From Blepharisma japonicum (Eukaryota > Ciliophora > Heterotrichea > Heterotrichida > Blepharismidae): a DNA stretch of 64,000 bases. Made by a program: the position numbers and the translations under genes. Below the pieces are notes generated by a model that worked only from the letters and a program-made list of their open reading frames with translations, was not told the origin of the DNA and ran no database searches. The stretch spans positions 142,101 through 206,100 of the forward strand of contig CATKHK010000081.1 of NCBI GenBank assembly GCA_949751835.1. The letters run 5' to 3'. This document shows, piece by piece, positions 1 through 64,000 of this stretch. Every line of letters starts with the position of its first letter. The stretch's first letter is position 1.

Positions 1-461
1 CTAATTTTATCCTTTGGGGGAAAACATGAAGGACTGCAATTTGTCTTTTTTGTTTTTATGCCTTTAGAGGGCTTATACAAAATATTTTTGTTATGGAGTT
101 TCCTTATGGGCAAGCTTGGGGGTATCCTGGTTTTCCTTCATTGACAGTATCTTATTATGTGACAAATGATTTTTTCTTTTCAGGGCATGTAGGTGTCATA
201 ACTATTTTATCATTAGACAGCCATGCAAGGGGTAAAAGAGGTCTTATGTGGATATCAATTGCGACTGTTTTCATAGAGTTTTGGGTCATGATATTTTTGA
301 GAGGACATTACACTATTGATTTAATTTCAGGGATTCTCATTGCCCATTATACGTGGATTATGAGCAAAAAAGTAAGCAGAGCTTTAGATAGAGTATCTGG
401 ATATAAGAGACCATCAAATGAATACGGAATTGATAATGGAACTGAGTTCTCTAAAATTTAA
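1..461 (+). CDS. PAP2-superfamily phosphotransferase, PDCT/ROD1-like (5' truncated by window)
   Basis: The reading frame is open from base 3 and its start lies before the window. TGA at 27-29 is read as Trp and the stop is TAA. The C-terminal half shows the motifs of the PAP2/sphingomyelin-synthase group: an NDFFFSGHVG block with the first catalytic His, then a hydrophobic helix and an RGHYTIDLISG block with the second His and Asp. This pairing resembles plant phosphatidylcholine:diacylglycerol cholinephosphotransferase (ROD1), an ER membrane enzyme that swaps phosphocholine head groups. At least three hydrophobic segments are visible, followed by a short polar tail. It could equally be another PAP2-type lipid phosphotransferase. 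The family is seen in the motifs; the exact substrate is inferred. Confidence 0.7.
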
Positions 462-573
462 CACAATAATTTATAGATTTGTAAAACCTTGTAAAAAGTT
501 TGCTTTTCTTTTTTAATATTATGTTTATAAATACTTAAAGTTATTTAAATTAAATGTTAGTAATTATTTCGTA

Positions 574-1167
574 ATGGGAGTTAAGAAAAAAGGTGATAAA
601 AAAGGGAGCAATAAAGGCAAGCCAAAGAAAGAGCCAGAAAATCCTCTAGCTAATTTATCAGTTGAAGAGCAGTATAACGCTAGGCTAGTTGAATGGAGAT
701 CTCTTCAACAAATTCTAATCCAAGAAACTGAATCAGCTGATAAAGAAAGAGCATCTGAAAACGAACTAAGGGCAAAAGTCAATATACTCTGCAATGATTT
801 AGAAGAAGAAAAGAAAAGGACTTGGGACGTCACGTGTGACATGACCAGACAATATAAATCAATGCAGCAAGAAAAAGATGAAAAAATCAAAGTTTTAGAA
901 GAAAGAATTGAGCAAAACCAAGTGAAAATCCAGCAAAGAGATTCACAGCTGCAAGAAATTATGAAAGAAAAAGAAGGAGTTTTGAGGGAGAAAGAAGAAG
1001 AAGTCAAGGAGTTAAGAAAGAAAATTGATGACATGTCTTCGAGGTTTGCAAGCATACTTAAGGATACTCTTGATCAGATGAAAGAAAAAATTGAGATGGT
1101 AAACAAAAACTGGGAAGAAGAAATGGAAGTTCCTATGCTGAAAAAACTTGAAGATTTTGCTCATTAG
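574..1167 (+). CDS. DRC12/CCDC153-like coiled-coil protein
   Basis: This is an uninterrupted 197-residue protein. It opens with a Lys-rich stretch (residues 1-25) followed by almost continuous coiled coil. The layout (basic N-terminus, a segment near residue 60 with SENELRAKV, and a C-terminal block near 160-180 with ILKDTLDQM and NKNWEEE) resembles CCDC153, the DRC12 subunit of the nexin-dynein regulatory complex of motile axonemes. Such a protein is expected in a heavily ciliated cell. Coiled coils mimic one another, so the assignment rests on the conserved C-terminal block and the length, which is close to the family's usual ~200 residues. Confidence 0.6.
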   Translation: MGVKKKGDKKGSNKGKPKKEPENPLANLSVEEQYNARLVEWRSLQQILIQETESADKERASENELRAKVNILCNDLEEEKKRTWDVTCDMTRQYKSMQQEKDEKIKVLEERIEQNQVKIQQRDSQLQEIMKEKEGVLREKEEEVKELRKKIDDMSSRFASILKDTLDQMKEKIEMVNKNWEEEMEVPMLKKLEDFAH

Positions 1168-1202
1168 AAAAACTGCTTAGATATTTAGTTTAATCATTAA
1201 AA

Positions 1203-1919
1203 TTATCGATTTGAGACTTTTTTGGAAAAATGATGGTAATCTGCAAGAATAGATGATGCATTTCGCTTCAAGTTTAGTGAGGAAAGAGAATTTGAATTCT
1301 CTTTATGTTTCAATAAACTAGGATTTCTTTTATGGCTAACCGGATTATCTAATCCTCTTGAAAAATTAGTAACCGCACGCACAGCCTTTCTTCCAAAATT
1401 TGTGATTTTATAATTACTTTCACCTGAGATTTCATAATCAAAAATTTTCGTGAATTCTTTTCTATGCAGACTGCGAGTTTTTCTATGAGACATTGATTTC
1501 CTACTTGACAAAGAAAGTGATGGCTTATGATTTGGAGTTCTTTGGTGGGCCACAATAATCCTGCTATCTTCAGTTACGTCATCTTTTTCTCCTAATGTAA
1601 TTTTTGTTAATTCGTTTACAGTTATCGGAGTAAATTCTCGTCTTCTTATGACAGAAATCACCCTGTTTGAATTAACTCGTCGATATACAATGAATGGTTT
1701 TGGGAGAATTTCAGTAGGCTCCTCAGGCTTTTTGTGCAACGGTGTAATTTTTTTACTTGGTGGATCTTTCATTCATGGTTCAAAACTTGAGTCATGACTG
1801 GGGTTTACTTCTTCTGTTATATGCTTTGTTATAAAATTGTTTTTGAATAGATGGATTGATGATTTCAGCAAATTATGTCGCTTCTCTTCAGCAATCCTCC
1901 GAATACTTTCAATTGACAT
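1203..1919 (-). CDS. hypothetical basic, low-complexity protein
   Basis: I do not recognise this protein. The frame starts at an ATG at 1917-1919, reads through one TGA (Trp49) and ends in TAA, giving 238 residues; with the standard code only residues 50-238 would be seen. It is rich in Lys, Arg, Ser and Asn, with patches such as SHRKTRSLHRKEF, and has no membrane segment or signal peptide. It looks largely disordered, as many ciliate cytoskeletal or phospho-regulated proteins do. It converges with the DRC12-like gene about 35 bp away and is followed upstream by PI4K-beta on the same strand. Confidence 0.6.
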
Positions 1920-2060
1920 TTATTTTCTGCCTTATTTATTGATTGATTTTATGCATTATTTTGATGAAATTTAATAGAATATTAATATGGCTTTTTATCA
2001 TTTATTATGTTTAAATATCATAATTATTAATCAAATAAAGTTTTACATTATAATTTGTGT

Positions 2061-3992
2061 CTATAGAATCCCATTACTATATCGTTGAAATGCATCATAT
2101 CTATTCGTTCTCCAATTATTAGCTGCATTATCAACTAGTGAATCAATTAATGCCATACACTTTTCATCAGTTTTACTAAGATGGAATCTTTCTCGAAATT
2201 CATAAACTGCTCGATCAAAATCTCTGAAACAAGGTAACTTTCTTCCAGGAGCCATCATAGAAATTAGAATTTCTAGCTTATCAACATGCTTTCTTAATTC
2301 TAAAAATCCTTGTATAAGCAAGCATTTATAGTATCTGAACATTTCACTGTCCATCCCACCCATAACTTCTATCATTTCTTTTGTAAGTTTGAATGGGGCT
2401 GTTTCAAAATTAATATTTCCTCCTGGGCTGTTTGTGAATAGGAACCCAAAATCTATATGAATTATATGTCCAGCTCCATCAATTAAGATATTCCCGTTAT
2501 GACGATCTTTAATGTTTAAAATGTAACATAAAAGAGAATATCCAGCTAAGCTATCAATAAAATTTTTTTGTGCTTCTTCGAAATTACTTGCCCAAGTCGC
2601 TAAATAAAAATCTAATAGCGAAGTGTAATTTTTTGAATTTTTTTTAATTGCGTGTATAGAAAGGGTGTCAGGCATATATTCAATCATTCCCATATTGTGC
2701 GAAACTACTAAAATGTCATAAGGCCTTAAAAATATTGAGAGGTGGGCTTCATCAAAAATAAGCTTCAATTTTTTTATAAATTGCATTGCAAGATATTCCT
2801 GCCTAAGGTCATCAAGTCCTTTAACAATTATTCCTCTAAGCTTTCACGAATTATACTGCCCAAACGGCGAATTATTTTTTATTCTTTTTGATAACTCTGA
2901 CCAAGACTCCCCTCATGGATTATCTGGAGCACTTGAATTATTAACATTATTTTCTGAGTCTTCTATAACACTATTTCCTTCTCTTTCTGTTTTTTGGACT
3001 TCTTCAGCGTAGTCTTCAAAACCTTGAAACCTCTCATTTTCCTTATTAACCATTTTATCGACTTGACTAACATCAATTTCATCTACTTCTTGGTCAACCG
3101 TAATATTGACTCCATTGGTTTCCATCTGAGTATTTTCTGACACAGTTGGTTCTATTTCACTCATTTCTACTGTTTCCATTAATAATTTATAAGGAACTCT
3201 TGCCTTTGTACAGAAGCAGCATGACTCCTCGCTAATGATTCTTACAACTTGGCTTATTCTTTCATCAGTATTCTCAACAAATTGAAATGGGATAAAAATT
3301 CCTCTAAAAATTCTTTTTGAGTATTCTGAATAAACACCATCATTATATTTTTGTTTAGTTTCCTTTAGCCAGCTATCCATCCCTGAAAGCCAATTTTTCA
3401 GTTTTTCGTTTCTTTGCTCAAGCGGGATTGTTAATAATGCAACTGAGATTTTGCATAAAAGTCCTATTGATTTTTGCTGATAGTTGAAATAGTCATTCCT
3501 AATGCTTTTTCTTGAAAATTTTTCAATTTCTGATTCTTCAAGATCAAGTGGAAATAAATGTGGGGTTTCTGTTGAATTGCTTTGCTTAGGAAGAGTAGCA
3601 TTGACGATAACCATTTCTAAATCATGGCCTATACGCTCAAGCTTTTCTTGTTTATTGGGAATTTCATCATTTAAGGCACCATTTAAAAATCAGTAAAATT
3701 TTATTGCGAAATCATGGGATTTGATACTAGACTCTAAAAAAAATCGCTCTAAATCCTCTGTGTCTTGTCTTTCGATTATGAGATTCATGAGCTGTGGAAT
3801 ATAAAAAGAAATATCTTCAATAGCGAATGTATAGAGTTTGTTGACAAGAAAACTACGAATTCCAGGTTCTTCACGCTTGTGTAAATAATATAGAAGGTGC
3901 TCTAATGTGAAATATTCTGAATTGAAAAAGCGCAGTAAAGACCCATCACTAGACATATTAGTGATAATAAAAATATCATATTTAGCATCCAT
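2061..3992 (-). CDS. PI4KB: phosphatidylinositol 4-kinase beta (type III)
   Basis: This 643-residue protein makes PI4P at the Golgi in characterised family members. It is rebuilt by reading TGA as Trp at 3690-3692, 2913-2915 and 2844-2846. An N-terminal helical region (about residues 10-100, with LEHLLYYLHKREE) fits the lipid-kinase-unique domain. A disordered acidic middle follows, then the kinase domain from about residue 360: SPFGQYNSW and VKGLDDLRQE, the catalytic IKDRHNGNIL and the metal-binding HIDFGFLF. The C-terminus has the PI4KB-type ending YDAFQRYSNGIL. The ATG at 3990-3992 is preferred; the in-frame TTG 9 bp upstream is not a likely start. Length is shorter than animal PI4KB (~800), mostly in the linker. 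Confidence 0.93.
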
Positions 3993-4167
3993 TATGTTCA
4001 ATCAAATAAAATTAAGCACAGATGGTATTATTAGCCTGTGTAAATATTAAGAAATAGAAATAACCTGTAAGTATTTAAAATTATTTTTGCAAAGCTCTTT
4101 TTAAATTAAAGAAAAGACACTCAAGTTAAAATTTAATTATTTCAATTAATCTTTACATTCATAAATA

Positions 4168-4573
4168 ATGGAACTTGAAGGACTTGTCCCAAAGGCTTTC
4201 CTCATCATTGCTGGAATCTCAATTCTTTGCTGCCTCGCTAGGCCAGATTTCAATTTGCCACTATTTGTATTTGCTTGGCTCATATGGTCTGAAGCTGACA
4301 AGGTGATAATTTATGTAGTCTCAAAGAATCAGGGTTTTCTATTTAATGATCATTACTTTTATTGTTGATTTTATTTGGCTTTGCTACTGGGGATCTGTCT
4401 GGAATAATGAAATTGACTCAGGAAACTGGGAATCTGGAGTCCATCACTTTGTGTTTGCATTATGTGTTATCAACTTTATTATAAAACTTGCGGCAATTGT
4501 TCTTGCTGGATTAACAGAAAAAGAAAACTTCAAAGAGAACCTCCCAAGCGTATTCAGTAGAGTTTTAGGCTAA
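4168..4573 (+). CDS. small multi-pass membrane protein, AGTRAP-like
   Basis: Two exons, 4168-4302 and 4319-4573, join across a 16-nt GT-AG intron to give 129 residues; without splicing the first exon runs into a frame lacking hydrophobic segments. Three to four hydrophobic helices are visible (about residues 8-25, 31-40, 52-70 and 85-108), with a charged C-terminal tail. The short length, the MEL start, the helix spacing and the VDFIWLCYW segment resemble the type-1 angiotensin II receptor-associated protein family, small membrane proteins of trafficking compartments. This is a weak, by-eye match; the membrane nature and the intron are much firmer than the family name. Confidence 0.65.
4303..4318 (+). 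other. 16-nt intron (AGTRAP-like gene)
   Basis: GT...AG, 16 nt. Removing it fuses SEADK to SQRIRVFY and restores a continuous membrane protein; it is the only intron here whose length is not 15. Confidence 0.85.
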
Positions 4574-4818
4574 TAACTCCCTAACTTTTCTTAAGTTTAA
4601 TAAAAGAAAAATTAAATTAAGCTCTGTTTTAAAATTAATTCTAAAAATTAAAAATTAGCTTGGAAAAATATTTACAAAGATGCATACATAAGATTAATCG
4701 AGCTTATAGCTAGTTATAACTCTTAAGATTTTTTCCTTATTTTCCTTAAATTTTTAAAATTAATTGATCTCAATCTTTTATCAAGAAAATATTTATAAAA
4801 GAAAGCTTTGATATAAAT

Positions 4819-5025
4819 ATGAGTGAGCGAATGGAAGTTGAGGAATCAAAGCACCAGGTTTTGGCAATTGAAGAAGATGATGAATTAGAAGAGTTTGAGG
4901 ATGAAAATTGGGGGGAAAGCAAAGAAGAGGAGTTTGATATACAACAGTGGGAAGAGGACTGGGAAGAAGAGCAGCCAGGAGATATGTTTACACAGCAACT
5001 TCGCCAAGAATTGTTAAAACCTTAA
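4819..5025 (+). CDS. SEM1: SEM1/DSS1, 26S proteasome lid subunit
   Basis: A 68-residue, extremely acidic protein. It has the two Trp/Phe-containing acidic segments typical of DSS1/SEM1 (EEDDELEEFEDENW and QQWEEDWEEE) and the C-terminal helix FTQQLRQELLKP, which matches the family's conserved FxxQLRxEL ending. In other eukaryotes SEM1 is an intrinsically disordered subunit of the proteasome lid and of the TREX-2 and BRCA2 complexes. Length matches the family (~70 residues). The sequence alone does not say which complexes are used in this organism. Confidence 0.92.
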   Translation: MSERMEVEESKHQVLAIEEDDELEEFEDENWGESKEEEFDIQQWEEDWEEEQPGDMFTQQLRQELLKP

Positions 5026-5316
5026 TTCAGCATAGGTCATAACTAAATTGCAAAAGTTAAATGTGTAATAATTAAAGAATGGCAATTTTGAAAGATAGCA
5101 AAATAAACAAATAAATATTGACTCATTAGACCTTTTTAATAGAATTTTGCCTAATACTTCTTAATTCATATCATAAATTTTATCAAATTTTTTTCAATTT
5201 TTATTAATGATTCAGCAGGCTTTCTTTACTTCAAGCGTTAATTTCTCTATAAAATTACGAATAAACCTAAAACACAAAGAATTAAAATTAATCCCATTAT
5301 CCACGTGGACTTATAA

Positions 5317-6522
5317 ATGGCAGCTGGCGAGGAGATTGATGCTCAAATAAGCCGAGAAAACGCTAGAAAAGGAGCTATGAAAGCTAATAAAAAGAAACCA
5401 AAAAGCAATATCAACACCTATATAGCCGTCGGAATCTTTGGCGGAATCATGGCAATCGTTATCGGTATCTTGATTTTCAATCCAGAAGTTCCTCTTCATC
5501 TCACCCCAGCCGTTGACCCTGCCTTTATTGAATCTCAAAACGCCTTAAAGCTTGGCTACACCCTCAAAGAAAACACATATTTCAAGGACTGGAATCTCAA
5601 AGACGTGACCCAAGCTTCCCAAACTTACATTTCTCAACAAGCCAAAACACTGACTCCTTGCCAAACTTATCTTAATGAAGGAGGACTTGTCCCAGACCAT
5701 TATGATGTCAGAGAAGAATTCCCTCACTGTATGTCAAATATTTATGTCCAAGGAAACTGCTCATCTTCTTATGCATTGGCTGTAGCTTCAAGTTTGAGTG
5801 AAAGATTTTGCATCCACAGTCAAGGAGCTGTTATGGCGAGCTTAAGTGGACAAGATTTAGTTTCCTGCGACAAAAAAAATAGCGGCTGCACACAAGGAAA
5901 TATTGATTCTGTATGAACCTATATAAGAGACGTTGGACTTGTCGATGATAAAGTTTTCCCTTACACTTCAAAAGATCTTACTGCACCTGAATGTCCTGAA
6001 AAGCTAGAAGCCGCCACTTTTAAGGTTAGTGAATTTTGTGCAAGTGCTACAGAGGCTGCTTTGATGAGAGAAATAAAGAAAAATGGGCCTGTAGTTGGAA
6101 TAATGCAAGTATTTACAGATTTCTTAGTCTATGGAGGTGGAGTTTATAAGCCACATATTGCTGCCACAAAGATTAAAGGTGCTCATGCAGTCGAAGTCTT
6201 GGGCTGGGGAACTGATGATAATCAGCAACCTTACTGGATTATTAAGAACAGCTGGGGACCTGAATGGGGAGAACAAGGATATGCAAAAGTTGCTAGAAAT
6301 GTCAAAGAAATTAGTCTGGAAGATTTCGTAGTAACTGGAACACCATTTATTTCTACAGAATCAGTAAAGCCCACCGCTATTCCTGTTGAAGTTGAAGATT
6401 TAGAAGATAAGAAAGGAGGAGATGTTGAAGACCTCAATGCACAAAAGACAGGTGAACCTGAAATAGTTAAAATTGAAGAAAAGCCAAAGACTGAAACCAA
6501 AGCATCAGAAGAATCGCAATAA
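5317..6522 (+). CDS. membrane-anchored papain-fold pseudoprotease (cathepsin B/TINAG-like)
   Basis: 401 residues with one TGA (Trp200). A basic cytosolic N-terminus is followed by one hydrophobic anchor (about residues 32-54), so the protein is probably type II membrane-bound with a lumenal or extracellular papain fold. The active-site segment reads QGNCSSSYAL where active cathepsins have QGSCGSCWAF: the catalytic Cys is Ser and the adjacent Trp is Tyr. The His (GAHAVEVLGWG) and Asn (IKNSWG) motifs are kept. The same Cys-to-Ser change is known in TINAG proteins. An acidic, Glu/Lys/Pro-rich tail of about 55 residues follows. A binding rather than cleaving role is inferred. It lies directly upstream of the pseudo-sphingomyelinase gene on the same strand. 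Confidence 0.85.
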
Positions 6523-6690
6523 GTTAACCAATAAGCCAAATCATTAGTTTATAGTTTTTTATTAGTATAATTTACTCTTTAAAACATTATAAATTATTTA
6601 ACCATAAAATCCAATATGGAGAAATTAAAAATTCAAAAATTTTTATTGTGTGAAGCTTCATTATTTCAAATTATTAAACTATTCAATTTT

Positions 6691-8334
6691 ATGGAAAATA
6701 AAAGCATGCTTCTCTATCTTTTGCTTGCATTTTATACAGCTCAAGGCCAACTTGACTGCCAAACATGCTTGATTGCAGCAGGGGCTCTACAATATCTTGT
6801 ATCAAATTCTTTATTTCAAGGCACTTTAAAGAACTATTTGATAGAAATATGCCAGAAAACAACAGATCCTAACTATTGCAACACAATTGGAAACTTAGGA
6901 CTTGGAGAAGTGGCTGATGTATTGCAAAGGAGATTTGTGAATGGAATTTTCCTATGCTCTAGACCAGGAATTTGCAATTCAGCTGAGTATGTACTTGAAG
7001 ATTTTGAGAGCTGGGCTAAAAGCATATTGAAAAACACTCCTGAATATCAAATTCCTATCAGAAGTCTAAATTATTTGCATTTCGCTCAAATTTCTGATAT
7101 AAGACTTGATAGGAAATATATACAAGGATCCTCAAATTTGTGTTTCTCAGGTCCTTGTTGTCGAAAAGGCACACCAAAAAATACGAGTGATACAGCAGGG
7201 CCTTATGGAGATTATAACTGCGAATTACCGTTGCCTACTTTGCGAAAAGCTTTAGATTCAATAGCTCAAAATAAACCTGATTTTATTATTTGAAATGGTA
7301 ATAGTGTAGCACATGACTTATTATTGTCATCATCAGATAGACTTAATGTGATTAAAAAAATCACCCAAGAAATTTTAAATAAATTCAACTCATATCTTAC
7401 CCCTGTTTTCCCAATTTTTGGACCTTTAGACTGTTATCCAGAGCATCAATATGATTTTCGTGCAGATTCCTATTTTTTGAAAAGTCTTACTAGTTTATGG
7501 TCAATATGACTAGGCAAGCAAGGAGCAGCTCAATTTGCAGCAAAAGGGGTGTATTCAGTCCAATATAAAAGCACAAACTTAAGAATAATTGGACTAAATA
7601 CGCTTTCTTGTGATATAAATAATTTTTACCTATTTGCTAATGTTACAGATCCAAATGGGTATATTTTATGGCTGAATAATGAGTTGGCTAATGCAGAAAT
7701 GTATGGATATAAAGTATATATTATAGGAAATATTGCCCCAGGATCAAAATCATGTGTAAATAGCTGAAGCAAACATTATTCTGTATTAATGGAAAGATAT
7801 CAAAATACTGTTATGGGTCAGTTTTTTGGTGGCGAAAGCGGAGATGAATTTAGGATAAACAAGGGCTATTTTTCAGGCAAGCCAACAAACATCCAATTTA
7901 CTTCTCCATCGCTTTCACCATATACAAATTCAAATCCGTCCTATAGAATATATCAAGCTGATGCCCTTTCTAAAGTCGTCATAAACTATACTCAATACCG
8001 TCTTAATTTAACTGAGGCTAATCCTTCATTTTTCCAAGCTTATGATTTCTTAAGCTTTTATAAGGTCGAAAATATGCTTCCGCTCACAATCTCAAATCTA
8101 GTGGCTGATATAAAAAAATATGAATTATTAATGATGAAATACGCGACAAACAAATACACAAATGGTCCAGATACTCCAATTGGATGTAAAACTCAATGTA
8201 TCAATGATTTTTACTGTGAGATTACAAATGACAGACAAGAAGAAGTTGAAAAATGCCAAGGCGTAGGAGAATCCATTAAAGAGTTTATATTAAATACTCT
8301 TTATGGAAAATGAACTTATATCGTAGATCTTTAG
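6691..8334 (+). CDS. acid sphingomyelinase-like pseudoenzyme (saposin domain plus dead metallophosphatase)
   Basis: A secreted protein of about 547 residues with four TGA-encoded Trp. The ATG at 6691 is chosen because MLLYLLLAFYTAQG then forms a signal peptide; an in-frame ATG at 6616 also exists. A Cys-rich saposin-type domain follows (LDCQTCLIAAG...ICNSAEYVLEDF), then the acid sphingomyelinase fold with AGPYGDYNCELPLPTL and a Cys-rich C-terminus. Family metal ligands are mostly lost: D-x-H reads SDIRLD, the GD motif reads WNGNSVAHD, GNHE reads FGPLDC, GHIPPG reads GNIAPG and GHTH reads FGGESG. The fold-supporting residues between them are well kept. So the protein is probably folded and exported but not a phosphodiesterase. 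Stop is TAG at 8332-8334. Confidence 0.88.
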
Positions 8335-8387
8335 TTATTCACTCAATTCCGATTAATAATGATTTATTTCTTATTAAAATATTCAAA

Positions 8388-9482
8388 ATGGACATTCCAA
8401 ATATCCGCCGTCCAACATCTTTAGAAGATTTCGAACTTCTAAGTGTCCTTGGCCACGGTTCTTATGGAAAAGTACTTCTTGTAAAAAAACGGGACACCCA
8501 AGCCCTTTACGCAATGAAAATTCTCAAGAAAAAGCATTTAGCTGTAAAAAACCAAATTCAGCATACTAGAACAGAAAGATGGATATTAGAAAATATTAAA
8601 CATCCATACATTGTAAAGCTGTACTATGCATTTCAAAACACACAGAAACTATACCTGTTAGTTGATTTCTGTCCTGGCGGAGAGCTCTTTTTCCATTTAT
8701 CCCGAGCCAAGCGGTTTGATGAAAATCGGGCTCGGTTTTATGCTGCCTGCATAGTGCTAGCCTTAGACCATCTTCATAAACAAAACATCGTATATCGTGA
8801 CCTAAAGCCAGAAAATGTCCTTTTAGATGCTGACGGATTTATCAAGTTAACTGATTTTGGGTTATCAAAAGATATGAGCAATAATTGCTTGACCAAAACT
8901 TTTTGCGGGACACCTGAATATTTGGCTCCAGAAACTTTGACCAAGCAAGGACATAGCTTTGAAGTGGACTGGTGAAGCTTGGGTTGCATCATCTATGAAA
9001 TGCTTATAGGCTTGCCACCATTTTATGTTAAAAGAAGAACAGATATTTATAGAAAAATCCTTTCAGAAGAAGTTAAATATCCAGCATCATTACCAGAAGA
9101 GGCTTCAGATTTATTGCATAGACTATTAGTAAAAGACCCTAAAAAGAGAATGGGGTCTTCACCTGTAGGTGCGGAAGAAATAAAAACTCATCCTTGGTTT
9201 TCTTCAATTGACTGGGATTTATTAGAGACAAAGCAGATTTTCCCACCTTTTGTGCCATTTCTAAGCAGCCCAACTGATTGCAGATATTTCAGTGAAGAAT
9301 TTACTTGTTGTCCTGCAAGAGATAGCACAGTTTATGATGGGACTTTGCTAAACTTGACGAATTCGCCTACATATGAAGGCTTCGCTTATACAATAAGTCC
9401 TCAGTTGTTTAGGAAAAATCAAGAAGAAGGACAAGTGCCTAGACAAGCTGAAAATTTAATATTGAGATATATAAGAAATTAA
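8388..9482 (+). CDS. AGC-family Ser/Thr protein kinase (AKT/S6K/SGK-like)
   Basis: 364 residues. The ATG at 8388 sits just before the kinase domain, so there is no PH or C2 domain. All catalytic motifs are present: GHGSYGKV loop, AMKIL lysine, YRDLKPEN catalytic loop, DFGLSK and activation segment TFCGTPEYLAPE with the phosphorylatable Thr. TGA codes for the second Trp of DWWSLGCIIYEM, a near-invariant position and the clearest single proof of the TGA=Trp code here. The C-tail (from about residue 290) has the AGC layout with an SPTYEGFAYT segment. The hydrophobic motif would be Y-x-x-F-A-Y, with Ala where a phosphorylated Ser/Thr is usual. Confidence 0.93.
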
Positions 9483-9493
9483 GTTATTATAAA

Positions 9494-10408
9494 ATGGATA
9501 ATCTTGAGAATGAGATTATTGAAAATCATTATGAGCCTATAGACACAAAGCTGGCAGTAGTCTATTCTTTGTGCATTTTCCAATTAATTTCAGTTGTTTT
9601 CCTGAAAAATTGGAGAGAAAGCGTAAAAGATATTTAGATTGTTCGATATTACTCAGCAATTTTAGTATTTATCACATCTTATTACCAGTTTGCAAGTTAT
9701 GCTGGCAGCTATTATAAATATTTTATAGGCTTTTTATTTTTGCTAGAAGGATTTTTGCTTCTGTTAAGCATAAAAGACCTTAGATTTAGAAAGTCATTAT
9801 CATCGAAGATCCCCTATGTAAAACTCAGGGTTCATATAAGGACTCCAAACACAATTTTTTCACTGTTTTTCTCATCAGTGATAATAGTAAAGGCTATTTA
9901 GGGTATTTCCTTATTTTTTGACCTTGAAGCATTTGATTCTGTTCAATATCAAAGCACATTTTTAGCATATCTTTTATCACTATACCAATTTGTAGCTCCT
10001 CTTGAAGAGTCAAAAACAGTTTATTGCTTTATCCATCATGCACTATTTACTCAAATCCCAATGTTTATTAGTTTATTAGAAGTTTTTATTAACCTGCAGT
10101 CATTTGCTCTTTTTGACAGGCCTGACTTAGCATTTATTTGTCTAAGTATTTTAGTTACTCATTATTTTCGGCTTAAACCTACAGTAAAGCAATACAAAGC
10201 GAAGCCTCCAGCAATTCAAAACCCTAAAGAAGAGCATTACATAGATCCAGTAATCCAAGAAAGGCCTAGAAAAGATGGAGGAATTCAAGGTGAGCCTAAA
10301 CTTTCAGTTTATATGGACAACGAAGGAGATTTAGCTAATGAGTTTTATATAGAAAACCACAAAAAAATAACAAAAGTTGCTAAAACTAACTTAAAGAAAA
10401 TCAGGTAG
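9494..10408 (+). CDS. hypothetical multi-pass membrane protein (two 15-nt introns)
   Basis: Exons 9494-9622, 9638-9886 and 9902-10408 give 294 residues. Each intron carries an in-frame TAG as its last three bases, so unspliced message would stop early. About six hydrophobic segments lie between residues 20 and 230 (for example LAVVYSLCIFQLISVVFL and YFIGFLFLLEGFLLLL), followed by a charged cytosolic tail of about 70 residues. I do not recognise the family; the organisation faintly recalls seven-helix transport or receptor proteins, but no diagnostic motif is visible. It starts 11 bp after the kinase stop on the same strand, and converges with the kelch gene. Confidence 0.75.
9623..9637 (+). 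other. 15-nt intron
   Basis: GTAAAAGATATTTAG, phase 0 between Ser43 and Ile44 of the membrane protein gene; its removal clears an in-frame TAG. Confidence 0.9.
9887..9901 (+). other. 15-nt intron
   Basis: GTAAAGGCTATTTAG, phase 0; nearly identical in design to the first intron of this gene and again ends in an in-frame TAG. Confidence 0.9.
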
Positions 10409-10562
10409 GGAAAATATGCATTTAAGAACTATATATTAAATAAATCTGTGCTCTTTTGGCAAATTTCTTGACATATTGCCTTACAAAAGTATATTTTTAT
10501 ATTCTAAAAACGTTTAAACTTGTCTAAAAGATATAATATATATTAAACATAGTGTATGTTTG

Positions 10563-12275
10563 TTAATCTTCTCCTTTTGACTTAGGAGCACTCTGGTCCA
10601 TAAACTTTTGTAAGAATGACTTAAATCCTTTCCCGATCGAAGCATAAACCTCAACTGAAGGAGCCACAGTTTTTTCTTTGTCGTATTTAACAAGCTCATC
10701 AACATAATCACTATTAGTTTCTAAGCTATATAAGTCGGCGTTCATAAACTTCTTGTGAGTCATTCCTCCAAATACCAATACTTTTGTTCCATAAGTGCAC
10801 ATGCAGTGGCCTCATCTGCCTTCAGGTGCATTTCCATTGACTATAACGCTCTCCCAGGTAAGATGCTCTACATTAAAAATATGCAGGTCTCCTAAGCTAG
10901 ATTCGCCTGTTTCTTTGTACAATAAATCATTTCTCCCTCCAAAAATAAATAATTTTTCATTCATAGAGCATGCTGAGTGGCTATAACGCGGAGTTGGGAG
11001 TTTTCCAAAGGATTGGACTTCTGTTCAAACTAACTGACCATCACGCACATAAAGTCCATGAAGCGCATTTGTTGGGGTTCCTGTGCCATCTAGCCCTCCA
11101 AATAAATAAAAGCCGCTGTTCAATATATGTAATTCTTGCTTCATTTTCGATAAGCTCATCAAAATAAAGTCAAAATTCGCTTTCAATGCTTCATTGAAAA
11201 CTGCTGTGAACGTAGCATGAGACCGAGGCCCAGGATCTCCATAGACTTTTACTTCAGGAAGAGACCATTCTTTATCTTTTACATCGTAAATATATAGATC
11301 AGGCAATGCATGGGAAAGCTGGTCAACCCCTCCATAAACCAGCATGCTTTTTCCTAGCAAAGTGCAAGAGTGGTTTCTTCGCGGAGTAGGATTGGCTCCT
11401 CCTCCATGATATCGTTGTCAGTTCATGGTGTCTAGGCTTAAAACATACAATTTGTTTGAGCATCTTCTGATTCCTAAGTTCTGGCTATGTCCAGAACATC
11501 CACCAAAAGAAATAATTTTTCGCTTATATACAGCTAATGAGCATCCAAGTCTTCCGTTTGGAGAGTAATTTGAGTTTACCCTTCTTCATACTCCAGTTAT
11601 CATATCTAGCTCATGTAAGTCAGTGATTTTGCCTCTGGACTGTCCACCAAAAATATATATTTTTCTATTTATCACAAATAGTGAGCTTCCTTCACTTGAG
11701 TTTGGTTTTGATCCCATTGTCGCCTTTAGGCTTCAATGAACGATTTCCTCTTTTCTTTTTTTAAATTCATTTGTCTCATTCTCTTTAGCAGCTTGTTCAT
11801 CACTCAAAGCCATAGATCGCTTAGAGTTATTCTGAGGAAGAAAAAGAGATTGAATATTTCCCCTAGCAGCGAATTTATCTCCAAGCTGGTCTTGCAAGAT
11901 TTTAGTAATTGAGGCTGGTTTTTGACTGGACGATGGTAAAGAATTTCTTGTTTCCAAAGACCTAATCCACTGAAGGTTCTGCAAGCGATTAATATTTTCA
12001 TCAAATGTAGGACTTACAACTTTCCCTTGATCATTTAACGTTGATTTAAAATCATTTAGAAGTTCACGGGTTGGGCTTGTTTTTCCTGAAATTGAAGTAA
12101 AAGAGGGTTTTTGTGAATGGGGGTGAGGGGATTGTACAGGAGAAATTGGGACTCTAATTCTGAACTCTTTGCGAGATGTCACAAGAAGTTGCGTTTCTGG
12201 AGATGGTGTATATCGAACTAATCTGAATGGAACAACATCTCCTCCTTTCTTTTTTCTAAGAAGCGTTCTGTCCAT
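10563..12275 (-). CDS. kelch-repeat protein
   Basis: One 570-residue frame that reads through several TGA codons; with the standard code it falls into at least three pieces. Residues 1-180 are a basic, Ser/Pro-rich, probably disordered region. From about residue 185 to 510 there is a kelch propeller with at least five blades, visible as FGGQSRG, SFGGCSG, VYGGVDQ, LFGGLDG, FGGRNDL and VFGGMTH, each with downstream Trp and Tyr/Leu positions. The tail (about 60 residues) is charged. Kelch propellers are protein-binding platforms; no BTB, F-box or RING domain is present to specify a role. It ends about 150 bp from the converging membrane-protein gene. Confidence 0.88.
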
Positions 12276-12503
12276 ATTTAATAATTCTTATTTTTAAAAG
12301 ATTTTGATTTTTCAAATATATTCAGTAATTTATGCTGTTTAGCATCTTTATTATTTTTTATGATTGTTAAAGCATATTCGCTTTTTTTTTGTGAATTAAT
12401 TTAAATCTCAAAATATTAAATTTTATAAATTTATTGAAATGTGTTGATATTATAAATAAGATTTGGATGCAAAATTATGCAGTAAATCATTAAGAAAAAT
12501 ATT

Positions 12504-13160
12504 ATGGCTAGCCATAATATGTCACTCGCAAAGCCAAGTTTTCTCTCTCAACTACATCTCTTTCAGCAATATCAATTAAGCAAGCCAAAACTTCTAAAAT
12601 CTCATCACAGCAGTTCAAGTGCGATTTATAAATCATTGACACTCTTAGAGCCAATTCCAAAGAAAATGAGTGTAAAGCATGAAGATACTAAAAGAAGGAG
12701 TAAATCTGCTATAAAATCAAATTTCAACGACCATGAAAAACTGTTCGAAACTTTAAAAATCTCTAATTCAATTGAAAAATTACCGATTTATGGATTTTCA
12801 AGCCAAACAAAATTTCCGACTGATGAAATTAACCATCTTTCAAAGATGCGAAATAATATAAGAAAAGCTATTGGAGTGAGGCAGAAAGGATTTCCAAGTG
12901 TAAAACTCAAAAAAAAGCTTAGAATCGTTGGAAAAGTTGATACAACCCTGGTGAGTATTTCCAAAAAAATATTCAATATCAAGAATCATACAAATTGTAT
13001 AGAAAAAGAGTTGAAATCGATAAATAACCCCAAATATGTGTCTCATAATATGACCAATATGTCTATAAGCGCAAAAGTGCCTTTTTTAATGCAAGAGGTA
13101 CCTTCTTCAAGTGTATCAGACATTGAAGATGATGTATATTTTAAATCGATATATAATTAA
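12504..13160 (+). CDS. hypothetical basic protein
   Basis: A 218-residue protein of unknown function, uninterrupted by TGA or introns. It is rich in Ser, Lys and Asn, with a strongly basic middle (MRNNIRKAIGVRQKG and VKLKKKLRIVGKVD) and an acidic end (SDIEDDVYF). No membrane segment, signal peptide or known motif is visible. It is divergently arranged with the kelch gene, sharing a 230-bp AT-rich upstream region. Confidence 0.6.
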   Translation: MASHNMSLAKPSFLSQLHLFQQYQLSKPKLLKSHHSSSSAIYKSLTLLEPIPKKMSVKHEDTKRRSKSAIKSNFNDHEKLFETLKISNSIEKLPIYGFSSQTKFPTDEINHLSKMRNNIRKAIGVRQKGFPSVKLKKKLRIVGKVDTTLVSISKKIFNIKNHTNCIEKELKSINNPKYVSHNMTNMSISAKVPFLMQEVPSSSVSDIEDDVYFKSIYN

Positions 13161-13181
13161 TTTCTGTTTAGATGAATAGTA

Positions 13182-14102
13182 TTAGATAAATGGAGATTTA
13201 ATTGCATCATCACTTGCAGCTCGAATCAGAGACATCAACCCGACTTTTCCTCTTTGATAGCCAATATAGCCCATGTACACAAGTCCAGCTGCAACAAACA
13301 CATCTACTCCTACAATCACACAAATTTGGATTAGCGCAAATCTATCAACTGTATCCCCTGGAGACATTGCGATCACAATTAAGAAGTAAAGCTTTATTCC
13401 CAGGCAAATAGGAGTTAATATCAAAAATGCAAGCAAAACCTTCATCTTTTCCTGGGTTGTCTAAATAAAAATTACAGCTAAAATACCCACAAATGAGTAG
13501 CATATCATTATAAAATAAAAAACTCCACACAAAACGAGACCTCCAAGCCTAAAACTGCTTCAATCAGCAAGAATATAATAAACAAAGGTCCCTGCTGTTA
13601 ATGTATATAATAAAAAGTCAACTTTTATGACTGATACAAAGGTTTCATATAATTTGAATGCTTTTTCTTTAATTTTCTGCGTCTGTAAATCATTTGTGAT
13701 TCTATGCGTGAATCTTTTATAGGCGAAATAGAAGGAGAAAAAATAAAAAGCTTGGGAAATGCTAAGGACCAAAATTGAGACAAGCGTCAAAGTCATATAG
13801 TTAGAGTGCATTATCGTTTGATAAATCCCATGGAAGCTAAGAATTGATGATATTATCATAAACGCTAATAATTCAAACGAATTTTCTTTTACAAGAGAAT
13901 GCCATGCAAAGTATATTGTGCCTACCATCAAAACTAAGATTGAGAAAATATAAAATAAGAACTGTGAAGAGGAATCGTTGTAGATGAATACAATGAGAGT
14001 TACCAGGAAAATGAGCTCAAGAACTAGTGTGGTTAGTAGTGCGCATGTGATTCTTTCAGCAATCTTTTCTTTCCAAGTGATTTTTACGTCTAAGGTCTCC
14101 AT
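13182..14102 (-). CDS. hypothetical multi-pass membrane protein (one 15-nt intron)
   Basis: Exons 14102-13476 and 13460-13182 on the minus strand give 301 residues; TGA codes for Trp at 13560-13562. About eight hydrophobic helices are spread over most of the length (for example TCALLTTLVLELIFLVTLIV near residue 20 and FLILTPICLGIKLYFLI near 220), with a short cytosolic loop carrying Lys and Thr near residue 135. I do not recognise the family. The intron ends in an in-frame TAG, which explains why the two halves look like separate genes. Confidence 0.75.
13461..13475 (-). other. 15-nt intron
   Basis: On the minus strand it reads GTAATTTTTATTTAG. Splicing joins VGILA to TTQEKMKVLL and removes a TAG. 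Confidence 0.9.
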
Positions 14103-14423
14103 TTATTAAGTTAACTCGTTATTGTTGCATAATTAAAATACTTTCTATTTAGAAAATATAAGATTGCGATATATTATTCTCTGGAGTCGTATTAAGATTA
14201 ATCAAATACTTAGATAAAATTATAAGCTAATCCTACTCATATTATAATATATATGGATTATTTAACAAGTGAGTTACATAACATTACAATAGATAGTCTA
14301 GCAGTTAAGAGAGTTTGCTATGATTTTAGCTGCTAATTCAATTCATTAGAAGCAGATTTGATTTACATAATATAAAAATTATTGTTTTTATATATCTCTA
14401 TCAAGAGAAATAGCTTAAATTTA
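14103..14423. other. AT-rich intergenic region
   Basis: 321 bp between two minus-strand genes, so it should hold the promoter of the membrane-protein gene and the 3' end of the HIBCH-like gene. I see no ORF, clear repeat or RNA gene. Confidence 0.5.
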
Positions 14424-15476
14424 TTAAAGTCTCGGGAGCTCTAATTTTCTTCCTTCTTCATTTATAAAATAAGGCCTTATTGTAGTGTCACCTATACTGG
14501 TAATTTTATCAGGAACCCAGCCTACTTCATGCTTATTTTTCGCTATTAGCTTATTTTTTACTGCATTTCTGAAGTTCTCAGCCCTATGATGTATAAGCTG
14601 TGATGCTAAATTATATTCCATAATAAAAGACTCTCTATAAGTAATATGCCTTCCTCTTCTAAAAGCTTCCTGCGCAATTACCAATGATAATGGGCAAACA
14701 ATTTTCATTCTTTCCAATGTTTTCAAGCTTCATTCAGTCCCTATTTCTCTTAATCTGTACATAATATATTCAATCCCTAAATAAGTGTTAAAACAATATA
14801 CCAAGTCTTTTAAATCTGGCCATAATTTTGACTTATTTTTATCAGGCTCCCTGTGATATTTTTCGAGGGTTGGTTTTAAAATCCCTGTTTCATACATTTC
14901 ATTGATGACTCTATCTATATTTTCTTCTATATAAAATTCTGATATACCAAATAAATAGCAGTCAACTCCATTGAGCCTTTCTCCTGTAAGTGATAAATAT
15001 AAGCCTAATTCTGGAGGATTTATTCTGCTTAAATGATAAGAGGCCCCGATATCAGGGATAAATCCTATAGTCACTTCTGGCATAGCCCATAATGTATTTG
15101 GGGTAGAAACTCTGATGGAGGATGACCAAGACAGCCCAACCCCTCCTCCAAACGTAATTCCACTCATAAATGCAATTCTCTCAGTTGGTAATAATGATGT
15201 AAAATAAGTGAGTTTATAAATTGTCTCAAATGCGATCTCTGGATTTATTTCACCTTTGGTCATTGCGACAATGTCAGCTCCTGCACTAAAAGCTCGACCC
15301 TTGCCTGAGATAACCAAATTTAAATTTTCATCTTTTGCTTTTTTGACTAAATAATGCATAGTGTTGAGCATCTCCATGTTGACAGAATTCAGAGATTCTG
15401 GTCGGTTGATTTTGATAAATAGTGTGTTATGCCTTTGATTGTAAAGAATTAAAGGACTGCATTGAACAGATGCCAT
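14424..15476 (-). CDS. 3-hydroxyisobutyryl-CoA hydrolase / enoyl-CoA hydratase family protein
   Basis: 350 residues with one TGA-encoded Trp. The crotonase fold is clear: INRPESLNSVNMEML near the start, the oxyanion block ISGKGRAFSAGADI, GITFGGGVGLS and MPEVTIGFIPDIGASY. The last motif has the Glu and Asp found in 3-hydroxyisobutyryl-CoA hydrolases (HIBCH), which act in mitochondrial valine degradation, and the extra C-terminal helical part also fits HIBCH better than simple hydratases. No convincing mitochondrial targeting peptide is visible at the N-terminus, so location is open. A related plant-type CHY or hydratase role is the main alternative. Confidence 0.85.
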
Positions 15477-15691
15477 GTTAATTACAAAAAATTGTTTACG
15501 TCATTATGTGTATCTTAAGTTAAATTTTAAATTGGCGAAAAATTAAATTAAATTTTCTTAAAAAGTTTTCTTTTTATCTTTAATTATTAATAGAATAAAT
15601 TGAAAAATCATTGTAAGCTTTAAGCAAATACAATTAACGATCTCTGTTGCAAATCAGCCCGCAGACTGACAAAAATTATATATAATTAAAA

Positions 15692-15964
15692 ATGATGAAT
15701 ATTGATATTGAAGATCAAGTTTCAGATCTTCATTTATGAGAGAAGAGGAAATTGCTAAAAATGCTACTTACTGAACTCAATCTCTGGAGTAAAAAATTTT
15801 CAACTTGATCCTTTATGAAAGCCAATCGACTTTTTCAAAACGTTTTTGATAGTGAGGTCTTAGAAACAATTCTAAGAAATTCATGAAGATATTACACTAA
15901 GGAGTCATCAGAGAAACAGAAAATTCAAGATAATTCTGAAATTGATATATTTAATGAAGAGTAA
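15692..15964 (+). CDS. possible small gene or decayed gene (90 codons to a TAA)
   Basis: An ATG at 15692 opens a frame with several TGA-Trp codons (LHLWEKRKLLKMLLTEL). It meets TAA at 15962 and then stays open for another 49 codons to TAG at 16112, with coding-like composition (ADNISLEAPHASS). No 15- or 16-nt GT-AG intron would remove the TAA. Either the gene is 90 residues long or the TAA replaces a CAA and this is a recent pseudogene. No family is recognised. Confidence 0.35.
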
Positions 15965-16183
15965 TCACAGTTAAACGCTCAAGAAACTAAAGCAGATAAT
16001 ATATCACTTGAAGCTCCCCATGCGTCCAGCACCCTCACAGTAACTTCCATATCAAAACCCAAATCCCTCAACTTCAGCGCTTTTGTACATAACTGGAAAA
16101 TATGATGGCAATAGCAAAGATAATTTGATAAGAAATTTTCACGTGCAAGTCATATTTTGCATATAGGCTGAAATTTAAATTAA

Positions 16184-17530
16184 TTATATTTTCTTTACAA
16201 AACTTTCTATAGCTTTAAGAGCAGCATTTGGATCTTTTACTCTAAGGATATTATAAACCCTTTCTAAAAATTGACCATCAACACTTTTCTTAAGAGCCAT
16301 GTACTCTTCAAATAATCTTATTAGCCATCTTCATATTTGATGAGGAGTTGGGGCTTTCAAAAATGCTCCTTCAGGTGAAAACTGAATTATTAAATTTTCA
16401 ATTTTTTGGTAAAGCTCATTTATTTGTTTTTGCTTTTCTATTTCTTTTAGCATTTGAGTAATTTTAGGATAAATTTTCTTGGGATCGGAAACCCCTAATG
16501 CTAAGGATAGATCTTCGCAGATTTCACATTTAGAAGATTTATTATTATTCATTTTTTCTGAAAGCTCATCTATCTTTTCTTTTAAAGCTTCAATCTCATT
16601 TGCAGATTTATTATATTCATATTGCGCCTTTACAGTTCTTTCATTAATATAGCTTTGCTCTCTATTTTTTTCTTTTTCTTCAAAAATTTGTTCAGTTAGC
16701 TCATTAATATCCTTTTTAAGCTTTTCTATTATTTTTTCTTTTTCTTGATTAATTATATGAAGTTCATCAACAGTTTTCATCAAAACAGAATTTTCTTTCC
16801 TCAAAGAATTTGCATCGTTTACACGAAAACTGTCTTGGCTAAATTGATATTCTTCCTTTTCTTTATTTAATTTCAAAATTTCTGCATTCTTGTCTTGGAT
16901 TTGTTTTCTTAGCTCATAAATTGCATCTAAATTTTCGAATCCTGTCTTCATTTCTAGCTGAATCTTTAAGTCGCTAATTTGAGTTAAATATTCCTTTTCT
17001 TTAAAATTAGCCTGCTCAATCATCAGATTTAAATTCAAAATTTCATGGTTTTTTTGGTGTAATTGATCATTTATTAATTCTAATTCTTTTGCATATCCTT
17101 CTTTTACGGAAGTTATATACTCATTTTCTCTTTGAATATCTGGTTGCTTTTGTTCTAATTTATTCTGCAAGTCTTCTATATTAGCATATAACTCATTTTG
17201 CAGCGCTGACATTTCCCCTAATAATTGATCTTTGCTTGCTATTCGATTTTCTAAATTTTCGCATCTTTTTCGTTCATAATCTAAAAGCATTGTAAGTTCA
17301 CGAATATCACTTTTAGGGCTTCTATTTGCTTCTTCTGATAAGAGACTTTCACTTCGAAAGCTCACACCTTTCAAGTTTGAAGGTAGGGCATCTGAAAGGC
17401 GGGAATCATTAATGTCTTCATCAATTGTGTAATCCTAAATAATAATTACTTCTTCTACAAGTGAGGTTCCTAACTTATTCAAAGTCGCACGTAATGATGC
17501 GATTTTTTCCTCAAGCTTTGTTTCGTTCAT
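16184..17530 (-). CDS. coiled-coil protein, possibly centrosomal (CEP70-like)
   Basis: Exon 1 is 17530-17450 and exon 2 is 17434-16184, joined across a 15-nt intron, for 443 residues. TGA at 16331-16333 is Trp, and the frame then continues 48 more codons beyond the standard-code stop. Residues 60-330 are continuous coiled coil rich in Glu, Lys and Gln. The last 110 residues are globular, with a Cys pair (SKCEICEDL), the block GVSDPKKIYPKITQML and the segment WRWLIRLFEEYMALKK. That arrangement loosely resembles CEP70, a centrosomal/basal-body protein, but the match is weak. Confidence 0.7.
17435..17449 (-). other. 15-nt intron
   Basis: Reads GTAATTATTATTTAG on the minus strand; phase 0 after 27 codons of the coiled-coil gene; removes an in-frame TAG. 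Confidence 0.9.
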
Positions 17531-17610
17531 TATTTATTTAAATAATATTAATATGAGATTGGCTCGGGTGCTGTATTTTAATTAAAATTGCTTCATATTA
17601 AATAAGTTAG

Positions 17611-17943
17611 TTAAAATTTATAAAGTGAATTTCTTTCAAATATAATATTACCTTCTTTGTATTTTTCTTCTTGTTTGGCTGCTCAAATGTATTTTCATCC
17701 CATTTTTCTTTCACAATTTTCGCAATAAACATAAGAAATTTCGTGAAGCCCTGTTAGTAGCTCTTTCCTCTTTGTATCTCCATAATAAACGTTAAAAGCA
17801 TTACTAAATAAATAAGCTCGACAACTACCAGATGTGAAGTTTTTTGATATAAGATGATCTTTACTTGATAAATGACATCTACAGTATTTGCATTTATAAA
17901 TATACTTTGAGGAATCTATATATTCAAGATATCTTTTGCCCAT
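17611..17943 (-). CDS. Yippee-family zinc-binding protein
   Basis: 110 residues. The Yippee domain fills the protein: first Cys pair YKCKYCRCHLSSKDHLISK, the RAYLFSNAFNV core, LLTGLHEI, and the second Cys pair VYCENCERKMGWKY, followed by KYKEGN near the end. The Trp in GWKY is TGA, and a second TGA follows three residues later. Yippee proteins are small conserved zinc-binding proteins linked in animals to growth control and to the CTLH ubiquitin-ligase complex. The ATG at 17941-17943 is used; the TTG start farther upstream is not supported. Confidence 0.92.
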
Positions 17944-18201
17944 TATATATTTTTTGAAAAATATCAATCTATAAAAATATTTTCATAGCCAGAATAATAC
18001 AAATAATAAAGCCCCTCAAATTTTTTATTTAGATAGAATATTTTAATAGATTATAATATGATTTATATCCCCAAAGAATTTCACATTTCCTTAATGATTA
18101 TTGTTTAACAAGATAAATCAGACTCTTATTGGTTCACTCAATGAATCATTCAGTAAGTTGTAACTCTGATGAATTAAGCTCCTTTGCTTTGTATTATTTA
18201 A

Positions 18202-18702
18202 ATGGGTGCAGTTATGGCATCTCGCCAAAAAAAGCAAAGAGTATGAATAACTTAGACAGCTAAAGCTATAGAAGCAATTATTACAGATGATCCATATTTT
18301 CCTTTCAACCATGAAGACATCAAAATATCTCTTGAAGCCGTAATGAAGAAATAGAATAATTGAACGCTTTTGCACTTAGCTGTTTGGCTGAATAAACCAA
18401 TTGCACTAAAAAAATTGTTGGAATTAAAGCCTAACCTTGATGCTATAGATTCTAATTGTGAAACACCTATTCAATTAGCCCTGATTACTCAAAATGACAA
18501 TATTTATCGAATTTTAAAAGAAGCAGGGGCAAATGATAATAAAAAGGGTATTCCAAACGAAACTTTAGCAGATATTGATCTTCTTGGGGACCATACTAAA
18601 AAAATTGAAGTTCAAGCAACACCAACAGGAAAAACACCTAAAGCAGTAGTTTTGACCAAAAATGGGAATTTTTTCAGTGTTGAAACAGAAGGAGTTAATT
18701 AG
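18202..18702 (+). CDS. small ankyrin-repeat protein (two 15-nt introns)
   Basis: Exons 18202-18240, 18256-18339 and 18355-18702 give 156 residues. After splicing the middle reads NNWTLLHLAVWLNKPIALK and DSNCETPIQLALITQNDN, which are two ankyrin repeats with the TLLHLA and TPIQLA helices. The N-terminus is short and basic (SRQKKQR) and the C-terminus is Thr/Gly-rich and probably disordered. Ankyrin repeats bind partner proteins; nothing here names the partner. Both introns contain in-frame stops, so the gene is invisible as a single ORF in raw sequence. Confidence 0.82.
18241..18255 (+). other. 15-nt intron
   Basis: GTATGAATAACTTAG; phase 0 after 13 codons of the ankyrin gene; removes an in-frame TAG. 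Confidence 0.9.
18340..18354 (+). other. 15-nt intron
   Basis: GTAATGAAGAAATAG; phase 0 between ISLEA and NNWTLLH; its removal restores the first ankyrin helix. Confidence 0.9.
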
Positions 18703-18968
18703 ATGATTCTAATTTACAGCTAAATGTATATGTTGAATAATATTTTGAGGTCGATTTTATATTAAAATTAATTTTGAGAGATTTGAGCATTTTATTTATA
18801 AATTTCATTGCATTGAGGAGTTTCACTATATTTATAAGCAAATAAAAATATATTACGATGTTTTTTTAATTTTTTATCGATTATACATAATTAATTTTCT
18901 TTATTTGGCAAAAAATTAAAGAATATTAACCTTGCAATTTGGATTAACCTAATAAACTGATTTCCAAT

Positions 18969-21383
18969 ATGTCATTTGATCTAAATAGACTTTTCAATTA
19001 CTCAGATTTAACTAAAGTACTCGAATGGATTATCACCCAAATTAAATCACAAGAAAACCACATTAAAGATATAAAAGCAGCTCAAGCTGTTTTTCAAACA
19101 AAATCCGAAGATATGGACAGCTCAATTAAAATAATTCAAGAAAAATGCATAACCTTTGAAGAAGGCCTTGAAACGATAAATAAAATTTCTGATAAATTGG
19201 CATCATGAAGCGAAAGATTTAGGGTTCTTGACGAAAAAAACTTCCAATTTTCCATCGACATTGAAAATTTAAAAAATTCATTCGAAGCAAGTATTGATGA
19301 AATAAAGCTAGAAGGAAGGAGAAATTATGAAAAAATTTCTAACGAATTGAGAAGAGAAATTGCAATAAAAATTTCAGAAACTGATAAAGGATTTACTAAC
19401 CAAGTTGCAAGGACAATTGATGAAATTGATAAGCTTAGAAATGACTTACATTTCGCAACTGACAGAGTAAATGAAGTAGCTGACCACGCAAATGTGATGG
19501 AGCCTGTTACCACCCCTATCGATGTAAATCCTACAATGTCGAGACGCCCTTCTATTAGAAGAGGCGATATAAGGAGCAATACAATTGCAGCAGAAGTCCC
19601 AATAAGTCATTTTCATGCTTTAAGCAGCAGAGTTACAGCTCTAGAAGGCAAATATAATAATTATTTCGAAGCTCAAGGGGCTAGAGAAATCCGAAACATT
19701 CTAAAAGTTGATGATTTAAACTTAAAAGATAAAAGAGTTATGGACGATGTCGCAATAGAAGTTCAAGAAAGATATGATAAATTAGTAGAAGAAATGAGAT
19801 CTCTTAAAATCTTGCTTGAGGCTAGTAACTCAGATATGGTCCATGAAGATTCTGATAGTGAAAAAGCTCCAAAGTCCAAAAAATATTTATCAATAATTGA
19901 CAGAATATTTAAATTAGAAAGATCCAGCAAGGAAACCAAAAGATTTAAAGATAATTTCGAAAAAATATCGAAAAGTATCGAAGAGCACCACAAGTGAATT
20001 AGAGAAATTAAAGAATCCCAAGAAACGAACCATGATGTCATTAAAATCATAGAGACCAATGACCCTCCAGCATCTGAAATCCCTCATCTTTTACGTCCCC
20101 GAAGTGGAAGCTTTGACATTTCATCTTTAACTTCATCTTTATCCAGGCATGAAGAAATCATCGATTTTATATATAAAACCCTTCCTACATTAGCCACAAA
20201 AATTGAGGTAGAAGAAATAATCAATTCAACTAGCCTAAAAATCAAAGATGCAGCGAAACATCAAACTATTCCTGAAGAAGTGACTGATAAACTTAATGAA
20301 TTTGAACAAAGGCTTAATGGATTTTGAAAAGAAAGCAAAGATTTTTTAGAAGCTTTTGCCAAAATAGAAGCATGGAGAAAAGATATAGAAAATAATTTTA
20401 ATTATATTTCCGACGTAAAAATAAGCACAATAGAGCAGAGACTGTTGAATTTTGAAATAAGTCATAATAGAAGAGGAAGCGAGGAAAACGAAAAAATGGT
20501 GAAAGAAGTACAAAACACTTTTTCGGCTGAAAGTGAACAGTATTTCCGCAGTATGATTGTAGGACTAAGAACTGATATTGTGAAGCTAAAAGACTCAGTA
20601 GAACATGTGAAAAAAGATATAGAGAATGAAAAAAACCTTTTTCATATTGATATTGAAACTGCGATAGATGAAATGCAAGATCCAAACAACACAAGCAAAA
20701 TTATTACCACACTTAAAAAGCACGGGAATGCTATAAGATTTCTAGCAAATAGACTAGCGCCAGGCAGTGATGATAAAATTTTTAAAATTTATGAAGCTAA
20801 TGCCCAATTAAACTATTTAGAAGAGCTTAAAAAAGAAATGAAAGAAATGCTCAACAAGCAGGAAAACTCTAAAAGCCTGTCTAGTAAAGAAGTAGAATTA
20901 ATGCAAGAAATATATACAATGCTTGATTCAAAAATAAGCAAGCAGGAGCTAGGAAAGAAGGTAGATAAAGCAGAAATGCAAAGGATTTATAGGTTGTTGA
21001 AGAATCGAATTGATGATGTGGCGAATAATATGAAAAAGAATGAATTGACTTCTAGTAGAGGAGAAGATGCATTTTTCTCTAAAAAAAGATTGGATATGGA
21101 ATGTGCTTCTTGCGGACAATTTTTACCAGAAAAAGTGGATCAGCAAAGGTGATATTATGAATCGTGGAATCGTTTTCCTGCAAATAAAACTTCTTCATTT
21201 GGGCCTGGGTTTTCCAAAATATTAAATTCGCTTGTTATGAGCCCAACTGGGTCATTTGGGCTTCCAACAAAGAGATGTGAGTCAACTACACCTGACATGT
21301 TTCATACAGGGACAAGCACAGCAGTTCCTGCTTCTCGAAAAAATGCAATTAAAAGAAAAAAATTGCCGACTATGAATCTTTAA
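18969..21383 (+). CDS. large coiled-coil protein with C-terminal Cys pair
   Basis: 804 residues in one frame with five or so TGA-Trp codons and no intron. Most of the protein is broken coiled coil with short Ser-rich breaks. Near residue 700 a CASCGQFL motif follows a helical segment (KKVDKAEMQRIYRLL), and the end is Ser/Thr/Pro-rich and basic. The order helical repeat, K(V/A)DK motif, then C-x-x-C resembles the C-terminal part of QRICH2-type (DUF4795) ciliary proteins. That is a tentative reading; a structural cytoskeletal role is the safe inference. Confidence 0.75.
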
Positions 21384-21829
21384 TTTTCGATTAAAAATTA
21401 ATTGATTACAATATAATAGGGAACATTTTTAATATAATTAAAAAAGGCTATAAAAGTATTCCCAAAAAAGAGCATACTTGTAAAGCTATGCCAGCTGATG
21501 TATTCCAATTAATATAAAATAATTATTGGAAAGCCTTAGCATAAACTAAAGATATAAAGAAATAAAAGGGTAATTTTTTCAATTAAAAGAGTTTATTTAT
21601 CGATTATGCTACTCTGAATAATATTATCAGATAGATCACATTTGCAAGAATTAAAATATTCGATATATAGCAAAATTTTTCTAAAAAGCTTTTCAAAAAT
21701 ATAAATCTATAATTTTGCAGAAAATAAAGGGTAATTATAATATTTATTTTATTTAGAATTTTAAACATTTTACTCTTTTTGCCATTCCAGCAGATTTTCA
21801 GTAACTTAATTTCGTTATAAAATTAAACT
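21384..21829. other. AT-rich intergenic region
   Basis: 446 bp between two plus-strand genes. It contains A/T runs only; I see no ORF, repeat or RNA gene, and no clear promoter word. Confidence 0.5.
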
Positions 21830-24634
21830 ATGGGGTCACAGCAATCGATTTTTTCAGCTGTTGCAACACTTGTCATAGGCTCAGCAAACGAAAATGAATT
21901 AAAGAAAATTTTTGATGAAGGAAGGCTAAAAGATCTTAAAAATCCTCCAAACCTTGATGAGGCTAAAAAATTGAGAGAAAAATACTCAGTAGCTGATTTA
22001 GAAGCTGACAATAAAAAGCCGAAGGCATATAGTATATGATCTACTTCTCCAGAAAACCTTGGGAAATATGGAGTTGGGCTTGAGCTGTATTTTCTCTTTT
22101 TAAAGCAAATGGCTATTTTATTTTTCATTGTTGCCTGTATAAGTATTTATCCAGCCTACACTAACTCAAAAGGAACTTGAATTTTAGATGATGAAAGCCA
22201 AAATGGTTCAAGATTTACTTTGGCTAATCCATACTGACTAAAAAAAAGCGATAGATGCATTTTTGAAATGTGTGAAGGAACTATTACTGAAGAAAGGAAG
22301 CACGAGATACAGGATGATATTAATAAAAACTATAAAGAAACTTGAATTGTTGATGCTGCTTATACATGTATATTTTTGATTGGATTAGTTATAATTTTGA
22401 TTGTTAATAAAATAAAAATCAATCACAATACGTTAGGAAATGATAGAGTAGCAGACTATTCAATTGAAGTTGGAGGATTTCCTAATAAAACTATAGACAT
22501 ATTTGATGTGTTTAATCATTTTAAAGGCTTCGGAAACATAGTCGAAATTTACTTAGGCCGCTCGTATGGTGACCTTTTGTATTTCTATCGAGAAAAAGCA
22601 GAAGTTTCAAAGGAAATTAAAATTCATCAAATATTTTTAGATGCTGAAGTAAACAATAAAAAACTAAAAAAACTCAAAAAAAAACTAAAAAAGCTAAATA
22701 AAAATATCAAAAATTCAAGTTTTAACAAACTTAATCATGAACTTCCTGTGAACAGAGCTTATATCATTTTCCAATCTCAAGAAGATAGAGCAAGAGCCAT
22801 CACAAAATACAGAAAAAGATGTTGCCTTTGAAAAAATAACGATCCAAGCTTAAAGTTTCAAGGAGAATATCAATTAAAAGTTTACTCAAGCACTGAGCCG
22901 TCTGATATTATTTGGGAAAATTTGCAAATAGCTCATTGAGAAAAAGTTTTAAGAATTATTTCCTCAGTTATTATAGTTGTTATTTTAATGAGTATTTCAG
23001 TTGGGCTAATTTTTTTAATGAAAAGAGGGAGCCAAGATACATATGACGCCTATCGATGCATGAATGACCATAAAGAAAATGACATGCGTAAGCCTTTAAG
23101 CGATGTATTATCAAATTCAACAGATTGAGACTCAGATAGTGCTGAAATGCAATGCTGGTGCAGCCAACAGCCAGCATCAGATTGAGCACAAAAACCTCAA
23201 ATCAGATCAATATGCATGGACTATGTCATGAAAAAACTGTCCTCTGCTGCTATTAATTTTTTCATATGTTGTGGGATCGTGATTATCAATTATTCTTTGA
23301 GGCAGCTATTTACTATGCTATCTGAGTTTGAAAGACGTAAGAGCTATAATATAAAGCAGACTCATTTGATGTTAAAAATATTTGCAGCAATGCTAATAAA
23401 TACTGCTCTAGTTCCAATTATAATTCATTTACCATATCATAATAAGGATGATGAATTGATTGATCGGTATTTTAATGATATTACAAAGTACTGGTATGTA
23501 AAAGTAGGATCTATGTTCTATATTATGATGTGCATTAATGTAGTTTCTCCTCATTTAATTTTTAACTTTTTGGTCATGTATATGACAGGTTTATATAAAA
23601 GGTTTCGTAGCTATCTGGTTTACAAGACTCAGTATGAAATCAATAATGCTTTTATAGGCCCTGAATTCAGACTTGCTACAAGGACTTCTATGATTTTGAC
23701 AGTGATTTTTACGTGTTTTATTTTCTCTGGAGGTATCCCTCTACTGAATATAATTGCATTTTTAGCATTATTTGTGATATATTGGACTGATAAATTTTTA
23801 ATTCTCAGGCACTATAGAAAGCCCCCATACTATAGTCATCATGTATACAGCAGTGCCATAAAAGCTATGCCCCTGTGTGTTTTCTTTCACGCTTGCTTTT
23901 CTCTTTATGCCTATGGATGTGATGATGTTTTTCCACAGAACTTGGTATTAATAGATTTTAATGGAAATGGTTACTATGCTAATTTTAATTCTCAGAGCTT
24001 AAAGAAGAGAATCGCTATGGATCATGGGATTATGTTTTTTATTTTAATTATTATAAGCTTGGTTTTATTTTTTTTGTTTTATTTTTCAGAAAGGATAACA
24101 AAAGAATGCAAAAGAATTTTGCTTTTACAAGGTTATAAAGAAACCAAAAAATTTTCTAGCGCAAAAGAAAATATTGAAAAATATGCGCTTACAAGCTATG
24201 ATTTAGAGCAAAACCCAAATTACTCTTTTTTAATTAATGAAATGAACAAAGATGTAAAAGATGGAAAATTTGGCTGAAAAAGAACAAAAACAGCTAATAA
24301 ATTGACAGTGATAAATGAACGAGGGATTATAACTTCATCATGGTCTGATGAGCTTCAATATCTAAATCAGGATGGCAATCACAACAAGGTAAATGATGAT
24401 CGTCATGTAAGACTTAGCAAATCTTTGCCTAACATCGCATCAGAATATGCAGAGCATGGCAGTGTTCATCAGTCTAAAGCAAAATCAACAGATTTAAATA
24501 GAGATGATCTCTTTTATTGAGATGAAAAAAATGTTTCAAGTACAATTCCTGAAGGAAAAACGCCAGAAGTATCAAACGAAGAAGGCTCACAATCTATTCT
24601 AGTTGGCATTTCCAACAGATCGTACAGTGAATAA
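21830..24634 (+). CDS. TMEM63/OSCA (CSC1)-type channel protein, copy 1
   Basis: 934 residues, no intron, many TGA-Trp codons. Layout fits the CSC1/OSCA/TMEM63 family of osmo- and mechanosensitive cation channels: a first helix near residue 90, a second near 180, a cytosolic RRM-like segment (IEVGGFPNK then FGNIVEIYLGRSYGDLLY), a Lys-rich hairpin and INRAYIIF-like strand, then about eight more helices including SPHLIFNFLVMYM and the conserved FSGGIPLLNIIAF. A Cys-rich extracytosolic loop (MQCWCSQQ) precedes the second helix group. The C-terminal 170 residues are polar and disordered. The next gene is its paralog. Confidence 0.82.
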
Positions 24635-25200
24635 TTATTTAAAAAATCATATTTGAGTTAAGATTATTTAATAAATCTTTTTCTCAAAATTTTATTTGAT
24701 TGCTTTATCCTATTTAAAAATGAAACCCAATTAGCTTAAATTCTGTTTTTCTAATATTATCCTGCTTATTAGTGCAACTTTAAATTGCTCAAAAATATTC
24801 AGGGTTGATTGATGCATATTCTGATAAGCAAATTTTGATAAAAATTTTACAATTAAAAATATTTTATAAATTGTTGACTCAAGTCAGTTTTGAATAATTG
24901 AATTTAAATACAAGCTTGATAGATTGAAAACGCAAAGAAATCGATGCATTTTTACAATAAATTTTGACTTTCTGTCTCTAAGCTTATAGTTTGCAAGAAA
25001 TTTATTTTTATTTCAAATTTTCATTATGACTATATTATGGTATCAATCATTTTTTCAAAATTTGAACATATATGGATTAATTCATCTATATTTTATGTAA
25101 AAATAAAGGGAATTTATAATTTAATTTTCTTATGTGATCGCAAGGAATTTTCGATTCAAAAAGAAGAGAAAATTAATATATTAATTTGCATATATAATTA
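24635..25200. other. AT-rich intergenic region between paralogs
   Basis: 566 bp between the two TMEM63-like genes. No ORF or relic of either gene is evident, and the upstream sequences of the two genes are not obviously alike. Confidence 0.5.
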
Positions 25201-28029
25201 ATGGGATCTCAGCAAAGCGCTTTTGCAGTGATTGCAAACCTTGTATTAGGTACAAATGAAAACGAAAACCAAAAAATTGACATTGAGAGGCTAAAAGAGC
25301 TTAAACATCCTGCAGATCTAGAAGAAGCAAAACGATTTAGACTTAATAACTCAATTGTTGATAAAGAAACTGGAAAACTATATAATGTTTGATCAACTTC
25401 TCCAGAAAACTTTGGGAAATATGGAGTTGGGCTAGAGCTTTACTTTTTATTCCTGAAACAGATGATAATTTTATTTTGCATTATTGCAGGTTTAAGTATC
25501 ATTCTAATGGTTATTAATTCTGATGGTGAATTCATTAGAGACGATGAAAGTCAAAATGGCTCAAGGTACAGCTTAGCAAATTCTTGGAGTTATGATCAGG
25601 ATCTCTTAGATTTATACATTAAAAATGATAGCAAGTCAGAGAGCCACACTGTAATAATGAATGAAACGGATATTAACCACATTTTAGAGAGAACTGAAGA
25701 ACAGTATAAATGGGTGTGGATTACTGATGCAGTCATCACAAGTATATTTTTATTAGGATTAGTTATAATCCTAATTGTAAATAAAATAAAAATCCATAAC
25801 AATGAATTAGGAAATGATCGAGTTTCCCAGTATTCTATAGAGGTTGAAGGACTTCCAAAAGAAAATATAATGGAAGATGAGGTGAAAAATCATTTTGAGC
25901 GTTTCGGGGAAATCCATGAAACTTTTTTAGTCAGGTCATATGGAGATCTTTTATACTTCTTCAAAGAAAAAGACGAGGTAAAACAAGAAATCAGGGCAAG
26001 GAAAATTATTTTGGGTATTTCATCGAGCATATACACAGATGATCGTAAAATAGAAAAACTTCGTCAAAAGAAAACAAAAATAAATGAGCGCATTAACTCC
26101 TTAAATTTTAGGAAATCACACTATGAGTTTGATATATATAAAGCATATATTATTTTTGAAAGAAAAGAAGCAAAAGCAAAAGCATTATGAGAATATCGAA
26201 AAAACATTTTTGGATCTTTATCAAATAAAGACCCAGAATTAAAATTCAAAAATGAATTCCAGCTAAAAGTTCGCTCTTGCACTGAGCCTTCAGATATTAT
26301 GTGGGAAAATTTGGAAATAAATCACATTGAGAAAAAGTCAAGAAAATTTTTTTCTATCACAATAACCTTGATTTTTATGGCATTATCAGTAGGGTTGATA
26401 TTTTTAATGAGAAGAAAAAAATTGATTGATTATGACTCTTATGGCTGCATCCATATGAATGTTGATTATGACCGAAAAATTTGGGAAGTAAAGCAGGATA
26501 AAACGATGACACCTGAAATGGTTTTATGTTGGTGCAGAGAGAGATCAACTGATGATTGATTTAATCCAGCAATATATAATGAATGCAAAAAATATGCATT
26601 GAAAAGACTATCAGCAGGAGTTGTAAATTTCTTTATATGTGCTGGGATTGTTATTGTGAATTATTCACTTAGACTACTATTAACTACTTTAAGTGAATTT
26701 GAAAGACATAAGAGCTTTAATATAAAGCAAACTCATACATTGCTGAAAATATTTTTTGCAATGCTTTTTAATACCGTTTTAGTCCCAATTTTAACACATA
26801 TAGACTGAAGCGGTCAAAATATTGGTACTGAAGTAACCGATCAGCAGTTTGGCGACTTCGAAAAGTTATGATATGTCAAGGTCGGCTCTATTTTTAGTAT
26901 TATGATGTGCATAAATGTAGTTTCTCCTCACTTAATTTTCAATTTTCTGATCCTTTACATGAAAGGCCTCTATTATCGCACAAAAGGCTATGTAAAATTT
27001 AAAACACAGTATGAAATAAACAATGCATTTCTTGGGCCAATTTTTGTGCTATCTACAAGAACTTCAATGATTTTAACAGTCCTCTTTACTTGCTTTATTT
27101 TTTCTGGAGGTATTCCTCTATTGAATATCATTGCATTGTCAGCTTTATTCACAATATACTGAACTGATAAATTTTTAATTCTTCGGCATTATAGAAAACC
27201 ACCGCACTATAGTTATCATGTATACAGTTGAACTATTAGATTGATGCCTCTGTGCGTGTTGCTTCATTGCTGCATTTCTCTATATGCCTATGGGTGTCCA
27301 GATGTTTTCCCAACTGGATTTGTAAATAATAATTATTTTGATCCTTTAGAAATGAGTATAGAAGATAGGATAGAAATGGATCATGGAAAAGTATTTTTAA
27401 TTCTGATAATTATAAGCTTTATTATGCTTATTTTATTGTTTATATTCCCAGATAAAATAACAAAAGAATTTGAAATCAGATGGATATTTGAAGCTGATAA
27501 TTCAAAACCTTTTACAGAAGCAAAGGAAATTCTTGATAAATATGGGCTAACAAGTTACAATTTGGATAAAAATCCTAATTATAAGCCTCTGATTGAATCA
27601 ATGGATAAATATCAAGAAAAAGGGAACGAATCAAATGAGTTACCATCATTTCATAGTTTTGATAATCTAATTCATAACAATAATGAAAGTTTTGAAGGCA
27701 AAGAGTTTCATAATAGTCTGCAAAGCATCAGTATGGAACCTCCAATTAAAATTTATTGTTCAGATGACTCTCCTTTGCATGATAGCAGCGATTTGACTGA
27801 TGCTGGGCTTTCATATTTTTATGACCACGAAAAAAATATTGAACTAGATAAGCCAACTCCGGCAAATTTGCTGGAAATTTCAGTAGTTTTCGGAGAAATA
27901 TCATCTATGCCTAATACTTTTCGCTTAGAAGATACCACAGCGCGCTCTCGAAATGAGCCCCAAATTGAAGAAAAAATCCCAGATCAGCCGCCTACTTCCA
28001 TTTTCAATCAGTCAAGGCAAACCATTTAA
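25201..28029 (+). CDS. TMEM63/OSCA (CSC1)-type channel protein, copy 2
   Basis: 942 residues, no intron, TGA-Trp throughout. It is collinear with the preceding gene from the MGSQQS start, through STSPENFGKYGVGLELYFLF, the RRM-like segment (IEVEGLPKEN, FGEIHETFLVRSYGDLLYF), the CWC loop and SPHLIFNFLILYM, to FSGGIPLLNIIAL and a DHGKVFLILIII helix. The two proteins differ most in the cytosolic hairpin, the extracytosolic loop and the tail, which here is longer and acidic. The pair is an old tandem duplication; a pore role is inferred from the family. Confidence 0.82.
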
Positions 28030-28053
28030 TTAATTTTCCTCTACTATTAAATA

Positions 28054-28611
28054 TTAACAAAAATTCCTCAGTTCTTCTTCTAAACTATTAATCCTATACG
28101 CATCCTTCAGCTCGATTTCTAACAGCTGCCGTTTAACTTCAACATTGCTTTCTTCACATCCCTTAATTAATTTTTTTAATTCTTCATATCTTTTCTTTAA
28201 TTTATCCATCTCTTTGCTATGATTTTCTTCTCTAAATTTTCTCATATCTCTGAATTTTTTTTCTCAGTCCTTTAATTCTTCCATTTCACTATGAATTTTA
28301 TTCCCCTGCAGCTGATAAGCTTTTGTTACATTCATAAAATCGTCTTCGGCCTTTCGAACTTTTTCGAAGGCTTCGTTACGCTCATCTTTTAAATTTTCGT
28401 TGATGTTTCGTATTTGTTTAAGTTGGCTTTCTAAGGCATTGATTTCGACCATTAGATTACCTTGATCTTGGAATGCAACGGTGACGAGGTCTTGAAGTTG
28501 TGTGTTTTCGCGTTCTAAAGCGAGGGTTTCTTGTGTTAGAGTTTGGACTTTCGATTTTGCTGTTGAAATTAAGGTATTTAGTTTGCTATCTAAAAGGGAA
28601 TTTTCTATCAT
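28054..28611 (-). CDS. hypothetical short coiled-coil protein
   Basis: 185 residues starting at the ATG at 28609-28611, with one TGA-Trp near residue 116. Nearly the whole protein is coiled coil, heavy in Glu, Lys, Leu and Gln, ending in EELRNFC. No family is recognised. It converges with the TMEM63-like gene (24 bp apart) and is divergent from the kinesin gene. Confidence 0.65.
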
Positions 28612-29005
28612 ATTTATCTCAAAATACTGTTTAATGATGCAGACTATTTGAAGCTGCAATGTGAAAGAACACTAAGCTAGCTATATTTTTTCTGCATGCA
28701 TTCTATAGCAAATTAGTGATTTTAACTTATTTTGAGTTAAATCTATGTTTTCTTCTGTTTGCTCATTTTTATAATTGAAACATAATTACTTCCAAAATAA
28801 TTTAGCAAAAAATATAAATAGTTATAAACTATTGATAATTCAGTCCCTAAAATTTAACAGATTTTGAGTAAAATGGAGTTCAATAATTTATATTTTAATA
28901 ATCATATTCAAAAACCTTATTACCCTTATTTAATCCTTATTATACCTCTTATAATCAACAAAATCAGATTTTTTGCCATTTTCTCTGTTTAAAATAATTG
29001 TTAAA
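28612..29005. other. divergent intergenic region
   Basis: 394 bp between the minus-strand coiled-coil gene and the plus-strand kinesin gene, so it should contain both promoters. It is AT-rich and I see no distinct element in it. Confidence 0.5.
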
Positions 29006-31252
29006 ATGAGTGATAAAACCCCACAATCATTTTTCAAAAGAAGTTCCAACAGATCTAACACAGAACAAGTAGAAACTGAAAGAAATCCTGAAGAAGATTC
29101 AGCGAAGGGCAATATAAAAGTTATTTGCAGATTTCGTCCATTAAATAGTAAAGAAAAAGAATATAGTGAAAAATCGTGTATTGAGTTTGGAAGTGACTTA
29201 AAATCTGTTAGGATGCTAAGCCAAGATGCTATATCTTTGCCAACTTTTAATTTTGATAGAGTCTTTTCTCCTGATTCAACCCAAGCAGAAGTGTATGAAA
29301 TGGCAGCAAGACCTGTAGTTGAGTCTGTGCTTGAAGGATTTAATGGGACCGTTCTAACATATGGGCAAACTTCATCAGGAAAAACCTTTACAATGAGCGG
29401 GCCAAGTCTTGATGACCCAGTCTATAGAGGAATTATTCCGCGTATGGTAAAAACTGTTTTTCAAAGCATTCAAGAAGCTGATGCACATTTAGAATTTGCA
29501 GTAAAAGTTGGATATTGTGAAATCTATCTGGAAAAAATAAAAGATTTATTCAATCCATTAAAAGGAGACCTAAAAGTCGTAGAAGACAGAACGAGAGGAA
29601 TTTTTATAGAAAATTTAACTGAGGAGTATGTATCACAGGAAGAAGAAGTTTACCAATTAATGAAAATGGGAGGAGGAAATAGAGAAGTTGCAGCAACAAA
29701 TATGAATGAAGGGAGCTCCAGATCTCATGCAATTTTTATTTTGACGATATCTCAAAGCAATACCACAGATATGAGTGAAAAATCTGGGAAATTGTATTTG
29801 GTGGATTTAGCTGGGAGTGAAAAAATCAGCAAAACTGGGGCTGAAGGTAAAAGACTTGATGAAGCCAAAAAAATAAACTTGTCACTTACTACGCTAGGGC
29901 TTGTCATTTATTCATTGACAGATGGGAAATCCACACATGTTCCCTATCGAGATTCCAAGCTTACAAGAATTCTTCAAGAATCCTTAGGAGGAAACTCAAA
30001 AACGACATTAATTTTGACATGCTCTCCTTCTTCTTATAATGAACAAGAAACAATCAGTACTTTAAGATTTGGAATGAGAGCAAAAGCAATCAAAAATAAG
30101 CCAAAAATTAATAAGGAATTTACAGTAGCAGAACTAAAACTTTTGCTAGCAAAAGCACAAGAAGAAATCAAGCAAAAAGAAATGAAAATTTGTTCGCTCG
30201 AAAAACGAGCTTTAGGGTCAGGTAGAAATAGCTCAAGAGATACTGAAGAAACATCAGCTAATGAAACTGATTTACAAGAAGTCATGCAAGAGCTTGAATT
30301 AGAACGAGCACATCTTGCTGAAGAAATTGAAAAAAATAATGAAATCTCCCAAGATTTAGCGATACAAACTGCTAGAGCCCAATCTTTAGCAAGAGAAAAC
30401 GAAGAAGTCAATTCAAAATTAATGGACATTTTATTTTCAATGCAAAGCATTGAGGATAAACTTCAAGATAGTGAAGAAGCGGTCTACAAATTAACAGCTA
30501 AAAATGAAAATTTAAAAAAAATAATTGGAGGTTTGGAAGAAGCTTTAGCAGAAGCAAATTTAACAATTTCAAAAAAAGAGATAGAAATGCAAAATTTACT
30601 ATCCAATACTGTACCGATTAAAGATAAAGAAGATTTATTAGCAGAAGTCCAAAATCTTAGAGAAAAGTATCAGCTACAAGAGGAGCAATTAAAAACTCAT
30701 TATTCAAGAGTTCTCCAAGACTGTAATATTGCGAAAGCTGCAGAAATCACATCCAATTCTAATGAAATAAAATTATTAATTGAAGATAAAATGCAGCTTT
30801 CTTCATTTTTAAGAGAGAAATGTGATATAATCTATTCGCTTGAGCAAAAAATACTGCAAAAAGACCAAGAAATCCAGAAAATAGAAACTGCGAGAAAAGA
30901 GTATGCGGATCATGTGAAGGGGAAAATGTTAAATACAGAAAAAAATTTTATGCAACTGATGAAAAAGACAGCTGATGATCAAAATGCATATAAACAGAAA
31001 TGCAGCATGTATAAAGAAAGATTGGTGAAATATAAAGAAAGATGTGAAAAACTTAAAGAAAGGCTAGATGATATCAAGCAGAAGTTTAGAGATTATAAAG
31101 GAACAGAAAATAATCCTCAAAGCCCTCAGAAGCAGCATGCACAAATTGTGAAGAAAATTAAAGGTGGAGCAAACTCAAGGCTTTTAGGCCTTTTGGCATT
31201 TTCAGCGTTTTCTCCTCCGTATAGAGAGGAGAATAGAAGAAGAATACCTTAA
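29006..31252 (+). CDS. kinesin-1-type motor protein
   Basis: 748 residues, starting at the ATG at 29006. The N-terminal motor (about residues 35-365) has IKVICRFRPLN, the P-loop YGQTSSGKTFTM, switch I NMNEGSSRSHAIF, switch II LVDLAGSEK and YRDSKLTRILQESLGGN. Motor wording such as SKTGAEG, LTYGQTSSGKT and CSPSSYNE fits conventional kinesin heavy chain best. A coiled coil runs from about 380 to 700, followed by a short basic tail. Plus-end transport along microtubules is the family role. No TGA occurs in the frame; the stop is TAA. Confidence 0.92.
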   Translation: MSDKTPQSFFKRSSNRSNTEQVETERNPEEDSAKGNIKVICRFRPLNSKEKEYSEKSCIEFGSDLKSVRMLSQDAISLPTFNFDRVFSPDSTQAEVYEMAARPVVESVLEGFNGTVLTYGQTSSGKTFTMSGPSLDDPVYRGIIPRMVKTVFQSIQEADAHLEFAVKVGYCEIYLEKIKDLFNPLKGDLKVVEDRTRGIFIENLTEEYVSQEEEVYQLMKMGGGNREVAATNMNEGSSRSHAIFILTISQSNTTDMSEKSGKLYLVDLAGSEKISKTGAEGKRLDEAKKINLSLTTLGLVIYSLTDGKSTHVPYRDSKLTRILQESLGGNSKTTLILTCSPSSYNEQETISTLRFGMRAKAIKNKPKINKEFTVAELKLLLAKAQEEIKQKEMKICSLEKRALGSGRNSSRDTEETSANETDLQEVMQELELERAHLAEEIEKNNEISQDLAIQTARAQSLARENEEVNSKLMDILFSMQSIEDKLQDSEEAVYKLTAKNENLKKIIGGLEEALAEANLTISKKEIEMQNLLSNTVPIKDKEDLLAEVQNLREKYQLQEEQLKTHYSRVLQDCNIAKAAEITSNSNEIKLLIEDKMQLSSFLREKCDIIYSLEQKILQKDQEIQKIETARKEYADHVKGKMLNTEKNFMQLMKKTADDQNAYKQKCSMYKERLVKYKERCEKLKERLDDIKQKFRDYKGTENNPQSPQKQHAQIVKKIKGGANSRLLGLLAFSAFSPPYREENRRRIP

Positions 31253-31741
31253 ATTGATAAATATTTATTGGCATCTTTTAATTGAGAATTTTTAATAGCT
31301 ATTTCTTTGTTTATCTAATCACTATTTGAGGAAAAGAAAATTGCATAAGAATATTTTTAATGTGAATTTTATTAATGTTTCACTAGAACAATATTTTTAA
31401 ATCTTTCCAAAGGCTCTATACCTAATTTTTATTCTCTATTCTTTGTCTCATAGATGATTAAAAATTATACATATTTTACTGATGCTGGATTATTTTTCCA
31501 ACAGCCTGACTCATTGGAGAAAATTCTGTCGATAATAAAATGGCTGGATTTCAGCATGATAATTAAGGTGTATTAAGAATAGAAGAGATGATAAGATTTT
31601 GTAAATAATACTAGGTCATATTCATAATTTATAAAAATTAAGGAAAATTCGTCATGAGTAAAGTTTATTAAAAGTCAAAAAAACCAAACTTGTGAAATAT
31701 TTTGTTTTATTAAAAAAATGCAGTGATATAAAAATCCAAAA
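31253..31741. other. AT-rich intergenic region
   Basis: 489 bp between two plus-strand genes. No ORF, RNA gene or repeat that I can support. Confidence 0.5.
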
Positions 31742-32929
31742 ATGGACGAAATAAAATCTTCTTACAGCAAGCTAAATTCAAATCATAGGCGAGCTCAATC
31801 ATCAAGCCTTTGTATATCAATTCCACAAGTTGGGAGGCATAGATCAGGATCATTTGGGACTTCGCCAAAAGCCACTAATTCATCCCCTTATGCAAAATTA
31901 GCAAGTCCAAAGAATTTATTAAATGGAACTCTTCCAGCATTTTTGCGAGCAAATAATATAAATAAAAGCAATCTTTCAGCAGCTCTTTCTTCCCCTTTAT
32001 CAAATTATATGTCTACTGAACCATCCAGTACAGCACATTCGCGCAAAAGTTCAGACTTGGAAGGATTTTATTCAATTTCTGTAAATAATGCAAGTGATAT
32101 AGATATGAATAATTATTCCCCTGAAAAAGTTCCTGAAGTAGAAAATCGAAATGAGCTAATGGCAAACAGATTGTCAATACCTTCCCAAGACAATTCTTGT
32201 ATTCCCAAAAGAAGGGTAAAAACACCTGAAGATAACAAAACATCTGATGAGGCTTCATATAAGGAATATATGCTTGTGTCTCAGCCTAATAGTGTTTTGA
32301 AAATAAAAACTCTTCAGATTTCAAGCGACGAGCTCATTGCTTTCAAAAATAGGCAGCCCATTTCAAATATAATTATCGATGCATGCATGACTGTTTTCAA
32401 ACAAAAAAATTACCTTATGCAAACCAAAAACGAAATTAAAGAAAATGTTCTGATTTCCAACACTGAATTTTCTCAAAGAATTTTTCACAGAAAGCATGGT
32501 CACTCATTTCATGCAAAAAATAACCCATTCAAATATAAGTAATTTTTACTTAGTATTCTATTGTTCCCATTATCAGTAGATCAAAGCTGAACTCTTTTAT
32601 CAGTAAATTTGAAAGAATTACTTATCGAGTATTATGATCCTCTACAGCTATTTAAGCACTCAAATGAAGTCTTTGTTTTAATCTACAAATTTCTGAAGCA
32701 AGAGCTAAAGCATCATGAAAATCGCGAAATTGAAGAAAGCCCCTGGCGTGATTTTACATACAAAAAAGTCAGCGAAAAATTAATTTTTACTGATAAGGAT
32801 TCTTCAGTTTATATTCTAATGAATGCATATCGCATTTCATTAGGAGTCAAAGACTCGTTTTCACAGTTCAATGTGAATGAATATAGAAGATTTCTTTATG
32901 ATTTGTTACTAGAATATGGTAAAATTTAA
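31742..32929 (+). CDS. Ulp1/SENP-fold protein lacking catalytic residues
   Basis: Exons 31742-32538 and 32554-32929 join over a 15-nt intron to give 390 residues. Residues 1-190 are Ser-rich and disordered. The C-terminal half resembles the C48 (Ulp1/SENP) domain: an ISNIIIDACMTVF helix where Ulp1 has its substrate-entry helix, LLFPLSVDQSWTLLSVNL aligned with the family's INxxQxHWxLxxID strand, EYYDPL with the Asp, and KDSSVYILMNAYRI aligned with DCGIYVCMN. The catalytic His is missing and the catalytic Cys is Ser. It may bind SUMO-like modifiers without cleaving. The family call is by eye and moderate. Confidence 0.6.
32539..32553 (+). other. 15-nt intron
   Basis: GTAATTTTTACTTAG; splits an Asn codon (phase 2) and removes an in-frame TAA, joining the disordered half to the C48-like domain. 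Confidence 0.88.
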
Positions 32930-32942
32930 TTTTTTTAAATTT

Positions 32943-34001
32943 TTAAACTAATGGATAGCTTGGCTGCATTTGGATTCCGCAGACTCCGTCTCCATCTATA
33001 ACAGCGATTCTAATGTACCCAGCCTCTCCCCATTGTGCTCCCCATGAATTTTTGACTTTCCAATATGGAGGGCTATTATTCATATTATACCCTACCACTA
33101 GCACTCCATGATCCAAAGCATTTCCACAATTTTCTGTAATAACTCCAGTTGAGTAAAATTGCCAAGCAGTCTGGTCAGCTTCTACAGCAACACTTACAGG
33201 CTGATGAGAAACAGCTGCTTGAAGTGCATTAATATTATTTGGAGTAACATCAGCAAATGAAGTAATTCGAGCAGCAGGGATTTTCGTTTTGTCTTTACTA
33301 CATCTTCCGTCGCGACCTGTGTATGGATAGCTGTCTTCTGCTGAAATTCCATTATCTATAATGTATTTAAAAGCGTTGTCCATAAGACCACCATTACAGC
33401 CTAAATTCCCATATGAAGATGAGCAGTCTACAAGCTCTTGCTCAGAAAAAGGGGTTATAGGGTGTCCAGCTATAAACCAAGCCCCTTCTACAGAGCCTGT
33501 AGTTGAAAATGCCCAACAGCTTCCACATTGTCCTTGGTTTTTTACATAAGTAACTGCGCCACCAACAGTCCAGTCCACTTGTGCAGGAATTTCTGCATCT
33601 ATTTTATGGTTTTGTATGTTTAGACTAGTTTTATTTGGAATTTTTGTAGGAGTATATATACTTTTAAATTCGGATGGTGTCATGTCAGCAAACTCATTTA
33701 ATTTGAGTGTCCAGCTATGGCTTTGAGAATTAAAATTGCGGATAAAAACAGAATTTTCTTTGTAAATTTTAAATCGGGATTGATATTCTAGTTCACCTGA
33801 ATAAATTTTGTTTCATTTGGAAAGGTAATCTTGGAACTCATGCTCTTCAATTTGATACTGAGATGATTTGCAAGTACTTTGAGAACTGTTTAGGATTGAT
33901 ATTGTAGCTATTATACCTATGATGGCAAAAATGCTGAAAACTGATAGTAAAATTTTTTTAGATTGCTTTGGAGAAGAATCTAGTTGGCGGAATCCGTCCA
34001 T
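32943..34001 (-). CDS. cathepsin L-like cysteine protease, membrane-anchored
   Basis: 352 residues with a TGA-Trp at 33813-33815. A basic cytosolic start and a hydrophobic segment (about residues 17-37) form a signal anchor. The propeptide follows with the ERFNIN-like helix ending FRIYKENS-type (here RFKIYKENSVFIRNF) and NEFADMTPSEF. The mature domain starts near VDWTVGGAVTYVKNQG. The catalytic set is complete: Gln and Cys in QGQCGSCWAFS, His in LDHGVLVVGY and Asn in VKNSWG. It is expected to be an active endolysosomal or food-vacuole protease. A decayed copy lies at 38265-39064. Confidence 0.94.
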
Positions 34002-34038
34002 TTTATTATAATTTTGAACAGAATCACTAATATGTAGA

Positions 34039-35060
34039 CTTTTATTCCGTTTAATCAAAATAAATGGCAATTTTTTATCAGAATTAGAAAAAAGAGAAAT
34101 AAAGGAAATTATATAATAATTCAAGCAATGTATATCAATATAAATTTTATATCTGACATTATATTTTTTTTAAAGCCAAAACGATTATACTGTTAATATT
34201 AAAAATTATTATTTCATAATTTCGGCCAATTTTTTATAAGAAATTCGTCCACTACCATCAATATCAGCCTCTCTGACTATTTCATAAAACTCCTCATTGG
34301 CTATTTTATTACATGGTCAGGTCATAATATGTTTAAGCTCAGTAGTACTCAGAATTCAAGTTTCATCTATCAAAGACTTTTAGAGCTTCGATTATTTCTT
34401 TTGTTTAATTATTTATCATTTTTGCCACAAGACTTAAAGACTCAGTAAATTAATAGTTTCATCGCCATCAGTGTTAAATTCTCGAGTCATATCTCCCACT
34501 CCTGCCTCTGATAGATTTTGATCAATTAATCATAATGCTGGGATAGATTGTTATTCCGCTCAAACGATAAATGGCAATTTTTTATCAGAATTGGGAAAAA
34601 GTATATAAATAATTCTAGCTATGCAAATATCAATATAAAATTTAGATCTGAAATTATATTGTTTTTAATGCCAAAAACGATATTACTGTAAATATTAAAA
34701 ATTATTATTTCATAATTTCGGCCAATTTTTTATAATCAATATGCCCATTACCATCAATATCAGCCTCTCTTACCATTTCATAAAATTCCTCATCGGTTAT
34801 TTTATTACATGGGCAGGTCATAATATGTTTGAGTTCAGCAGTGCTCAGAATTCCAGTTCCATCTCTATCAAAGACTTTCAGAGCTTCAATTATTTCTTTT
34901 GTTTCATCATTCTTGTTTATCTTTCGTGCCACAAGACTTAAAAACTCAGAAAAATCAATAGTTTCATCTCCATCAGTGCTAAGTTCTCGAGTCATATCGC
35001 TGACTTCCGCTTCTGTTAGATTTTGATCAATTAATCGTAATGCTGGGATAATGTCTTTTA
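34039..35060. repeat. tandem duplication of about 500 bp
   Basis: The stretch from about 34039 (upstream of the protease gene and a decayed EF-hand copy) recurs from about 34551, with matching words such as AAATGGCAATTTTTTATCAG and AAAAATTATTATTTCATAAT in each. The first unit holds the pseudogene, the second the intact EF-hand gene. Confidence 0.8.
34214..34546 (-). pseudogene. decayed copy of the adjacent calmodulin-like gene
   Basis: It matches the intact gene at 34705-35148 over its last three EF-hands but has in-frame stops (for example TTAAGTTTAA-type changes around 34370-34410), small deletions and no 5' end. It lies about 490 bp downstream of its parent and is part of a tandem duplication. 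Confidence 0.85.
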
Positions 35061-35148
35061 TTGTAATTGTTCCATTCATTTCTTTGTCAAATAATGAAAA
35101 GACTTCTTTTAATTCTGTAATTTGATCTTTGCTTAACTGTTCTGTCAT
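34705..35148 (-). CDS. divergent calmodulin-like EF-hand protein
   Basis: 147 residues with the four-EF-hand plan of calmodulin. Only loop 3 (DRDGTGILSTAE) is fully canonical. Loop 1 (DKEMNGTITIKD) has Glu at position 3 and Asp at 12. Loop 2 (STDGDETIDFSE) lacks the first Asp and the central Gly. Loop 4 (DIDGNGHIDYKK) has Lys at position 12. So it probably binds fewer calcium ions than calmodulin and may be a specialised partner-binding form. The frame is intact and flanked by the shared 25-bp element 33 bp before its ATG, so it is probably expressed. Confidence 0.85.
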   Translation of the reverse strand: MTEQLSKDQITELKEVFSLFDKEMNGTITIKDIIPALRLIDQNLTEAEVSDMTRELSTDGDETIDFSEFLSLVARKINKNDETKEIIEALKVFDRDGTGILSTAELKHIMTCPCNKITDEEFYEMVREADIDGNGHIDYKKLAEIMK

Positions 35149-35180
35149 TGAATAAAAGTTATAAATACATTAAATAAATT

Positions 35181-35205
35181 TGCGACAATTTCCAAAACAA
35201 AATGG
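35181..35205 (-). promoter_or_regulatory. shared 25-bp element upstream of EF-hand gene
   Basis: Plus strand reads TGCGACAATTTCCAAAACAA then AATGG, 33 bp before the ATG of the 34705-35148 gene. The same word lies upstream of three other EF-hand genes. Confidence 0.6.
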
Positions 35206-35372
35206 TATTATAGAATGATGATACCCGCGCGACTCTAGAAGCAATTGATTGCATTAGAACTGAAATTAGCCGATATGCTATCTATCACATGTTTATTATT
35301 TTATTCTATTGTTTATTTTTAATTTTTTGTGTTGCAGTGTTCGTATATCTTAAAAATGAAATTTATATATAA

Positions 35373-35996
35373 GTGATAAATCTTATGCAGCTTAAAACAA
35401 TATAACTTCTTTCTCTGCAAAGTCAATTAGAATAACTCCTAGAATCATTCACTTCTGCTCTTAAATCTTTTACAATGACACTACTTTAGATAAAAATTTT
35501 TATATGATTTTAAAAGAGATTTATAAAATAAGTATATAAGTCTACTTAATAAGCTTGCAAAAACATTCAAACTATAGCAACAGAAAAAAATCTTCAAAAT
35601 CCTTTATTAATTTTCATTTGCCTAGAAATCTAATTTTAATATATTTTATTTGTTAAATTTAGCTTATATTCTAATCATGGGATTAGCTTCTTGTATGCTT
35701 AAATGATAAGATATCTGATTTCCAATTCATAATAAATTTCTTTTTACACATTCCTCAAAAAAATTCTCAAAAATTTTTTTATCGGCTTATATTTCAAACT
35801 TGCATGGATAAATGCTCATAGTGAAAAAATTATAATTTATAATTTCTAGTAATTATATCCAGCGCTTTTGGGAGTATAAAATTGCTTATATATGTATAGA
35901 CTCATTGTCTAGGTGTTATGCAACCAGCATATAAAAAATTAAATGTCTCCTCTTAAATTCTGAAAATTAATAAATTCTTCAATTAAATTAAATTGG
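35373..35996. other. AT-rich intergenic region
   Basis: About 620 bp with no supported gene. A 53-codon open frame with a membrane-like segment lies just before it (35214-35372); the rest shows only A/T-rich sequence. Confidence 0.45.
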
Positions 35997-36449
35997 TTAT
36001 TTAGCCAACATCATCCTTACGAATTCTTCATAACTGATATGGCCACTTCCATCTGTATCTGCTTCTTTAATCATCTCTTCAATTTCTTCATCACTCAGTT
36101 TTTCGCCCAAGGTTGCCATAACTTGCTTCAATTCATCAGCAGTGATAAACCCACTTCCATCTCTATCAAAAGCTTTGAAAGCTTCCATAATTTCTTCGGT
36201 AGGGTCTGTCGATGGTGCTATTCTTTTTGCCATAAGATTAGCAAACTCTGGAAAATCGACAGTTCCATTACCATCGCGATCCACTTCATTGATAATGTCT
36301 TGAAGCTCAGCTTCAGTTGGGTTTTGGCCTATAGATCTCATGACTGTTCCAAGCTCTCTGGTTGTGATCTGCCCATTGCCATCCTTATCAAATAGTGAAA
36401 AGGCTTCTTTGAGCTCAGCCATTTGCTCTTCAGTTAAATTGTTGGTCAT
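35997..36449 (-). CDS. calmodulin-like protein
   Basis: 150 residues. All four loops are canonical: [36 protein letters not shown] and [12 protein letters not shown]. The linker between lobes ([13 protein letters not shown]) is two residues longer and more divergent than in true calmodulin, so it is either a second calmodulin or a close calmodulin-like protein. Four calcium ions are expected. Unlike its neighbours it has no copy of the shared 25-bp upstream element. Confidence 0.92.
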
Positions 36450-37139
36450 TATTTATTAACAATGCAGCATATTTGAGGAATTTATGGGCATGAGCTCAAT
36501 TTTGAATATTTTACAAGCAATAAAATATAAGAAATAGTGTATTAAGCAATATTGAATTTGAATTGAATTAAAAGATGAGATAAAAAAATTAACAATTTTA
36601 ATAGTTTACTCTTTTCTCTTAAGCATTTTTATTATAAATTCTTCCTAAATGTGATTTTATATATAAAGAGAGTTATACATTTATTAAGCTGAGACTCGAT
36701 TAATATGGCACTTGATTAAATCTAAATAAATAGAAAATTTTTATTCTTTATAAAACTAAGATTGAAAGTTTCTATTTCTCAAGAGCCAAGCTAAATAAAT
36801 ATTTGCTATCTCCGTATTCGTAAATAAGCAGAGGGGAATAAAATGTTTTAATGATAACTTGAATATATTCAAATATAGAATAGTATCCATATATTGAAGC
36901 TCTTGATATAAAAATGAGCTGAATTACTTAAATAAAAGATTTTAAAATCAAAAACCTTTTTAAATAATTTAAGACTCAATATTTGAAGAATATACATTTC
37001 TCACATCATTTTTGCTAGGATAGCAAAACCAGAAAAAAATATTTCTAGGAAAATTTCGTTAATTGGAAAAATTTTTCAATCTAAGTCATTTCTATTATAA
37101 ATTATATTTATAAATAATTGCTGATTAAAATAATGATAC
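36450..37139. other. intergenic region with a partial repeat
   Basis: AT-rich with no gene seen. About 36705-36850 resembles 39172-39300 (shared words such as CTTGATTAAATCTAAAT and TTTTATTCTTTAT), a remnant of the local duplication that also produced the protease pseudogene. Confidence 0.55.
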
Positions 37140-37162
37140 TGCGACAATTTACAAACAAATGG
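37140..37162. promoter_or_regulatory. shared element, variant copy with no EF-hand gene beside it
   Basis: TGCGACAATTTACAAACAAA then TGG, two bases shorter than the others. It lies directly before a micro-ORF on the plus strand, but the minus-strand side has no EF-hand gene for about 700 bp. Confidence 0.5.
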
Positions 37163-37290
37163 AGGGATTTGATATTTCAGAATTTAAACATAAAGCTAAA
37201 GAATATTTAATAGTAAATGCTATAAATGATAATAATCATATGGATCTGGAGACTAAATATATTTTTAAACATAAGTCTTTCTTTTCTTAA
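37159..37290 (+). CDS. micro-ORF of 43 residues, related to one at 40931
   Basis: Starts MEGFD and contains EYLIVNAINDNNHMDL, matching the micro-ORF at 40931-41038 over 30 codons without indels; the two are paralogous by position as well. The frame may be coding or may simply be conserved flanking DNA of the duplicated calmodulin unit. No function is suggested by the sequence. Confidence 0.3.
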   Translation: MEGFDISEFKHKAKEYLIVNAINDNNHMDLETKYIFKHKSFFS

Positions 37291-37340
37291 AGTAGTTTAA
37301 ATAGGAATTTTATATGTTTGTTACTATCCTAGCATAAATT

Positions 37341-37432
37341 ATAGGGATTTGCCCTTTTTAGAAGGCCTCTAGAATGTGGAGGATCACTCCCACATGCCAG
37401 AAGCCTCCCACAAAATGGGTAAGGCTTTATAT
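37341..37432. repeat. palindromic insertion (MITE-like or hairpin)
   Basis: An extra GC-richer block of about 90 bp lies 3' of the 37519-37968 calmodulin gene and is absent from the matching place by its twin at 41238. The two halves are an imperfect inverted repeat (GAATGTGGAGG against CTCCCACATGCC, and TTGCCC against GGGTAA). Confidence 0.6.
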
Positions 37433-37518
37433 TGGATTTTTATTCCATAAATAAAGCAACTTTAATGAAAATTTTCCTTATTATATATATAAAAAGCCTT
37501 TAAATCAAAAGAAAATAG

Positions 37519-37968
37519 TTATTTAGCCATCATCATTCTAACGAATTCTTCATAATTGATATGCCCATCTCCATCTAAATCTGCTTCTCTAATCATTTCA
37601 TCGACTTCTTCGTCAGTTAATTTTTCTCCCAAATTCGTCATTACATGTCTTAACTCAGCAGCACTAATAAGTCCATTCCCATCTCTGTCGAAGACTTTGA
37701 AAGCTTCAATGAGCTCTTCTTCAGTGTCTTGGTCTTTCATTTTTCTTGCCATAAGGCTTAAGAATTCAGGGAAATCAATGGTTCCGTTTCCATCAGCGTC
37801 GACTTCGTTGATCATATCTTGAAGTTCAGCTTCGGTTGGATTTTGGCCTAGGGATCTCATGACTGTTCCAAGCTCTTTAGTTGTGATGGTCCCATCACCG
37901 TCTTTGTCGAATAATGAGAAAGCTTCCTTGAATTCTGCTATCTGTTCTTCAGTTAATTGTTCTGCCAT
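37519..37968 (-). CDS. CaM: calmodulin, copy 1
   Basis: 149 residues, the standard calmodulin length, with four perfect loops ([36 protein letters not shown] and [12 protein letters not shown]) and the typical [10 protein letters not shown] central helix. It is the ubiquitous calcium sensor; in ciliates it acts in cilia, at the cortex and on ion channels. The protein is identical to that encoded at 41238-41687, while the two coding regions differ at nine bases, all silent. The shared 25-bp element lies 45 bp before its ATG. Confidence 0.97.
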
Positions 37969-38012
37969 TATTTATTAGTTATGAAATTTTCGTGGATATT
38001 TATACATGGAAC

Positions 38013-38037
38013 TGCGACACTTTCCAAAACAATATGG
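38013..38037 (-). promoter_or_regulatory. shared 25-bp element upstream of calmodulin copy 1
   Basis: TGCGACACTTTCCAAAACAA then TATGG on the plus strand, 45 bp before the ATG; a TATAAA-like word (minus-strand TATAAATATCC) lies between it and the gene. Confidence 0.6.
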
Positions 38038-38264
38038 TGTGTTAAGTAAAATTGGTATTTTTGGTAATTAAGAATTTGAAAGATAATTAAAGCTGTGGGG
38101 GCCTTATAAAAGTTTAAATTTAAGTTTTTAATATGATACTTTAAGAATTTTTTTTTTTAATTTATCAGATTAAATCAATATAGAGGATATTTTTATGCTT
38201 AATACGGTTATGCAAAGAACTAATTATAAATAATTTAAACGATAGAAAAGCATTAATTTTAGTA

Positions 38265-39064
38265 AAATTGCCAAGCAGTTTGATCAGCTTCTATAGCAAC
38301 ACTTATGGATTCCTAAGAAACAGCTTCTTGAAGTGCATTAATATTATTTGGAGTAATATCAGTAAATGAAATAATTTGAGCAGCAGGGATTTTAGTTTTG
38401 TCTTTACTACATCTTCTTCAACGAACTGTGTATGGATAGTTGTCTTCTGCTAAAATTTCATTAGCTATAATTTATTTAAAAGCATTGTCCATAAGGCCAT
38501 CATTCAGCTGAAATTCTCATATGCAGATGAGCAATCAGTAAGTTCTTGCTCAGAAAAGGGTTATAGGGTATCCAGCTATAAACCAAGCCCCTTCTTCCCA
38601 TTTTGCCTTTGGGGTTTTACATAAGAAACTTCACCACCAAAAGTCCAGATGGCTTGTGAAGGAATTTCTGCATCTATTTTATGGTTTTGTATGCTCAATC
38701 TAGTTTGATTTGAAATTTTTTAGGCATATATATATTTTTGTATTTGGATGGCAGTAAAATTATTTAACTTAAGTGTTCACCTGTCGCTTTAGAGTTAAAA
38801 TTGCAGATAAAAACAGAATTTCTTTATAAATTTTGAATCGGGATTAATATTCTAGTTTACCTGAATAAATTTTGTTTCATTTGAAAAGGTAATCTTGGAT
38901 CTCGTGCTCTTCGATTTGATACTGAGATGTCTTGAAAGTGCTTTTGGAATTGTTTAAGATTGGGATGGTAGCTCTTATACCTGTAATGGCAAAAATTCTG
39001 AAAACCGATAGTAACATTTTTAGATTGTTTTGGGGAAGATCTAGTTGGCAGAATTCGTCCATTT
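38265..39064 (-). pseudogene. decayed copy of the cathepsin L-like gene
   Basis: It is collinear with the intact gene at 32943-34001 from the start codon (MDEFCQLD at 39062) through the anchor, propeptide and most of the mature domain. It has several frameshifts, in-frame TAA/TAG and a deletion across the catalytic Cys region (around 38595), and the last ~240 bp including the catalytic His and Asn are missing. It cannot encode a working protease. It came with the duplication that placed a calmodulin gene next to it. Confidence 0.92.
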
Positions 39065-39501
39065 TATTATATAATTTTGAACAAAATTACCAATATGCAT
39101 ATAGATAAGATTACATTCCATCTTATTCATGGGCAGGATAATATGATAAATATATAATAAATTATAATATATTGATATGGCGCTTGATTAAATCTAAATT
39201 AGGGATATTTTATTCTTTATTAAAAGTAAGATTTGAAGATTTATATTCTAAAGAATTATGCTAAATATTTACTATCTTTACATGAAATAATTTCATTTTA
39301 TTTGCTTCATAAACAAAAAACTTAACTATCTACCGCGGCTGGTCTAGGAGGATCTGCATTAAATGGAAGGTCAGATCTACCTTTGTCAGTATAATTGGGC
39401 TTTCACTAGGTCCTTGAGGTGTGCAGCAGCAAGCTTATCACGATTTCACGAAGTAAATAAAGGCTACAATAAGGCTTTGTGTTGAGCTGAAGGATGAAGG
39501 A

Positions 39502-39628
39502 GGCCTAGACGATCATCTTCAGTCAATTTTTACCTCTAGGATAAGGCCTGCAGCCACTAGTTCTTAAACTAAAAAGGAGTATAGCTCTTCCCCAGAGATG
39601 GTGATGTCGCTCATAGGTGATGGCATCA
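39502..39628. repeat. 127-bp direct repeat, left of gap
   Basis: Identical to 39729-39855; the two copies abut the two ends of the N run. Confidence 0.95.
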
Positions 39629-39728
39629 NNNNNNNNNNNNNNNNNNNNNNNNNNNNNNNNNNNNNNNNNNNNNNNNNNNNNNNNNNNNNNNNNNNNNNNN
39701 NNNNNNNNNNNNNNNNNNNNNNNNNNNN
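39629..39728. other. assembly gap of 100 N
   Basis: Exactly 100 N, a conventional placeholder. The surrounding GC-richer sequence (about 39330-39860) shows no recognisable gene. Confidence 0.98.
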
Positions 39729-39855
39729 GGCCTAGACGATCATCTTCAGTCAATTTTTACCTCTAGGATAAGGCCTGCAGCCACTAGTTCTTAAACTAAA
39801 AAGGAGTATAGCTCTTCCCCAGAGATGGTGATGTCGCTCATAGGTGATGGCATCA
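39729..39855. repeat. 127-bp direct repeat, right of gap
   Basis: Identical to 39502-39628, beginning GGCCTAGACGATCATC and ending GATGGCATCA. Confidence 0.95.
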
Positions 39856-40158
39856 GACAATATTCTCAATTTTCTACATTTTCCATGGTGAATTCACTCC
39901 AAAGTCTATAGTAGAATTGATATGAAAGGAATACAAATTCTCAGACATTGCATATAAAGAATATCATGGCAACTTTATGCATTTTTAGAGATTTTAAATA
40001 GGCTCATTAAAAGTTTTTGAAGATTTTTGGGAGGCCAAAACATTAAGTTTTCTTCTAATTTTTCAATTATAAATTAGATTAGATAACGGTGCACTTATGG
40101 TTGCTTTTTCCTACAATACCATTTTCCAGTGAAAACACAAGGTGATAGTGGTGCTCGC
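39856..40158. other. intergenic region
   Basis: No gene or repeat recognised between the gap repeat and the small ORF at 40159. Confidence 0.4.
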
Positions 40159-40398
40159 ATGGCTTTAATCTTCGACTTGAGCCCTGCAGAAATTTTATGT
40201 TTTCAGATAGTTGAAAATTATCCAATTAAAAACTGCTTTTATATAATTGAGGAAATTAAAGGGCGAATCTATGTCAGTTTCTTATGGATATTACCTTCTC
40301 ATAATAATTTCACCTGCATGGGCTCCTACATAAAAATTTATAAATTTATAAGTGGAGATTTAATAAAAGAATTTTTGATATTAATTATTTCAAAATAA
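40159..40398 (+). CDS. doubtful small ORF, possible gene remnant
   Basis: A 79-residue frame from an ATG with fairly balanced composition (FDLSPAEILCFQIVENYP). There is no intron, no TGA and no recognisable domain. It converges on the divergent EF-hand gene with a 28-bp gap. It may be the tail of a decayed gene; its upstream frame meets TAA at 40084. Confidence 0.25.
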   Translation: MALIFDLSPAEILCFQIVENYPIKNCFYIIEEIKGRIYVSFLWILPSHNNFTCMGSYIKIYKFISGDLIKEFLILIISK

Positions 40399-40426
40399 TT
40401 ATTGTCCATAACCATACAATTTTATA

Positions 40427-40873
40427 TTAATAACCTATCATCATTTCTAAAAATTCTTCATAAATAGTGCATCCATCTTCATCTATATCAGCTTTCCTTA
40501 TCAATTCATCAACTTCTTCATCTTTCAATTTTTCTCCAGATCTCATTATAATTTCTCTCAGTTCAGCTAACCCTATTCGCCCGCTTCCATCTTTATCAAT
40601 ATCTCTAAACTCCCTAATAAGTTCTGTTTTAATTTGCAAAATCTTTATGATTTTTGAGACAATATCTAAGAAATCAGAAAAATCAAGAGCTCCAGCCTCA
40701 CATTCAACGCTCATAATCAATTTGATAAGTTGTGATTCAGCTATATTATATCCTAGATACTTAATAATTTGTTCAAGTTCTCTAGTAGTTATACTTCCAT
40801 CAGAGTCATTATCAAACCTAGAATAAGCTTCTCTTAGCTTTGTTATTTGATCTTGAGAAAAATGCTCTGCCAT
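40427..40873 (-). CDS. highly divergent calmodulin-like EF-hand protein
   Basis: 148 residues with the calmodulin length and frame. Loop 1 ([12 protein letters not shown]) and loop 3 ([12 protein letters not shown]) are usable. Loop 2 ([12 protein letters not shown]) has lost most ligands, and loop 4 ([12 protein letters not shown]) is irregular. The central helix and the residues between loops have drifted strongly compared with its neighbours, yet the frame is open and it carries the shared 25-bp element 37 bp before its ATG. It looks like a fast-evolving paralog rather than a pseudogene. Confidence 0.8.
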
Positions 40874-40909
40874 TAATTATGAGAAAATTATGAAGTTAAA
40901 AATAAAAAC

Positions 40910-40934
40910 TGCGACATTTTACAAAACAAAATGG
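40910..40934. promoter_or_regulatory. shared 25-bp element between EF-hand gene and micro-ORF
   Basis: TGCGACATTTTACAAAACAA then AATGG. It is 37 bp before the minus-strand EF-hand ATG, and its last four bases are the start of the plus-strand micro-ORF. Confidence 0.6.
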
Positions 40935-41038
40935 AGGGATCAAATATGCTAGAATCTATACTTAAAGTTAAAAAATATTTAATAGCAGAAGCTATAAATG
41001 ATGATAATCAAATGGATCTGTATCGAAACTTATTATAA
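40931..41038 (+). CDS. micro-ORF of 35 residues, related to one at 37159
   Basis: Begins MEGSN and contains KYLIAEAINDDNQMDL, the counterpart of the micro-ORF at 37159-37290. Thirty codons align without gaps, after which the two diverge. Too short to judge coding status from one window. Confidence 0.3.
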   Translation: MEGSNMLESILKVKKYLIAEAINDDNQMDLYRNLL

Positions 41039-41237
41039 AATTAAAATCTTTGCTTTCTTTTCTAATTTTACGATTAAAGCCTTTTCAGTAAGAATTTTAT
41101 ATATTTTTACTATCCAAGCATAAATTAATAGGTAATATCATCTTATTTTATAAATAAACCCCTATAAAGAAAGCAACTTTGATGCAAATTTTCCTTATTA
41201 AATAGATAAAAAAGCCTTTTAAATCAAAAGAAAATAT

Positions 41238-41687
41238 TTATTTAGCCATCATCATTCTAACGAATTCTTCATAATTGATATGCCCATCTCCATCCAAATC
41301 TGCTTCTCTGATCATTTCATCGACTTCTTCGTCAGTTAATTTTTCTCCCAAATTCGTCATTACATGCCTTAGCTCAGCAGCACTAATAAGCCCATTCCCA
41401 TCTCTGTCGAAGACTTTGAAAGCTTCAATGAGCTCTTCTTCAGTGTCTTGATCTTTCATTTTTCTTGCCATAAGGCTTAAGAATTCAGGGAAATCAATGG
41501 TTCCGTTTCCATCAGCGTCGACTTCGTTGATCATATCTTGAAGTTCAGCTTCGGTTGGGTTTTGACCGAGGGATCTCATGACTGTTCCAAGCTCTTTAGT
41601 TGTGATGGTCCCATCACCGTCTTTGTCGAATAATGAGAAAGCTTCCTTGAATTCTGCTATCTGTTCTTCAGTTAATTGTTCTGCCAT
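41238..41687 (-). CDS. CaM: calmodulin, copy 2
   Basis: Encodes exactly the same 149 residues as the gene at 37519-37968, with nine silent differences in 450 bp. The likeness continues upstream for about 270 bp and downstream for about 120 bp, so the unit was copied as DNA. The silent-only divergence indicates strong purifying selection on both copies. The shared 25-bp element lies 45 bp before the ATG, as in copy 1. Confidence 0.97.
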
Positions 41688-41731
41688 TATTTATTAGTTA
41701 TGAAATTTTCGTGGATATTTAAGCATGGATA

Positions 41732-41756
41732 TGCGACACTTTCCAAAACAATATGG
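41732..41756 (-). promoter_or_regulatory. shared 25-bp element upstream of calmodulin copy 2
   Basis: TGCGACACTTTCCAAAACAA then TATGG, same spacing to the ATG (45 bp) as in copy 1. Confidence 0.6.
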
Positions 41757-42024
41757 CTTGCTAAGTAAAATTGGCATTTTGGCAGCGAAAAATTTTTAAA
41801 GATAATTAAAACTGTGGGGCTTTATATAAAAGTTTAAATTTTAAGGTTTTTTAATTTACCAGATTAAATTAATATAGAGGTATTTTTATACAGAATAAGT
41901 TTATGCAAAGAACTAATAATAAATGTTTTAGCTAAAGAAAAGCATTAATTATAGTAGCAATCAATATTTGAAATTAAAATTTCAATAAAAAATGATAAGC
42001 ATTTTAGTTATATAAGCATATGTA

Positions 42025-42090
42025 GATCCATTAGTTAAAGGAAGCGGCAAAGCAGTTTACATGCATGCAATAGGTTTACCTTTAGTTTTT
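42025..42090 (-). pseudogene. short relic of WD40-TRP gene
   Basis: Resembles 43515-43580 within the adjacent channel gene (ATCCATTA, GGAAGC, GGTTTACCTT in the same order), with changes. A fragment only. Confidence 0.6.
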
Positions 42091-42104
42091 TTTTGCACTG
42101 ACTG

Positions 42105-42340
42105 TAAAAGATAAATGGGAAAATTACAGATTTAATGCTATTCTAGGTATAGAAATTGTGCCAGATCGCCAATTATTGATGAAGTCTAATTAAATTAAAT
42201 TTAATTATATGCTTGGCATTTAACTGGCATTTACAGCTATATGTTTTTACTGACTTATATTATACATTTTCAGTGTTAATATTTTGGATTTCGAGTGCAC
42301 AATTGTGCATCTATATCTGGAATAGTTATGAGCAAAAATA
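42105..42340 (-). repeat. about 230-bp dispersed noncoding repeat
   Basis: On the minus strand it matches 59125-59350 closely (shared AAAACATATAGCTGTAAATG and ATATAATTAAATTTAATTTA). Related copies lie at 48040-48245, 53090-53335 and 57620-57870. It sits 3' of the channel gene. Confidence 0.75.
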
Positions 42341-42406
42341 AAATTACTCATAATATCTTGCATTTAAATTAATAGAAAATTAAGGAATAGATAATTAGCT
42401 AAATAC

Positions 42407-45400
42407 TTATTCTAATTCTTCCCCACTTTCTTCTCCACTTTCTTCTCCACTTTCTTCATCACTTTCTTCATCAGAATCCTCTTCATCTTGTTTCTCTGCT
42501 TTCTTGTCTCCTTCTAACTTAGTCCATATCTTCTTCAGCATTTCTTCCATATTGTCAAACCTTTTGTTGTTCTGCAATTGAAATCTCCTTACATCTTTCT
42601 TGATAGTTGACACTCTGGTGTCAATATTTTTTTCTATTTCTTCAGATTCTTCACTCTTAAGTACTTGGAAATAAGATCTGTCTATACACTTTTTCTTCCA
42701 AAACATCAATGTTTCTATTTCACTGATCATTCCTAGTAATTCTTTTCTGTCTGCAATTTCTGCGTTTTCTTGAACTCTTCCAAAAGTGTCGCCCATGATT
42801 GAGATCAAGAGGTTTAGCATAATAATCATATTGATCATAGTAGCCAAGAACAAGCAGACCCATTGAGTTGAAGTAAAGCCAGTGGAGTCAAAATCTCCAA
42901 GGTCGAGTCTATATGAGAGTTTAATATAGTCGATTAGTTTAGGATCATTTTTATCCATAACTAAAAAGATAAATGCGAAAGCAAGAGTCGAGTAGAAGAG
43001 GAGGATAAGGAAAGATGTGATATCTTTTATTACTTGAGTAATCAGATTAATCATGTATCTCGTATTTTTAAAGACTCTGAAATAGGTGATTCCTCTCATT
43101 CACGAAACTACAACAAGTCCTACTAAAATATCGTAGCTAAGATCAGAGTGCTCGTTTTCTACCCAATTAAGAGATACATAGACTATAGTTAATATAGTTC
43201 TAATCGCATCAATATAATTCCAGACATCCTCTATATACTCCGAAGGTGATGTGATAAACTGGAATACTTCATAAGAAGACAGCAGTAAGCTGAAAATAAA
43301 AATAACCACCAAAGATAGCGATTGGCCTATAAAGTATAGTAAATAAACTGAAAGCAAAACCATATAGATTGTATATATGATTGCTTGCCAGTACATAGCC
43401 CATTTAAGATCTTCCCACTTATGATCTAATATATCTTGTATAAGCTTTGTCGTGAAAATAGCGGAATTAGGGCATTCTTCAAGGCTGTCTAAGAATTTTG
43501 TGCTTGCCTCAGATCCATTAATTAATGGAAGCCGCAAAGATGTTATCATGCATTCAACAGGTTTACCTTCAGACTTTTTTTGATCTTTCTGTAAGAAATT
43601 TGATTCTAATGGGTAAATTTCATTTGAGTGATAATAGATTGGGGTTTGCAATGACTCACCAACAAACTTAGCAAATTTCCCTTTATAAGGGGTGTAGATT
43701 AGCTTGTAAAACTTGGTTAAGGATGGATAGCCAAGCATATTAAGACCGATAATGCAGTCTTCTGATATGAAATTAAGGGCATTAGGATTTTCTTTTAAGA
43801 GCTTTCCAAAAGAAGACACAACTGCACTTACACAGCCTGATAACTGTTTTTTAATCGCAAAAGATAGAGCGTTTCCACCAAATTTGGTATTGAATAGTGA
43901 GCCTCCTTCATCAAGTGCTAATTTTAGCTGATTTGGATGGTTATAGTAAGAATAAAGGTGAAGAGTATTGATTCTATGCGGCATAATAATTCATTTGTCA
44001 TTCTCTGGCTTATGCTGCTTCCCTTTATAATTTATGAGGTCCATGACATATTTCATATAAGAAAACTCGCTGCCAGGTCCGGCAGCAATTGTAACCTCAG
44101 TTGCTAGAGGGTTTTTCTTAATAAATATATTATCAAGATAGCTTACCACTTCTTCATCTTCATCTTCATCTTCATCTTCATCTTCTTCTTCTTCTTCTTT
44201 TTCTTCTTTTTCTTCTTTTTCTTCTTTTTCTTGTTTTTCTTCTTCTTCTTCTTCTTTTTCTTCTTTTTCTTCTTCTTGTTCTTCTTCTTGTTCTTCTTTT
44301 TCTTCTTTTTCTTTTTTTTCTTCTTCTTTTTCTTCATTGTTTTCTTTTTCCTCATCTCCACTCTCTTCTTTTTCCTTATTTGGCTTTTGTTTTTTCTCGC
44401 TTTTATCTATCGCTGCCTTCTTTTTGTTTATTCTATATACTAAGTATTCTTCATCAGCTGTTAACAGAAAATAGATTATTTCCTGCTTGATATCATAATG
44501 AAATAGCTGATTATATGTATCAAGACTCCAAAATGAGATTTTTCCTTCATTGGTTACAACAATCATGTTTTTTTGATCTTCTACTATATGAATTTTATTC
44601 AAGGTTCCTCCAGCCTTTAATGTTGCTAATAATAATTGTACTTCCCAATTATATATAAATATTGAGCCATTATTACTACCAATTACAATGTTTTTTTCCT
44701 CTTGAAAAGTGCTTAATGCTGCTATTCTTTGATTTTTTTCTCCTTTAAGTGAAACCTTAAATTCCCCAGTAGAAATATCCCAGAAGTAAACAACCCCATT
44801 ACCATTTCCAGCAACAATAACATCGGAAGCTGGCAAGAAAATAATTTTTAAAATATATGAATCGCTTCCTTTGAATTCTTTGACTTTTTCCATGGTTTTC
44901 ACGTCCCATAAGAACACTTTTTGATCATACCCACCAGTTGCATAATATTTTTTATCAGGACTGACTGTTTGTGTTAAAATATAATCTGAGTTGTCATTTT
45001 CAAGAGGAATTTCAATATTTTCTTTGGTTATTAAGTTGTACTTTACTATCTCATACTCATTATGGAATATTATGGTATTCTCGTCGATGACTCTGTAATT
45101 CCCTACTCTGTAATCCTCTATTGGAGTTACCTCTTCAAACTTGTTAGTGGCCAAATCCCACTTTTTAAATGCGCCTTCATCATTACTTTTAATAAGCAAA
45201 TTATGTCCTGATGGAAAAATTTCGAAATCAGTTGCTTGTGCAGATAATTCTTTCGTGAACTCAGGAAAATTCAATGAGCAGAATTTCCCGTCAGGCCCAT
45301 TAGTGTATATAACTTTTCCATCAGTGGAAAGCTTCACAAAAACAATGACATTATTATGGACTTGAACTTCTGAGATTTGTTCCTTATTTTTAATATTCCA

Positions 45401-46309
45401 AAACTTAAGCTTTCCTTTTACATCTCCTGCAATTATAGTCTTTTCATCATTCGCTATTGCAATTGAGTGAATGTTTGTCTCCATTTTGAAAACTTTGAAG
45501 ACTTCCAAAGGGTTCACATTAACAATAACTGCAATTCCGTCAGAAGCTGCTATGATTTTGGATTGGCTAGGGGAGAACTCCAGATAGCGGATGATATTAA
45601 TGTCGATGTTCACTTCTTTTTTGCTTGAAGTTTGTAAATTCCTTAACATCAATTTACCATTGTTTGAACAAGTTGCAAACTCTCCAATTCTTGATAAAGC
45701 CATTTCATGAAAATTCCCTTTGAGGATATCTTCTCTTTCTTGAAAATTTTCAGGGTTGACTTTTACAATTTTTTCCCCGCTTAATAGGACATATAAAGAA
45801 TTTTGATCATACGACTGAATCATTTTTGAGATTTCGTTATAGAACTCGAAGGTTTTTTCTCTGACTGGTAAAAGTGAAGGAAGCTTAACTTCATAAAGAG
45901 ATGTTTCGCTAGCGAATACTGCTTTTTGCTCTCCTTTTAGAACGGCAATGCTAGTTAACACTTCACTGATTTTCTTCTCTTCAAACTTTTTGGTCTTCAT
46001 GTCAATATAAAGGGCACTCCCTTCATAGGTAGCAGCAAGGTAATGGGTGTCATCTGAAAGCTTTACCCAATTAGAGATTCTGTAAGGCATGTGGACTTCT
46101 GAAGGTAGAAGACTGCTGAAAGTATTTGAAATATTAGTTATGGCCTTATGCATTGACTCAAACATTGTTTCCTCATTACCAACTTTAATTGGGATAGGAT
46201 TGATTTGGTTAGCTTTGGAATCTTTGTTTGATATCATCGAAAGAAGAGCAGCTTTTTCCAATGATTTGACGTCGCCTAGAAGAGGTTTAGATAACTGAGT
46301 ATTATCCAT
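42407..46309 (-). CDS. WD40-TRP fusion: WD40-like propellers, acidic linker and TRP-like channel, copy A
   Basis: 1300 residues, rebuilt by reading TGA as Trp at 43991-43993 and 43100-43102. Residues ~75-620 are WD40-like beta-propeller repeats (KLKFWNIKNKE, KVFLWDVKTMEK, VVYFWDISTGE, KISFWSLDTYN). A very acidic Glu/Lys tract (~635-735) follows, then an ankyrin-like helical stretch and six hydrophobic helices (~970-1190). The channel part has WNYIDAIRT (S3-like), SWMRGITYFRVFKNTR (S4/S5 linker) and LNLLISIMGDTFGRVQ (S6), best matching TRPV/TRPA-type cation channels. The C-tail is a coiled coil ending in acidic repeats. A calcium-permeable channel with a propeller sensor domain is inferred. 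Two plus-strand paralogs are in the window. Confidence 0.85.
44150..44400 (-). repeat. simple-sequence acidic tract inside channel gene
   Basis: About 250 bp of GAA/GAG/AAA-type codons on the minus strand, translating to Glu/Lys with a final Asp-Glu run. It stays open in more than one frame on both strands, which explains the shadow ORFs there. Paralog B has only a short version. Confidence 0.9.
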
Positions 46310-46394
46310 TTATTTTCTTATATATGCTTTGCAATAAAATCAACCTAAATAATTTTATTAAAAATGGATAAATTCTTTCTAGCCACTGATTTTT

Positions 46395-46880
46395 TAGAAC
46401 TTTATTAGTAATTTTTTCTATTAAATATCATTTTTCAAAGTTTTCCAAACACTAAAAACTTTAAAAGCCTAGGGTATTCTATATAAAACTTACAATTTGA
46501 AAAGCTTTGGCTACATTTACGTATGGATCTGCGCTATAGGCTTGATTTTTTCCCAAGCATTGAAGCATTGAAACCTTTTCTTGCAAATTTCTTTTTGTTG
46601 TGTTCATCCAATATGCTTTCTTGTGCAACTGAAAAATATAAAAATACACAGCCCATGCATAGATTTTTCATTCACCAGCTTTATATTTATGGCCGAAAAT
46701 TTCCATATTTCACGATTCATCTAGGCTGGTTTCGATAATTTCGCTTTCTTTCAATCTTCTTTTCATTTGTCGATGCTCCTATAAATATTTGAAGTATCTC
46801 AATAATTTTGTATTGATTTCTACATACGTATTTTTAAGTTATATTTTCCTTCCATAAACTGAATAGTGAGCATAATAAAA
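46395..46880 (-). pseudogene. relic of the Sfi1-like gene (3' part)
   Basis: Read on the minus strand it follows the gene at 52152-53000 from the TVLLCSLF region to the end, with frameshifts and stops. The 15-nt intron is still recognisable as GTAAGTTTTATATAG. Confidence 0.8.
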
Positions 46881-47200
46881 TTTTGTTAAGAATATTAGAT
46901 TGAAAACTCTTTACTAAATTACGATTGAATTTACGCATAAGCTTGAATCACGGTGACAAATCAGAATTAGCAATTAAATGTATCGAAAAAATTGTAGATG
47001 AAGCCACTTTTGTAACATTGCATCAGCGTTGTTTGCTTCACGATAACCCAAGAGGTAGTAATAAATGACTCTCTATATATCTATAGCTAAATAAAGTATG
47101 AAAAAGAATTTAGCTTAAATTTCACATCATAATAATAACACATTTTCTTTGACTGGGAAAAGTGAAGAATATTGCTTTTTTCTTCATCTTTTGAAATGGC
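46881..47200 (-). repeat. inverted copy of 61270-61560
   Basis: Reverse complement matches the plus strand at 61270-61560 over about 290 bp (for example CTTGAATCA...AATTAGCAATTAAATG). No gene recognised in it. Confidence 0.7.
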
Positions 47201-47545
47201 AGCATAGCTTTCTTCTGATCATATTTTTGCGTTCTAGTGCCGATATGAAAAGCAAGCCCTTTCCAGGCACTAGACAGATAATGGATTTAATCTGAAAGCT
47301 TTGCTGTATTGAAGGACCTGCAAGGCACGCTGACTTCCGAAGGTAGAAGACAATTAAAAACAGCTGAATGTTAATAGGGCATCTTTCACTGGATCCAGCA
47401 GTGCTCTATCATTACTAACTTGGATAGTGACAGGACTAATTTGATTAGACTTAAATTCTTTGTCTACAGTGATAGAGCATCTTTTTCCAATGGCTCCACA
47501 TCGCTTAGAAGAGGTTTAGATAACTGAAAATTATCGATTTATTTT
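47150..47545 (-). pseudogene. relic of WD40-TRP gene, 5' part
   Basis: On the minus strand it begins like the intact genes (ATGG near 47540, then AGTTATCTAAACCTCTTC) and runs through the first ~120 codons with frameshifts and missing bases. It is most like the relic at 60833-61300. Confidence 0.85.
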
Positions 47546-47559
47546 CTTATGCAATGATT

Positions 47560-48245
47560 TTAAAGAAAATCAAGTTCTCTATTGTTAATCATTAGTATTA
47601 AAGATAATCGTAATTTTACAAAAGCCCTAAATTTTAGGTTTCTAAATTGATGAATTTTGTTATTATAGGATACGGATTATTAAAATTTTATTAAATAATA
47701 GGATTTAGATCATATAATTTCAGAAATAATTGCAGGTGCTGAAAATTTATATAAATTTACAAATTAAAAGTTTCATCTGTATTTTTCTTATGGATAACTG
47801 TTGGTATTTGATTTTTCCATGCTTTAAATTCACTTTTGTTAGGCTTTTTATAGTATGCTTTAATGAATTTTCCTATATAAATGAAAATATGTAAAAATTA
47901 AATTTTTCCATGCAAAATCCCTTTGCTTAGAGCATTTATAAGTAACTCAGTAACTAGTAGAACTACAGAATATTCCTCTATTATATTCAAAAAATCCTTA
48001 ACTGGATCTTTATGGCGCTTTTTACTATAGCAATCTTTATTCTTGCATCAAGATAATTATACATTGGACATTGAGTTGAGTTTTAAAGTTAGATTTTTTT
48101 TGTTGACGTTAACTGGCATCTATGTATTTGCCTCCTTAATACTGAATTTTCGTGTGAAAGAGTTTTATAAAATTTTAATCTATAACATAATCTTAACTTA
48201 ACTTATGATAATGTCTTGTTTGAAATTTTTAATGCTCTACTCACA
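47560..48245 (-). pseudogene. relic of Sfi1-like 3' end plus dispersed repeat
   Basis: The minus strand matches 57620-58450 on the plus strand in one continuous run: the ~230-bp noncoding repeat (48040-48245), a spacer, the Sfi1-like 3' remnant (about 47770-47930) and the leader that precedes the channel ATG. Confidence 0.8.
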
Positions 48246-48249
48246 TCAG

Positions 48250-48445
48250 GACATTTTCCTATAAAGTGTAGTAAATAAACTGAAAGCCAAGCCATATAGA
48301 TTGTATATATGATTGCTTGCCAATACATAGCCCATTTAAGATCTTCCACTTATGATCTAATATATCTTGTATAAGTTTAGTGGTAAAAATAGCGGAATTT
48401 GGAGATTCTTCAAGACTGTCTAAGAAATCAGTGCTTGCTTTACAA
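48250..48445 (-). pseudogene. relic of WD40-TRP channel segment
   Basis: Nearly identical to the S1 region of the intact genes (43330-43510, 56480-56640), for example TATATGATTGCTTGCCA and CCATTTAAGATCTTCC, but one base short and cut off on both sides. Confidence 0.88.
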
Positions 48446-49111
48446 TGAAATGGACAAAAACCTACTCACAATCTTCAAAAAAATTCTGTTCCACATGTAA
48501 TTCAATTTCAGCCCATAAAAATTCCCAATAAACTTTACAAGAAGATCACTTTCATAATTTGGAAACACTTGCTAGTGCATACATAAATGGTGATCACTAA
48601 AAGCTAAGCAATTACTATCATCAGCCTCTCTTCATAACTAATATAAAGATTCAGTCGTGAAAGCTTTGCTTTGATGTTTTGCAAAGCTCTTCTAGCATTA
48701 CTACAATATTTATTTATAAAATTTAGGAAGTCCAATGCAAAATCATTATAGCTTATTCTAATTCGAATCCACTTAAATTATTGTAATTTCAAATTTATTT
48801 AAACAAATTAATTTACTAAAATACCACCTTGCGCCATTTAATTTTTCTGCACTTAATTAATCTATCAATAATCATATAATTTTAAAGTTTAAAATCCTTT
48901 AGTAATTTGAACTTTATGATCACTATATGCATAATTATGGGTTTCACTCATTTATAATAGATAAATAATTTTATCATAAAATTAGTGCGCATAGTTAAAA
49001 TTCATAATGCCTCACTCGTTCTTTATATAAAAATAAAATATAATAAATATTTTAAGATTTGAGACATTATAAATCACAGGTATAAATTTAATTAAATTAA
49101 ATATCATATTT
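48446..49111. other. region without a supported gene
   Basis: About 48470-48640 on the plus strand reads like a decayed coding piece (a C-S-T-C pair then HKNSQ, with TAA codons). The rest is AT-rich with nothing recognised. Confidence 0.35.
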
Positions 49112-51264
49112 CTAAAATAAAATAATAATTCCTTGAGGAGCAGCAACTCTAGGATAATCATATAGATTATATTTTTGATTCACTTCTATTGCAATCATAC
49201 TTTTGCTATTCAAATTAAATTTGAAAGATTCATCTTTTTTCCCCTCAGTTTTTGAGGCAATATAGATTTCTTCATTACTATATACTGTATCAAGCTGATA
49301 AGGATGCTTATCATTGATTTTTGATTTACAATTTTTTTTCCAAACTTTATCACATCCTATGTCACTTCATAGACTGATCCTTGACACTCAAATAAATATA
49401 ACCTCTCTTTTGCACTTGCCAATATTTTTCTTGTATAGAGCAGAGCAGCTTATTACTCAATCTGGGATGACAATAGAGATCTGACTCATGGAGTTCGCTC
49501 GAACTAGCAATAGCCAAACCAACTCCAGTTTACAAATGGCAATAATAGGCACACTTCTCAACCCATAGGAATTGTTTGCCAATTGCTGCTTTCAAAACTT
49601 CATGAATTAGATTCCTTTTGGTAGCCCAGGGTGAGCAATGAGTCGTCCTGAGCGATATGAGATGCAAATTTAACATGAATAATATGATAAGTATCTCGAA
49701 AAATAAAATATTTTCTTAATTTTGAGCTTATGTGCCCAGTATCTGCTTTTGGAATTTTCTTCAGCTCAAATTATTTATTTTGTGATAAATCAAACCTTTC
49801 AGCGATACTTAAAAATCCGCTTTTATTTCTTCCCCCAAACCTATAAATATTACCATCATAATATATGAGTGATGAACAATTACAGCATGATCCCGGTGGA
49901 AGTGACTTTAGAGCAAACGTATCACTAATTATAAAAGTAAAGCTTTTATGACTAGAAGATTTTCCGCAGCAAAACAGTTGACCATTTGAAATCTGTAAGA
50001 TAGATATGCCATGATTAAATATAAAATTTCTTTCGGATAGTATATGTTCATCTTCTGACTTGCTTTTAATATCATAAATAATTAGAGAGCCCATAGTTTT
50101 ATAAAATAGAAAGTAGCATGATCTCTTTTTATGATAAGCACAGACATATCTCTTATAAGCCTCTTTAAGAGGAGAGGGTTATTAGACTCTATACCTCAAT
50201 AAAATTTGCTTTCATAGAAAAATCGTTTAAATTCTTTATCTATTTCTTCTTTGTTTGCATCTTTTCAAATTTCGCATGTTTTGCAATTCAATTCTTTAAT
50301 TTTCATAGAAGTTCATTCTTCATCTCCTAAATGTCTATTTGTTTTATTTTCTTCATTATCTAAAGAATATTTTTTTATTTCCAATTGCTCTTTAAGATTT
50401 AAAATCTTGTTATATAAATTTTCAAATAATAACACTAAGAATAAGAATACGATAAATTATTATTGACAGGTTGGAGATTGCCAACTCCAACATTCAAGGT
50501 GTCCGGGTTTGCATAATAACACTAAATTGTTCCTCAATCAATTCTAATTTATTTTTCCACTAAGTCATTAATTTTTTCTTAAATTCCCAAAACTCTTTTT
50601 TTTCTTGTCTATTTCCTCTTCCATTGCTTTAATAGAATTTTCAAACTTCTCAATAGCATTCTTATCATAGATTTGTATTATATCGCTTTTATTTAGAATA
50701 TTTTCTATTTCGTTAATTTTTTCATTTAAAAACATTTTTATCCTTTTTTGAATTATTTCTTCAATATATTTACTTAGATCATGAATAAATTCAGAATTTA
50801 ATATTGCTGGAAAAACTATTTTTAGCTCTTCAATAGCATCCTCTGGTTCTAATATTAGAAGTTTTACTAATGGATCTTCATCATATAATGAAAACTGTTC
50901 GATTTGGACTATCTTTGAGCTTGCCTTTTTGAGATCCTTTATTTCTGAATTTATATAATTCAAAGATTCATGAAGGCGAGTTTCTATATTTGAAGCAGCT
51001 TCAGTATGGCACTTTAAAAGAATTTCTTTGAGCATATTTTTGTTTGACTGAGACTTTAAGAGAACTTCAATAACTGCCTTTTGTGTTTCTTTATCTGCTT
51101 CTAATATATAAAGCTCGTATTTATGGCCTTTTGAAGGGGCTCTTGTTTTAAGATGCTTCCCCAAGATGAATATCACAGAAGTGCACGAGCTTTGGAGAAG
51201 TGCAATGACATAAATATTCAGCTAAATTCTCGCAATTAGAAAATGAGCAATTGTGAGTCTCCAT
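49112..51264 (-). pseudogene. broken kelch gene with N-terminal Cys/His zinc-like motif
   Basis: Pieces of one gene lie in order on the minus strand. The start METHNCSFSNC...CHCTSPKLVHFCDIHL resembles a B-box-like zinc motif and shifts frame at a CCCC run (51159-51162). A coiled coil follows (to 50568), then a stop and a small hairpin-containing disruption (50466-50530). Next come KEQLEIKKYSLDNEE and a second Cys pair, another frame change near 50125, and kelch blades (IYRFGGRNKSG) ending SQNK-TAA at 49771, where kin would have Trp (TGA). Kelch-like sequence and a C-terminal piece continue to a TAG at 49112. Several lesions make it non-functional unless some are assembly errors. Confidence 0.65.
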
Positions 51265-51749
51265 TATATATATAATTAAATAATTGCTATTGTATTATTT
51301 TTTAACTATAGTTATTTATTAATGCGAGCTCCACAACACTCCCTAATCCTCAATAAATTTCATTAAAGATAATTTTATGCACAAAATATTTAGTGCTAAC
51401 TATAATAAAAGCAGAGTTTATTCTACATTCAACCTTCATTTTTGAGATCAAAAATTCGCCAAAATTCTGTTTCTCTAAAATAACTGCCTATACCAAATAA
51501 ATTTGTTCGGCTATTTTTTCATCAAAACTATATTTATTAAAACCTTAATTTCCCTTTATTCGTAACTTTCCCAAATAACCTTCTAAATTCTTATGAAAAA
51601 TTCTTTCTTTTTGCTGAAAATATTTTAAAACGATATTAAACTTAAATAAGACAAAACCCTCTACACTTGTTGGACTAAGATCCTCTTACCTACAGAATTT
51701 AAAACAATAATCATTTTTCAAGTATTTTCCCTACTTAAGCTATAATATT
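51265..51749. other. AT-rich intergenic region
   Basis: 485 bp between two minus-strand units; no ORF, repeat or RNA gene that I can support. Confidence 0.5.
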
Positions 51750-52061
51750 TTACTTATGAGATATGTCTATAATATCACCATCTGGATTGACAATCTTCCC
51801 ATCCAGTAATGGACGCAGTTTTTCTAACTCTACCATAAAATCAAGACTATCCAGCTCATTTTCATCTTTTAGTTCTACATTTACAATGTCTCCTGTCGCA
51901 TTCACAATTTTTCCGTCCATCAATGCACGTAAATCTTCCAGCTCAGTCATGAAATCCAAGTTGTCAAGTTCATTTTCTTCTTCGTCGTGGCTATAATTGT
52001 GGGTGCTGGCCTCTCTCGGTTCCATATTCATGAGCTTAATTATAATGAAATCTGCTATCAT
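51750..52061 (-). CDS. small acidic protein with two tandem repeats
   Basis: 103 residues from the ATG at 52061; ATGs at 52031 and 52025 are alternatives that drop a short hydrophobic start. The body consists of two 31-residue repeats, ELDNLDFMTELEDLRALMD and ELDSLDFMVELEKLRPLLD, each followed by GKIVN-x-x-GDI. The pattern of an amphipathic helix then a short beta-like GKIV/GDI strand is regular. I do not recognise a family. Repeats differ at protein level yet stay in register, which suggests real coding. It is divergent from the Sfi1-like gene with a 90-bp gap. Confidence 0.6.
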   Translation of the reverse strand: MIADFIIIKLMNMEPREASTHNYSHDEEENELDNLDFMTELEDLRALMDGKIVNATGDIVNVELKDENELDSLDFMVELEKLRPLLDGKIVNPDGDIIDISHK

Positions 52062-52151
52062 TAGATAACATTTGACATTATTTGAGTAATTTTCTATTGT
52101 GTCATAGATAGAATGCCATTATCCTGTTTTCTTCATTTTTATAGTTAAAAT

Positions 52152-53000
52152 ATGATGAAGAGTGCAAAAGTTGTCAATGAAGTTTATCAGTCCCAAAGGC
52201 CACCAAGATCAGCAAGAACTCCTATAAAGCAAGGTATTCAAACCCCTGAAAAAATAAGGATGAATCGAAGTGGAAACATTGAACTCGAAAAAAATCAAGG
52301 TGCAGGAGTGCAGATAAGAAGGGTCAAGCCAAAAACGTTATATAAATCTAGAAGCTTGGAGCATTCAAAATCTTTTACAACGATAGATGACTTAAAAGAG
52401 ATCACAACCGAATATTCCGAGCAGGTTAAAAGGCTCCAGATAATTTTGTCTAAAATAGAATACAAGCTGAAAAGAAAAGGGCTTGATCTATGGAAAAACG
52501 AGCTTGAAAGAGTAAATCAAAGGAGTAATTGGCACTATAACACAGTTTTATTATGTTCATTATTCAATTTATGGAAGGAAAATATAGCCAAAAAGAAATA
52601 TATGGAAATCAATACGGAATTGATTGAGATACTCAAAAAATTTAAAGAAGCTTTGACAAGTGAAAAAGAGATAGAAGAAAGCGATAGTTTGGAAACCAGT
52701 TTAGATGAAAAATCATGAAAGACAGAAATAGCCAATGAAAAATATAAAAGTTGACTAATGAAAAAGTCTATGCATGGGCTGCTTGATTTTTATATTTTTT
52801 CAGTTACACAAGAAAACACATTGGATGAATACTACAAGCAAAAATTAGCAAAAAAAGCTTTTAATGCTTGGGAAAATAGCTCCTATAGCACAGATCCATA
52901 CGAAAATGTAGTTGAAGCTTTTAAACTTGTAATGTTTATATAGAATACTCTAGGTTTTAAAGTTTTCAGTGCTTGGAAAGCTTTGAAAAATTATAATTAA
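52152..53000 (+). CDS. Sfi1-like protein (putative centrin-binding repeats)
   Basis: Exons 52152-52928 and 52944-53000, joined across a 15-nt intron, give 277 residues with two TGA-Trp codons. The first 100 residues are basic and disordered. Further on, helical segments end in the Sfi1 signature L-x-x-F/A-x-x-W: LLCSLFNLWKEN, KKAFNAWENS and GFKVFSAWKALKN. In Sfi1 such helices bind centrin at basal bodies and in contractile fibres. Only three repeats are seen, so the family call is moderate. Its 3' half is copied as relics at eight or more places in the window, next to channel gene copies. Confidence 0.65.
52929..52943 (+). other. 15-nt intron
   Basis: GTAATGTTTATATAG; phase 0; removal of the in-frame TAG adds the last Sfi1-like repeat. 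The intron is also visible in several relics. Confidence 0.88.
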
Positions 53001-53089
53001 TACTACGATAGCAAATTAAAAATATATTATCAGCGTTATCCCTTTTAAGTTCTTATCAGTTTAATATGTAAACTAAATTTTATGAGATA

Positions 53090-53335
53090 TTTCTGTTACT
53101 TATAACTTATCCAGATATAGATTCATAATTTTATAAAGCACTTTCACGCGAAATTCTAAGTATTAAAGTGGTAAATACATAGACTCAGTCAATACAAAAA
53201 TTAAGTTAAAAGCCAGCTCAATGTCAATATACATTAAATTTCATTTAACCTGATCGCATCAATAGAAGGTGATGAGGCACAATTTTAGTACTTAGAAATA
53301 ACACTGCAGCTGCAATTTCCATGAAAATTATCTTT
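53090..53335 (+). repeat. about 230-bp dispersed noncoding repeat
   Basis: Matches 57620-57870 (shared TTCATAATTTTATAAA-type start, GTAAATACATAGA, TAGAAATAACACT) with many changes; lies just after the Sfi1-like gene. Confidence 0.7.
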
Positions 53336-53737
53336 TAGCCAAAAAGCATTTGAAAATCAATACAGAGTTGATTCAGATGCCCAAAAATATTAAAGATGCT
53401 TGGCAAGTGAGAAGGTAATAAAAGAAGTGAGGTTTGGAAAACAGTTTAGATAAAATACTGTGAAAGACAGAAATGGCTATCGAGAAATATAAAAGTTAAC
53501 TAATAAAAATGACTATGTATGTGTGATTAATTATAATATATTTTCAGCTACACAAGAATGCAAATTGGATGAATTATGCAAGCAAATATCTTGCAAGAAA
53601 AGTTTAATGCTTGAGAAAGCCTATAGCGCATATCCATAAGAAAATGTAGTCAAAGCTTTAAACTTGTAAGTTTTATATATAATACTCTAGGCCTTAAAGT
53701 TTTCAGTTCTTGGAAAACTTTGAAAAAGTATAATTAA
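53336..53737 (+). pseudogene. relic of the Sfi1-like gene (3' part)
   Basis: Follows 52580-53000 with stops and frameshifts; the final Trp-repeat is still readable, and the intron has decayed (GTAAGTTTTATATATAA). Confidence 0.85.
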
Positions 53738-53859
53738 TACAAAAAATCGCCAATTAAGGATCTAAAAAATCAGCTGCTAGAAAATATTAGCCCTTTTAAT
53801 AAAATTTAATCAAAAATATTTAGGCAGGATTTATTGTTTCAGTAAATACAAGAAAATAA

Positions 53860-56800
53860 ATGGATAATACTCAGTTATCTAAACCTCTCCTAGGCGACGT
53901 CAAATCAATGAAAAAAGCTGCTCTTCTCTCAATGATAGTTGACGAAGAGTCCAAGCTTCATCAAATCAATCCTTTCTTCGTTCAAGTTGGCAATGAGAAA
54001 GCAGAGCTTGATTCAATGAGAGAAGCCATCCTTAATATTTCAGTTGTTTTCGACAGTCTTCTACCCTCAGAAATCAACGTGACTTACGCAATCACGAGCA
54101 TGGTAAAGCTTTCAGATAACACCCATTATCTTGCTTGCACCTTTGAAGGGCTTGCCCTTTATATTAACATAAAGACCAAAACATTTGATGAGAAGAAAAT
54201 TGGTGATTATCTAAGCGGTGTTGCAGTTCTAAAAGGAGAACAAAAAGCAATATTCTATGGCCAGACCACTCTTTATGAAGTTAATCTCCCTTCACTTTTA
54301 CCAGTCAAAGAAAAAACCTCCAATCTTGGCTTTATCCAAAAATTAATTCAGTCTTACGATCAAAATTCTTTATATGTCATATTAAATCATCAAATTTTAA
54401 AAGTCAACCCTGAAAATTTCGAAGAAAGAGAAGGCATTCTTGAAGGAAATTTTATTCAAATGGCTTTATCAAAAACTGGTGAGATTGTAACTTTGTCAAG
54501 CGATGGCAAATTGGCATTGACGAATTTACAAACTTCGAGCAAACAAGAAGTGCAAGCCAATATTGATAATAATATCACCACAATGAATTTCTCTCCTAAC
54601 GAATCCAAAATTATAGCAGCTTCTTCGAGAACTGTAGTTATCATCAATGTAACTCCTTTGGAAGTGTCCAAAGTTTTCAAAATGAAAGAAGATATTTTTT
54701 CGCCTTTGATAGCGAATGATGAAAACACTCTAATATTCGGAAATAGCAATGGAAAGCTTATGTTCTGGGACATTAAAAACAAGGAGCAAATCTCGGAATT
54801 CCAAGTCCATAGTTTAAAAATTTGGGTTGTAAAACTTTCCTCTGATGGGAAGTCTATATATTCTGCTGGGTTGGACGGAAAAATATGTTCTTTGAACTTT
54901 CCTGATTTCACTAAAGATTTATCGACCAAAGTAATTGATTTCGATATTTCTCCATCAGAAAGCAAATTGATTGTCAGACGTAGCAATGAAAACATTTCGA
55001 TATGGGATTTGGTCAATAACAAATTTGAAAGTATAGATACAATTGACGGGCTCTATATAAGAGGTTACGATCTCGTTGAAGAGAGTACCATAATTTTCTT
55101 AAGCTATAATAGCATAATAAAGTATAACGCAAAAACCAAAGAAAAATCCTTCATTTATCTTAAAGATGACGACGCTGACGAAATTTATGCATGTGCACTC
55201 AGCCCTAATAAGGAAAACTATGCAACTGGGGGGTGGTCTCAAAAAGTGTTCTTATGGGATATAAAAACCATGAAAAAGGTCAAAGAATTCAAAGGAAGTG
55301 ATTGGTATATAAGCAGAATAGCTTTCTTGCAATCTTCCAATGTAATTGTTGCTGGAAACCAGATTGGGTCTGTTTATTTTTGGAATATTTCTACTGGTGA
55401 ATATATAATTCAACCTATTAAACTTAAAGGAGATCAAAACCAAGCAATAATATCATTAAATGCTTTTCAAAAGGAAGAAAATGTGATAATTGGCTGTCAA
55501 AATGGCTCAATATTCATATATAATTGGCGGGCTCAATCTTTTCTAGCGACATTTAAGGCTGGAGGGGAAATCAAAGGTGTTGACATTGTAAAAGATGAAA
55601 AAAGCATGATTATTGCAACTAAAGAAGGTAAAATTACTTTTTGGAGCCTTAAAACATATAACCAGCTATTTTATTATGATATTAAGCAGGAGATAGTCAT
55701 TTTTCATCTAACAGCTGATGAAAAATACTTAGCCTATAAAATAAATAAAAAGGAAGAAAAAGACAAAAAAGAAGGTGAAAAAGGAGAAGAAGAAAAATGA
55801 GAAAAAGTGGATTATGACGCTGATAATCTGATTATTAAGAAAAATCCTCTTAAAACAAATGTTGTAATTGCTGCTGGGCCTGGCAACGAATCTTCTTATA
55901 TGAAATATGTCATGGACCTCATATATAGTAAAGGGAAGCAACATGAGCCAGAAAACGACAAATGGATTATTATGCCATATAGAATCAATACTCTTCACCT
56001 TTATTCTTATTTTAACCATCCAAATCAGCTAAAATTAGCGCTTAATGCTGGAGGTTCAATATACGATACCAATTTTGGTGGAAATGCTTTATCCTTAGCT
56101 ATTAAAAAAAAGTTTTCAGGCTGTGTAAACGCAATTGTGTCCTCTTTTGGAAAACTCTTAAAAGAAAATCCTAATGCCCTTAATTTCGTATCCCAAGATT
56201 GCATTATTGGGCTTAATAAGCTCGGCTATCCTTCTTTAACAGAGTTTTATAAGCTAATATATTCCCCTTATAAAGGAAAATTTATCAAATTTGTTAACTG
56301 GTCATTGCCAACTCCAATTTATTACCACTCAAAAGAAATTTACCCATTAGAATCAAATTTCTTATTGACAAAACAAGACTATCCTGATATTAAACCTGTT
56401 ACATGCATGTTAACTTCTTTGCCGCTTCCTTTAACTAATGGGTCTAAAGCAAGCACTGATTTCTTAGACAGTCTTGAAGAATCTCCGAATTCCGATATTT
56501 TTACGACTAAACTTATACAAGATATATTAGATCATAAGTGGGAAGATCTTAAATGGGCTATGTATTGGCAAGCAATCATATATACAATCTATATGGTTTT
56601 GCTTTCAGTTTATCTCCTATACTTTATAGGTCAATCGCTACCTTTGGTAATTATTTTTATTTTCAGCTTACTGCTGTCTTCTTATGAAGTATTCCAGTTT
56701 ATCACATCACCTTCGGAGTATCTAGAGGATATCTGGAATTATATTGATGCGATTAGAACTATATTAATTATAGTCTATGTATCTCTTAATTGGGCAGAAA

Positions 56801-57552
56801 ACGAGCACTCTGATCTTAGCTACGATATTTTAGTAGGACTTGTCGTAGTTTCGTGAATGAGAGGAATCACCTATTTCAGAGTCTTTAAAAATACGAGATA
56901 CATGGTAAATCTGATTACTCAAGTAATAAAAGATATCACATCTTTTCTTATCCTTCTTTTATACTCGACTATTGCTTTTGCATTTATATTCTTAGCTATG
57001 GATAGAAATGATCCTAAACTAATCGATTATATTAAACTCTCATATAGACTAGACCTCGGCGATTTTGACTCCTCAGGCTTTAATTCAACCCAATGGGCAT
57101 GCTTATTCTTGGCTACTATGATTAATATGATTGTCATGCTAAATCTCTTGATCTCAATCATGGGTGACACTTTTGGAAGAGTTCAAGAAAACGCAGAAAT
57201 TGCAGACAGAAAAGAATTACTAGGAATGATCAGTGAAATAGAAACATTGATGTTTTGGAAGAAAACTTTCAATGAAAGGTCTTATTTCCAAGCACTTATT
57301 GGTGAAGAATCTGAAGAAACAGAAAAAAATATAAACACCAGAGTCGCAATTATGAAGAAAAACATAAAAATATTCCACTTGCAGTATATGAAAAAATTTG
57401 AAACTCTTGAAGAAATGATTAAGAAGATATGGACTAAGTTAGAAGAAGATAAGAAAGCAGATAAAGAAGAAGATAAGCACTCTAATAAGGGCTCTAAAGA
57501 ACAAAGTGGGGAAAAAAGCGAAGAAAAAAGTGGGGAAGAAGAAGAAGAGTAA
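53860..57552 (+). CDS. WD40-TRP fusion channel protein, copy B
   Basis: 1230 residues, TGA-Trp at 55798-55800 and 56854-56856, no intron. The same design as copy A: start MDNTQLSKPLLGDVKS, WD40-like repeats (KLMFWDIKNKE, KVFLWDIKTMKK, SVYFWNISTGE), linker, helical region PYRINTLHLYSYFNHPNQL, S1-S6 with WNYIDAIRT and LNLLISIMGDTFGRVQ, and an acidic coiled-coil tail. The acidic linker is only about 25 residues, against about 100 in copy A. Channel helices are far better conserved between copies than the propeller. It is the least similar of the three copies, while A and C share wording such as ENFQEREDIL and SRIGEFAT. Confidence 0.85.
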
Positions 57553-57619
57553 GCTTTTAGCTAATTACTTATTTCTTAATTCTTTATTAATTTAATAGGT
57601 AAGTTTTTTCTAAGTAATT

Positions 57620-57870
57620 ATCATTTTGCTTATAACTGTTACAGTTATAGACTCATAATTTTATAAAACTTTTCATTACAAAAATTCAGTATTAAGGAGG
57701 CAAATACATAGATGCCAGTCAACGTCAACAAAAAAAATCTAACTTTAAAACTCAACTCAATGCCAAATGTATATTTATTTTCAATTAATTTAGCATCATC
57801 AATAGTTCATGATCAGACACTATTTACATACCTAGAAATAACACTATATTATATATTGCCCTGGAAATTA
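57620..57870 (+). repeat. about 230-bp dispersed noncoding repeat
   Basis: Same family as 53090-53335; its reverse complement matches 48040-48245 closely, including CTAACTTTAAAACTCAACTC. Confidence 0.8.
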
Positions 57871-58014
57871 TCTTTGAAGAAATTGTGAACCTTGCTGCAA
57901 TAATAAAGATTGCTATAGTAAAAAGTACCATAAAGACGAAGTTAAGGATTATTTGAATATAATATTTTCAGAGAGTAATAATTCTTATTTCTACTAGCTA
58001 CTGAGTTTCTTAAA

Positions 58015-58262
58015 TACTTATAAATGCTTTAGCAATGAGAAAGAGTGGGTTTATGAAAAGGCTCATACATGAACTATTTAATTTTTATATATTTTCATTT
58101 ATACAGAAAAATTCATTTAAGCAAACTATACAAAACCTAACAAAAGGGTATTTAAAGCATGAAAAATCAAATCACAGCAGTCATCCATAAGAAAATACAG
58201 ATGAAACTTTTTAAATTGTAAATTTTATATAGAATACTCTAAGTTTTAGAGTTTTTTCTGCA
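58015..58262 (+). pseudogene. relic of the Sfi1-like gene (3' end)
   Basis: Decayed sequence parallel to 52755-52960; the intron remains perfect in form as GTAAATTTTATATAG. Confidence 0.75.
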
Positions 58263-58479
58263 CCTATAATTATTTCTGAAATTATATGATATAAATCCTA
58301 ATTATTTTTCTGTTATTTAATAAAATTTCATAAATCAATCCGTATCCTATAATAACAAAATTCATCAATTAGAAACCTGAAATTCAGGGCTTTTGCAAAT
58401 TACGATTATATTTAGTACTAGCAATAATATTAGGAATAGATTACTTGATTTTCTTTAAAATCATTGCATAAGAAAATAA

Positions 58480-58725
58480 ATGGATAATTTTCAAATATCT
58501 AAACCTCTTCTAGGCAATGTGAAATCATTTATAAATTCAGTTCAAAAGCTACATCTATAGCCAAATAAAGTATGAAAAAAGAATTTACCTCAAATTTCAC
58601 ATCATAATAATAACACATTTTCTTTGATTGGGAGAAGTGAAGGAAGCCTAACTTCATGAAGAGTTATTCTGCCAGAGAATATTACTTTTTGTTCACCTTT
58701 TAAAATAACAACATAATTTAGCTTT
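58480..58725. pseudogene. rearranged relic of WD40-TRP 5' region
   Basis: 58480-58530 (+) reads ATGGATAATTTTCAAATATC, the channel start. At about 58531 it switches to a reverse-complement copy of 61195-61370, so two fragments are joined head to head. Confidence 0.8.
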
Positions 58726-58734
58726 TCACTAAAG

Positions 58735-58855
58735 GAAATTTCGGAACAAAGGGGACTATAGCACAGTTTTATTATATCCATTATTCAGTTTATGTAAGGA
58801 AAATATATTAATAAATAAATATGCGGAAGTCAATACAGAATTTATGAGATTAGGA
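58735..58855 (+). pseudogene. relic of the Sfi1-like gene (middle)
   Basis: Parallel to 52525-52640 (shared CACAGTTTTATTAT and AATACGGAATT-like words) with stops. Confidence 0.75.
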
Positions 58856-59116
58856 TTAAAAACCAAGTTGGGATATTGTACTCTGTAGGCTTGCTAATAA
58901 TTGTGACGATTTTTTCAATTTCTTCTTCATTTAATTGTCCAGCTCATTTAGTGAGGTCAACTCCAGCTCTTTTGAGGATCAAATTGGAGAAGAGACACAC
59001 AATTCCTTTGATGCGGTTAAAGCATACATTACTTTGCGACGCCCGTCGATGCTTGTGTTGAGAATACGCAAGATGAAGTTAAACTCACTTTCTTGAGCCA
59101 CAACTAAGCTTGGCAT
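58850..59116 (-). pseudogene. fragment of ribosomal protein uS13 (RPS18)
   Basis: The minus strand starts MPSLVVAQESEFNFILRILN then TSIDGRRKVMYALTA, the N-terminus of eukaryotic RPS18. A frameshift follows, then [23 protein letters not shown] and [14 protein letters not shown] in another frame. The C-terminal half is missing and Arg is changed to TGA (Trp) in one place. It covers roughly the first 90 of ~155 codons. No intact parent gene is in the window. Confidence 0.88.
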
Positions 59117-59124
59117 TTCTTCGC

Positions 59125-59350
59125 TGATATAGATATATAATTGTGTAAAAATTTTTATGCGAAATCCAAAATATAAATAATGAAAATGCGTAATGTAATC
59201 AGTAAAAACATATAGCTGTAAATGCCAGTTCAAATGCCAAACATATAATTAAATTTAATTTAATTAGATTTCACCAATAGTTGGTGATCTGGCAAAATTT
59301 TAATACCTAAAATAGCATTAAATCTGTAATTTCCCATTTATCTTTTTCTC
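59125..59350 (+). repeat. about 230-bp dispersed noncoding repeat
   Basis: Closest to the inverted copy at 42105-42340; abuts the RPS18 fragment. Confidence 0.75.
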
Positions 59351-59364
59351 TCGCGTGAAAAATT

Positions 59365-59605
59365 ATTGTAAAATCTTTATTTTTGAGAAATCAACTACTA
59401 AGCAATAGTTGGAAGCCAGTTTTGATAAAAATTGTGAAAGAAATAGCCAAACGAGAAATATAAAGTTGGTTAATGAAAAATTCTATAAATGTGCTTTTAA
59501 TTTTATATTTTTTCAGTTACTCAAGAAAACACATTGGATGAATACAACAACAAAAAACCTGCAAGACAAAATTTTATTCTTGGGAAAATCAAAATTTTTA
59601 ATTAA
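59365..59605 (+). pseudogene. relic of the Sfi1-like gene (middle to 3')
   Basis: Parallel to 52685-52875 (TTTCAGTTACTCAAGAAAAC, ACATTGGATGAATAC) with frameshifts. Confidence 0.8.
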
Positions 59606-60434
59606 ATGAAGGAGAACAGAAAGATAGTATCACAGCCTCATACAGCCTCTACGTTGTTTAAGCACAATTATGGAGTTAGCGGGCTGGATTTCTCTTCGCT
59701 AGGTCAACTCCAACAGAAGTAGCACCAAACCTCGAAGCAGACGATACACTGAGCCTCACATTAAAGCTCTACATGTCCCAACATCTTAGAGATTCTGATG
59801 GAAAAGCTAAAAAAAAATTGTACACCTCGCTAATCCTGCCACTTAAATCCAATTTAACATTCTAGCGACGTTTAAGGTCAAGGATGCTGCCAACAGGTGA
59901 TGCAGCTGTAATATTCACTATTGGATCGAACTACAAAGCCGTGCTATAGAAAGGGTTTGCCCATTAAGCATTTTTAACCAAAATTGATTGTCCCTGCTGG
60001 GCCTTATCTGCCAAAATAGAACGATAATTGCAGCCGCTATAGGATACCATTCATATTACCTCTCGAAATCCCATTATCCAAAGTATTGAATGAAAGTAAT
60101 GATTTCTTTCCGGATAGCCGAAGTAGAGTTATATAATGCAATTTTGGAAAACAAACAGAAATTCACTGTTAACTCCAGGATTCATAATCTATCCTGAATT
60201 CACAACTCTTTAGCAGGTGATAGATGCAGCAGACTGAGTTGAAGTCGACTGGACTATATTCAGACTCTTCCATTCCAGATCCTTAGATTCTGGGATACAC
60301 AATATAAGAGGCAAACTAATAGCGTCTACTCTAATAAAAGACCGATACTAATTGAAGTAGCATTAGACCAGCTAGGTGGCAGAGTTTGAAGAAGAAACTA
60401 AGTTGAGTTACGAGCCAAAAGACTCTGCCTAAGG
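59606..60434. other. GC-richer patchwork with decayed coding pieces
   Basis: Base composition differs from the flanks. On the plus strand two short frames look coding (KENRKIVSQPHTASTLFKHN, then TPTEVAPNLEADDTLSLTLK in the next frame), but stops interrupt them. I cannot assign a parent gene, and most of the block matches nothing else in the window. Confidence 0.4.
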
Positions 60435-60620
60435 AAAGGATTTATGCATGGAAAAATTTAATTTTTATATATTTTCATTTAGACAAGAAAATTCATTAAA
60501 GATACTATAAAAAACTTAGCAAAAGAGTATTTAAAGCATGGAATAATAAAATCACAACAGTCATCCATAAGAAAATACAGATGAAACTTTTTAAATTGTA
60601 AATTTTATATAATTTTCAGC
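60435..60620 (+). pseudogene. relic of the Sfi1-like gene (3' end)
   Basis: Near-duplicate of 58050-58225, with the intron decayed (GTAAATTTTATATAATTTTC). Confidence 0.75.
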
Positions 60621-60832
60621 GCCTGCAATTATTTCTGAAATTATATGATCTAAATCCTAATTATTTTCTGTTATTTATAAAATTTCAATAATCAATCCGT
60701 ATCCTATGATAACAAAATTTATCAATTTAAAAACCTAAATTCAGGGCTTTTGAAAAATTACGATTATATTTAGTAATATTGATTAGCAAAAGATAACTTG
60801 ATTTTCTTTAAAATCATTGCATAAGAAAATAA

Positions 60833-61300
60833 ATGGATAATTCTCAGTTATCTAAACCTCTTCTAAGCGATGTGAAATCATTGGAAAAAGATGCTCTTCC
60901 CTCTATCACTGTAGACAAAGAATTAAAGCCTAACCAAATTAGGCCTGCCACTATCCAAGTTAGTAATGATAAAGCACAGCTGGATCCAATGAAAATGCCC
61001 TAATTAATATTTCAGCTGTTTTTAATTGTCTTCTACCTTCAGAAGTTAGCGTACTTTGCCGGGTCCTTAATATAGCAAAGCTTTCAGATGAAATCTATTA
61101 TCTATCTAGCACCTGCGAAGGGCTTGCTCTTTATATCGACACTAGAACGCAAAAATTTGATGAGAAGAAAATTAGTGACAAGCTAAATTATGCTGTCATT
61201 TAAAAATTGAACAAAATGCAATATTCTCTGGCAGAACAGCTCTTCATGAAGTTAGGCTTCCTTCACTTCTCCCAGTCAAAGAAAATGTGTTATTATTATG
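60833..61300 (+). pseudogene. relic of WD40-TRP gene, 5' part
   Basis: Begins MDNSQLSKPLLSDVKSLEKD and follows the intact N-terminus to LPSLLPVKEN, with a one-base loss near 60995 and a TAA at 61200. After 61290 it runs into unrelated sequence. Confidence 0.9.
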
Positions 61301-61561
61301 ATTTGAAATTTGAGATAAATTCTTTTTCCACACTTTATTTGGCTATAGATGTAGCTTTTGAAGTGAATTTAGAGAGTCATTTGATGCTACCTTTTGGGGT
61401 AATAGTGAAGCAAATGATTATGATACAATGTTCGAAAAGTGGCTTTGTCTACAATTTTTTGGATGCATTTAATTGCTAATTCAGATTATGACCATGATTC
61501 AAGCTCATGCATAGATTTCAATTATAATTTAATAAAGAGTTTTCAATCTAATATTCTTAAG

Positions 61562-61945
61562 CATAAATCAAAGGAGTAATTGGAACTATAACACAGTTTT
61601 ATTATGCTCATTATTCAGTTTATGAAAGAAAAATATAACCAAAAAATAAGTATGTAGATATCAATACAAAATTATTGAGATACTTCAAATATTTAAAGTA
61701 GCTTCGACAAGTGAAAAGGAGATGATGAAAGCGATAGCATTGAAACCAGTCTAGATGAAAAATCGTGAAATATAGAAATTGTCAGCGATAAATATAAAGC
61801 TGGCTAATGAAAAAGTCTATGCATGGGCTGTTGATTTTTATATTTTCAGTTAAGCCTATAGCACAGATCCATACGAAAATTTAGTCAAAGCTTTTAAAGT
61901 TTTTAGTGTTTGGAAAACTTTGAAAAATGATATTTAATACAAAAA
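61562..61945 (+). pseudogene. relic of the Sfi1-like gene
   Basis: Parallel to 52517-53000 (AGGAGTAATTGG, TTAATGAAAAAGTCTATGCA) with stops, an internal deletion of the second repeat and no intact intron. It lies directly before channel copy C. Confidence 0.88.
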
Positions 61946-62034
61946 TTCTAAAAATCAGTGACCAGAAAATATTTATCCCTTTTAATAAAATTATTTAGGT
62001 GGATTTTATTGCATAAGCATATATAAGAAAATAA

Positions 62035-64000
62035 ATGGATAATACTCAGTTATCTAAACCTCTTCTAGGTGACGTCAAATCATTGGAAAAAGCTGCTCCT
62101 CTCTCGATGATAGTAGACAAAGAGTTCAAAGCTAACCAAATCAATCCTACCTCAATTCAAGTTAGCAGTGAGAAAGCACAGCTTGATCCAATGTGAGATA
62201 TCTTAATTAATATTTCAGTTGTTTTCAACAGTCGTCTACCTTCAGAAGTCAACGTGCCTTACAGAATTCTTAATATGGCAAAGCTTTCAGATGAAATCCA
62301 TTACCTTGCGAGTACTTATGAAGGGCTTGCCCTTTATATCGACATGAAAACCAAAAAGTTTGAAAAGAAGAAAATCGATGATGTGTTAGCCTACATTGCC
62401 GTTTTAAAAGGAGAACAAAAAGCAATATTCTCTGGCAAAACAACTCTTTATGAAGTTAAGCTTCCTTCACTTTTACCAGTCAAAGAAAAAACCTTCGATT
62501 TCGGTATCGAGATCCCAAAAATGATTCTGTCCTATGATCAAAATTCTTTATATGTCCTATTAAAAGAGCAAAAAATTGTAAAAGTTAATTCTGAAAATTT
62601 TCAAGAAAGAGAAGATATCCTCGAAGGTAATTTTGCTCAAATGGCTTTATCAAGAATTGGAGAGTTTGCAACTTTTTCAAACGATGGGAAGTTGACGTTA
62701 ACGAATCCACAAACTTCAAGCCAAGAAGAAGTGCATATCGACATTGATAACATTAGATATCTGGAGTTCTCCCCTAGCCAATCCAAAATCATAGCAGCTT
62801 CTTCAAGAACTGTAGCTATTGTCAATGTGAGTCCTTTGGAAGTCTTCAAAGTTTTCAAAATGAAAGAAGACATTTATTCGCCTGTGATAGCGAATGATGA
62901 AAATACTCTAATATGAGGAGATGATAATGGAAAGCTTACCTTTTGGGACATTAAAAATAAGGAACAAATCTCAGAAGTTCAAGTCCATGATAAAACTATT
63001 CATTTTGTGAAGCTTTCCACTGATGGAAAATTGATATACACTAATGGGATTGACGGGAAATTCTGCTCATTGAAATTTCCTGAGTTCACGAAAGAATTAT
63101 CGACAAAAGTAAGTGATTTCGAAATTTCTCCATCAGGAAGTAATTTGCTTATTAAATGTAATGATGAAAGCACATTTAAAAAGTGAGATTTGGCCACTAA
63201 CAAGTTTAAAGAGGTAGCTTCAATAGAAAATTACTATATAGAGAATTACGATGTCATCGACGAGAATACCATAATATTCCTAGATTATGAAAATATAGTA
63301 AAGTACAACTTAATAAGTAAAGAAAGTATTGAAATTCCTCTTGTAGATGACGACGCAGATTATATTTTTTCCCGCACAGTTAGTCCTGATAAAAAATATT
63401 ATGCAACTGGTGGGTTTTCTCAAAAAGTGTTCTTATGGGACGTGAAAACCATGAAAAAGGTCAAAGAATTCAAAGGAAGCGATACATATATTTCAAAAAT
63501 TATTTTCTTGCCATCTTCCAATATTATTGTTGCTGGAAATGATAATGGGACTGTTTACTTCTGGAGTATTTCTACTGGTGAATTTGTGATTTCACCTCTT
63601 AAAGGAGAAATAGACCAAAAAATAAAAGCATTAAGCACTTTTCAAAATGAAGAAAACGTGGTGATTGGCAGTGAGAATGGCTCAATATTTGTATATAATT
63701 GGAGAGCAAAAACATTATTAGCCACATTGAAGGCTGGAGGGAAAATAAATAGAATTCATATAGTAAAAGATGAAAAAAGCATGATTGTTGCAACCAATGA
63801 AGGAAAAATCTCATTTTGGAGTCTTATTACATATAGTCAGCTATTTCATTATGATATCAAGCAGGAAATAATCTATTTTCAGTTAACAGCTGATGAAAAA
63901 TACTTAGCATATACAATAAACAAAACGGAAGAAAAAGATGAAAGCGAGACAAAAGGAGAGCAAAATAAGGAAAAAGAAGAGAGCGGAAATGAGGAAAAAG
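62035..64000 (+). CDS. WD40-TRP fusion channel protein, copy C (3' end beyond window)
   Basis: 655 codons are visible from the ATG at 62035, reading TGA as Trp near 62193, 62914 and 63184. The start MDNTQLSKPLLGDVKSLEKA and the WD40-like repeats (KLTFWDIKNKE, KVFLWDVKTMKK, TVYFWSISTGE, KISFWSLITYS) follow copies A and B. The window ends in the acidic linker (TEEKDESETKGEQNKEKEES), so the channel half is not seen. The open frame over nearly 2 kb, in a region full of relics, suggests a living gene. It is closer to copy A than to B. Confidence 0.85.

Follow-up and report, generated by a model that had tools for sequence, protein, structure and literature searches.

The locus described here raises the question of whether a WD40-like propeller and a TRP-like cation channel are joined in one protein, and what such a protein would do in a ciliate. 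It lies in a window of 64,000 nucleotides from Blepharisma japonicum (contig CATKHK010000081.1, positions 142,101 to 206,100), the window being the whole stretch of DNA that was analyzed. Three copies of the gene, herein called A, B, and C, are found in it. In copies A and B, the fusion of WD40 and channel is real.

Copy A is a complete fusion gene on the forward strand (53860..57552) and encodes 1230 amino acids. From the ATG at 53860 to the TAA at 57552, it forms one single frame of 1230 codons with TGA read as tryptophan, the in-frame TGA codons being W647 and W999; the coordinates given by the original prediction are thereby confirmed. Such a code with TGA as tryptophan is described for Blepharisma stoltei in passages of PMC9942806. 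When it is applied to the window, numerous long frames open up that belong to ordinary genes of eukaryotes, and the window accordingly reads as ciliate nuclear DNA. The N-terminal 69 residues of copy A (53860..54066) are of low confidence in the AlphaFold2 model. They are followed by two β-propellers predicted by AlphaFold2 and Pfam, the first comprising residues 70–346 (54067..54897) and the second residues 358–629 (54931..55746). An acidic, lysine-rich linker (55756..55827) leads to the pre-S1 stretch (55828..56559) and from there to the TRP-like channel, with hydrophobic blocks at residues 901–1108 (56560..57183). Herein, the filter-like motif LGDFD, assigned by alignment to PKD2L1, occupies residues 1066–1070 (57055..57069). 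The gene closes with a C-terminal tail that is acidic at its end (57184..57552, including the stop codon).

Copy B is a second complete fusion gene, oriented on the reverse strand (42407..46309), and encodes 1300 amino acids, again in a single frame with TGA read as tryptophan. Its linker is longer than that of copy A by about 70 amino acids, in frame. This linker (44149-44397, reverse strand) contains internal direct repeats of about 130–140 bases, which may account for the extra residues. Of copy C, only the propeller half is present (62035..64000, forward strand); it leaves the window within the linker, and a channel half would lie beyond. In the propeller half, B and C are separated by two gaps only, of 3 bases each. 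At least five fragments of the fusion gene are located among the three copies, most of them with stops or frame breaks. Broken copies of the 5′ end are found on the forward strand at 60833..61310 (frame breaks and one stop) and on the reverse strand at 47164..47538 (several stops and gaps). A fragment of the S1 region (48251..48444, one frame break), a short fragment of the pre-S1 region (42024..42110, with a stop), and a fragment with similarity to the family (58593..58745) lie on the reverse strand, and a start fragment of 16 residues (58480-58527) is oriented opposite to the last of these. The first 16 residues (53860-53907 in copy A) do not differ between A, B, and C, and three broken fragments have a similar start; these residues are better kept than the sequence that follows and are still legible in broken copies. 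They possibly represent a targeting signal or a conserved DNA element. The flanks of A and B are also repeated in the array with about 75–91% identity (52538-53003, 61589-61895, 59160-59346, and 59409-59587), which indicates that whole segments were duplicated.

Elsewhere, the window contains ordinary eukaryotic genes, among them two for papain-family proteases (5317-6522, forward; 32943-34001, reverse), one for a Kelch-repeat protein (10563-12275, reverse), and one for a protein kinase (8310-9482, forward). Two adjoining frames on the forward strand (21830-24634 and 25201-28029) are 53% identical to each other and show weak PHM7_cyt matches of 27.4 and 22.9 bits at a cut-off of 27. This domain presumably links them to channels of the OSCA/TMEM63 type, which they possibly are. 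The pair forms another tandem family within the window, and its products are likely membrane proteins.

The propeller half is recognized by the Pfam family WD40 (PF00400) with 49.9 bits in A and 51.7 bits in B (cut-off 27). Residues 1–640 of copy A were modeled by AlphaFold2 with B and C as relatives, and the best of five models reached a pLDDT of 72.9, the remaining four ranging from 54.0 to 41.0. The best model contains 54 predicted strands, 28 in the first set and 26 in the second. The lettering of the strands and the closure of the propellers are the analyst's reading, with the WD positions as markers. On this reading, the first propeller would have seven blades, provided that a d strand at residues 70–73 closes the ring, and the second about seven, its closure being only partly modeled. 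Hence, the N-terminal half is predicted to form two propellers of about seven blades each. The roughly 550 WD40-like residues that had been proposed from the sequence correspond to these two predicted propellers, which span about 560 residues (70–629). A Foldseek search with the propeller half returned 1984 fold matches at an E value of 0.001 or better. Among the best 50 of these, the whole-chain TM scores (normalized to the query) are 0.35–0.43, probably because of a differing angle between the two propellers; proteins of the SSU processome, Apaf-1, and proteins of the axonemal doublet are found among them. An identity of the propeller with EML was set aside as unspecific. The Pfam family EML_2 scores over its cut-off of 90 in copy A (92.7) and under it in B (82.8) and C (86.8), the family of the first EML propeller stays under its cut-off in all three copies, so that one of six EML scores overall is over, and several unrelated propeller families score equal to or above EML. 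No HELP motif occurs among the best 25 Pfam matches of each copy (13 to 22 further matches each). Likewise, no NACHT domain occurs among the best 25 of 38 Pfam families in A and the best 25 of 43 in B, and the start of the propellers at residue 70 leaves no room for one. In viral contigs, no relatives of alignment A2 were found; in genome contigs, the same alignment matched at least two loci of bacteria that encode WD40 repeats, with 22% identity. Both were dropped as controls, one being by eye P-loop NTPase-like plus WD40 and the frame of the other ending inside the match. A frame of 1076 amino acids in a planctomycete metagenome-assembled genome (L002:1528-4758) combines by eye a P-loop NTPase with WD40, an NLR-like bacterial layout.

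The channel half scores over the cut-off of 25 bits for the Pfam family Ion_trans (PF00520), with 31.5 bits in A, 30.7 bits in B, and 36.5 bits when the channel part is searched alone. Against the PDB, the channel half of A gives 39 listed matches at an E value of up to 1, and 38 of these are named TRP or PKD. The odd one is 9nvn, named 'Inactive', which we take to be an insect TRPV subunit. The best match is the TRPM2 chanzyme (E 2.7e-10), and with a profile of the channel halves of A and B, all 21 matches at an E value of up to 0.01 are TRP channels. These affinities support a membership of the channel half in the TRP superfamily. When the pore part is aligned with PKD2L1, LGDFD is identical in the aligned stretch. 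In PKD2L1, this motif is presumably the selectivity filter, and its acidic residues are taken to bear on Ca2+; the match is the sole hint on ions that the sequence offers. Six helices had been predicted for the pore. In copy A, hydropathy gives five blocks (901–950, 958–976, 990–1009, 1015–1049, and 1076–1108), and six helices are plausible since the first block could hold two; in copy B, only four blocks are seen, the block of the third helix (S3) being under the cut-off. The predicted order of propeller, acidic linker, helical stretch, and six-helix TRP-like channel is supported for A and B. The label "ankyrin-like", assigned by eye to the helical stretch, was not confirmed: for ankyrin repeats, which mark the N termini of TRPV and TRPA, Pfam gives only Ank_2 with an E value of 0.17 in A and Ank_5 with 0.11 in B, both below the cut-off, and the stretch is modeled as helices with a pLDDT under 50. 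Membership in the polycystins (PKD2) was rejected. PKD_channel (PF08016) scores 11 bits at a cut-off of 22.4, and S1 and S2 merge in block 901–950, which leaves almost no S1–S2 loop by hydropathy, so that a polycystin domain cannot fit. An AlphaFold2 model of the channel half of A, with B as sole relative, reached a pLDDT of 35.7; it was unusable and left out of the fold searches. No relatives of the channel half of A were found in viral contigs, and none of alignment A3 in viral or genome contigs. By hydropathy at a single cut-off, copy A is free of membrane helices up to residue 900, and copy B shows one marginal hydrophobic stretch (252–270) at the same cut-off. The N termini of known TRP channels are cytosolic. 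Together with the N terminus of A being devoid of a membrane helix, this suggests a cytosolic position of the propellers.

The two halves of the protein evolve differently. Divergence was determined by region with the Nei–Gojobori method and by pairwise maximum likelihood on eight region pairs, the latter giving p values uncorrected for the number of fits. By pairwise maximum likelihood, ω between A and B is 0.60 in the WD40 half (p 1.6e-4 versus 1) and 0.28 in the channel half (p 5e-14); within the latter it is 0.15 in the membrane part with the pore and 0.29 in the pre-S1 stretch, both below 1. Hence, the pore is strongly constrained between A and B, whereas the propellers are not, which is new. 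Between B and C—the closest pair by synonymous change—ω in the WD40 half is 1.42 (p 0.048 versus 1); taken alone, the first propeller gives 1.18 (p 0.51) and the second gives 1.71 (p 0.056). The original prediction contained neither a fast-evolving top face nor a conserved pore.

Within the propellers, loops d–a and b–c are counted as top loops and loops a–b and c–d as bottom loops; the top face comprises the top loops plus strand a. The classes follow from DSSP on the model of copy A, one model of five, with strand letters taken from the WD positions, and the split into top and bottom was fixed before the paper on HET-D/HET-E discussed below was consulted. Between B and C, amino acids differ at 48 of 112 positions in top loops, 22 of 123 in bottom loops, and 65 of 310 in strands. 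In 5000 permutations, neither the gap between top and bottom loops nor that between top loops and strands was ever reached, and bottom loops and strands are alike (p 0.52). The same order is seen between A and B (65/112, 35/123, and 117/310). When the top-loop map is shifted circularly, the observed value is reached by 0 of 559 shifts for B/C, 2 for A/B, and 7 for A/C; the excess is weaker in A/C and in the second propeller. At blade positions that were picked after seeing the data, the residues flanking the first residue of strand a vary between B and C in 8/14 and 9/14 blades and the residue between them in 3/14, and the first two residues past strand b vary in 8/13 and 7/13. Synonymous changes between B and C are likewise more frequent in the top loops than in the other two classes. 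By eye, the blades inside one propeller are not near-identical. For these three copies, an excess of differences on the propeller top face is thus firmly established.

Whether this excess reflects positive selection depends on the model. When all classes share their branch lengths in a three-sequence codon model, ω along the branches to B and C is 2.16 for the top face (p 1.1e-4), 2.45 for the top loops (p 3.8e-5), and 0.84 for the scaffold. When each class is fitted with its own branch length and κ is fixed, these values become 1.72 for the top face (p 0.057), 1.89 for the top loops (p 0.096), and 0.95, or near neutral, for the scaffold. Nonsynonymous and synonymous counts of face and scaffold are alike between B and C (96:20 versus 78:24, Fisher p 0.31) and differ between A and B (p 0.026) and A and C (p 0.012). 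Positive selection on the top face is thus suggested, with a p value of 1e-4 or 0.057 according to the model. Because the B/C scaffold is near neutral as well, constraint may alternatively have been relaxed after duplication.

Top-face divergence combined with a kept pore suggests a channel family in which different partners control the individual copies. The reading that we tentatively prefer, at a probability somewhat short of even, is a multigene family of cation channels that are gated by partners and whose recognition surfaces diversify. Herein, the twin N-terminal WD40 propellers would act as a cytosolic recognition module, and a partner would bind to their top face. The linker and the pre-S1 stretch would relay this binding to the six-helix TRP/polycystin-like pore, which would assemble as a tetramer. 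The pore with its LGDFD filter would then open, or be held in place, and admit cations, probably including Ca2+. By keeping one pore across copies and varying the recognition face, a single output could be coupled to different partners. The propeller sensor, the calcium channel, and the novel gating of the original prediction are putative in this sense, and a role in ciliary or contractile responses is hypothetical.

One objection would be that two separate genes, or an artefact, were merged by reading TGA as tryptophan. The standard code would indeed stop copy A after codon 646, which is the end of the WD40 half. However, the linker of copy B is devoid of TGA, and the first TGA of B, at codon 773, faces a TGG in A (codon 702). 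In copy C, codon 384 is TGA where A (codon 382) and B (codon 384) have TGG for the tryptophan of the WD motif, and A999 and B1070 are TGA in both copies. This correspondence of TGA and TGG at aligned tryptophans in A, B, and C supports the code inside the gene family itself. TGA codons also occur in 11 of 12 other long frames that were checked, frames listed under this code in the first place, and the fusion occurs twice, on opposite strands. A merging of separate genes is therefore very improbable. The claim that WD40 and channel are joined in one protein holds for A and B, which are single frames with Pfam WD40 and Ion_trans matches over the cut-offs; its extension to all three copies does not include C, since the window ends before any channel half of that copy. 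A further explanation accepts the fusion and regards the propellers of a young tandem family as drifting after duplication, with loops changing first and the pattern carrying no recognition information. The near-neutral B/C scaffold, the similar B/C counts for face and scaffold, and the several copies in the window that are already broken speak for it. Against it, B and C remain open with two in-frame gaps in the propeller half, and no stop occurs among their about 219 propeller differences where about nine would be expected without selection, although both copies were picked as open frames. Moreover, ω of the WD40 half is significantly below 1 between A and B, and loop status alone is insufficient as an explanation, since the bottom loops of B and C differ no more than the strands. 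Pure drift is hence rather unlikely.

As the main alternative, the propellers may be an anchor instead of a gate and tether the TRP-like channel to the cytoskeleton of cilia or cortex. In Chlamydomonas, where channel and WD40 are separate proteins, deflagellation signaling fails when the TRP channel ADF1/TRP15 or the EML-like WD40 protein FAP16 is mutated, and FAP16 may dock TRP15 according to a proposal of the authors in passages of PMC5068960; passages of PMC7093003 speak for the anchor as well. Chains of axonemal doublet microtubules rank 8, 17, 19, and 23 among the best 50 fold matches, together with four more, and EML_2 is over its cut-off in copy A. However, EML_2 is under the cut-off in B and C, unrelated propellers score equally or better, and propellers of the SSU processome match the fold at least equally well. 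A fused dock would make sense, yet an anchor should conserve its binding face and not vary most on it. We regard the anchor as somewhat unlikely. A narrower version of the partner-gated family goes further and is doubtful: the proteins would be cytosolic recognition receptors in a unicellular eukaryote that wire a diversifying WD40 surface, akin to that of fungal non-self recognition, directly to an ion channel, and cation influx would follow from recognition within one protein. If true, a single molecule would here be the counterpart of immune receptors whose signal is an entry of Ca2+. TRP channels are known with ankyrin, melastatin, or enzyme domains at their ends. To these, the twin propellers would add a modular input for the binding of partners, and if the copies share a pore and differ in binding face, they would offer a natural series for testing partner control of TRP-type channels and possibly a means of recognition in ciliates.

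Compared with the known members of the TRP superfamily—TRPM, TRPV, and PKD2L1—the fusion protein shares the Ion_trans channel, the sequence matches to TRP and PKD, and the LGDFD motif of PKD2L1. It differs by the twin WD40 propellers at its N terminus and by the lack of a clear ankyrin domain; from polycystins, it differs by the merged S1 and S2, which are too tight for a polycystin domain. We know of no TRP N terminus with twin WD40 propellers. A description of a WD40–TRP fusion was not found in titles, beginnings of abstracts, and passages of the papers listed from the open-licence literature, passages of PMC10946202 and PMC7935092 contain nothing on this architecture, and for Oxytricha nuclear proteins, TRPV-type, ion transport, and WD40 families are counted apart in passages of PMC9958989. 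As judged from these papers, the fusion may be a new addition to TRP-type channels, and automatically annotated members in other ciliates are likely. The pair of ADF1/TRP15 and FAP16 resembles it in that a TRP channel and a WD40 protein serve the same Ca2+ response, albeit as two proteins (passages of PMC5068960). In the ciliate, channel and propeller are fused, and the propeller is not clearly EML-like as FAP16 is. The closest parallel on the propeller side is given by the fungal NACHT-WD40 (NWD) proteins HET-D and HET-E, which, according to passages of PMC1805685, likewise contain a WD40 propeller and belong to a multigene family with pseudogenes. Their positively selected codons are paired around a conserved residue in the d–a loop and the b–c turn on the top of the propeller, and the places agree with those at which change is concentrated in copies B and C. 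Unlike in the fungal system, the blades of the ciliate protein are not near-identical, positive selection is only suggested, and the output is a TRP-like channel where HET-D and HET-E employ NACHT plus HET.
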